A DNA stretch of 33,000 bases from Methanofollis sp. (GTDB taxonomy: Archaea > Halobacteriota > Methanomicrobia > Methanomicrobiales > Methanofollaceae). Both the position numbers and the translations under genes were made by a program. Numbering within the stretch: the stretch's first letter is position 1; every line of letters begins with the position of its first letter. The stretch covers positions 1-33,000 of the forward strand of contig NZ_JAQVNX010000017.1 in NCBI RefSeq assembly GCF_028702905.1. Direction: 5' to 3'. The notes beneath the pieces are model-generated. The model was not told the origin of the DNA and did not search any database. It saw only the letters and a program-made list of their open reading frames with translations. Of this stretch, positions 1-33,000 are shown in pieces.

Positions 1-47
1 TCCAGCACCCATAAATGGTGTAGGGACGCACTCTCCCCGGAGAGACC

Positions 48-641
48 ATGACAGACGAACATGTCCACGATGACGCGGCGGACGGTGCCGTCCCCCCGGC
101 AACCCCCGCACAGCCAGGCCCGGTCGAGCAGCCCACGACGCCCCCTCCTCCTCCTCCCCCGGCCCCCGAGCCCGTCAAAAAGGGCGGGAAGAAGAGGGTC
201 GTTCTCGGCGTCCTCGGGCTCCTCCTGCTCCTCGCCGTTGCGGCGGTATTCACCCTGGACGTCGAGATCGGAAGCCCGACGCCTGGCACCATCTACCCGT
301 ACATGACGACCTACAATGCCTGGTTCCCTGACGGCGAACCTGTCACTGTCGGGAACGCCAGGATGATGGTCCTCAGCTATGACAACGAACTCATCCTCGA
401 CGTCAATGGCAACAGGGAGAAACTCGTCGTCGGCGACGAGAAGGAAGTGGCAGAGCACCATGCCAGCATGAAGGTCTTTGGCGTCACCCTCCTGTCCACA
501 GACTTCAAGATGCTCATGAAGTACAGGGGGCTTGTTGAGGGAAAGGAGAACTTCTTCCTCTCTGTCAAGACCTCACGGCAGGTCCCTGAGTTCGTTGTCG
601 GCCTGCTCCTCCCGAAGGAGATCCAGGCTCAGCCCGCGTAG
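48..641 (+). CDS. Single-pass membrane protein, unknown function
   Basis: A 197-residue protein that I do not recognise as a named family. An acidic N-terminus leads into a proline-rich linker (about residues 18-42, with a run of seven prolines), a basic KKGGKKR stretch, one hydrophobic helix (about 51-70), and then a soluble domain of about 125 residues. The basic stretch before the helix suggests the N-terminus is inside and the C-terminal domain outside (inference). The ATG start is supported by GGAGAG at 39-44, three bases upstream, and by a TATA-like element near 9-16. Its 3' end overlaps the convergent truA by 69 bp, which is unusual. The GC-rich third codon positions support real coding. 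Confidence 0.75.
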   Translation: MTDEHVHDDAADGAVPPATPAQPGPVEQPTTPPPPPPPAPEPVKKGGKKRVVLGVLGLLLLLAVAAVFTLDVEIGSPTPGTIYPYMTTYNAWFPDGEPVTVGNARMMVLSYDNELILDVNGNREKLVVGDEKEVAEHHASMKVFGVTLLSTDFKMLMKYRGLVEGKENFFLSVKTSRQVPEFVVGLLLPKEIQAQPA

Positions 642-1415
642 AGCTGCATTCACCCTTTTTTTCAACCTGAAGTCATGTTCACGCCCGACAAGTGCCCTCT
701 CTGCCTTCGGTGAGGGGGGAAGAGGGGTGAAGGGGAAGGGATAGGCGACTTTGGTGAGGATCAGACCGCCGGGTGGCGCGGCCGGTACACGCGCCGTCCC
801 ATTACCCTCCAGCAGGGCCCTGATCCCGGCGGTGTCCCTCTCCCCTCTGCCGACCGCGGCGAGGGCGAAGGCCATGCACCGCACCATGTTCCAGAGGAAA
901 CTCTCTGCCGTCACCGTAAAGACGCAGAAGCCGTCCTCATCCGCGACATGGGCCGCCATGACATGGCGGAGAGGATCTCTCTCGCTCTGCCGGGAGAAGA
1001 GGGAGAAGTCGTGCTCCCCCACAAATGCCTGCGCTGCGTCGTCCATCGCCGCCGTGTCGCCCGGGTGGTCGACAAAATAGTACCGATACGTCCGTGCAAG
1101 GGCCTCTTTTCTCGGGTTGAACCGCTCGGGGACCTCTGCCCATCCGGTCGTCCAGATGTCGGCAGGGAGTTCGTACCGCAGGGCCGTCACCGCTCTCTCC
1201 GGTTCGTCTGTCGTGAAGGCGCAGACCTGCCCCGCGGCATGGACTCCGCGGTCGGTCCTGCCGGCGAAGGCGAACCTTGCCTCCTTCGGGTTTGTGAACA
1301 GGCCGATCTCTTTACACGCCGCGATCACGTCGCCCTCCACGGTGCGCACGCTGGGCTGGACCTGGGAACCGTAGAAGTCGTCGCCCCAGTAGCCGATCCT
1401 GAACGCAAGCCTCAT
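573..1415 (-). CDS. truA: tRNA pseudouridine synthase A (TruA)
   Basis: TruA isomerises uridines 38-40 of the tRNA anticodon arm to pseudouridine in the cytoplasm. The N-terminus MRLAFRIGYWGDDFYGSQVQ is the typical TruA start, and AGRTDRGVHAAGQV (residues 51-64) carries the catalytic aspartate, about D55. The later SFLWNMVR motif (about residue 170) is also family-typical. The start codon overlaps the stop of the upstream PHP gene (ATGA at 1412-1415), so the two are probably one transcript with translational coupling. At 280 residues it has a basic C-terminal tail that runs 69 bp into the convergent gene ending at 641. That tail looks like a local extension and not part of the conserved fold. 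Confidence 0.93.
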   Translation of the reverse strand: MRLAFRIGYWGDDFYGSQVQPSVRTVEGDVIAACKEIGLFTNPKEARFAFAGRTDRGVHAAGQVCAFTTDEPERAVTALRYELPADIWTTGWAEVPERFNPRKEALARTYRYYFVDHPGDTAAMDDAAQAFVGEHDFSLFSRQSERDPLRHVMAAHVADEDGFCVFTVTAESFLWNMVRCMAFALAAVGRGERDTAGIRALLEGNGTARVPAAPPGGLILTKVAYPFPFTPLPPSPKAERALVGREHDFRLKKRVNAALRGLSLDLLREEQADNELRDLP

Positions 1416-2077
1416 TTCGGGATCCTGGCCTGAATCTTCTTCCAGGAACTCTTCAAGGACTGGGTGGTATATGAGCGGAGCGGGGTCATCCTCCCGCCTG
1501 CCGCGGTCTTCCCGGTGCGGATCGCCTCAAGGATGGCGTCGAGGTTGCGGTCAGCATTGACGAGGGTGTAGCCGTAGCCGACAAAACGGGCCTGGTGTGC
1601 GTCGCTCCCTCCAACCGCGGGTTTTCCGAGGTCGCGAGCAACCATTGCCGCCTTCCTGTTCGCGGTCCCCATGATGTACCGGCTGTTGAAGACCTCGATG
1701 GCGTCGACGAGGGCCGGACCGGCCTTGAGTTTCAGGCCGACGCCGTGGCGCCACATATGGTAGGGGTGGGGGAGGATGAGGACGGCGCCGGCCTCACGGG
1801 TGCGGTGGACGGCCTCAAAAAAGTCCATGCCCTTCGGGAAGGCTTTTGTGACGCCGAGGGCAAGGAGGTGTCCCTGTTTTGTCGAGATCTCCGTCCCGGG
1901 TATGACGATCACGGACGTCCGGCACTGGAGGGCATGGAGGGCCCCCTCCACGGTGTCGTGGTCGGTGATCGCAACCGCGTCGAGCCCGACGGCCTCGGCC
2001 TGTCTCAGTATATCCTCGACGCTGCTCTCGCCGTCACGGGAATATCTGGTATGGATGTGCAGATCACATCTCAGCAT
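1412..2077 (-). CDS. PHP-domain metal-dependent phosphoesterase
   Basis: A 221-residue PHP (polymerase and histidinol phosphatase) family protein. The metal-binding motifs are visible in order: DLHIHTRYSRDG (residues 5-16), ITDHDTVEG (about 37-45), the ILPHPY histidine (about 100) and GGSDAH (about 155-160). The family hydrolyses phosphoesters such as nucleotides or RNA/DNA ends. The exact substrate cannot be read from sequence, and a 3',5'-nucleotidase or RNase AM-like role is possible. It is the first gene of a two-gene unit with truA, joined by an ATGA overlap, and it diverges from the DHPS-like gene across only 42 bp, so both promoters must sit in or overlap that gap. Confidence 0.88.
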   Translation of the reverse strand: MLRCDLHIHTRYSRDGESSVEDILRQAEAVGLDAVAITDHDTVEGALHALQCRTSVIVIPGTEISTKQGHLLALGVTKAFPKGMDFFEAVHRTREAGAVLILPHPYHMWRHGVGLKLKAGPALVDAIEVFNSRYIMGTANRKAAMVARDLGKPAVGGSDAHQARFVGYGYTLVNADRNLDAILEAIRTGKTAAGGRMTPLRSYTTQSLKSSWKKIQARIPK

Positions 2078-2119
2078 GGGATCAGATTATTTTAGGTCTC
2101 CGCCCTCTTAAGGAATGGT

Positions 2120-3529
2120 ATGCGGATCCTCCTTCCCACAGGCGAGGCGACCGCCGGAGTCGTCCGGAAGGCCGCCGAAGGCTTTGACGCCGACGTCGTC
2201 GTCACCGGCGAGATCGCCGCGTTCCTGACCCCTGAAAAATTACAGGGCCTCGTAGAATCCGGAGACTATGATGTCGTCCTCGTCTCCGGGATGTCGACGG
2301 CCTCCTTTGCCTCCGTCGAGGAGGAGACTGGCGTGCCTGTCTATCGCGGTCCGCGCCACGCCGCGGACCTCGCCATGATTCTCCCCCTCCTCGGGAAGGT
2401 CGCCCTCTCCCGGGATATCCCTGCCGATGAACTCTTTGCCGCGGAGAGACGGGACGCGGCGTATCGCCGCCTTTCCACCCTCGAAGATGCCGCGGAGCCC
2501 GAGATCATCCTGCGGGGAACGAAGATCGGCGGCGGGTCGCGGATGAAGGTCCTCGCCGAGATCATGGACGCCCACCGCCATCCGGCGCTCCGTGCGGCCG
2601 TCGAGGACTTCTTTGTGAGGGGTGCCGACATCGTCGACCTCGGCTTCGGCTTCGACGCCTCGTCTTCCGACGTGGGACGGTGCTTTGCGGCCCTCGACGG
2701 GATCGAGGGGCCTCTTGCCGCGGACACACAGGACCCGGCCCTGATCAGGGCGGCGCTCTGCCGGGCCGACCTCATCCTCTCCCTCCACGAGGGGAACATC
2801 CCCCTCGTCGGGGAGGAGGTGGCCGCGGCCGGTGTTGCGGCGGTCGTCGTGCCCGGTGCGGCCGGCCTTGCGGCGAACCTCCGTGCGGCGCAGGACGCCG
2901 GTATCTCCGCACTCCTTGCCGACCCCCTCCTCCAGCCCGCGGGCTCGGGCCTTGTTGCGTCCCTGTGCGAATTTTCCGATGCCGGCGTCCCTCTCTTCTT
3001 CGGCGCCGGCAACGTCACGGAACTCATCGACGCAGACTCCGTCGGGGTGAACGCCCTCCTTGCGGCCTGCGCCCATGAGGTCGGGGCCTCTGTTGTCTTC
3101 ACCTCAGAACACTCCGACAAGACGAGGGGATCGGTCGCGGAGATGCGCCGGGCGACAGAGATGATGGCGGCGATGGGCGAGCACCCGTACCCGAAGGACC
3201 TCGGCATCGACCTCCTCGTCCTCAAGGAGAAGAGGCGGCGGCGCGAGCCCCTCCCCGCGGGCGAGGCTCTCGACGTCGCCCCCGCCCCCGACGCCTTCAC
3301 CCCAGACCCCGCGGGGAACATCAGGATCGCCGTCGACGGCGGCTGGATCCTGGTCGAACACAGGGGGACGGTCTACCAGGGCCGGACGGCCGCCGCCCTC
3401 GCCGCCGCCCTGCTGGAGGGCGGCTGCGTCACCCGCCTCGACCACGCCGCCTATCTCGGCCGGGAACTGGCGCGGGCCGAGGTCGCGGTGCAGTTCGGCA
3501 GGAGCTATGTGCAGGACGGCCCCTTCTGA
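2120..3529 (+). CDS. Dihydropteroate synthase-like protein (DUF6513 type)
   Basis: A 469-residue protein resembling the methanogen dihydropteroate-synthase-related family. An N-terminal Rossmann-like segment (MRILLPTGEATAGVVRKAA) of about 140 residues precedes a TIM-barrel DHPS-like core. The core includes ADIVDLGFGFDASSSDVG (about 172-190), ADTQDPALI (about 201-210) and GNIPLVGEEV. In methanogens a DHPS-type reaction joins the pterin to a beta-ribofuranosyl-aminobenzene unit in tetrahydromethanopterin synthesis. Whether this family does that or another coenzyme step is not settled by sequence. It is followed closely by the JAMM and ribL genes, which fits a loose cofactor or housekeeping cluster. 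The start ATG is the first in frame and gives the expected MRIL N-terminus. Confidence 0.82.
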   Translation: MRILLPTGEATAGVVRKAAEGFDADVVVTGEIAAFLTPEKLQGLVESGDYDVVLVSGMSTASFASVEEETGVPVYRGPRHAADLAMILPLLGKVALSRDIPADELFAAERRDAAYRRLSTLEDAAEPEIILRGTKIGGGSRMKVLAEIMDAHRHPALRAAVEDFFVRGADIVDLGFGFDASSSDVGRCFAALDGIEGPLAADTQDPALIRAALCRADLILSLHEGNIPLVGEEVAAAGVAAVVVPGAAGLAANLRAAQDAGISALLADPLLQPAGSGLVASLCEFSDAGVPLFFGAGNVTELIDADSVGVNALLAACAHEVGASVVFTSEHSDKTRGSVAEMRRATEMMAAMGEHPYPKDLGIDLLVLKEKRRRREPLPAGEALDVAPAPDAFTPDPAGNIRIAVDGGWILVEHRGTVYQGRTAAALAAALLEGGCVTRLDHAAYLGRELARAEVAVQFGRSYVQDGPF

Positions 3530-3579
3530 TCCTCAGATGCAATCATTGATTGGCCATGCCGCCCAAGTTCCATAGACCT

Positions 3580-3951
3580 ATGAAGATCAGGGGTATCTCC
3601 GCCGACCTCCTCGACCTCCTCCTCAGGCTGGGGGCCGAGAACCATCCGAACGAGTTCGCCGCCATCCTCAGGGAAGAGGACGGCGTCATCAGGGAACTCG
3701 ACCTCGTCCCGGGCACGACGAGCAACGAGGAGAGCGCGAGCGTCTTCCTGGACATGCTCCCCCTCGGCACCCACAACGCGGGGAGCGCCCACTCCCACCC
3801 GAACGGCGTCCTCTATCCCTCGGACGCCGACCTCTCCTTCTTCCCGAGGACAGGCCGGTGCAACCTGATCATCGGCTGGCCGTACGGCCCCGACGACTGG
3901 GCCTGCTTCACCGCGGACGGCCAGCCCTATCACCTCGAGGTGGTGGAATGA
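3580..3951 (+). CDS. JAMM/MPN-domain metalloprotease (desampylase-like)
   Basis: A 123-residue Mov34/MPN/PAD-1 family protein. The zinc site is complete: an upstream glutamate in HPNEF (E25) and HSHPNGVLYPSDAD (71-84), which matches H-x-H-x7-S-x2-D. Archaeal relatives such as haloarchaeal HvJAMM1 cleave ubiquitin-like SAMP modifiers from proteins. That role is inferred here, and a sulfur-carrier processing role is an alternative. Earlier in-frame starts exist (TTG 3550, ATG 3556), but MKIRGIS is the usual N-terminus of this group, so ATG 3580 is preferred with moderate certainty. No strong ribosome site precedes any of the three. The stop codon overlaps the ribL start (ATGA). Confidence 0.85.
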   Translation: MKIRGISADLLDLLLRLGAENHPNEFAAILREEDGVIRELDLVPGTTSNEESASVFLDMLPLGTHNAGSAHSHPNGVLYPSDADLSFFPRTGRCNLIIGWPYGPDDWACFTADGQPYHLEVVE

Positions 3952-4370
3952 GGCGGATCGTCGCCACCGGCACCTTCGACATCCTCCACCCCGGACACCT
4001 CTTCTACCTGGAGGAGTCGAAGAAACTCGGCGACGAACTCCACGTGATCGTGGCGCGGGACGTCAATGTCCGCCACAAGCCAAAGCCCATCATACCGGAG
4101 GAGCAGCGCCTCGCGATGGTGGCGGCCCTGAAGCCTGTCGACCATGCCCGCCTCGGCGACCAGACCGATCTGTTCGCCCCTATCAGGGCGATCGATCCCG
4201 ACGTGATCACCCTCGGCTTCAACCAGTTCTTCAAGGAGGAGGACCTTGAGTGGGCCCTGCGGGAGCACGGCCTGCGGGCCCGCGTGGTGCGGATCGGCCG
4301 GTACGAGGGGCCTCTCTCCTCCTCGTCCCAGATCGTCGGGCGCATCCTTGCCGAGCGGGGCCATCCCTGA
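3948..4370 (+). CDS. ribL: FAD synthase, archaeal RibL type
   Basis: A 140-residue nucleotidyltransferase of the archaeal FAD synthetase family, which transfers AMP from ATP to FMN to make FAD. The N-terminal ATGTFDILHPGHLFYLEE (about 5-22) contains the HxGH nucleotidyltransferase signature. ITLGFNQFFKEEDLE (about 84-98) and the C-terminal SSSSQIVGRIL complete the cytidylyltransferase-like fold. The length fits RibL. An open frame continues upstream only because it runs within the JAMM gene. The ATG at 3948 overlaps the JAMM stop (ATGA) and gives MRRIVATGTFD, the family's normal start, so the two genes are translationally coupled. Confidence 0.92.
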   Translation: MRRIVATGTFDILHPGHLFYLEESKKLGDELHVIVARDVNVRHKPKPIIPEEQRLAMVAALKPVDHARLGDQTDLFAPIRAIDPDVITLGFNQFFKEEDLEWALREHGLRARVVRIGRYEGPLSSSSQIVGRILAERGHP

Positions 4371-4437
4371 CCCGCCACTCTTTTATCCCCGGCCGCCGAC
4401 CCCATCTCAGATGGACCTGAAAGGAGGTACGCTGTTT

Positions 4438-5103
4438 GTGGAGAACCCGGCACTCGACCGCGCCCTCAGGCTCGGCATTCCTCTCCTGATGTACCCCCTG
4501 TATGTCCTGGCCCTCGTCCTTGCCTTCCCCGACCTCGCCCCTGTCTATCTCGCCCTTGTTGCCGCCTATATCGTCCCGCCTGTAGGGGGCGAGGCCCTCA
4601 TCCCGGTTGCGGCGGCCCTCGGTTACCCCTGGTGGCTCACCGCCGCCTCCTTTGCCTGGGTGGACGTCGCCGGCTGCCTCCTCGTCGCCCTGAACGCCGA
4701 CCTCCTTTTTGCCCTCCCGTACGTCGGCCCTGCCCTCTCCCGCACTGCCGGTGTCGCCGGTGCCTTCTTTGAACACCACCCCGCGCTGCGCCGCCTCTCC
4801 TATCCGGGACTCGTCCTCTTTACCGTCCTCCCCTTTGCGGGCTCGGGCGGTGTCGGCGGGGCGCTTGCCGGCCGGGTGCTCGGGATGGGCAGGCGTGCGG
4901 TGGTCGTCTGCGTCTCGGCGGGCTCGATCGTCGGGTCGGCCCTTCTCGCCTTCGGTGCCGGTGCCGCCGCGTCTCTCCTCAGGGAGTATTGCGCCGCCGG
5001 TACGGTGGTCGTCGCGCTCGTCCTCGCCGGTGCTTCCGTCCTTGTCCTGTGTCGTGTGGCGCTCCTTCATATGGGTGGGCCGCCAATCTCTCGTGACAGA
5101 TGA
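4438..5103 (+). CDS. Small multidrug-export family membrane protein, copy 1
   Basis: An integral membrane protein of about 221 residues, resembling the COG2426/PF06695 small multidrug export family. Several hydrophobic helices are visible, with re-entrant-looking glycine/proline segments (VPPVGGEALIPVA; VLPFAGSGGVGGALAG) that recur in the next gene. The transport function is a family label, and no substrate is shown. The start is decided by the ribosome site: GGAGGT at 4423-4428 lies nine bases before GTG 4438, whereas an in-frame ATG at 4411 would place that site inside the coding region. The 3' end overlaps the start of the paralogous second copy (ATGA at 5100-5103). Confidence 0.8.
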   Translation: MENPALDRALRLGIPLLMYPLYVLALVLAFPDLAPVYLALVAAYIVPPVGGEALIPVAAALGYPWWLTAASFAWVDVAGCLLVALNADLLFALPYVGPALSRTAGVAGAFFEHHPALRRLSYPGLVLFTVLPFAGSGGVGGALAGRVLGMGRRAVVVCVSAGSIVGSALLAFGAGAAASLLREYCAAGTVVVALVLAGASVLVLCRVALLHMGGPPISRDR

Positions 5104-5780
5104 CCGGGATCCTTTCCCTCAGGGATGTCACCTTTCATGCGAATCCGTTGGCCGACAGGGCGATCAAACTCGCCCTTCCCTTCGGGCTCGGCGCCCTCCT
5201 CCTCCTTGTGCTCTACCTCACGAGGTCCTATCAGGAGTTCCTGACCCTTGCCGGGCTGCTCTTCGTGTACCTTGTGCCGCCGGCCGGGAAGGAGACGGTG
5301 ATCCCGGTCGGGATCGGCCTTGGCGAACCCTGGTGGCTCATTGCCGCCTGCACGGTGACGGTCGACCTCTGCTGTTCCCTCTTCGTCGCCCTCAACCTCG
5401 ACCTCACCCTGAAGATACCGGTGCTCGGCCCTTTCCTCGGGAAGTTCATGGCCGGAGGCAGGGCATTTCTCGATGCCCGTCCCTGGCTTGAGCGCCTCTC
5501 GACCGCCGGGTTGATCGTCTTCGTGATCGTCCCCTTCCAGGGGTCCGGGGGGATGAACGCCACGATACTCGGGAGGATCATGGGCTTCACCGCACTGCGT
5601 GCGGTCGGGTGCGTCCTCCTCGGGAGTTTTGTCAGCAGTTATGCGATCGCCCTCGGGGCCGACGCCGTCATCGGTCTCTTCAGGGAGGACCCGGCCCTCG
5701 GCCTCGGCGCCCTCGGCCTGATCGCCCTGCTGATCGCGGCCCTCTGGATCCTCTGGAAGAGGTACGCCTCCTCTCTCTGA
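5100..5780 (+). CDS. Small multidrug-export family membrane protein, copy 2
   Basis: A 226-residue membrane protein and clear paralogue of the gene immediately upstream. The shared motifs are VYLVPPAGKETVIPVGIGLGEPWWL (compare the upstream VPPVGGEALIPVAAALGYPWWL) and VIVPFQGSGGMNATILGRIMG (compare VLPFAGSGGVGGALAGRVLG). About six hydrophobic segments are visible, and the C-terminus ends in a short basic WKRYASSL tail. The ATGA overlap suggests co-translation, and the two products could pair as a heteromer, as seen in other tandem small-transporter pairs (inference). Function is known only at family level. Confidence 0.8.
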   Translation: MTGILSLRDVTFHANPLADRAIKLALPFGLGALLLLVLYLTRSYQEFLTLAGLLFVYLVPPAGKETVIPVGIGLGEPWWLIAACTVTVDLCCSLFVALNLDLTLKIPVLGPFLGKFMAGGRAFLDARPWLERLSTAGLIVFVIVPFQGSGGMNATILGRIMGFTALRAVGCVLLGSFVSSYAIALGADAVIGLFREDPALGLGALGLIALLIAALWILWKRYASSL

Positions 5781-5805
5781 ACAGCGAAGGCTGAACCTCC
5801 GGGTT

Positions 5806-5816
5806 CAACATATTCT
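5806..5816 (+). promoter_or_regulatory. Candidate promoter of the secreted sequon-rich protein
   Basis: An AT-rich box (ACATATTCTTAT) sits about 45 bp before ATG 5855 in a GC-rich setting, at the distance expected for an archaeal TATA element with a short leader. Confidence 0.35.
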
Positions 5817-5854
5817 TATCTGACCCTGACAGAGGCATTCCTGGTGATTATCAG

Positions 5855-6604
5855 ATGATGAGAAAAGCAGCCGTGCTCATTCTCTGTCTCCTCCTCGTTG
5901 CCCCGGCCCTTGCGGTTCCCGGGAACGGCAACGGGAACGGTCAGGGGAAAGCAGGAAACAGTGCCCCGGTCCTCCTGGAGGAGGACGCGGGTGACGAGCA
6001 GGATCCAACAGTCAATGCGACACCTGAACCGACGAAGGCGCCGGGGAATGGCAAACACATCGTTGCGAAGGTGAGCGCCGCACCCGGACAGGTGAAGAAG
6101 AACGCCTCCCTCCACGAACGCCTGAGGGAACGTGTCAACCAGACCACGGGCGACCTGGAGAACGAGACCGGGACTCTCCCTCCTGAGAAGCAGAAGGTCT
6201 GGAAGAACCAGAACGAGGTCCGCCTTGCCGTCCACACCTTCCTCGCCCTCGGCGAGATGGACGGCGGCATCGGGAAGAACGTCTCCGCGATCGCCCGCAC
6301 CTTCAACAACTCGATCCGGACCCGCCTTCAGGCCGAGGAGCAGATCCAGGCCAGGCCGGGCTGGATGCGCTTCCTTGCCGGCGGCGACGAGGCCGCGGCC
6401 GCGGCCCTCTTCCAGAACCTGAACCAGAGCCGCGACCAGATCCGGGAGATGCAGCGTCTGGTGGAGAACTGCACCTGCGACAATGAAACCCGCACCCTTC
6501 TCCAGGATCAGTTGCGGGTGATGGAGGAGGAGCAGGAGCGCCTCCGGGCCCTTGCCGAGAACGAGACCGCGGACAGCGGGGCTATCGGCTGGATCTGGAA
6601 GTGA
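5855..6604 (+). CDS. Secreted, N-glycosylation-rich helical protein
   Basis: A 249-residue exported protein that I cannot assign to a named family. It has a clear signal peptide (MMRKAAVLILCLLLVAPALA, cleavage near residue 20). A glycine/asparagine-rich linker (PGNGNGNGQGK) follows, and then a charged, largely helical body. Ten N-x-S/T sequons are spread along it, consistent with archaeal surface N-glycosylation. Two nearby cysteines (NCTCDN, about 207-209) could form a local disulphide. No membrane anchor follows the signal peptide. The start could equally be the second ATG at 5858. Hypothetical proteins of this style are common in Methanomicrobiales; the function is unknown. Confidence 0.8.
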   Translation: MMRKAAVLILCLLLVAPALAVPGNGNGNGQGKAGNSAPVLLEEDAGDEQDPTVNATPEPTKAPGNGKHIVAKVSAAPGQVKKNASLHERLRERVNQTTGDLENETGTLPPEKQKVWKNQNEVRLAVHTFLALGEMDGGIGKNVSAIARTFNNSIRTRLQAEEQIQARPGWMRFLAGGDEAAAAALFQNLNQSRDQIREMQRLVENCTCDNETRTLLQDQLRVMEEEQERLRALAENETADSGAIGWIWK

Positions 6605-6717
6605 GTTCTCTCGGTCTTGTAGAATCAGGCATGAGTCGGGAGCACGCCTCAGGCATACCGCATGAAAATTGTTCTGAGGAGTTCATCTGGTCAACGTGCC
6701 TTCTCGCACGCTTGCGC

Positions 6718-6734
6718 CGGGGGCGCTGCCCCCA
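6718..6734. repeat. GC hairpin 1 of intergenic cluster
   Basis: GGGGGCGCTGCCCCC-type inverted repeat followed by AGACCCCCTGG. It is the first of six related hairpins in this gap. Confidence 0.65.
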
Positions 6735-6971
6735 GACCCCCTGGATTACGATAGGACAGGGAAGGCAGAGGGCGAACCTTTTCTGAAGATGGTTTTGTCC
6801 TCTCCATCTCCATCATGGGGTGCTCGTTGAGAGTCAAAACCTCATGAAAACCCGGAGAACGGATCTTCTGGATCATTTTCATGGAGGTCATCTCAAAACT
6901 GATCATACTCTCTGTCCTGTCGACGGAATGATCAGTATTTGGTTCTGAAAAATCCTGTTCTTGTGTCTATT

Positions 6972-6992
6972 CCGGGGGTTTTCACCCCCCGG
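6972..6992. repeat. GC hairpin 2 of intergenic cluster
   Basis: CCGGGGG and CCCCCGG arms around a TTTTCA-type loop. It is followed by CCCCCACCATTACGATAGG, part of the recurring unit. Confidence 0.65.
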
Positions 6993-7080
6993 TCCCCCCA
7001 CCATTACGATAGGGAGTGGATGGCAGTCTTCTTCGATATGCAAGGTTTATCCTTCCCACATCCTATCCTGATTTCGGGGG

Positions 7081-7103
7081 GCCGGGGGCGTCAGTCCCCC
7101 GGC
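7081..7103. repeat. GC hairpin 3 of intergenic cluster
   Basis: Perfect eight-base arms GCCGGGGG and CCCCCGGC around the seven-base loop CGTCAGT. Confidence 0.7.
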
Positions 7104-7118
7104 AGAGAGTTGGGGGAA

Positions 7119-7138
7119 GGCGGTGGTTTCGCACCGCC
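7119..7138. repeat. GC hairpin 4 of intergenic cluster
   Basis: GGCGGTG and CACCGCC arms around GTTTCG. The stem differs in sequence from the others, but the loop is of the same style. Confidence 0.6.
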
Positions 7139-7327
7139 CCATATGAAATTCGGGGGGACATCGATCCGATCATGAAATTTTCTCCCGAGCCCCCCACCAT
7201 GCAGAGATGGGGGAATGAACGAGAGTTTTGGGATATGCTTATGGTAATCCCTCTGGCTTGGGTCGATGTATCCCTCCAGATCCTTTTGAGGGAATGCGCG
7301 GATCAAATCCCTTCCTCATACAGTTCG

Positions 7328-7346
7328 CCGGGGGTTTCACCCCCGG
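7328..7346. repeat. GC hairpin 5 of intergenic cluster
   Basis: Perfect CCGGGGG and CCCCCGG arms around TTTCA, nearly the same as hairpin 2. Confidence 0.7.
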
Positions 7347-7434
7347 ATCCCCAGTCAGGATTGGTTCTGGAAAGAGCGAACCGGATTTCCTGAGGAGGAA
7401 GATTGCTGTTCCACACCTATCCTGAGCGGGGGTT

Positions 7435-7452
7435 CGGGGGCGTAGTCCCCCG
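7435..7452. repeat. GC hairpin 6 of intergenic cluster
   Basis: CGGGGG and CCCCCG arms around CGTAGT. It is close to hairpin 3 and lies about 40 bp past the stop of the DUF5654-like gene on the minus strand, so it could also act as that gene's terminator. Confidence 0.6.
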
Positions 7453-7493
7453 GAACAGGAACTGCATAAAAGGAATTCTACAGGATCGCTTTC

Positions 7494-7733
7494 TCACTCT
7501 TTTTTCTCTGTTTCCGCCCGTGCGGCCATCCGCGCGATCCAGATCGTGGCAAGCACGGCCAGGATCGTGACGACGATCGCATAGGTGAACTGTGCGGCGA
7601 GGTTCTCCGTCGTCCCGAAGACCTGGACGAAGAGGGCCTGGATCGCGCCGTTCCACGCCAGCGCGGCGACCAGTCCGAATGCGGCCGTAATCAGGTCGGA
7701 GACCTTGTCGAGCACTTCTCCGTAAAAACCCAT
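7494..7733 (-). CDS. DUF5654-like small membrane protein
   Basis: A 79-residue protein with two hydrophobic helices (about 13-33 and 44-65) and a charged tail (RMAARAETEKKE). It matches my recollection of the archaeal DUF5654 family: MGFYGEVLDKVSDLITAAFGLVAALAWNGAIQ is typical. The function is unknown. I place the start at ATG 7733 and not at the longer in-frame start at 7775, because a strong TATA box on the minus strand (TTTATATA, 7762-7755) sits about 26 bases before it. That predicts a leaderless mRNA beginning at or next to the ATG. It diverges from the ATPase gene at 7829. Confidence 0.75.
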   Translation of the reverse strand: MGFYGEVLDKVSDLITAAFGLVAALAWNGAIQALFVQVFGTTENLAAQFTYAIVVTILAVLATIWIARMAARAETEKKE

Positions 7734-7754
7734 GGCCGAGCATATCCGGCATTG

Positions 7755-7762
7755 TATATAAA
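7755..7762 (-). promoter_or_regulatory. TATA box of the DUF5654-like gene
   Basis: TTTATATA on the minus strand, centred about 26 bases upstream of ATG 7733. The spacing predicts transcription starting at the start codon (leaderless). Confidence 0.6.
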
Positions 7763-7828
7763 TCTGCAGATTCAAAAAAGAGAAGCGCTTTATTTCCCCT
7801 GCGGCAATACCCGATCCTGAGGTGCACG

Positions 7829-9079
7829 ATGAAGATTTCAGGAATTTCCCTCAGGAACTTCAAGAGTTTCCAGGCCGCATCGGCCGTCTTCGGCCCCTTC
7901 TCCGTGATCATCGGCCCGAATGCCGCCGGCAAGTCGAACTTTGTCGACGCCTTCACCTTCCTCTCCGACTGCGCACGCGAGGGCTTTGCCAATGCCGTCT
8001 CCCTCCAGGGGGGCGGGGAGTATATCAGGAACCTCCGCGCTCCTCCCGGCGAGACGACCGGGATCTCGGTCTCCCTCGACGCCGCCGCCGACCCGGCGCG
8101 GGTCCGCTTTTTCCGGGACGGTGGCCGGGTGATCGAGGCCGCGGCCCTGCGGGGCAGCTATGAGATCACCCTCGCCTGCGCCGGGGGCGGCTGCACGGTG
8201 GCCGAGGAGCGGATCACGGCGTCGTGCGTCTATACGGTCGTGGACGGCGACGGCCGCCCCTCGTCCCCGGGAGAGGGGGAGATCACCCTGGTCAGGTCGG
8301 TCGACGGTGCGGTCGGTTGCACGGTGACGCCGCCCGGCCTCGCGCCTGAACCCGAGTGCACCCCCCTGATGCCGGCCAGGCTCGCCCCTGACGAGTCGAT
8401 CCTGGAGAGCCCCGCGATCTACCCGACCTTCTCGCCCCTGGTCTCCCGCCTCGGGGGCTTCTTCCGCGATATCGGCCACTACGACCTCGACCCCCGCCTG
8501 GCAAAGAGGGCCGCCGAGATCCCGGGCCGTGCCGAACTCGAAAGGGACGGGCGCAACCTCGCCCTGGTGCTCAGGGCGATCCTCGCGGACCCGGAGAAGA
8601 AACGCCGCGCCTGGTCGTTCATCCGCGACCTCCTCCCCTTCATCGAGGAGATCAGGGTCGACGCCGTCGCCGAACGCTCTCTCATCGCCACGGTGAAGGA
8701 GGAGTACACCGCCGGCGCCGCAGTCCCCTCTTTCCTCCTTTCGGACGGGACGATCAACCTCACCGCCCTTGTCATCATCCTCTATTTCGAGGAGAAACCG
8801 GTGATCATCATCGAGGAACCGGAGAGGAACATCCACCCCCACCTGATCGCGAAACTCGTCACCATGATGCAGGACGTCGCCTGCCAGATGGGCCGGCAGG
8901 TGATCGTCACTACCCACCACCCCGAGGTGGTGAAGTACGGCGGCAGGGAGAACATTCTCCTCCTCAGGAGGGATGGGGAGGGCTACTCGTCCATCTCCCG
9001 CCCCTCAGAACGCGCCGAGCTCGAGGTCTTCCTGGAGAGCATGGGGATCGACGAACTCTATGTCCAGAACCTCCTCTGA
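7829..9079 (+). CDS. ABC/RecF-type AAA ATPase (OLD-like), defence candidate
   Basis: A 416-residue ATPase of the AAA_21/OLD-like class. The N-terminal MKISGISLRNFKSF is typical of SMC/RecF-like ATPases. Walker A is GPNAAGKS (29-36), the ABC signature is LLSDGT (about 302-307), and the Walker B-like strand is VIIIEEPERNIHP (about 326-338). A switch histidine region follows (VTTHHPEVVKYG). Its 3' end is nine bases from a gene for a small TOPRIM-like protein. ATPase plus TOPRIM partners is the arrangement of OLD/Gabija/PARIS-type phage defence, so a role in sensing invasion and licensing a nuclease is plausible (inference). GAGGTG at 7819-7824 precedes the ATG. The GC content is like the host's, so this is not a recent import. 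Confidence 0.85.
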   Translation: MKISGISLRNFKSFQAASAVFGPFSVIIGPNAAGKSNFVDAFTFLSDCAREGFANAVSLQGGGEYIRNLRAPPGETTGISVSLDAAADPARVRFFRDGGRVIEAAALRGSYEITLACAGGGCTVAEERITASCVYTVVDGDGRPSSPGEGEITLVRSVDGAVGCTVTPPGLAPEPECTPLMPARLAPDESILESPAIYPTFSPLVSRLGGFFRDIGHYDLDPRLAKRAAEIPGRAELERDGRNLALVLRAILADPEKKRRAWSFIRDLLPFIEEIRVDAVAERSLIATVKEEYTAGAAVPSFLLSDGTINLTALVIILYFEEKPVIIIEEPERNIHPHLIAKLVTMMQDVACQMGRQVIVTTHHPEVVKYGGRENILLLRRDGEGYSSISRPSERAELEVFLESMGIDELYVQNLL

Positions 9080-9088
9080 GGCAGGTCG

Positions 9089-9631
9089 ATGGCGGAAAAA
9101 TCCCTCTACGTCCTCCTCGAAGGGCCGGACGACGAACGCTTCTTCGAACGCGTCGTCGCCCCCCTCTTTGCGGCACAGGGTTATGAGACGAAGGTCTGGA
9201 AGTACGCCTGCGAGAAGAGGCTGCGGACGATGAACCTGGTTCGGGCGCTGAGAAAGGCCGGTTTTCCCTACGTATTTGTCAGGGACATCGACAGCACCCC
9301 CTATGCCGGCCGGCGGGTGCAGGAGACGCTGAACTCTTTCGGGCACGCAATGGAGGCCGAGATGGTCGTCATCGTCATCGCGGAGATCGAGAGCTGGTAC
9401 CTCGCCGGCGTGGGGAAGGAGGAGGAGGCCGCGCTCGGCCTCCCGCCCCTCCCCGGCCGGACAGAGCGGATCACGAAGGAGGCCTTCAACGCCCTCATCC
9501 CCAGGGGCGTCTCTCGCATTGCGTTCATGCAGGCGGTCCTTGACGGTTTCGATGTCGGGCTTGCGAAGCGGCGAAACAGATCCTTCCGGTATTTTATGAA
9601 CTGGTTCGTCGAGGGCGAGCGAGTACCGTGA
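9089..9631 (+). CDS. TOPRIM-like protein partnered with the ATPase
   Basis: A 180-residue protein with TOPRIM-type spacing of acidic residues: LLEGPDDERFF (E11, D14, D15), VRDIDST (D66, D68) and IAEIESWYLA (E99, E101). It resembles DUF4276/RloB-like proteins that pair with ABC-type ATPases, although I cannot name the exact family. TOPRIM domains coordinate metal and cleave or religate nucleic acid, so this would be the effector of the pair. It begins nine bases after the ATPase stop, with a GAGGCAGG-like ribosome site (9079-9086) overlapping that gap, so the two genes are co-expressed. The remaining sequence is basic near the C-terminus (KRRNRSFRYF), which could touch nucleic acid. Confidence 0.75.
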   Translation: MAEKSLYVLLEGPDDERFFERVVAPLFAAQGYETKVWKYACEKRLRTMNLVRALRKAGFPYVFVRDIDSTPYAGRRVQETLNSFGHAMEAEMVVIVIAEIESWYLAGVGKEEEAALGLPPLPGRTERITKEAFNALIPRGVSRIAFMQAVLDGFDVGLAKRRNRSFRYFMNWFVEGERVP

Positions 9632-9686
9632 GAAATGGGAGCATTTTTCCGCTGAAGGAAGAAAGGATCATCTGCTGGACGACGCC

Positions 9687-10196
9687 ATGACGATGGGAAT
9701 GCAATATTTCAAGCCGGCCGAGATTGCCGACCTCGCCGGCCTCCCCGAGGCCGAGGTGCGGGAGTACCTGGCCGCCCACCCCGACCTCTTTCACTCCCGG
9801 AGCATCGGCCCGGCGCGCCTGTACACCACGGCGGCCGTCGAGACGGTGAAAAAACTTGCCCGGGCGGCGAAGGAGGGAAAGAGCCCGGAAGAGGCGGTCG
9901 AACCTGTCGACGCCGAGGGGCCGGAGCCCGCGCCCTCGCCGGTGGTGCAGGCCTATGCCGAGGCCCGCGACCTCAAGGACGTGGTGGCGCGGCAGGACGC
10001 CGAGATCGCCACCCTCCGTTCGGGACTGGAAAACCAGAGGCAGGCCCTTGAGGCCAGGATCGCCGCCCTTGAGGGGGCGCTCGCGGCCGAGAAGAGGACG
10101 ACCTCCCTCATCTCGGAATGGGTCGAGTATTTCGATTATGAGGTGGCGCTCCTCAAGCGCCCCCTTCTTGAAAGAATCCTGGGAAAAAAGATTTAA
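9687..10196 (+). CDS. MerR-like HTH plus coiled-coil protein
   Basis: A 169-residue protein. Residues about 5-60 read as a winged-helix/MerR-like DNA-binding segment (MQYFKPAEIADLAGLPEAEVREYLAAHP, then GPARLYTTAAVETVKKL). An acidic proline-rich linker follows, and then a coiled coil (about 92-145) with regular heptads. The C-terminus is basic and hydrophobic (LLKRPLLERILGKKI). It could be a chromosome-binding or regulatory protein; the partner and target are unknown. It lies 55 bp after the TOPRIM gene and may share its transcript. ATG 9687 and ATG 9699 are both possible starts, since no clear ribosome site distinguishes them. Its stop overlaps the convergent PEGA gene's stop in TTAA. Confidence 0.72.
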   Translation: MTMGMQYFKPAEIADLAGLPEAEVREYLAAHPDLFHSRSIGPARLYTTAAVETVKKLARAAKEGKSPEEAVEPVDAEGPEPAPSPVVQAYAEARDLKDVVARQDAEIATLRSGLENQRQALEARIAALEGALAAEKRTTSLISEWVEYFDYEVALLKRPLLERILGKKI

Positions 10197-11101
10197 TTTT
10201 CCCGCCGCAGCAGGAGGAAAGCCCCGCAGATGCAGAGGGACCCGAGCACCGCGAAGGGTGAGAGCGGGGACTGCGTGGGGGTCACCGGCGTGAGGGTGGT
10301 GTCGATCTCGACAGTCTCCCCTTTTGCCGGGTACTGGCTGATCCCGACGGACTGGGGTGCGTAACCCTCGGCGCTGACGGTGACAGTCTTGTACGGCGTG
10401 CCTGTCACGTAGACCCTGACAAGGAGTTCGCCGTTTTTGATCTCACCCTTGGCCTCGCCGTCAAAGGCGACCTTTGCCCCTTCGACATTGGACTTCACGA
10501 GGAATGCGCCCATGTCGCCGCCGATCGGCGCCTGCTGGAGGGTCGCCGTGATAGTGACGGTCTCGCTCTTGGCCGGGTACTCGGTGACCGGTGCGGTGTA
10601 TGTCTCATACCCGTCGGCCTCGACGCTGATGCTCTTGTATGGCGTGCCTGTCACATAGACGCGGACGACGAGTTCGCCGTTTGCGATCTCGCCCTTGAGG
10701 TCGCTGTCGAAGAAGACCTTTGCCCCCTCGACATTGGACTTCACGAGGTACGCGCCCGTGTCGCCGCCGATCGGTGCCTGCTGGAGGTTGGCGTTGATGT
10801 CGACGGTCTCGCCCTTGGCCGGGTACTCGACGATCGAAGTGGTGTAGGTCTCATAGCCGTCTGCCTCGATGCTGATGGTCTTGTACGGGGTGCCCGTCAC
10901 ATAGACCGGCACCAGGAGGCGGCCGCTTGTGATCTCGCCCTTGAGGTCGTTGTCGAAGAAGACCTGTGCGCCGTCGACGTTGCAGTGGACGGCATAATAG
11001 CCCTGGTCGCCGCCGATCGTCTCTGCCGCGGCACTGGCGACGGCAGGGACGGTGCAGACGAGGAGGGCGATGCCCAGAATCAGGATCTGCGTTCTGTCCA
11101 T
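10193..11101 (-). CDS. Exported protein with three PEGA repeats
   Basis: A 302-residue surface protein. A signal peptide (1-25, ending VASAAA) is followed by three PEGA-type beta modules at about 34-107, 116-190 and 198-271, with a period of 82 residues. Each carries SNVEGAKVFFD, KGEI.NGEL.V.VYVTGTPYK and E.DGYE-like signatures. A threonine/proline stretch (TPVTPTQSP) leads into a C-terminal hydrophobic helix and RREN, which anchors it to the membrane. PEGA domains are carbohydrate- or surface-associated beta folds; the ligand is unknown. The open frame runs far upstream, but MDRTQILILGIALL at 11101 gives a proper signal peptide and follows a TATA box near 11171. Confidence 0.87.
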   Translation of the reverse strand: MDRTQILILGIALLVCTVPAVASAAAETIGGDQGYYAVHCNVDGAQVFFDNDLKGEITSGRLLVPVYVTGTPYKTISIEADGYETYTTSIVEYPAKGETVDINANLQQAPIGGDTGAYLVKSNVEGAKVFFDSDLKGEIANGELVVRVYVTGTPYKSISVEADGYETYTAPVTEYPAKSETVTITATLQQAPIGGDMGAFLVKSNVEGAKVAFDGEAKGEIKNGELLVRVYVTGTPYKTVTVSAEGYAPQSVGISQYPAKGETVEIDTTLTPVTPTQSPLSPFAVLGSLCICGAFLLLRREN

Positions 11102-11165
11102 GTCTATGCAAAAGCATTGACTCTTAAGAATCCTTTCGATCTGATGCGTGCGCATGCAATTGAGA

Positions 11166-11176
11166 GAATATATATC
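11166..11176 (-). promoter_or_regulatory. TATA box of the PEGA-repeat gene
   Basis: GGATATATATTC read on the minus strand. It would start transcription near 11145, leaving a leader of about 45 bases before ATG 11101. Confidence 0.5.
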
Positions 11177-11388
11177 CCCATATGCGCGAGGCGGATGTAT
11201 GGAGACGATGGAGGAGGCTGACCGGCAGGCATCTGTGGTGTGCTTTTCTGCCCTTCGGCCACCCCCATCGCTATTCTCCGCCTGCGTCAGGGTGACTGAC
11301 CTCAACCTCCCTGCATGCACGGAGATGCTCGCCCGCTTCATCGCCGGGGCACCCTGACCTCTGGCACGAGGATATCGGGGGGCTCTAG

Positions 11389-12201
11389 GTGGGTCTCGAC
11401 CCGGCATCTGCGCTGCCGATGGCCTGGTCGGCCGCCCTGTACGACGGCGGGCCTGTGCGGGAGTTCATCGACGCCCTTGACCTCTCGCCCGCCTATGGCC
11501 TCCTGAAGGAGTGCGAGGAGGTCTGCCCGTGGTACGGCGAGGTGGTCCAGAACGGGCGGCATATGATCGCCTGCCTTCTTGGACAGGCGCTGGATAGGGC
11601 AGGCGAACCCTGCAGGGTCGTGGTCCCGGCGGCAGGGATGAACCCCCTGGCCCTCGAGGTGCTGGAGCGCTACCCCGATCAGGTCTCCTCGGTCGTGGAG
11701 GTTGGTCGTGCCGGGATGGAGGAGAAACACGCCCTCTACGCGAGGGTCGCCCCTGACCTCGCCGCCCGGATCTCCTGTGTCCAGGCCGATATCGCCTCTG
11801 TCCTTTCTCTTCCCTTTGCGGTCGGGGAACCGACGGTCCTTGTCCTTGAGGGGGCGAGTTATTATCCTGACCGGGCCACCCTCGCCGGCATCCTCGGTTC
11901 ATTCTACTCCGGGACAGGGAAGAACCACGTGATCGCGGAGTACCTCGCCCCCTGCCAGATGGTCGCCCTGCGCAGGCGGGCGGTCCCGCGGGCCGTTCTC
12001 TCCTGCCTCAAGGAGAGGTCGGGCCTGCCCGTCATCTCCCTGTACACACCGGGCATGATAGAGTCGTTGATCAGGGACGCAGGCGGGCGGGTCGAGGCAC
12101 ACTATTCGATGGCCGCGATGGAGCGCCTCCGTTGCGGCGAGAACCACTTTTTCCGGTCTGACGAGGACGGCCGGATCTGGTGCACGGTCGGCCGTCTGTA
12201 A
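11389..12201 (+). CDS. SAM-dependent methyltransferase-like protein
   Basis: A 270-residue protein with a class I methyltransferase-like core, closest in style to leucine carboxyl methyltransferase (LCMT/PPM1) proteins. CRVVVPAAGMNPLALE (75-90) stands in for the glycine-rich SAM loop. VVEVGRAGMEEKH (102-114) follows as the acidic second strand, ISCVQADI (about 129-136) as the next, and VLVLEGASYY as the fourth. The target is unknown. The GTG start at 11389 sits directly after an in-frame TAG, so the gene cannot extend upstream. ATG 11419 is the alternative start. There is no clear operon partner. Confidence 0.68.
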   Translation: MGLDPASALPMAWSAALYDGGPVREFIDALDLSPAYGLLKECEEVCPWYGEVVQNGRHMIACLLGQALDRAGEPCRVVVPAAGMNPLALEVLERYPDQVSSVVEVGRAGMEEKHALYARVAPDLAARISCVQADIASVLSLPFAVGEPTVLVLEGASYYPDRATLAGILGSFYSGTGKNHVIAEYLAPCQMVALRRRAVPRAVLSCLKERSGLPVISLYTPGMIESLIRDAGGRVEAHYSMAAMERLRCGENHFFRSDEDGRIWCTVGRL

Positions 12202-12206
12202 TGTCA

Positions 12207-12214
12207 CCATATAT
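12207..12214 (+). promoter_or_regulatory. Candidate TATA box of rlmH
   Basis: CCATATAT, about 40 bp before ATG 12251 and just after the methyltransferase-like gene's stop. Confidence 0.45.
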
Positions 12215-12250
12215 CTGGAAAGGGGTGCGAAGGGTACAGGGGCTCTGGAG

Positions 12251-12730
12251 ATGCAGGTGAGTGTCGTTGCCGTTGGAAAGGCAAAAGAGCGGTACATCGA
12301 AGAGGGGATTGCAGAATATGAGAAACGCCTCCGCCCGTATGCGAACTGCGAGATCATCGAGGTGAAGGACGAGCGGGTGCCGAAGAACGCCTCGCCGGCA
12401 GAGGAGGCGAAGGTGAAGGAAGAGGAAGGAGAGCGGATCCTGGCGGCTGTCCGCGGGGGCGCCCTTCTCGTCGCCCTCGACGGTGCCGGTGAGATGTGGT
12501 CGAGCGAGGACCTTGCTGCTCGCCTGCGTACCTGGGAGATCTCCGGAACGCGGGAGGTGTGTTTTGTGATCGGCGGGCCTCTCGGTCTTTCGCAGGCGGT
12601 GCTGAACCGTGCCGATCTCCGCCTCTCCCTCTCGCGGATGACCTTCCTCCACACCATGGTCAGGGTGATCCTCCTCGAACAGATCTACCGGGCCTTCAGG
12701 ATCGTGCGAGGCGAACCGTACCACAAGTGA
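12251..12730 (+). CDS. rlmH: 23S rRNA methyltransferase RlmH
   Basis: A 159-residue SPOUT-family enzyme that methylates N3 of pseudouridine 1915 in helix 69 of 23S rRNA. The family signatures are complete: MQVSVVAVGKAKERYIEEGIAEYEKRL at the N-terminus, VCFVIGGPLGLS (the knot SAM loop, about 102-113) and the C-terminal LSRMTFLHTMVRVILLEQIYRAFRIVRGEPYHK. The length is the usual one. RlmH is universal in bacteria but patchy in archaea; methanomicrobial copies are known to occur. GGAG lies right against the ATG, with a GGGG-type site slightly upstream. Confidence 0.96.
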   Translation: MQVSVVAVGKAKERYIEEGIAEYEKRLRPYANCEIIEVKDERVPKNASPAEEAKVKEEEGERILAAVRGGALLVALDGAGEMWSSEDLAARLRTWEISGTREVCFVIGGPLGLSQAVLNRADLRLSLSRMTFLHTMVRVILLEQIYRAFRIVRGEPYHK

Positions 12731-12765
12731 TCCTCCTCGCGGTTCCTCTCTCCCCGGTGGGCCGG

Positions 12766-12800
12766 GGGGCATATGCCCCGTTATATACTTCTTTTTTCAT
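12766..12800 (+). terminator. Palindrome and T-rich tract after rlmH
   Basis: A perfect 14-base palindrome GGGGCATATGCCCC (12766-12779) is followed by a T-rich tract (12781-12800). It could end rlmH transcription. The tract also contains TTATATA, so it could be promoter-like. Confidence 0.45.
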
Positions 12801-12885
12801 CTCACTGCCCTTAAAACCTGACCGTCGCTCTCAAATTGACACTTTGCTCTGATTTCTCTTTTCCTTGGAGATGTCAGGATCAAAA

Positions 12886-12893
12886 AATTTATA
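12886..12893 (+). promoter_or_regulatory. TATA box of the Hsp20-like gene
   Basis: AATTTATA preceded by an A-run (BRE-like). The predicted start of transcription is near 12916, about 45 bases before ATG 12960. Confidence 0.55.
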
Positions 12894-12959
12894 CTTGTAG
12901 GTCAGAAAAATGTACTTCGGGGACAGTCGGAGACCGGCTACCCTACGTGAGGAATCAGC

Positions 12960-13427
12960 ATGAGCCAGGATATACCAGAGGAAGACTTCAGTGAACTGAG
13001 CGATTACATCAGGCAGATGGTGAACCGCGCACAGGACGAATACGAGAACAAGCCCGTCGCATTCGGGATTTATATGCTGATCCGGGACGGCCACTGCCAT
13101 GTCCTCCCGCCCACGTGGTCCCCGATGAAGGCGCTGACCGGCAGTGAAGGGGCCGGGGCGAACGAACCTGTGGTGGAGGTCCACCAGGTCGGCGGGGAGA
13201 CTGTCGTGACCGCAGCGCTTCCCGGCGTGACTGCCGACGGCGTCAGGGTCTGGCAGGAGGACGCCTCCCTCCATATCGCCGCGGAGGACAGCGAAAGGCG
13301 GTACTACACCACGGTCGCCCTCCCGTCCCCGGCCCTCGCGGTGGCGCGGATGTCTTTCAAGCATGGTGTCCTCGAAGTGGTGGTCGGCCCGTCGGGCATG
13401 GCCGAGATCGGGGATTGTATAGACTAA
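12960..13427 (+). CDS. Hsp20/alpha-crystallin-like protein
   Basis: A 155-residue protein. The N-terminal half (about 1-55) is acidic and helical, with no recognised domain. The C-terminal half (about 70-150) reads as an alpha-crystallin beta sandwich: VTAALPGVTADGVRVWQEDASLHIAAEDSERRYYTTVALPSPALAVARMSFKHGVLEVVVG. This follows the Hsp20 pattern ending in the conserved NGVLEV-type strand. Such proteins are ATP-independent chaperones; GvpH-like relatives work with gas vesicles, but no gas-vesicle gene is nearby. It lacks the usual C-terminal I-x-I motif, so it may not form large oligomers. It is apparently monocistronic. Confidence 0.78.
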   Translation: MSQDIPEEDFSELSDYIRQMVNRAQDEYENKPVAFGIYMLIRDGHCHVLPPTWSPMKALTGSEGAGANEPVVEVHQVGGETVVTAALPGVTADGVRVWQEDASLHIAAEDSERRYYTTVALPSPALAVARMSFKHGVLEVVVGPSGMAEIGDCID

Positions 13428-13640
13428 TTTTTTTTACGTCCGGAGCGAGGGGGCATGCCCGGCTCCTCCCCCCTGCACTCCTGGCCCGGGCCTTTTCTAA
13501 TCTGCTCCAGGCGTTTTTCAGAACGCACTCCTGATGTGACCTGTCCCTTGCGTGGCGATGAAATCGTTTTTTGAGAGATTTCTTTCTCTATATTTTCTTG
13601 TTTTTCTCATTCGATGATATTATCAAAAAAATATTCCGGA

Positions 13641-13650
13641 ATTTTTATAT
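13641..13650 (+). promoter_or_regulatory. Candidate TATA box upstream of the small zinc protein
   Basis: ATTTTTATAT within a sharply AT-rich stretch (13560-13680). It would start transcription near 13672, consistent with a GTG start around 13688-13706. Confidence 0.45.
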
Positions 13651-13705
13651 CGGGGTGGATTCTATTGTCGCGCAAGAATATATTTTCGTGGGCAGGGTGG
13701 TTGTG

Positions 13706-13981
13706 GTGTCAGGTGGCACGGTTGGGCGGCAGGAATGCTGGAATAAAAAATTCGGGGACGGGGGAAAGGGCAGGTGTGCGGTCTGCGGGAAGACGATCTA
13801 CCGGAATGCCCTGCCTGACTCCAAGTGGGCCTGGGAGCCCGGGCAGAGCAGGGCGCCCTCCTTCCCCGGTGGTGACGGTCCCCGGCGGAACGGTGTACCC
13901 CTCTGCACGGCGTGCAGCCGTCGGGTGTCCCGGAGAGGGCCTGACGATTATGCGGCGCTGGGTATGATCCTGCTGCTATGA
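13706..13981 (+). CDS. Small zinc-ribbon-like protein, unknown function
   Basis: A predicted 91-residue protein with two C-x2-C pairs (C24/C27 in CAVCGK and C67/C70 in CTAC), which likely bind one zinc. The linker between them is proline- and tryptophan-containing. No family is recognised. An open frame continues upstream to 13571 across AT-rich DNA that looks like a promoter and not coding sequence, so I place the start at one of the GTG codons after the TATA element (13688, 13703 or 13706). 13706 is favoured because of an AGGGTGG site just before it. The start is uncertain, and the gene itself is only moderately certain. Confidence 0.5.
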   Translation: MSGGTVGRQECWNKKFGDGGKGRCAVCGKTIYRNALPDSKWAWEPGQSRAPSFPGGDGPRRNGVPLCTACSRRVSRRGPDDYAALGMILLL

Positions 13982-14049
13982 TACGTTTCGCCGATGGAAA
14001 GTCCCTGCCTTCTATGGCGTTTAAATCTTTTTATTTCCTCGCAAATCAG

Positions 14050-14057
14050 TTTAAATA
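14050..14057 (+). promoter_or_regulatory. TATA box of the glutamine synthetase gene
   Basis: TTTAAATA, 43 bases before ATG 14100. I looked for an NrpR-type operator (GGAA-N6-TTCC) nearby and did not find one. Confidence 0.55.
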
Positions 14058-14099
14058 GGGATTATGTTTTTATCCGGCCAGAACCAACGTTAGGAAATT

Positions 14100-15605
14100 A
14101 TGAAAGACTCTGAGATCTTGATGAATCCCAACGATCTGGTTCGTTTTCTCAAGAAGGATCCGGCGGAGTTTACCAAGGAAGACATCATCCACTTCTGCGA
14201 GGAAAATGCGATCGAGATGGTGAACTTCCGGTACGCCGCGGAGGACGGCCAGCTCAAGACCCTCAACTTCATTATCTCCTCGAAGGAACACCTCGACACC
14301 ATCCTCTCCGACGGCGAGCGTGTCGACGGCAGCAACCTCTTCTCGTTCATCGAGGCCGGAAGCAGCGACCTGTACGCGATCCCCCGCTACCGCACCGCGT
14401 TCATGAACCCCTTCACCGAGGTGCCCACGCTGGAGATCCTCTGCTCCTTCTACGACAACGAGGGCAAGCCCCTGGAGAGCTCCCCCGAGTACGTGCTCCG
14501 CAAGGCGAACGAGGAGTTCACCCGCCAGACCGGTGCCGTCTTCAAGACCCTCGGCGAACTCGAGTACTACGTGATCAGCCCGCGCGAGGACCTCTACCCC
14601 GGCCGCGACCAGAAGGGCTACCACACGGCCGAACCCTTCGCGAAGTTCGAAGACCTGCGGAATGAGGCGATGAAGTTGATCGCCCGCGCCGGCGGCAAGA
14701 TCAAGTACGGCCACTCCGAGGTCGGCTGCTTCTGCAACGAGGACACCTACTACGAGCAGCATGAGATCGAGTTCCTCCCGGTGCCGGTGGAGCAGGCGGT
14801 CGAGCAGATCATCCTGGCGAAGTGGATCCTGCGCATGCTCGGCTACCGCTACGGCGTCGACATCAGCTATGCCCCGAAGATCACCGTCGGCAAGGCGGGC
14901 AGCGGCATGCACTTCCACATGCTCGTCGAGAAGGACGGCAGGAACCTGATGGTCGAGGACGGCAAGCTCAGCTCCATGGCCAGGAAGATGATCGCCGGCA
15001 TCCTCGACGCCGCGGACGCGATCACGGCCTTCGGCAACTGCATCCCGACCTCGTACCTCCGCCTGGTTCCCCACCAGGAAGCCCCGACCTACATCTGCTG
15101 GGGCGACCGCAACCGCTCTGTCGTGGTCCGCGTGCCCCTGGGCTGGACCTGCGGTTCAGATATGACCCGTGACGCCAACCCCTGCGGCTACCACTGCGAC
15201 GCGGCGAGGCCGTCCAAGCAGACGATCGAGTACCGTGTCGCGGACGGCTCCTGCGATCCCTATCTCACCGTCGCCTCCCTGATCCTCGCCTCCCTCCGCG
15301 GCATCACCATGCCCGACGCCCTCAAGCAGGCCGAGGACCTCTATGTCATCGGCAACATCTTCAGGCCCGAGTTCAAGGACCACCTCGCCACCTTCAGGCA
15401 GCTCCCGGCATCCTGCTCTGAGTCGGCCGACGTCCTCGCCGCCAGGCGTGCGATCTTCGAGGAGAACGGCATCTTCCCGGCAGGCATGATCGACAACAGG
15501 ATCCAGACTCTGAAGGCCTTCAACGACAAGGGCCTCAGCGAGAAACTCTACGGCAACACGGAAGCGATCCGCGAGCTCGTCGAGAAGTACATCCACGTCG
15601 CATAA
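14100..15605 (+). CDS. Glutamine synthetase family protein
   Basis: A 501-residue protein of the glutamine synthetase superfamily, which condenses glutamate and ammonia using ATP. The catalytic landmarks are present in divergent form: GELEYYVI (about 152-159, first metal glutamates), GKAGSGMHFHMLVEKDG (about 264-280), TSYLRLVPHQEAPTYICWGDRNRSVVVRVP (about 317-346) and IEYRVADGSCDPYLTVASLILAS (about 378-400). It is longer than classic type I GlnA, and motifs such as RFPDPSCNPY are changed to YRVADGSCDPY. It may therefore be a paralogue acting on another amine or acid and not the main GS. It is single-gene with its own promoter, and its codon use is strongly host-like, suggesting high expression. 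Confidence 0.85.
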   Translation: MKDSEILMNPNDLVRFLKKDPAEFTKEDIIHFCEENAIEMVNFRYAAEDGQLKTLNFIISSKEHLDTILSDGERVDGSNLFSFIEAGSSDLYAIPRYRTAFMNPFTEVPTLEILCSFYDNEGKPLESSPEYVLRKANEEFTRQTGAVFKTLGELEYYVISPREDLYPGRDQKGYHTAEPFAKFEDLRNEAMKLIARAGGKIKYGHSEVGCFCNEDTYYEQHEIEFLPVPVEQAVEQIILAKWILRMLGYRYGVDISYAPKITVGKAGSGMHFHMLVEKDGRNLMVEDGKLSSMARKMIAGILDAADAITAFGNCIPTSYLRLVPHQEAPTYICWGDRNRSVVVRVPLGWTCGSDMTRDANPCGYHCDAARPSKQTIEYRVADGSCDPYLTVASLILASLRGITMPDALKQAEDLYVIGNIFRPEFKDHLATFRQLPASCSESADVLAARRAIFEENGIFPAGMIDNRIQTLKAFNDKGLSEKLYGNTEAIRELVEKYIHVA

Positions 15606-15622
15606 GGTCTCAGAATACTCCT

Positions 15623-15643
15623 CCCGATACAATCTTTTTTCGG
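15623..15643 (+). terminator. T-rich terminator after glutamine synthetase
   Basis: CCCGA and TCGGG-type arms flank a TTTTTT run, 20-40 bases after the stop, consistent with an archaeal T-tract terminator. Confidence 0.45.
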
Positions 15644-15745
15644 GGTGGGTGGAGGTTCTCTTTTTCTCGGGAAAATGAAGTATCTGCGCTGAGCAGCGTA
15701 TGTGTCCTGCCGTTGCTTCTGCATAGCGGCGGTTCTTTTGGCCTC

Positions 15746-16177
15746 CTACCCGGTGCTGGCGTCCTGCTCTTGCAGAGGCGGCCCGCCGCGGGCGTATGTC
15801 GCTGTGTCCTGGCCAATGCCGTTAGCCTCCGAGACACCCACTACCGAGCCGATGACGGCATAGCGCGGGCCGAAGATCTTGGTGAGATGTGACCCCGACG
15901 GCCACCATGTGTGACCCACGGCCGGCCACGTGTCGTTCATGAAGCGGCCTCAGGGGAAACTGCTCTCGATAGCGATGGCAGTGTAGCCGTGCCTCTCCAC
16001 CAGGCGCTGGAAGAGTTTGTTGCGGAGCAGGAGGCTCTCCTCACCGCCTTGGAGCGCCTCTCCGAAGCTGAGCAGTTCGACCGACGGATCGAGGGAGGCG
16101 ATGAGCGTGCCGATGGCGGCGTTGAAGGTTTCGGGTGAGTCGATGGAGAGCGGGATTGCTTCTTGTTGGAACCGCGT
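15746..16177 (-). pseudogene. Erythromycin-esterase family remnant
   Basis: One minus-strand frame reads as two joined pieces of an erythromycin-esterase-like hydrolase. The first piece (about 16177-15953) gives ETFNAAIGTLIASLDPSVEL, then LLSFGEALQGGEESLLLRNK and HGYTAIAIESSFP, the N-terminal active-site region. It then hits TGA at 15950-15952. The same frame resumes with GPRYAVIGSVVGVSEANGIG, which is the C-terminal region of the family. A normal protein is around 400 residues or more, so several hundred residues are missing between the pieces. There is also no start codon after the upstream stop. This is a dead gene with an internal deletion, lying directly beside the AT-rich island. Confidence 0.75.
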
Positions 16178-16441
16178 TTAGAGTGTGGTGTGATCAGGTT
16201 TCATCTCCCGGATTCAGGATGGTAAGACCCTAAAGAAAATTCCTTGCTCTTGTTGAGGTCCCCTCTGATCCTGCGCAGGATCGCAGGTTTTCTGCCCCCA
16301 TGTATCGTCTGCTGGGGATTAACTTGAAGCCTTATCCTTCTTGAAAATCCTCTGATAGGATCCAGAACTGGGAGTGGCACACTATGTAGAAATTGTTAGG
16401 GATAGTTCCTGCAGAGCAGGAAAATTAAATTTTGGAGGATT
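16178..16441. other. Intergenic border of the AT-rich island
   Basis: No gene is seen. The stretch contains the perfect 16-base palindrome GATCCTGCGCAGGATC (16267-16282) and a hairpin near the helicase stop. Base composition shifts here from host-like to AT-rich. Confidence 0.55.
16406..16422 (-). terminator. Hairpin after the helicase operon
   Basis: TTCCTGC and GCAGGAA arms with a three-base loop, about 20 bases past the helicase stop on the minus strand. There is no strong T-run after it, so terminator function is tentative. Confidence 0.4.
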
Positions 16442-19400
16442 CTAATCTCGCAGGAAGTGTTTTATAATCTTATCTGCCTCTTCAAAGGCTTTTGGGAGTG
16501 CATTTTTTACTACTTTATCTGACAAATATATGGTGCTATCTTTCTTCTCTGATAGGAGCCACATAGCAGGATACACCACAAATTGGATTGATTTGTTCGG
16601 TAAAATAACTGACATGCTCCCTTTCTCGGGGGGTAATTGAATCTCAGGATGAGCATCAGCAAGCAAATGTTTGAGTGGGGTGATAATTTCATGTTGCTCA
16701 TCGATGCTCAAGGGTTTTGGGAGGTTGCCATATCTACCCCAGCTCAGGAGATCAAGGGCTGCAAGACGATCCAATTTTTCATGCACTCTCTGGTTCCAGT
16801 AATGTTTGAGACATGAGTGACATGCTGTAGCACACCTTTTGTCGCAGTTCAAGACATTCTGAATACTCTGGAGTAGTGGATCAATCATGCTCCAAAGGCC
16901 AGTGGCGTATCCCGCTCCACTTGATAGACTGTCATAGATGTAAATATCAACAAACGTTTTATCTTCCGTTTCGTGAACTCTGTGACCACCTTTAATGTCT
17001 TTGAAATCAACATCTAGAGTCCGGCTTGCAGCAAGTAAGAAAGCCTCGGTGAGTGTTGTTGCAGCGCTTGATATCCACATTCCGGAGTATTCGGTGTTTA
17101 TTTGGGACTTATCCAGTTCAAACTCAAAGACAATCATATCTGTTGCAAATGTGTGACCAAGATACACATTTACTGGATCATGAATGCACCTTGCACCTTG
17201 GATGGAGTATGGTCGGCCAATATTCTTCAATACTTTTGATTCGGGATCCTCATCACTTTGTTCTGCAACCTCTGCAGCACCGCACTTCTGGCATACATTA
17301 AATCCGTGTCCTTTCACCCCCTTGTTGATGATTCTGATCTTATCAGATCGGACTGCGGCCATTATGTGCTGACACCCAATGTCTTTCATGTCATTGCGGT
17401 CAGGTGTTGCAAAATAGCATGGCTCCTCTGCATATGACTGTTCAATTTCTGCGTGTGCTTCAGGGATTGGCTTTCCGTCTACGGGAGCAAAACCCCATGG
17501 TCGAAGCATCTTCCGTTTCTTCTCTTCTGAAATTGGTTCTCCACAGAATGGGCACACTCCCCCTATTGGATATTTTGTATCAGTCCAGCCACATTCTGGG
17601 TTTGGACATAGATACAAATCGGACAGATAATTCGGATCATCAAAGTACGGTCGTGCTTGATTTTCACGCCTATTGCCTTTTCTGAACTTTGAGTGGAAAC
17701 TGTATATGCCGCCGACTTTGTAGGTTTCTTTGTTTACAACGATTACTTTTCCTGGGGCATATTCACTAATCGCAATGTCAAGAGAACGGTCTGGTCTCTG
17801 GATAATCTTATTTCCAGATCCATCTTCGATGAAGAAACCTACAACATTTTGTGGGAACGAGTAGGTTGGTAGGATTCCCTCAAAATTCAAGTGATCCAGA
17901 AGACTGGTTTTTTGTTCTTTTTCAGCTCTGCCCTCATACAGGTCGCGATTTTTGAACACATTCCCTCGGATTCCCTCTAATTCAGTTGTGAGCCCCAATA
18001 AAAATTTTTGATAAGAATTTTCATCTCCTTTTTTTTCAGAAAGAATAGTTTCCTCCAGTTCTGGTTTGAACTGGAATGTTCTCAAAAACTCTGTGAATTC
18101 ATTATAGTAACTATCGAAGAATGATAATACTGGACATTCATACAAATCTGTCCCTTTTTCATTCAAAAACTCACTCAGGATGAGCAGATTCATATGGCGC
18201 TGAAGGAGTGTACTATTGTTTACATCTATCCATGGACTACTGGCATCGCCTGATATAATTTTCTCAGGGTGATCGAAGTACCACCCGTCATGGGGACCAT
18301 TCTGGGCATAGGTGACGATTGTTGATATTGTCGTCCCGCGTCTTCCTGCACGTCCTGCTCTCTGCTGGTAGTTCTCGCGCATTGGTGGAACATTACGGAG
18401 ACTGATAGCTGTCAGAGAACCGATATCAATACCTACCTCCATCGTTGTTGTACAACTCAAGACATCGATTGGGAGCTCATCGTCCAAGACTAGATTTTGG
18501 AACCGCATCTCGTAATTTTCTGTCGTGGACCATATGTTGTCCCGCTGATCTTTGTAGGAGAGTTGTGCTGTGTGTTCTTCTGTGTTGATAGTATGTATCG
18601 GATTTTCAGAATCTCTCTTAATTGCATCTAGAACCGGGTCTCTCCAGAACTTGTACCGTTCAAGATCCCCTTCGCTCATCTCATAGACGTCTGATGAACC
18701 ACAATGTGCACATTTCCCAAGCAAAGTATATGGGAAAATATTGGAACATGTCCTGCAACGGTACCACTTATGTTTGTCATTAAATTTTAATGCGATTTTA
18801 TCCAGAATAAGGAAATATCTGTTTTCTTCCTCACCACTTCCCCGACCAAGGAATGTTTCGGAAAGTGTGAAAATGATCCAATTAATCTGTTCCTGAGTGT
18901 ATATTTGCCCTAGTATTTTCTTGAATTTGGATGGTATTTTCTGTAGGTCTTTCTCCTCTACACCAAACCTATCGTATTTACGAAGAGCGATATTGAACCG
19001 TATTTGATTTGAAATCTGGTTTCCAATAGCAAAAGAGTTCGTACAATGATAGTAAGCCCAAGCGGTGAAGAGGGAAATAAACTCTTCTTCAGACATCTTG
19101 ATATCATGTTCCTCGAATGATTCAAGGCACTCTGCAATGTCATATTTGTCCGAGGGTTCAATCCAACCAAGTCCGAGATCTGTCAAAGACCTGAAAGGGG
19201 AGCAGAGATTTTTCAGGAGTTGTTCTGAAAATAGTCCGGGTTTATTCTTGTAATCGCTAATGATTCTATCATATCTTACCGATGTATTTCGCCTTTCTGC
19301 TTTTTCAATAGTACGTTTGATTTTTTCCAAATCTTCGTTAAATCGGGTCTTATCCCCTCCATAGAACAGACGGAGGTGATTTTTGTCTGCAATCTCCAAA

Positions 19401-21757
19401 AATGCAGGATAGAGCATATCAAGTGTTACAACACTCCCTGTGGTTTCAGTCCATTGCTGTAAATGGTTGGCCGCCAGAACTAAAACCGCTCTTGCAGCCT
19501 GATCATCTGCTGTCCTGGTCATATCTTTAGCAAGTACCGCGGCTCTTTGTCTGCTGTCTGAGAATACAAGGACTTTCCTCCCGGCATTTGGCTGTTGCTT
19601 AAGTTTTTCTTCATCAAATATTGCAGGTGGTTGGACTGACAATTGTGACGAAACAATGTTGTAAAATGGCTCGTTTCCTTTCGTAGAAAAATCAGAAAAG
19701 GAGTAGTAACTCAGTGGCTTTCCACATTTTGGGCATTGGCTAAATGTTAGTTGTTCTGGCTTTCCTTTTACTGGCTTAAGAGAGTAGCAAACCTCTAAGA
19801 ATCCATCCTCTCCAGCACGAATGTTGTTAAAATGGATGAAACCGGTCTTTGCATCAAGCCACCCGTAACGGATATCTCCCTTTTTTCTATGATAATTCTG
19901 CGGTATGATGTAGAGATGTACTTCCTTCAACTCTTTCCCAAATATTTCTCCGTGAGTACGCCAGAGATAGTTCTTTTCCTCGGAATCCTCCGCATTGAGC
20001 AAGTATCCTTTGAGAAACAGGGCTCCACATCTTCTATCGTTGATCAACTCATAGATTTTCCCACCGCAGTGAGGGCAGGTGTCCCACTCACTGTCTGAGT
20101 AGATCTTACCGAGAGTGATACCGTCACCAGCATGTTTTTCTGGGCAGTTCGGATTTGTACATGCGTACAATCCCTGTAGACCACGGAAAAACATGTGAAG
20201 TCTTGCAGGAAAGAGAACTTGCCTGTCTTTTTTAGCAAGTGGTAGTAGTGATAGAAGAACTTGTGTTGCCGAAAGTGCAGTTTTGGTATCATCATGTGGG
20301 AACGCAATCTCTGCAAGTTCGGTGATCCCGGTAGCGTTTCCTGCTGTTTGATTTATTATCCGTTGTATGGGACTGTATTTTGGCAATGTTTCAAATAACC
20401 ATGTTTCTAGTTCCTTGATAGTATCATATGGGGGTCTTGTCCCATCAATTTCTTGGAAAAATCTGTGGATTGCTAGTACTTTTGTTGTATCATCAAGCTG
20501 GAAATCATCTAGAGGGAAATTACTTATCTTATTTGCAGAAAAATCAACGGGATTTAGGAGATCGATCTTTTTATTTGTTCCAATTATTATCGAGAATGTA
20601 TCCTTCTCGGATGAAGTGATCTCCCTTAGATATTTTTTTAGTTCGATTTTCTTTTCCTCGGTATCAACAGGAATACTTGCGCTGGTGAGAATAAACCGTA
20701 CTTTATCGCGCGTAATTCCTAACTTGTACATTAGCCGGCGAATGAGGAGAGCCACCTCTCCCCCCGCTGATCCACGATACATATGTGCTTCATCAATGAC
20801 CACTAGGAGTTTGTTCTCTGGAGATTCATTTAACCAGTCCCTTGTGTTTGACCAGAATGGCTGTTCGATCTGCCGAATTAGCATGTATTGGAGCATTGAG
20901 TAATTTGTGACGAGAATGTCAGGGCAATAATCCTGCATTTCCTTACGGGTGATTAATTCCGCATCCCGCAGAGCAGGTTGATGAATCCCCTTTTTTAGAT
21001 TTGCAGTATAGGTTTTCAGATCATATTTTGAGGGGTACTTCCCCAGCGATTTGAGCTCCGCGATCAACTCGGGACTACGGTCGATCAGGTCGCGTTCCAG
21101 CGTTTTTGCCAGTTCTGTATTCTTTTCTTTTACAGGTTCACCAGGATATGGTGTCCTACCCGTGTACATTCCGAATTGAGGAATACGGGTGTGTGTGCCA
21201 CCAGTATACTCCGTAAAAAGTGTGTAATACTCTCCACCATAGTCCCCGATCATTTTCCGCAAACGACCAATCTGATCTGCGACCAGTGCATTCATTGGGT
21301 AGAGCAGCAACGCCCTAATACCTCTTTTATTCCACGAATCTGGACATGTTTTTGCTTCATTCGCAAGATTTGCGACAAGAGGCCACATGAAACACTCGGT
21401 CTTTCCAGAACCTGTGCCTGTTGTCACCAGAATGTCGCTCCCTTGGTAAAACTCTTCAAGCGCCTTAACCTGGTGACTATAAGGATCTTTGAAAACCCCT
21501 AAATTTTTGGTACTCATTTGAAAAAGGAAATCCTTGATATTTTGGGGGATATCAGCATTAACCAATCCATCTTTTGATATCTGGTATGTTTGATTTGATT
21601 CGATGTAGGGATCTTTGTAAATTGAGTCTTTTTCATCTAAAAGATCTTTTGATGCGCTCAAAAGAAGATCGTTCTCACCAAAGTATTGTGCCCGGATGTA
21701 ATCCTTCAGTTTTGCAGCAAGTTCATGGTGTATATGTTGAACACTATATTCAGCCAT
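16442..21757 (-). CDS. Giant DEAH helicase with DUF1998 domain (DruE-like)
   Basis: A 1771-residue superfamily 2 helicase. Lobe 1 has a Q-motif-like SHQVKALEEF (94-103), Walker A TGTGSGKT (113-120), DEAH (322-325) and TSAS (358-361). Lobe 2 begins with RKVLVFSDSRQRAA near residue 730 and continues with DVLSCTTTMEVGIDIGSL and YQQRAGRAGRRG (about 1095-1145), so both lobes carry long insertions. Several zinc-type cysteine clusters are visible: CTNPNC/CPHCGG, CPKCGK, CRTC/CAHCG, CPNPEC/CPFCGE and CQKCG. The C-terminus (about 1570-1680) is a DUF1998/MrfA-like module with CDKRCATACHSCLKHYWNQRVHEKLDRLAALDLL. Size and layout resemble DruE of Druantia; DISARM splits these functions between DrmA and DrmB. 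It is the last gene of the operon. GGTGAT precedes its ATG, which overlaps the previous gene by 8 bp. Confidence 0.93.
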   Translation of the reverse strand: MAEYSVQHIHHELAAKLKDYIRAQYFGENDLLLSASKDLLDEKDSIYKDPYIESNQTYQISKDGLVNADIPQNIKDFLFQMSTKNLGVFKDPYSHQVKALEEFYQGSDILVTTGTGSGKTECFMWPLVANLANEAKTCPDSWNKRGIRALLLYPMNALVADQIGRLRKMIGDYGGEYYTLFTEYTGGTHTRIPQFGMYTGRTPYPGEPVKEKNTELAKTLERDLIDRSPELIAELKSLGKYPSKYDLKTYTANLKKGIHQPALRDAELITRKEMQDYCPDILVTNYSMLQYMLIRQIEQPFWSNTRDWLNESPENKLLVVIDEAHMYRGSAGGEVALLIRRLMYKLGITRDKVRFILTSASIPVDTEEKKIELKKYLREITSSEKDTFSIIIGTNKKIDLLNPVDFSANKISNFPLDDFQLDDTTKVLAIHRFFQEIDGTRPPYDTIKELETWLFETLPKYSPIQRIINQTAGNATGITELAEIAFPHDDTKTALSATQVLLSLLPLAKKDRQVLFPARLHMFFRGLQGLYACTNPNCPEKHAGDGITLGKIYSDSEWDTCPHCGGKIYELINDRRCGALFLKGYLLNAEDSEEKNYLWRTHGEIFGKELKEVHLYIIPQNYHRKKGDIRYGWLDAKTGFIHFNNIRAGEDGFLEVCYSLKPVKGKPEQLTFSQCPKCGKPLSYYSFSDFSTKGNEPFYNIVSSQLSVQPPAIFDEEKLKQQPNAGRKVLVFSDSRQRAAVLAKDMTRTADDQAARAVLVLAANHLQQWTETTGSVVTLDMLYPAFLEIADKNHLRLFYGGDKTRFNEDLEKIKRTIEKAERRNTSVRYDRIISDYKNKPGLFSEQLLKNLCSPFRSLTDLGLGWIEPSDKYDIAECLESFEEHDIKMSEEEFISLFTAWAYYHCTNSFAIGNQISNQIRFNIALRKYDRFGVEEKDLQKIPSKFKKILGQIYTQEQINWIIFTLSETFLGRGSGEEENRYFLILDKIALKFNDKHKWYRCRTCSNIFPYTLLGKCAHCGSSDVYEMSEGDLERYKFWRDPVLDAIKRDSENPIHTINTEEHTAQLSYKDQRDNIWSTTENYEMRFQNLVLDDELPIDVLSCTTTMEVGIDIGSLTAISLRNVPPMRENYQQRAGRAGRRGTTISTIVTYAQNGPHDGWYFDHPEKIISGDASSPWIDVNNSTLLQRHMNLLILSEFLNEKGTDLYECPVLSFFDSYYNEFTEFLRTFQFKPELEETILSEKKGDENSYQKFLLGLTTELEGIRGNVFKNRDLYEGRAEKEQKTSLLDHLNFEGILPTYSFPQNVVGFFIEDGSGNKIIQRPDRSLDIAISEYAPGKVIVVNKETYKVGGIYSFHSKFRKGNRRENQARPYFDDPNYLSDLYLCPNPECGWTDTKYPIGGVCPFCGEPISEEKKRKMLRPWGFAPVDGKPIPEAHAEIEQSYAEEPCYFATPDRNDMKDIGCQHIMAAVRSDKIRIINKGVKGHGFNVCQKCGAAEVAEQSDEDPESKVLKNIGRPYSIQGARCIHDPVNVYLGHTFATDMIVFEFELDKSQINTEYSGMWISSAATTLTEAFLLAASRTLDVDFKDIKGGHRVHETEDKTFVDIYIYDSLSSGAGYATGLWSMIDPLLQSIQNVLNCDKRCATACHSCLKHYWNQRVHEKLDRLAALDLLSWGRYGNLPKPLSIDEQHEIITPLKHLLADAHPEIQLPPEKGSMSVILPNKSIQFVVYPAMWLLSEKKDSTIYLSDKVVKNALPKAFEEADKIIKHFLRD

Positions 21758-22790
21758 TCTGTATCACCCGAATGTTTAGATTCTCCAGAATTTTTGAAAC
21801 GATTGGGAGGAATACAGGCGATGTGATAAATTCTGTTCTGTCCAGAATGCTTCGAACCGGCCAAGCTATCATGTAGAACAACATTTCCTCTCTCCTAGGA
21901 AGAGTAGAGTGGAGCCTGATTTTGATTGCGTCTTTGTAGGTCGTTATTGTGGCCTGTTCCTGGTTATCATTCAAATGTCGAAGACCATACATGAATCTAC
22001 GAACATCGTGTGTTTTTATGATGTAATCCGGAAATGCGAGGGTATATACCTTGTCATTTTCTTTTTTAGCAATTCCGTAGTCGACAAGGTTATTTCGATA
22101 CACCGTTAGTTCCGACGGATGATCCAGTGATTGTTTCCAGGAATCAGAGAAGATTTGTTTTGAAAGCGGGTCAAAATATTTTCGAGCATCAGATATGATG
22201 GGGTTTAGTGTATATTTCCCATTAGCATATCTACTGTACTCAAGAACGGTGTCTTTTGCATCAATTTGTGGTATCAAAAAAAGTTCTTCCAGCGAGTACG
22301 CATTTTTTTCGGAAATCCTATTGACATACCATCCAAGCCCATGTGGCTCTCCATCTTTTCCGAATGATGTTCCGCGGAGTAAAAACAAGTCCTCGGCAAT
22401 TCTTGCGAATTTATCTGGGGGTAATTGAATTGTGTTGTCCGGTCCAGATACAAGAAATCCAGCGTATTCCAGTCTCTCTTGGATCTTTTTTGCTGGCTGA
22501 AAATTCGGTTTATCCTCAGGATAAAACCATTTCTTCACTTCTGGATAGAGATCTAAATAGGCAGAAAGGATGATATTGCATTTTCTGGTCACATGATGTT
22601 TTGTGTACAGTGTGTCTTTTGTGTCCTGATATTCCTCTCTGTCCTCAATACATCTGTCTAAAACTGCTGTTTTTATCCATTCTGAAATGGCGGAATAAAG
22701 TACCCGGGCAATATAGGCGTTTTTGTCTTCACAGGAAAAGCGAGATATCCCCAGTCCCTGTGCTATAATCTCATGGGGATATTGGATCAT
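21750..22790 (-). CDS. Operon protein 3, unknown function
   Basis: A 346-residue protein that I do not recognise. It is soluble, charged and likely helical, with no obvious nuclease, zinc or NTP-binding motif. The C-terminal stretch (YKDAIKIRLHSTLPRREEMLFYMIAWPVRSILD) contains conserved-looking aromatic and basic residues. An in-frame TTG at 22808 would lengthen it by six residues. The GGAGGAG at 22806-22800 sits nine bases before ATG 22790, so the shorter start, four bases after the upstream stop, is preferred. It overlaps the helicase start by 8 bp. Tight coupling to the helicase suggests a dedicated partner subunit. Its size and place are reminiscent of DruD in Druantia type I, but I cannot show homology. 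Confidence 0.85.
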   Translation of the reverse strand: MIQYPHEIIAQGLGISRFSCEDKNAYIARVLYSAISEWIKTAVLDRCIEDREEYQDTKDTLYTKHHVTRKCNIILSAYLDLYPEVKKWFYPEDKPNFQPAKKIQERLEYAGFLVSGPDNTIQLPPDKFARIAEDLFLLRGTSFGKDGEPHGLGWYVNRISEKNAYSLEELFLIPQIDAKDTVLEYSRYANGKYTLNPIISDARKYFDPLSKQIFSDSWKQSLDHPSELTVYRNNLVDYGIAKKENDKVYTLAFPDYIIKTHDVRRFMYGLRHLNDNQEQATITTYKDAIKIRLHSTLPRREEMLFYMIAWPVRSILDRTEFITSPVFLPIVSKILENLNIRVIQNG

Positions 22791-22794
22791 AGAG

Positions 22795-25305
22795 TTATTC
22801 TCCTCCAAGGAGTCCCACTATGATCTCTTTGAGGTCTTTTCTGCTAAGATTCTCTAGTCTTTGGTTTAGTTCTTTTGTAGTCCCTAACAATTTGCAATAT
22901 GATGCAAGCTCCAGAAGAAGTACCCCCTCCACGTTTTCTTCATCTTTTTCGTCATCTGTTTCGATAAAATCAGAGAGTATTGCAGTTCTAGTCAGATTGT
23001 ACCCATTTGTTGTATTCAGTCCTTTTGAAATCTTAACTGCTCTCTGATACAAATCCTGAAATCCCTTTGAACTTCTTTCGATAGTTACTGTACAAATCCC
23101 AGGATACAAGGCATTGGCTGCAATGGAGGTTATCATATCTTCTGAATTGATGAGGACCATATATCCTAGGACACTTGGCGGAAGTATTCGCATGTTTTCT
23201 GAGAAATCAAGTGAAAACAGGATGTATTTTTCGGGGTTTTCATCAAGAATGTCCTTTGCGAGATGCGTATAACAATATTCGTCAATGGAACCGATGACAT
23301 TTTGAAGAAGAACAATATTTCCTCTTGTCTTTTTCACAGTGTTTAACAGTGAAGAATAGTTGTTGTAACCAGTTGGAACAGAAATAACCTCGGGTGTTTG
23401 TGAATGGAGTGTAACTGAAATGGCATTAGCCATGAGATTTGCCTTACATCCTGTAAGGAGGAGAGGAGTTCTTGTCACATATGCTCCAGCAATGAGCTTA
23501 GCTAAGCTCTCAGCATATTTATTGTCAGTTCCAATGTTCTGAAGATTGTTCTTCAGATCATCGATTAGATCTTTTATATTGTCACTCTCGATCGATTCTG
23601 ATCCGTGACAATCTTTTGCCGGCTGCACTAAAGGATCTGAATTTGGCGAGGAGGCAACACTTATCTTTTCGTAATCCCCTGATGGAATTACCCCTTTAAA
23701 CAGCGCCAAATCGCCGAGGAAGTTCCCTGGATTGTGCTGGATGCTCCTAAGTTTCTGCTCACAATAGGTTTTTAATTGACCATTTATTTTTTCTAAATCT
23801 TGCTTCTTTTGTTCCAGTTGCGAGAGTTCTTCTTGAATCTGTTTTTTTTCTGAAATATCTTTCTCAAGTTGTTTCTTTGATATCTCTAATGATTCTATGT
23901 CCTTCTGGATTTTGCGAGTTTCCTCACGGAGTGACTCAAGATCTTTCTGGATGGCGTTCTGTTGATCAACTCTAAACTGTTCGCCCTCTTTGGTGATCGC
24001 CTGCATTTGTTCTTTTTTAAATGCAACAATTTCATCATCAGCAATCTTTTTTTGATTTTCTTTGTATCTGTGGAGTTCCTGTTTTATGTGGTATTCTTGT
24101 TCTGATCTGAGTCTTTCCCCTTCTGATTCAACTGTTTTCTTGAGCGATTTTAATGCATCCGTTTCAGCTGTTTTTTCCGCATTTATTACAAGTATTTCAC
24201 CATTGATTTCATCGATTATGTTCTTTAGGTCGCTAATTTCTCTCTCTAAAGCCTCTTTCTGCTCAAACAATCCTTGATTTGCAATATGTTGTATTTTATC
24301 AATGTATTTTTCGTTGATCTTTGGAACGTTTTCAATAACCCCCCTTACGAACTCCTCAACTTTATCATCGGTGTTGAGATATGCACTTATTATGTCAGTT
24401 TGTAACTCAAGCCACTGCTTATTCTCTGGAGATAGTGTAAATACAGGCCGTAATTTCGGATTTGAGAGGGCTTCGGTGACAATTTTGTTCACTAATTTCT
24501 TATCACCCTCTGAGTAATTCAGGCGAGAGGCGATGCGGTAAAAATATCCTGCAAAGCGAGTTGAATCAGTATGAAGAATCAGGGTATCTAACTTGTCCTG
24601 TTGACCGAATTTCATCTTTTTGTAGATGAACCTTCGAGTCAGGTCTGAACCGTTATCTGGGATTGAATTTTTGTATAATGGATCAAAAGAATCAATAACG
24701 TCTGTTCTTTCGATTCTATATCGATCCAATGACGACCTTCTATCGGTTACAAAAAGTAACTCATTATACCGCAGACTGGATGTTGCTTTCGTTATCTCAA
24801 CACAGAAGTAATGTTCTTCATCGCAATCATAGACTACGAGGAGATTTTCTGAAAATGTGTCGGGGACAACGATACCATTTTCCAATATCTGTGCGAGTGC
24901 ATCATCAGAATCCCCCACCCGTCTCATATGTTCTAGGGATTCTGGCGAAGTTTCAGGATTCTGCAAGAAGATGACTTCGTAATAATTATATTTGCAAGGG
25001 GGTTTAGGATGAAGTGAATAGGGTGCTGCGTCATAAACCTCCGCATTGGCGCTTTCTTTCCACATCCAGATGCCTACATTGTCATGCCCCCATTGATCAG
25101 AGTTTTCCTCCAATTTAATCGGTATGAGCATGTGTCCGTTGTCTGGATTGGTGTAGATCGTACCTATGGTATTTACTCGACCTTTTTTACCCCACTCTTT
25201 TGTGGAAATGTCTGCGATCCTCAAGACTTTGAAGTCATGGTCGCCAAACTTCACTGGAATCCCGATACAGCAACGTACATTGAAATCTTTTTTTGGGTTT
25301 GCCAT
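22795..25305 (-). CDS. Operon protein 2: coiled-coil with degenerate AAA-like domain
   Basis: An 836-residue protein. The N-terminal half (1-330) is a globular region of unknown fold. A long coiled coil spans about 340-540, rich in E/K/Q heptads. The C-terminal third (about 590-800) reads like a AAA+ module without its catalytic residues. LLLTGCKANLMANAIS (about 612-627) sits where a P-loop would be but lacks GK[S/T]. GNIVLLQNVIGSIDEYCY (about 660-677) is Walker B-like, and KYILFSLDFSENMRILPPSVLGYMVLI resembles a McrB-type sensor/arginine-finger region. It may be a structural or DNA-recognition partner of the helicase. GGAGGT nine bases before the ATG supports the start, which shares one base with the upstream stop. 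Confidence 0.9.
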   Translation of the reverse strand: MANPKKDFNVRCCIGIPVKFGDHDFKVLRIADISTKEWGKKGRVNTIGTIYTNPDNGHMLIPIKLEENSDQWGHDNVGIWMWKESANAEVYDAAPYSLHPKPPCKYNYYEVIFLQNPETSPESLEHMRRVGDSDDALAQILENGIVVPDTFSENLLVVYDCDEEHYFCVEITKATSSLRYNELLFVTDRRSSLDRYRIERTDVIDSFDPLYKNSIPDNGSDLTRRFIYKKMKFGQQDKLDTLILHTDSTRFAGYFYRIASRLNYSEGDKKLVNKIVTEALSNPKLRPVFTLSPENKQWLELQTDIISAYLNTDDKVEEFVRGVIENVPKINEKYIDKIQHIANQGLFEQKEALEREISDLKNIIDEINGEILVINAEKTAETDALKSLKKTVESEGERLRSEQEYHIKQELHRYKENQKKIADDEIVAFKKEQMQAITKEGEQFRVDQQNAIQKDLESLREETRKIQKDIESLEISKKQLEKDISEKKQIQEELSQLEQKKQDLEKINGQLKTYCEQKLRSIQHNPGNFLGDLALFKGVIPSGDYEKISVASSPNSDPLVQPAKDCHGSESIESDNIKDLIDDLKNNLQNIGTDNKYAESLAKLIAGAYVTRTPLLLTGCKANLMANAISVTLHSQTPEVISVPTGYNNYSSLLNTVKKTRGNIVLLQNVIGSIDEYCYTHLAKDILDENPEKYILFSLDFSENMRILPPSVLGYMVLINSEDMITSIAANALYPGICTVTIERSSKGFQDLYQRAVKISKGLNTTNGYNLTRTAILSDFIETDDEKDEENVEGVLLLELASYCKLLGTTKELNQRLENLSRKDLKEIIVGLLGGE

Positions 25306-26903
25306 TACTTTTCAACCTCCGGATAGAATTCAGAAATGAGATGGTCGTACGCCTTCTGTGGTATTTTTCCAGATCTTAATGTCTGGCTGAGATAACTACT
25401 GACTTTAGGATACTTTTCAAGATGGCCCAGAATATATTTCACTTTCACGGGGGTCGATATAAACGTACCTCCCATTAGAATGAGTTCCGGATACGTTTCT
25501 TCGTCTTTCTTTACTGAGTATCTTCCCTTTGGCTGGATGGGTTTTGGAATGCTTACGTGATGTATCGCGTCCAGTCCGTGACGTACGCAAATATTATCTC
25601 CTTTGGATAAGTTTAGAAATGCAAGAATAGCCTGTTCATTCCAGTAAACACTTTTTAGTTGTTTTTCTGAGTAATGATAAATGTCACATTTACAGTCTGA
25701 TTTGAAGGACAAGTTTGCTCTATCCTTGAGGGAAAAGGAGTCTCCATTTTCAAGTGGTTTTTTTGCGTAATCAAGTGTTATTTCTGGAATGTAGTAATGA
25801 AATATTTCTTCTGGATATTCGCATGTGGGGTGGGCCTCATATGATCCATCAGAGGATTTGACGTGCGTTGGACCCCTGACAGAGTGACATAACAACCATC
25901 CCGCTTTATTAGGTATTTTTTGGATTAGTCTGCGAGATTGTCCATCCGTATCCTGATAATAGGATGTGTCTGTTTGTGCCTGATTGAGGACAGCCGTTGG
26001 TTTGCTGTAAATTTGCCTCTTTCCAACCTGCACATGAGGAGGCCAGAGGGGAATTAGTGGGGGATGCCACTCGACAAGCGTGACCCCTAAGTTGTCTGCA
26101 AATTCTATGGCCTCTTCGGTGACTTTGGTAAACTGCACCCGGTAGACCATCCATTTTGATTCGAAGCCATATGAATCTCCCTCTAATTCCCCTAATGGCT
26201 CGTATTCGAGAAATTCTTCAGTGTCATCCGGTATTCCAAAGGCAGTTGCAAAATAGTAGTATTTGTCTGTGTTTATCTCTCCGTTGTCGGATATACAACG
26301 AGCATAATTTTTACTGTATCTAAACAGTGCCCCCTCTTCTGGAAGTCCTGATAGATCCTCCCCCCAGATTTTAATTATGTCGTGGCCGACTGGTGATTCA
26401 CTGTATTCGAGAGAGTAATAATCATATATCCACTTTAACTGGAGGTAAGTTGTTTCTCCTGGAATTAATTGATTAGAGAGGATTCTGTTCTCTTTAAGTT
26501 CTGCATTATTTGGATTAATGATCCGTACTATGAGTTTTTCATTTCTGGCGGCTACAACAGTCTTCTCTTCCAATGGAGGAAAACCAAGAAAAAGCCCGAA
26601 TTTTCCACCCATCTTCAAAATATAGATCCGTTTTGGATGTTGCCTTAATTTGCGTTCCTCTTGTTGCCTCTGATATTGAACCGCATATACACTATCTGAA
26701 TAGTTGGGGCAGGTGTAATTTTTTGGATTATTGGGGCAGTGTCTAAAATAGGTTCTTTCCTCTCCACTTGCTAATATTACTGGTTCTCCGCACGCAGGGC
26801 AAAATAAAAGCCTGCAATTGGATAAATGGTGGTTATTTGCAAAATTTTTGGCGTAGACTAACTCTTCATGTCCAGAATGTCTCTTCCATATTGCATAATC
26901 CAC
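25305..26903 (-). CDS. Operon protein 1: CoiA-like zinc module
   Basis: A 532-residue protein, first in the operon. Near the N-terminus, LLFCPACGEPVILASGEERTYFRH (32-55) followed by C56 and C65 resembles the zinc module at the start of competence CoiA-like nucleases (CPxCG...HFxH). I see no convincing downstream endonuclease motif, so it may use the module only for binding. The remaining residues form an unrecognised, beta-rich-looking body, with a C-terminal helical part (ILGHLEKYPKVSSYLSQTL). The start is GTG 26903, with GAAGG about nine bases upstream and AT-rich promoter elements near 26945-26966. The stop shares one base with the next gene's ATG. Confidence 0.88.
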   Translation of the reverse strand: MDYAIWKRHSGHEELVYAKNFANNHHLSNCRLLFCPACGEPVILASGEERTYFRHCPNNPKNYTCPNYSDSVYAVQYQRQQEERKLRQHPKRIYILKMGGKFGLFLGFPPLEEKTVVAARNEKLIVRIINPNNAELKENRILSNQLIPGETTYLQLKWIYDYYSLEYSESPVGHDIIKIWGEDLSGLPEEGALFRYSKNYARCISDNGEINTDKYYYFATAFGIPDDTEEFLEYEPLGELEGDSYGFESKWMVYRVQFTKVTEEAIEFADNLGVTLVEWHPPLIPLWPPHVQVGKRQIYSKPTAVLNQAQTDTSYYQDTDGQSRRLIQKIPNKAGWLLCHSVRGPTHVKSSDGSYEAHPTCEYPEEIFHYYIPEITLDYAKKPLENGDSFSLKDRANLSFKSDCKCDIYHYSEKQLKSVYWNEQAILAFLNLSKGDNICVRHGLDAIHHVSIPKPIQPKGRYSVKKDEETYPELILMGGTFISTPVKVKYILGHLEKYPKVSSYLSQTLRSGKIPQKAYDHLISEFYPEVEK

Positions 26904-26942
26904 TGAAATTCGCCTTCAAGAACGATGTATTTCTTCGGCCAA

Positions 26943-26966
26943 GATAATATCATCGAATTAAATTTC
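26943..26966 (-). promoter_or_regulatory. Candidate promoter of the four-gene operon
   Basis: Two AT boxes on the minus strand (AAATTTAATT at 26966-26957 and GATATTATC near 26951-26943) precede GTG 26903 at distances that suit an archaeal TATA element. No other internal promoter is obvious, which fits a single transcript of about 10.5 kb. Confidence 0.4.
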
Positions 26967-27339
26967 ATGCCGCTCTTTTGTCTCATCATATGAATAGAGT
27001 TGTCGAGTTCTTGCCATACTCAAAAGAGTGCGTTTTTTGTGGCTCATATCGTGAGTGTCTAGAACGCGTACCCTTCCTCCTTCGGTTTTAAAGTGCATGA
27101 ACAGATGGTTAACTGCTTGGACCGGAGAAGATGTCCTACAAAAATTGCGAAGTTAAGATAATGTGAATTATAATGCTGCGCAGGAGAAAATTTCCTTTAT
27201 ATTCTCTTCTATAGTGTATTGGATCCTGCACAGATCCTGATCCAATCGTTGATGATCTACAGACACGCACCGTCAGTTACCGTATTACCTGGTGCTATCA
27301 GAGATGACAGCGCTCCCTCCTCCCCCTGGATAGATCCCC
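26967..27339. other. Island right border, no confident gene
   Basis: An AT-rich intergenic stretch that returns to host-like composition near 27300. It contains an eight-base inverted repeat ATTGGATC/GATCCAAT (27218-27225 and 27239-27246) and a ten-base match, CTGCGCAGGA (27176-27185), to the palindrome on the far side of the island. A 33-codon frame at 26990-27091 is too short to accept. Confidence 0.5.
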
Positions 27340-27780
27340 CTACTCCTCCCCGATATCCTCGTTCCACAGATCTGGATTCGCGGCAATGAAATCGGTCATC
27401 AGGCGCACGCACTCCTCGTCGTCCAGGACGACCACGTCTACACCCCGACTTCGGAGATACTCCTCCGGTCCCTGGAAGGTCCGGTTTTCGCCGATCACGA
27501 CCCTGGGTATTTTGTAGAGGAGGACCGTCCCGCTGCACATGTCGCAGGGGGAAAGAGTCGAGTACAGCACCGCCCGGCGGTACTCCTCCGGCTTGAGGCG
27601 GCCGGCATTCTCCAGGCAGTCCATCTCGGCGTGTAAAATGGCGCTGCCCTTCTGCACCCTCCGGTTGTGTCCCCGGCCGACGATTGTGCCGTCGATCACC
27701 AGCACCGAGCCGATGGGGATCCCGCCCTCGGCACGTCCCTGTCTGGCCTCTTCGATGGCGGCCTGCATGAATTTGTCCAT
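27340..27780 (-). CDS. Cytosine deaminase, yeast FCY1 type
   Basis: A 146-residue zinc deaminase of the CDA fold that converts cytosine to uracil in pyrimidine salvage. GGIPIGSVLV, RGHNRRVQKGSAILHAEMDCLEN (HAE zinc/catalytic motif) and YSTLSPCDMCSG (PCxxC zinc ligands) are in order. The later VVIGENRTFQGPEEYLRSRGVDVVVLDDEECVRLM and the ending NPDLWNEDIGE closely follow Saccharomyces Fcy1, which is distinct from the amidohydrolase CodA of E. coli. A longer frame exists upstream (to 27873), but MDKFMQAAIEEAR at 27780 is the natural start. It diverges from the secreted protein gene at 27927. It is a single gene with no linked permease. Confidence 0.92.
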   Translation of the reverse strand: MDKFMQAAIEEARQGRAEGGIPIGSVLVIDGTIVGRGHNRRVQKGSAILHAEMDCLENAGRLKPEEYRRAVLYSTLSPCDMCSGTVLLYKIPRVVIGENRTFQGPEEYLRSRGVDVVVLDDEECVRLMTDFIAANPDLWNEDIGEE

Positions 27781-27871
27781 TGAAACGACACCCGGATAGA
27801 GAAAGTGCTTGACGGCCCATGAACATTCCGGTCGCCGAAACTGCCGGGGTCGAGCGGTCGGGCAGGGAAGC

Positions 27872-27887
27872 AACCAAAACTATTTCT
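27872..27887 (+). promoter_or_regulatory. Conserved promoter element, secreted paralogue 1
   Basis: AACCAAAACTATTTCT, identical in the upstream region of the second paralogue and at the same distance (about 40 bases) before the start codon. It is BRE/TATA-like. The surrounding bases are also partly conserved. Confidence 0.55.
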
Positions 27888-27926
27888 CACCTGGATAGTA
27901 TTCCAACCACAAAAGGGGGGAAATCT

Positions 27927-29399
27927 GTGAGACGGTATATTCTATTGGCATGTCTCTGTGTCATGCTGGCCGGGCATGGCCTTGCACAGACAGGAGAAAC
28001 AGGTGACGTGGATGCTTTCCGGCAGATACTGGAACAGGACAACTTCAGCGTGCAGGAAGGCGGGATCGGGCATTTCGATCTCATCAAATTGTATGACGCA
28101 GGAGCGCTGCCTTCTGCATATGGAAACAATCCCGCGACAAAGTATCTGGCATATTTCGTTCCGCCGGCACCCGGGGGTACGATCGACGAACAGATAGCAG
28201 AGATAACGAAAACGCTTGGAATGAGCGGGAACACATCTGCATTCTGGAATCTCGGTCCCGACGAAGCCGTTATCTTCGTAGGACAAACGCCGCCGGAGTG
28301 CAGGTACTTCGGGTACGATAATTATCTCATGAGCAGGACGTATGGCAACGAGACCAGGTGGATCTTTGCCAACATGGGCGATTCGCTGAACAACCAGATC
28401 ATCAAGACGGAGGGGTCGCCTGGAGACCCGTACAACCAGACGACGATAGTCGTCGCCACGGCTGACAGGGGCATCGACGAGCGCATCCGTGCTGCCGCAC
28501 GTTCGGCGGGATATTCGGACGAGATGATGAACACCCAGGTGTTTCCGTCGTCCATCCTGAATATGGGCCTCGACAACACCTCCGATACGTTCGCCATATT
28601 TATCCGCCCGTCCCTCTTCACCGACAAGCAGGTAGGCGACGAGTACATCGACAACACGTCTGCGACTATCCTCCGCGTGACGCCGAAAAACACGACCCAA
28701 CTCGACCCGTATGAGTCTCCGGATATGCGGGTCAAGGGAACCGGGAAGACGGAGCTTGACCTTACGGACGATCTCAACGACCTCAGGAACGCGATTCTCG
28801 AGAAGTACAGCAACCTGAGCGCCACGGAGCTTCCGACGGCTCCGGGGTTCCCGCAAGGGATTGACGCTATCCAGCGGGGGATCGATGCCGTAGGCCCGAG
28901 CAACGATGCAACATATTTATGGAGCGCAAACCAGGCTGTCAATTCGCCGACGCCGCCCTTCTTCGACACCACGCAGTACTACGACTTCCTGCGAAACCCG
29001 CCGCTCACTCTCGGGAACGATACGAATGAATTCATCATTGTCTACGGGGTCAACCACGTAGCCACGGGCAAGGCGACGTACTCGAGCTTCACTCTCAATG
29101 GAGCGGATGTGTGGAATGGCGTCGGATCGATCACCGACGCGGACTTCAGCGGAACTGCTGAAGAGTATCTCCCCGACAATCCCAACGCGAAATACCTGTA
29201 CGTCTACAAGATCGCGAGGGACTGCGAGGGTGACCCGCACTGCTTCGAGCTTCCCTCCGGTATAGGAAGTTACGGCATCGAGCCCGACCAGCCGATCTTC
29301 ATTCTCTGGAGGAGCTACCTGGAGAGTGCTACGAAAACAGCCCCGTCCTACAACGAGATCGTGTACGACAGGGCCATAAAGTTCGAGCCGGCGGGTTAG
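27927..29399 (+). CDS. Secreted protein of unknown function, paralogue 1
   Basis: A 490-residue exported protein. The signal peptide is VRRYILLACLCVMLAGHGLA, with likely cleavage before QTGETGDVDAF. The mature part has no membrane segment, no recognised domain and several N-x-S/T sequons. Motifs shared with the downstream copy include PPECRYFGYDNYLMSR, NTQVFPSSILNMGLDNTSD, FFDTTQYYDFLRNPP and RDCEGDPHCFELPSGIGSYG. The last contains two cysteines that could pair. An ATG at 27819 would add 36 residues before the signal peptide. GTG 27927 is preferred because GGGGGG lies just before it and because the second copy shows the same arrangement. It ends before a GC hairpin terminator. Confidence 0.85.
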   Translation: MRRYILLACLCVMLAGHGLAQTGETGDVDAFRQILEQDNFSVQEGGIGHFDLIKLYDAGALPSAYGNNPATKYLAYFVPPAPGGTIDEQIAEITKTLGMSGNTSAFWNLGPDEAVIFVGQTPPECRYFGYDNYLMSRTYGNETRWIFANMGDSLNNQIIKTEGSPGDPYNQTTIVVATADRGIDERIRAAARSAGYSDEMMNTQVFPSSILNMGLDNTSDTFAIFIRPSLFTDKQVGDEYIDNTSATILRVTPKNTTQLDPYESPDMRVKGTGKTELDLTDDLNDLRNAILEKYSNLSATELPTAPGFPQGIDAIQRGIDAVGPSNDATYLWSANQAVNSPTPPFFDTTQYYDFLRNPPLTLGNDTNEFIIVYGVNHVATGKATYSSFTLNGADVWNGVGSITDADFSGTAEEYLPDNPNAKYLYVYKIARDCEGDPHCFELPSGIGSYGIEPDQPIFILWRSYLESATKTAPSYNEIVYDRAIKFEPAG

Positions 29400-29410
29400 G
29401 ACTGGAAGAG

Positions 29411-29427
29411 GCCGGGAGAATCCCGGC
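29411..29427 (+). terminator. Terminator hairpin, secreted paralogue 1
   Basis: GCCGGGA/TCCCGGC arms around GAA, twelve bases after the stop. The same arms occur after paralogue 2. Confidence 0.6.
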
Positions 29428-29568
29428 TCCAACCCGTTTATTCGGCTCTGGAGAATTCGGCGTGAACCTTCGTTTCAAGCACACGCGATTGAACATTTTC
29501 TGAGCAGCGCTCCAGCGTGTGGGCGGATCCCTCTCCTTCTTCAGGATATGTCAGCATGCGGTAGGGAA

Positions 29569-29578
29569 CCATATATCG
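29569..29578 (+). promoter_or_regulatory. Additional TATA-like element before paralogue 2
   Basis: CCATATATCG about 110 bases before the TTG start. It has no counterpart at copy 1, so it may be a second promoter or incidental. Confidence 0.3.
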
Positions 29579-29630
29579 GTTGTTTGCCTGGATGACAGAA
29601 TGCACGAGTAGAGCAATCGGACCGGGATAC

Positions 29631-29646
29631 AACCAAAACTATTTCT
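29631..29646 (+). promoter_or_regulatory. Conserved promoter element, secreted paralogue 2
   Basis: AACCAAAACTATTTCT, exact copy of the element before paralogue 1 and 39 bases before the TTG start. Confidence 0.55.
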
Positions 29647-29684
29647 TGCCCGGATGGTATTCCACCCCCAGAGGGGGGAAGAGT

Positions 29685-31157
29685 TTGAGACGGTACATCC
29701 TCTTTGCAATTCTCGTGGCCATGCTGGTCGGGCACGGCCTTGCACAGACAGGAGAAACGGGTGACGTGGATGCTTTCCGGCAGATACTGGAACAGGACAA
29801 CTTCAGCGTGCAGGAAGGCGAGATCGGCTATTTCGATCTTATTAAACTCTATGATTCAGGGGTGCTGCCTTCCGCATATGGAAACAATCCGGCCACAAAG
29901 TATCTGGCATACTTCGTTCCGCCGGCACCCGGATATCCGGTCGACGAACGGATAGCAGAGATAGCGAAAACACTTGGAATGAGCGGGAACACATCTTCTT
30001 TCTGGAGTCTCGGTCCCGACGAAGCTGTTGTCTTCGTAGGACAGACACCGCCTGAGTGCAGGTACTTCGGGTACGATTATTATCTCATGAGCAGGATCTA
30101 TGGCAACGAGACCAGGTGGATCTTTTCCAACATCGCCGATTCGCTGAACAATCAGGTCATCAACACGACCGGAGGGTCGGGAGATCCGTACAACCAGACG
30201 ACGATTACCGTCGCTACGGCCGACAGGGGCATTGACGAGCGTATCCGTGCCGCCGCCAGATCGGCGGGATATTCGGACGACATGATGAACACCCAGGTGT
30301 TTCCGTCGTCCATACTGAATATGGGCCTCGACAACACCTCCGATACGTTCGGCATATTTATCCGCCCGGCCCTCTTCACCGACAAGGAGGCAGGCGCCGA
30401 GTACATCAACAATACCCCGGCGACCGTCTTCCGCGTGACGCCGAAAAACACGATCGAACTCGACCCGTACGAGTCTCCGGATCTGCGGGTCAGGGGAACA
30501 GGGAAGACGGAGCTTGACCTTACGGACGATCTCGAAGATCTCAGGGCCGCGATTCTTGAGAAGCACAACAACCTGAGCGCCACGGAGCTTCCGACGAGTA
30601 TCGGATTCCCGATGGGGAATGATGCTATCCAGCGGGGAATCGATGGTGTCGGCCCCAGCAACGATGCAGCGTATCTCTGGAGCGCGAACCAGACTGTCAA
30701 CTCGCCGACGCCGCCCTTCTTCGACACCACGCAGTACTACGACTTCCTGCGAAACCCGCCGATCACCCTCGGGAACGATAAGAACGAATTCATCATCGTC
30801 TACGGGGTCAACCACGTAGCCACGGGCAAGGCGACGTACTCGAGTTTCTCCTTATATGGGGCTGATGTGTGGAATGGCGTCGGATCGATCACCGACGCGG
30901 ACTTCAGCGGAACTGCCGAGGAGTACCTCCCTGACAATCCCAACGCGAAGTACCTGTACGTCTACACGATCGCGAGGGACTGCGAGGGTGACCCGCACTG
31001 CTTCGAGCTCCCCTCCGGTATAGGAAGTTACGGTATCGAGCCTGACCAGCCGCTCTTCATTATCTGGAGGAGTTACCTGGAGGGTGCTACGAGTACCGGG
31101 CCGTCCTACAACGAGATGGTGTACGACAGGGCGATAAAGTTCGAACCCACGGGTTAG
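29685..31157 (+). CDS. Secreted protein of unknown function, paralogue 2
   Basis: A 490-residue exported protein, exactly the same length as the upstream copy and nearly the same throughout, so the pair arose by a recent tandem duplication. The signal peptide is LRRYILFAILVAMLVGHGLA, then QTGETGDVDAFRQILEQ. Differences cluster in short patches, for example GYPVDERIAEIAKT against GGTIDEQIAEITKT, and in residues around 250-285. I read the start as TTG 29685 with GAGGGGGG eight to fifteen bases upstream, matching the GTG of copy 1. The in-frame ATG at 29580 would add 35 residues with no resemblance to a signal peptide. The function is unknown; a surface or adhesion role is only a guess. Confidence 0.85.
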   Translation: MRRYILFAILVAMLVGHGLAQTGETGDVDAFRQILEQDNFSVQEGEIGYFDLIKLYDSGVLPSAYGNNPATKYLAYFVPPAPGYPVDERIAEIAKTLGMSGNTSSFWSLGPDEAVVFVGQTPPECRYFGYDYYLMSRIYGNETRWIFSNIADSLNNQVINTTGGSGDPYNQTTITVATADRGIDERIRAAARSAGYSDDMMNTQVFPSSILNMGLDNTSDTFGIFIRPALFTDKEAGAEYINNTPATVFRVTPKNTIELDPYESPDLRVRGTGKTELDLTDDLEDLRAAILEKHNNLSATELPTSIGFPMGNDAIQRGIDGVGPSNDAAYLWSANQTVNSPTPPFFDTTQYYDFLRNPPITLGNDKNEFIIVYGVNHVATGKATYSSFSLYGADVWNGVGSITDADFSGTAEEYLPDNPNAKYLYVYTIARDCEGDPHCFELPSGIGSYGIEPDQPLFIIWRSYLEGATSTGPSYNEMVYDRAIKFEPTG

Positions 31158-31168
31158 GACTGGAAGGG

Positions 31169-31196
31169 GCCGGGAGGCTTCAGGGCCGATCCCGGC
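31169..31196 (+). terminator. Terminator hairpin, secreted paralogue 2
   Basis: GCCGGGA and TCCCGGC arms as in copy 1, but with a 14-base loop instead of three bases. Confidence 0.5.
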
Positions 31197-31861
31197 TCCA
31201 ACCCGTTTATTCGGATCTGGAGAATCAGGCATGATCCACGGAAGCATACGCGATGAACATTCCTGTGGGCGTGTGGGATGTGCACGGATCCGTGCTCCCT
31301 CTTCGGAGCAAGACACCATGCGGGAACACTATCGAATTGCCGCCCCGGCGCGATCGATGTGGGGAGGCGGTTGAATTATACCGGATCCAGGAAAAGGAGA
31401 GGCATTCTACAGGGCCAGAGGGCCATTTTTCTTCTTCGCGCCTGGTTTGCACCGGGCGATATCTCGCTGGCAGCCGTTGATCGATGATTGAGGCATGGAT
31501 GCGAGGTTTCCATGGTGTTTACACTCGCGCCGGGATCACGGCCGGAGAGACCTGCCTCACGATCGCCCGTGCCGGGTGTTCTTCGGATCGTGTGTAAATT
31601 ATCAGGGGTAGCTGTACACACTTCTCTTTACGTACTCTGTACACAGATCCCGGTAAGGATCGGCTTTTTTCCCTCGGCCGCCCGGTTGCCACCACCCTGG
31701 CGCGAACCGGGCGCGAGGGTGCAAGGGTCGGGTTCGTCGTCGTCGGTCCGGACGTCCGCCTTCGCCGTCCACTCGAGGCGGACCCGGAGCGTCCTGGAAG
31801 GGGTGTATCGATGCTATGGCAATCCCGTTGACATCTCCCTCCCGGCGGCATATCAAGATAC

Positions 31862-31869
31862 AAAATATG
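31862..31869 (+). promoter_or_regulatory. TATA box of the Imm5-like gene
   Basis: AAAATATG centred about 26 bases before GTG 31891, predicting a leaderless transcript. Confidence 0.45.
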
Positions 31870-31890
31870 GGACGTTCATAAGAATTGTCT

Positions 31891-32367
31891 GTGAAAAAAT
31901 ACGCCAGACAGGATCAGATCTCGATGGCGACCTGGGCCGCGGACTGCGCCGAACGGGTGCTTCCGTTTTTTGAGGAGGCGTATCCGGAGGACGACCGCCC
32001 GCGCAATGCCATCGAAACATGCCGGAGATGGGCCAGTACGGGCGTGTTCAGGATGGCCGAGATCCGCGGCGCTTCTCTTGCCGCCCATGCCGCCGCCCGC
32101 GACGCGAAAGAAAATGACGCGGCCTGTTGTGCCGCACGTGCCGCAGGCCAGGCGGTGGCGACTGCGCATGTCCCGCAGCACGCCTACGGGGCGGGGTACT
32201 ATGCCCTGAAAGCCGTGGCGGCGGCCGGGGGCGACGTTGGCGGGGAATGGGAGTGGCAGTCGGAGCGTCTCCCTGAGCGGTTGCGGGAGGAGATAATGGG
32301 GAGGATCGTTGTGCTGGAGCAGGGGGTCGGGGTCTCTATTAAATTGAGGAAGGGGGAGGGTTTTTGA
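31891..32367 (+). CDS. Imm5-family putative immunity protein
   Basis: A protein of about 158 residues resembling the Imm5 (PF14423) putative immunity family. The recognisable core is WAADCAERVLPFFEEAYPEDDRPRNAIETCRRW, then AHAAARDAKENDAACCAARAAGQAVATAHVPQHAYGAGYYALKA, and EWEWQSERLP near the end. Imm5 proteins were predicted to neutralise polymorphic toxins, but no toxin is visible here, and many members stand alone in genomes, so a different role is possible. The GTG at 31891 is chosen because of the TATA spacing. TTG 31885 and ATG 31924 are alternatives, and there is no ribosome site. It converges on the hydrolase gene with a four-base gap. Confidence 0.8.
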   Translation: MKKYARQDQISMATWAADCAERVLPFFEEAYPEDDRPRNAIETCRRWASTGVFRMAEIRGASLAAHAAARDAKENDAACCAARAAGQAVATAHVPQHAYGAGYYALKAVAAAGGDVGGEWEWQSERLPERLREEIMGRIVVLEQGVGVSIKLRKGEGF

Positions 32368-32371
32368 TAGT

Positions 32372-33000
32372 TTATTCTCGAAGGCACGTTTTGATCCAAT
32401 TATTTAAGACTTCCAATTGTTCTGAGGTATGAAACCAGTGTTCCCCATTTTTCATAATAGTTAGATTGCAATGAAAACGTTGCACAAATTTTTCTACAAC
32501 AGTACGATCTGTAAGTTCGTCATGCTCGCCATACAATATTGCTGTTGGAACCTCCCATTGTGTAATCGGGTGATTTTGAGCATAGAGGAGATATTCCCAC
32601 GAAAGAGTTTGTCCAGAGGAAGTGGGGATAATACGTTCACGCTCAAGCTGTGTTTCCGATACATTTGCCCGGAGCATCATAGTGGAAATAAGTTGTTTCA
32701 TATCAAGAATAGGGGAAACAAAAAGGCTTTTTTCCAGCAGTTCATTTTCAAAACTCAATATACTGAACCATGCACCAATGCTGTTAGCAAACAGAGAAAT
32801 GTGTGTCCACTGGCCTTTGATATAGTCCATAACAGACACGAGTTCTGGCACGACGTGCCACGGGTCAAATGAATCTGTTTCTCTTTTGCGTTCTCCATGT
32901 TCGGGCAAGTCGATACTCAAAACTTGCCACGCATAATGACTGGCTATATGAGCAAACGCTTCCGCTTCTTCTTTACGCCCGGACTGTCCGTGTATGTATA
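32372..33000 (-). CDS. Alpha/beta hydrolase, N-terminus outside the window
   Basis: At least 209 residues of an alpha/beta hydrolase whose start lies beyond base 33000. The frame is open to the edge, beginning YIHGQSGRKEEAEAFA. IHGQSGR fits the oxyanion-hole HG segment, and FANSIGAWF is the nucleophile elbow with serine (the usual first glycine is alanine). AILYGEHDELTD supplies the acid, and KNGEHWFHT the histidine. The short lid and final helix (LEVLNNWIKTCLRE) suit a small esterase or lysophospholipase-like enzyme; the substrate is unknown. The sequence is AT-rich compared with its neighbours, suggesting acquisition by transfer. Confidence 0.82.
   Translation of the reverse strand, partial: YIHGQSGRKEEAEAFAHIASHYAWQVLSIDLPEHGERKRETDSFDPWHVVPELVSVMDYIKGQWTHISLFANSIGAWFSILSFENELLEKSLFVSPILDMKQLISTMMLRANVSETQLERERIIPTSSGQTLSWEYLLYAQNHPITQWEVPTAILYGEHDELTDRTVVEKFVQRFHCNLTIMKNGEHWFHTSEQLEVLNNWIKTCLRE

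What the first reader, a model, noticed from the sequence alone, without database searches (positions are those of the whole stretch)
16442..26903. Four-gene AT-rich operon with a DruE-like giant helicase: candidate divergent or new defence system
Seen: four minus-strand genes (532, 836, 346 and 1771 aa) that overlap or abut by -8 to +4 bases, each with its own ribosome site, in DNA much more AT-rich than both flanks. Known: very large DEAH helicases with a C-terminal DUF1998 module are the hallmark DruE of Druantia and, in split form, DrmA/DrmB of DISARM. Inference: this is an anti-invader system. It lacks a DUF4338 DruA, DruH, a methyltransferase or a PLD protein, so it does not fit the types I can name. 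The three upstream proteins are unrecognised. The order (about 530, 830, 350, then helicase) loosely recalls druB-C-D-E without druA.
Basis: partly seen in the sequence, partly recalled or inferred. Interest (0 to 1): 0.88.

Follow-up and report, generated by a model that had tools for sequence, protein, structure and literature searches.

The report
Druantia defence operon lacking druA
A methane-making archaeon carries a four-gene anti-virus operon that is a version of the known Druantia type I system but lacks its first gene, druA, and the same stripped-down version is widespread in gut Clostridia and other bacteria, often wired to restriction enzymes.

Summary
Four intact, overlapping minus-strand genes (16442-26903; 532, 836, 346 and 1771 aa) lie in 41% GC DNA between 63% and 56% GC flanks, in a genome most likely of the genus Methanofollis. 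The helicase is a full-length type I DruE (PADLOC DruE1, 1954 bits). The three "unrecognised" genes are divergent druB, druC and druD, shown by profile-profile matches to a canonical plasmid-borne druABCDE. So this is Druantia type I in order B-C-D-E, without druA. The absence of druA is not local decay. In DruE trees the druA-less operons form one clade (support 100) beside druA-bearing type I systems. A Pfam DruA search found none in 59 of 59 genomes of the clade and found it in 5 of 5 positive controls. The clade spans methanogens and several bacterial phyla. The operon fills a site that is empty in three congeners and is under purifying selection. New here: DruC ends in a dead AAA+ domain, no nuclease is recognisable in any subunit, and about 14 bacterial loci carry a cytosine methyltransferase and/or type II restriction enzyme directly upstream of druB. 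Best reading: a DruA-independent Druantia variant; defence inferred, mechanism untested.

The parts
25305..26903 (-). druB-like gene (532 aa, P0004): N-terminal zinc motif CxxC...H...C as in DruB/CoiA_N, then beta-rich domains and a helical C-terminus
   Evidence: Zn residues C35, C38, H55, C65 invariant in 55 homologues. hhalign of the DruB profile against druA-type DruB, E=3.6e-13. Canonical DruB carries CoiA_N. AF2 pLDDT 84.
22795..25305 (-). druC-like gene (836 aa, P0003): N-terminal domain, long coiled coil (about residues 345-525), C-terminal AAA+ fold with a degenerate Walker A
   Evidence: AF2 of residues 560-836 pLDDT 92, pTM 0.92. Foldseek: MoxR-type ATPase 2r44 E=2e-4, RavA TMq 0.47. 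Same region in P. putida DruC, hhalign E=3.2e-6. 85 of 86 DruC lack GxxxxGK[ST].
21750..22790 (-). druD-like gene (346 aa from the ATG; the listed ORF reaches 22808)
   Evidence: PADLOC DruD1 PDLC00008, 104 bits over the whole length. hhalign against druA-type DruD, E=1.7e-8.
16442..21757 (-). druE (1771 aa): SF2 helicase of the YprA family, Walker A GTGSGKT 114-120, DEAH 322-325, motif VI QRAGRAGR 1132-1139, seven CxxC motifs, MZB/DUF1998 at 1570-1650, no nuclease signature in the tail
   Evidence: PADLOC DruE1 1954 bits, residues 2-1765. Pfam DEAD, Helicase_C, MZB. Motifs. Tail conservation. Trees.
15670..27291 (.). Accessory segment carrying the operon, between a glutamine-synthetase-like gene and a cytidine-deaminase-like gene
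   Evidence: The same flanks lie 1.05 kb (G010), 0.92 kb (G001) and 0.46 kb (G008) apart without the operon.

Best explanation
It is a druBCDE operon: a horizontally moved anti-virus/anti-plasmid system of the Druantia type I lineage that works without DruA. Shown: homology of all four subunits to DruB, DruC, DruD and DruE1; intact helicase motifs; a conserved zinc site in DruB; an AAA+ fold in DruC with a lost nucleotide-binding loop; no nuclease signature found; no druA found in the genome. Inferred: DruB (zinc and beta-rich domains) and DruC (coiled coil plus dead AAA+ scaffold), with DruD, form the recognition and loading complex that senses an infection-related DNA structure or protein. 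That complex places DruE on the invading DNA. DruE then translocates and unwinds with ATP, blocking circularisation or replication and exposing strands to host nucleases, rather than cutting the DNA itself. In some bacteria a linked type II restriction-modification pair may supply self-marking and DNA ends. My confidence: identity about 0.95; defence function about 0.85; the load-and-unwind mechanism about 0.4.
For: DruE1 full-length match. Profile links to canonical DruB, DruC and DruD. Strict gene order in 11 archaeal loci and about 80 bacterial loci. One clade, SH-aLRT 100 under LG+G4 and under C20 mixture models. DruA absent in 59 of 59 genomes of the clade and present in 5 of 5 controls. 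Empty sites in relatives and GC contrast. Purifying selection, dN/dS 0.12-0.37. Neighbouring type I and II restriction genes and GmrSD. Mechanism by analogy: in Druantia III, DruH is the likely sensor and DruE a helicase-nuclease effector (PMC13192584), and DruH-DruE blocks phage DNA circularisation and replication (PMC13316683); the DruE-I tail is a predicted inactive Vsr (PMC12458937), matching the absence of conserved catalytic residues here.
Against: No phage or plasmid assay exists for this clade in the papers found. DruC and DruD similarity to canonical DruC and DruD is remote. A fold too distant to recognise could hide a nuclease in DruB, DruD or the DruC N-terminus; only two structures were predicted, and DruB gave no useful PDB match. 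Directionality and loading are not shown.
Confidence: 0.8

Rival explanations
1. A decayed or incomplete Druantia I that lost druA and is no longer functional, or that uses a DruA encoded elsewhere.
For: Type I is described as five genes, DruABCDE (PMC13316683); canonical loci here carry druA.
Against: All four ORFs intact; dN/dS 0.12-0.37; the druA-less state is shared by one clade over several phyla; no PF14236 match in any of 59 genomes while 5 of 5 controls ring. The window genome is 96% complete, so a druA in the missing part cannot be wholly excluded for it alone.
Confidence: 0.05
2. A housekeeping MrfA/YprA repair helicase with chance neighbours.
For: Shares the DEAD/Helicase_C/MZB architecture.
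Against: MrfA of two genomes lies far outside. The operon is patchy, AT-rich and absent from congeners at the same site, and the neighbours are conserved.
Confidence: 0.01
3. A cargo or stabilisation function of a mobile element (for instance excluding or processing other plasmids or integrative elements) rather than virus defence.
For: Variable insertion sites, transposase or relaxase genes near some loci, plasmid location of relatives.
Against: No replication or integration genes travel with the four genes, and neighbours are often restriction systems.
Confidence: 0.1
4. A member of another YprA-helicase system (ARMADA, DISARM, Dpd, Druantia II/III/IV, CoCoNuT).
For: Weak hits to DrmA, DpdJ and BrxH through the shared helicase core; C5 methyltransferases near some relatives recall DruM of type II.
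Against: DruE1 scores 1954 bits against 646 or less for DruE2, DruE3 and DruE4; no BrxHII, PglX, PLD, DruH, DruF or McrC in the window operon; the partners match DruB, DruC and DruD.
Confidence: 0.03

Closest known systems
Druantia type I (druABCDE; e.g. the P. putida pKF715A locus, L117)
   Same: DruE1 helicase, DruB with CoiA_N-type zinc domain, DruC with coiled coil and the same AAA+-like region, DruD; order B-C-D-E; similar lengths.
   Different: No druA; DruB, DruC and DruD diverged beyond most PADLOC models (DruB1 misses it); separate clade; in part of its bacterial members linked to type II restriction-modification.
Druantia type III (DruH-DruE)
   Same: Large DruE helicase as the common motor; the mechanism model for DruE is borrowed from it.
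   Different: No DruH; DruE here lacks the C-terminal PLD nuclease domains described for type III (PMC12458937).
Druantia type II / type IV CoCoNuT and Druantia IV
   Same: DruE; a coiled-coil plus AAA+ partner is at least analogous to CnuB; a C5 methyltransferase (DruM) in type II resembles the enzyme upstream of druB in some bacterial relatives.
   Different: No DruF, DruG, DruL or DruM in the window; AAA+ domain dead; DruE1, not DruE2 or DruE4.
ARMADA / DISARM
   Same: YprA-family helicase with DUF1998 canopy.
   Different: No BrxHII-like helicase, PglX-like methyltransferase or DrmB/DrmC; far lower scores.

Membership tests
Druantia type I | DruE of the type I family | tested here: met
   PDLC00013 1954 bits over residues 2-1765; trees.
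Druantia type I | druA (DUF4338/PF14236) | tested here: not met
   Absent from the window genome and all 58 other genomes of the clade searched, present in 5 of 5 controls.
Druantia type I | DruB | tested here: met
   hhalign E=3.6e-13 to druA-type DruB; archaeal-only profile already finds DruB of L117 and L118; PADLOC DruB1 itself gives no hit.
Druantia type I | DruC | tested here: met
   PADLOC DruC1 34 bits, coiled-coil biased; outside the coiled coil hhalign E=3.2e-6.
Druantia type I | DruD | tested here: met
   PDLC00008 104 bits full length; hhalign E=1.7e-8.
Druantia type I | gene order B-C-D-E in one operon | tested here: met
Druantia (any type) | anti-phage activity | not testable with these tools
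   Needs a phage challenge.
Druantia type III | DruH beside DruE; nuclease domains on DruE | tested here: not met
   No DruH hit among partners and no PLD domain.
Druantia type II/IV | DruF with DruM/DruG or DruL | tested here: not met
   No such hits in the four proteins apart from coiled-coil noise.
[quoted passage not shown]
MrfA/YprA housekeeping helicase | branches with MrfA, no conserved defence partners | tested here: not met

The most novel reading that the evidence does not exclude
druBCDE is a distinct, DruA-independent Druantia type that is widespread in anaerobes. It is built round a nuclease-free helicase and a dead AAA+ scaffold, and in part of the clade it is hard-wired to a type II restriction-modification pair whose cuts and methyl marks feed and guide the helicase.
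Probability: 0.4. Interest if true: 0.65.

Novelty: new variant of a known kind. Interest (0 to 1): 0.5.

Why it matters
Type I Druantia is described as a five-gene system and its mechanism is unknown. A large natural lineage that does without druA suggests that DruA is not part of the core machine, so the minimal type I unit to reconstitute is DruBCDE. The absence of any visible nuclease makes a clean test of helicase-only immunity, and the link to restriction-modification in some members suggests where the DNA substrate might come from. The profile libraries tried here miss DruB of this lineage, so such operons are probably under-called.

Tried and rejected
Housekeeping MrfA origin: rejected by the tree. 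DruA elsewhere in the genome or hidden next door: the first own-genome search had no ringing control, so it was repeated with positive controls; the transposase near L035 (PF05598/PF01609) and the upstream genes of other archaeal loci are not DruA. In-frame TGA codons reported in L014-L016 were only the natural stop with the alignment running past it. The PADLOC DruC1 hit taken alone is coiled-coil noise, so the AAA+ region was tested separately. The DruB fold search gave only low-TM immunoglobulin-like matches, so no function was read from it. PDB sequence searches for B, C and D found nothing. The first gene-caller run timed out.

Full report
Observation. The four minus-strand genes are real, intact and tightly coupled. 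Sizes are 532, 836, 346 (from the ATG at 22790; 352 from the listed TTG) and 1771 aa; junctions are overlap 1, gap 4 and overlap 8. Operon GC is 0.411, against 0.629 and 0.558 in the flanks. The window is a whole 33 kb contig of a 2.4 Mb archaeal genome. A same-genus genome (G008) holds this operon on a contig of the same length as a record titled Methanofollis sp., so the window's genus is most likely Methanofollis.

Identity. P0001 is DruE of the type I family: PADLOC DruE1 1954 bits over its whole length, with DruE2, DruE3 and DruE4 at 646 bits or less and DpdJ, DrmA and BrxH far lower. Helicase motifs are intact and conserved in 91 or 92 of 92 homologues. P0002 matches DruD1 over its full length, 104 bits. 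P0003 matches DruC1 mainly through its coiled coil, and P0004 matches no PADLOC model. A canonical druABCDE on the P. putida plasmid pKF715A (L117; DruA 715, DruB 762, DruC 902, DruD 538, DruE 2332 bits) was used as yardstick. Profiles made without that locus find its DruB, DruC and DruD. Profile-profile comparison gives E=3.6e-13 for DruB, 1.7e-8 for DruD and 3.2e-6 for the DruC region outside the coiled coil. DruB of both kinds starts with the same CoiA_N-like zinc motif.

Conservation. The four genes occur in the same order in 11 more archaeal loci, with DruE at 53-93% and DruB at 23-93% identity. They also occur in nearly all of about 80 bacterial loci found from the archaeal DruE alignment, mainly Clostridia, but also Thermoguttaceae, Succinivibrionaceae, Prevotella, Paenibacillus and Lactobacillus. 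That search was seeded with this clade, so it says what the clade looks like, not how common it is among all Druantia.

DruA. PF14236 has no match in 13 archaeal and 46 bacterial genomes of the clade, and it is found in all five controls (the P. putida plasmid and archaeal genomes G076, G188, G232, G285), beside the druB gene of a type I operon in each. One of the 13 archaeal genomes (G320) shows only a contig-edge DruE. In DruE trees all 31 sampled druA-less proteins form one clade with SH-aLRT 100, under a simple model with MrfA as outgroup and under a mixture model without the longest branches. The number of druA-bearing type I sequences in these trees is small (four, plus two with DUF4338 in other arrangements), so whether the lineage lost DruA or never had it is left open.

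Mobility and selection. The glutamine-synthetase-like gene (14100-15605) and the deaminase-like gene (27340-27873) that flank the insert lie 1.05, 0.92 and 0.46 kb apart, without the operon, in G010, G001 and G008. G002, G006 and G004 carry the operon at this site. G008 carries its own copy on another contig. dN/dS against G002 and G004 is 0.12-0.37 over the four genes. The archaeal DruE sequences are nested among bacterial ones, which indicates transfer between domains.

Context in bacteria. About 14 loci (L043-L050, L052-L056, L094) have, mostly 3-51 bp from druB and on the same strand, a C5-cytosine methyltransferase and a type II restriction enzyme of either the Eco47II or the EcoO109I family; in L047, L052 and L056 only one of the two genes was called. 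L104 has a type I HsdR-like gene 37 bp upstream, and L039 a GmrSD enzyme. This supports a defence role and suggests functional coupling in part of the clade. The window has no such genes next to the operon.

Domains. The DruC C-terminus is predicted with high confidence (pLDDT 92, pTM 0.92) and matches AAA+ proteins of the MoxR/RavA kind best (2r44 E=2e-4; RavA TMq 0.47), but its Walker A loop is lost in 85 of 86 homologues; it is read as a structural remnant. The DruB model is confident but modular, and the PDB matches are weak Ig-like ones without functional meaning. The last 80 residues of DruE keep no catalytic pattern, in line with the inactive Vsr domain predicted for type I DruE (PMC12458937). 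No nuclease family was found in the four proteins.

Mechanism. By analogy with type III, where DruH is the likely sensor and DruE acts on replication intermediates (PMC13192584) and where phage DNA circularisation and replication fail (PMC13316683), I propose that DruB, DruC and DruD recognise an infection cue and load DruE, which unwinds the invading DNA. The steps from recognition to loading, and helicase-only interference, are inference.

Verdict. A known kind of system (Druantia) in an unusual and coherent form: type I without DruA. I do not file it as a plain type I member, because a defining gene was tested and is missing; it is best called a druA-less sister lineage of type I. I found no description of it in the papers searched, but the library lacks most subscription journals, including the original 2018 description of Druantia, so prior notice cannot be excluded.

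Noticed in passing
L043-L050, L052-L056, L094 (upstream of druB, e.g. L043:3089-5202, L044:3453-5391): C5-cytosine methyltransferase plus Eco47II-type or EcoO109I-type restriction enzyme placed directly upstream of druBCDE in about 14 bacterial genomes: a type II R-M and Druantia composite operon.
   Followed up: partly
L104:916-4167: Type I HsdR-like gene ends 37 bp before druB in Clostridium luticellarii.
   Followed up: partly
L165 and L167 (G232, G076): Archaeal druA-bearing loci with A, B, a 353-aa gene in the DruD position and E, but no recognisable DruC.
   Followed up: no
L118:10167-11993; L168:7788-9614; L169:8347-10173: In haloarchaeal druA-bearing loci a 608-aa protein between DruB and DruE has a DruD-like part (PADLOC, residues 355-432 in L118), possibly a DruC-DruD fusion; druA (718-751 aa) is on the opposite strand.
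   Followed up: partly
window 27819-29399 and 29580-31157: Two tandem genes of 526 and 525 aa (88% identical over 1.65 kb of DNA) without Pfam match, also paired in relatives.
   Followed up: no
L103: Two successive druBCD sets, the first with druE, about 1 kb apart, in Anaerobiospirillum succiniciproducens.
   Followed up: no
L097:15394-20616: In a Thermoguttaceae genome druB, druC and druD lie on the strand opposite to druE.
   Followed up: no

Follow-up and report, generated by a model that had tools for sequence, protein, structure and literature searches.

A predicted, catalytically degenerate AAA+ domain in DruC of a Druantia type I-like operon from Methanofollis

In a Druantia type I-like (DruBCDE) anti-phage system, the 836-aa protein described here is probably a structural subunit without catalytic activity: its dead AAA+ domain would have been kept as an assembly and docking module, with the helicase DruE acting as the motor. 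We put the probability of this reading at roughly 60%. The protein is encoded in a 33,000-nucleotide stretch of Methanofollis sp. DNA, analysed as a whole (the window), and is assigned by sequence and gene order to DruC, within a four-gene druB-C-D-E operon (Table 1). The motifs of an active AAA+ ATPase (Walker A, GxxxxGK[ST], and Walker B, hhhhDE) are absent from it. The dead domain is nevertheless under purifying selection, constrained rather than decaying.

Gene content and distribution of the operon

The druC gene is the second of four co-directional genes with overlapping ends, in the order druB-C-D-E. DruE matches the PADLOC DruE1 profile across its entire length (1954 bits) and carries the Pfam domains DEAD, Helicase_C and MZB. 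DruC itself has a weak match to PADLOC DruC1 (E = 3.1e-9) over residues 430-634, which cover coil and the first part of the C-terminal domain. The 532-aa protein encoded upstream has no PADLOC match, and we name it DruB on the basis of gene order and of a relative at locus L023, with position and sequence in common, that matches PADLOC DruB1 (E = 5e-8). Its N-terminus resembles the cysteine-rich start of Pseudomonas putida DruB.

Table 1. Operon genes and DruC features, in window coordinates
Feature	Residues	Positions	Strand	Description	Basis
druB		25305-26903	-	532 aa, GTG start; CoiA_N/DUF7830-like zinc-binding N-terminus	Sub-threshold Pfam matches
druC		22795-25305	-	836 aa, ATG start; coiled-coil protein with C-terminal degenerate AAA+ domain	ORF list, PADLOC, orthologues
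druD		21750-22808	-	352 aa, TTG start	PADLOC DruD1, E = 1.7e-30
druE		16442-21757	-	1771 aa; YprA-like SF2 helicase with MZB domain	PADLOC DruE1, Pfam
DruC N-terminal region	1-340	24286-25305	-	Beta-rich, then helical	Low-confidence AlphaFold2 model
DruC predicted coiled coil	345-525	23731-24273	-		SMC/Rad50-type coil cross-matches; composition
DruC AAA+-like core	576-721	23143-23580	-		AlphaFold2 model; VIA-align
DruC C-terminal helical lid-like region	722-836	22798-23142	-	Helices, pLDDT ~41-73	AlphaFold2 model
Degenerate P-loop site LLLTGCKANLMANAIS	615-630	23416-23463	-	G619 retained, loop contracted, GK[ST] absent	
Degenerate Walker B strand and conserved motif after it, VLLQNVIGSIDEYCY	665-679	23269-23313	-		
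End of strand at sensor-1 position and next segment, LDFSENMRILPPSVLGYMV	699-717	23155-23211	-	Strand at model residues 195-200	

The operon DNA has a G+C content of ~38-47%, against ~54-68% in the flanking stretches. A 17-nt direct repeat with two mismatches (15838-15854 and 27699-27715) lies near both edges of this low-G+C island, and may be due to chance. Upstream of the operon, the gene at 27257-27877 looks cytidine-deaminase-like by eye; for the ORF as listed there, neither PADLOC nor Pfam gives a match. Two plus-strand ORFs (27819-29399, 526 aa, and 29580-31157, 525 aa) look like tandem paralogues from their cross-matches at the DNA level, and no Pfam or NCBIfam assignment held up for either. 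Outside the island, an AAA_21/AbiEii-like ATPase gene (7829-9079, plus strand; Pfam, 1e-28) is possibly another defence gene. Upstream of the operon's relatives there is a PDC-S05 match at L022 (6824-7870; 3.2e-158) and the C-terminal part of an HmaC match at L023 (51-1292; 2.9e-134), and these defence-like genes place the operon in defence neighbourhoods.

A search for DruC in 100 relatives returned 13 genomes with a match, of which 12, the window genome included, are retained; the match in G005 (L013) is a chance cross-match (E = 8.7e-4) to a long coiled-coil, apparently Rad50/SbcC-like protein. A profile built from 11 archaeal sequences (A1) found DruC in 12 of the 232 genomes of the class, the nearest named ones being Methanogenium and Methanofollis. 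The archaeal proteins form two groups, close orthologues of 828-836 aa that are 65-92% identical and diverged forms of 700-721 aa with 25-29% identity over the whole alignment, and the frame is open in all DruC found. All 12 archaeal genomes with DruC keep the gene order B-C-D-E: besides the window, these are represented by nine other regions and by L022 and L023 (from genomes G057 and G001). Among viral contigs, a scan with the DruC alignment gave no match, and a scan with DruE gave 16 loci. The A1 profile found DruC-like proteins at three of these: L034 and L035, which have the same layout and a 924-aa DruC, and L045, where the match is a DruG-like protein, apparently of a Druantia II locus; the remaining 13 (L036-L041 among them) have no such match. 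Searching plasmids with tblastn, we found no relative of the window DruC, and for P. putida DruC only the query itself.

Existing profiles leave a gap here: PADLOC misses DruC at L023, and the family profile PDLC00007 covers the archaeal branch poorly, since it finds 3 of the 294 genomes of the phylum (the window's own included). The PDLC00006 profile was rejected for calling DruC because it matches 10 of 14 control genomes, behaviour expected of a coiled-coil profile. A DruE survey count of 238 of 294 genomes is likewise unused, general helicases being mixed in.

The archaeal operon shares with Druantia type I (DruABCDE) of Escherichia coli and P. putida the order DruB-C-D-E and matching DruE and DruD profiles, and it differs in the N-terminal part of DruC, which is longer and diverged in the archaeal system. 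In hhalign comparisons, the archaeal C-terminal domains align with E. coli and P. putida DruC at probability 90 (E = 1.5e-6) and with L034/L035 at 95 (E = 5e-8), against 0.1-0.2 for reversed controls, which argues that this domain is common to Druantia I DruC proteins. For L045 the values are 0.5, 8.6 with a merged profile, and 21 for the L034/L035 pair, which hints at a link to the Druantia II protein. Type I has DruA, whereas the archaeal operon does not: DruA (DUF4338, PF14236) was found in none of the 12 DruC-bearing archaeal genomes and in neither of the two viral records holding L034 and L035, while the same profile recovered it from two of two plasmid records that carry DruA. We therefore call the operon Druantia I-like (DruBCDE) rather than a full five-gene type.

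The nucleotide site of DruC

The first-pass annotation had noted a P-loop position without GK[S/T], and indeed there is no GK[ST] anywhere in the window DruC; the loop has lost length in addition to its lysine. In the AlphaFold2 model described below, the turn between beta1 and alpha1 has about 3 residues. A P-loop typically holds about 7 residues between the first strand and the helix, and by this comparison the loop of DruC appears contracted, beyond mutation of its residues. The annotation had further read a Walker B-like segment. A strand does occur there, in AAA+ order, but it is not a working Walker B, as it ends in Q668-N669 and the conserved D675-E676 comes seven residues on (VLLQN...DEYCY). 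All three motifs of Table 1 fall within positions 22795-23500, where they had been placed, and the model sets out the proposed order: a strand, then the helix of the first motif, further strands at the other two motifs, and the lid.

The P-loop pattern was looked for in 16 DruC-like proteins: 12 archaeal ones (including that of the window, and with L002 and L003 nearly identical), P. putida DruC, L034, L035 and L045. None of the 16 has [GA]xxxxGK[ST] at the P-loop site; a single match to that pattern, at residue 691 of L012, is in the C-terminal tail, away from the site. The DruC of E. coli, so named by NCBI, has FSGSLADIIADAIA at this position, the same dead site, again with no GxxxxGK[ST]. 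In the A1 alignment the loop varies (LTGCKANLMANAIS, LIGNTSQLLAETIS, CAGNSANEMARIIS, VIGSQARKAAEIIS), and only its first glycine, G619, is invariant. Beyond the loop, N669, G672, E676, Y677, Y679 and P709 are invariant in all 11 archaeal rows. In the archaeal rows the last two residues of the Walker B strand are QN, KN, EN or DN; elsewhere they are KG, HG or EG. An aspartate is retained only in L012. Thus the lysine loss that the annotation had suggested examining in homologues is conserved, and an intact Walker A was seen at the site in none of the homologues found. Given this distribution and the purifying selection on the domain, the loss of the P-loop and of the Walker B acidic pair is best read as ancestral and maintained.

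No GTP-hydrolysis signature (NxxD/NxD) could be placed by eye in the dead site of the window DruC, and attempts to align it to McrB gave nothing reliable. The letters NRA or NRS after the Walker B strand are confined to P. putida DruC and L045. The former has KGANRSA; in the latter, the 733-aa DruG-like protein (7694-9895 of its locus), LEGFNRA stands at the Walker B position and recalls the McrB DEINRA signature without its acidic pair.

The invariance of some residues around the former pocket (G619 and N669, for example) could also mean that a nucleotide or nucleotide-like ligand is bound by DruC but not hydrolysed, and that DruC switches conformation as a sensor. Passages of a study of Druantia III describe DruH with ATP at its dimer interface (PMC13192584), which is in keeping with such a role. 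However, the model gives about three residues to the turn that would have to enclose the phosphates, and the acidic pair has been replaced in one way or another across the family, and we consider a ligand sensor rather unlikely.

The family tie of the domain to McrB is a separate matter. Profile comparison revealed no sequence link between DruC and K-12-type McrB: hhalign of the DruC C-terminal domain against four McrB sequences gave probabilities of 0.1-0.8, hardly above reversed controls and from thin alignments. These four (one of which, from Rhodococcus, has no Walker B pattern match) were used out of nine relatives fetched; the other five were dropped, three for a long Walker A-B stretch and two for having no Walker B pattern match. 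McrB is not among the listed VIA-align matches of the DruC model, which excludes nothing. The McrB link of the domain therefore rests on the literature, and DruC would share with the McrB/CnuB GTPases the AAA+ fold class while having lost Walker A and B.

Mixed rings with dead AAA+ subunits are known, clamp loaders being an example, and DruC might by the same token be the inactive member of a ring whose live AAA+ partner is encoded elsewhere. The window genome does hold an McrB relative, similar over the GTPase region, on contig C112. Against this, a query with K-12 McrB finds a relative in 2 of the 12 DruC-bearing genomes, that of the window included (distant relatives can be missed), and Pfam detects no second AAA+ protein among the four operon genes. 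DruC is unlikely to need an McrB partner in general, and a mixed ring seems to us improbable.

Predicted fold and selective constraint

AlphaFold2 was run on DruC residues 500-836 with an alignment of six rows. The best model has a mean pLDDT of 66.8 and a pTM of 0.69, against pLDDT means of 54.5-59.6 for the other four; by ten-residue block, values over residues 576-720 are mostly 75-87, with a few of 65-67 and one of 57. Its elements follow in the order strand 615-618, helix from 622, strand, helix, strand 664-668, helix, strand 694-699, strand, and lid helices of lower confidence. Compared with 984 chains by VIA-align, it has AAA+ proteins in all 50 listed rows (Z 9.9-11.1), judged so by their titles or, in some cases, as known AAA+ proteins; up to 235 residues are aligned, lid included. 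The best match is 2r44 (Z 11.1), titled a putative ATPase and which we take to be a MoxR family member, with MCM chains at 10.9, CbbQ at 10.3 and NorQ at 10.1. All rows lie within about 1 Z of one another, so they place the domain in AAA+ and in no particular sub-clade. On this evidence the C-terminal domain is predicted with good confidence to be an AAA+ core with a weaker helical lid, the outcome that the first-pass annotation had expected of a structure prediction.

A three-layer alpha/beta fold other than AAA+ was considered as well. Pfam, run at loose thresholds on whole DruC and six C-terminal domains, gave nothing AAA-like, phmmer of DruC against PDB sequences gave one chance match, and Foldseek alone was weak, with one match at E <= 0.001 (best E 7e-4, TM 0.24) and TM-scores of ~0.2-0.27, its top rows being mostly AAA+. 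Set against the uniform VIA-align rows and an alignment that reaches into the lid, such a fold is very improbable.

The annotation's picture of a coiled coil ending in a pseudo-AAA module thus gains support from fold prediction and conservation. Residues 345-525 are rich in E, K, Q and R (47%) and poor in P and G (3%); a heptad-periodicity test gave similar values for the coil and the C-terminal domain, was not discriminating and is not used as evidence. The N-terminal region is kept in the archaeal DruC proteins and in the two from viral contigs, and its AlphaFold2 model (pLDDT 41) is too poor to interpret.

Selection was estimated by the Nei-Gojobori method between the window DruC and its relatives. 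For the AAA core, dN/dS is 0.15, 0.21, 0.14 and 0.23 in the four more diverged pairs (L063, L064, L065 and L022) and 0.42 against L061 and L062, where dS is merely 0.025. For the lid, the four diverged pairs give 0.21-0.44, whereas the two near-identical pairs yield no value. Loss of the catalytic motifs and the weaker constraint on the lid are what a decaying relic without function would show, yet the low core ratios, the intact frames and the presence of the same loss in archaea and bacteria leave that reading with next to no credence.

Proposed role and relation to known systems

The preprint of Bell et al. (2025) describes Druantia I and II proteins as inactivated CnuB homologues (PMC12458937). 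At the level of protein class, then, the inactivated-domain idea is correct in kind but has been in print before, so our result is less of a surprise; the main text names no gene, and DruC does not occur in it. The Type IV CoCoNuT of that preprint resembles the archaeal system: there too, a coiled coil is joined to an AAA+ domain that is inactivated, and the operon includes a YprA-like helicase. In passages on CnuB (PMC11090510) the coiled coil lies N-terminal to the NTPase domain, an arrangement that DruC matches by cross-match and composition. CoCoNuT Types I-III differ in having an McrC/CnuC partner in the operon, for which the four DruBCDE proteins show no Pfam match. Elsewhere, DruC is given as of unknown function and without a family in passages of PMC7251935, and a rumen survey is the literature match for Druantia in archaea or methanogens. 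Relative to the cited passages, what is new here is that the domain is assigned to DruC by name, that its loop is contracted, that it is under purifying selection, that the archaeal branch lacks DruA, and that the finding extends to archaea and a bacterial branch.

DruC and DruB evolve faster than DruE: for L066-L069, identity is 29-33% for DruC, 26-34% for DruB, 38-42% for DruD and 55-59% for DruE. Druantia III likewise has a fast-evolving partner, DruH, beside a conserved DruE helicase, and passages of that study argue that this partner acts as the sensor (PMC13192584). The analogy would make DruB and DruC candidates for sensing and scaffolding.

We favour a model in which DruC is an assembly and docking subunit. 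The losses from its C-terminal AAA+ fold, of the phosphate-binding loop and of the acidic pair of Walker B, would predate the split of the Druantia I branches; from sequence and model, DruC would not be expected to hydrolyse NTP. The retained domain may dock on DruE and/or DruB, with the conserved motif after the dead Walker B as a putative docking face, and the long coiled coil would join it to the N-terminal region, which is possibly involved in recognition and could sense infection. DruE would power the ATP-driven work on invading DNA. Its translation contains TGTGSGKTE, VIDEAHMYRG and QRAGRAGRRG, and these intact helicase motifs make it the only evident motor in the operon; together with the family matches they support the annotation's proposal that the helicase supplies ATP turnover. 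A scaffold role for DruC is likely, and it may also recognise DNA or protein.

A more tentative reading, more likely wrong than right, is that Druantia I and II are built on a common core: a coiled-coil scaffold with an AAA+ domain that is ancestrally dead and loop-contracted, driving a live SF2 helicase. DruA would then be a later or dispensable addition, the post-Walker B motif (N-x-x-G-x-x-D/E-E-Y-x-Y in the archaeal branch) would replace the NTP site as a permanent docking face, and the archaeal four-gene form would be the minimal machine. The literature passages and listings examined hold no description of a working mechanism for Druantia I. If DruC is an ancestrally dead AAA+ scaffold, this shows where ATP is and is not used, and the DruA-less archaeal DruBCDE offers a small system for reconstitution.

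Divergence along the operon is uneven in one comparison. Against L063 no mosaic pattern is seen. Against L061 and L062, identity is 95-99% over much of the length, falls to 82-90% in the middle of druE, and is 91-93% in 5' druC and 3' druB (window positions 18000-19500 and 24000-26000); within druC, dS is 0.00-0.03 in the 3' part and 0.30 in the 5' part. This mosaic divergence suggests recombination or variable recognition blocks.
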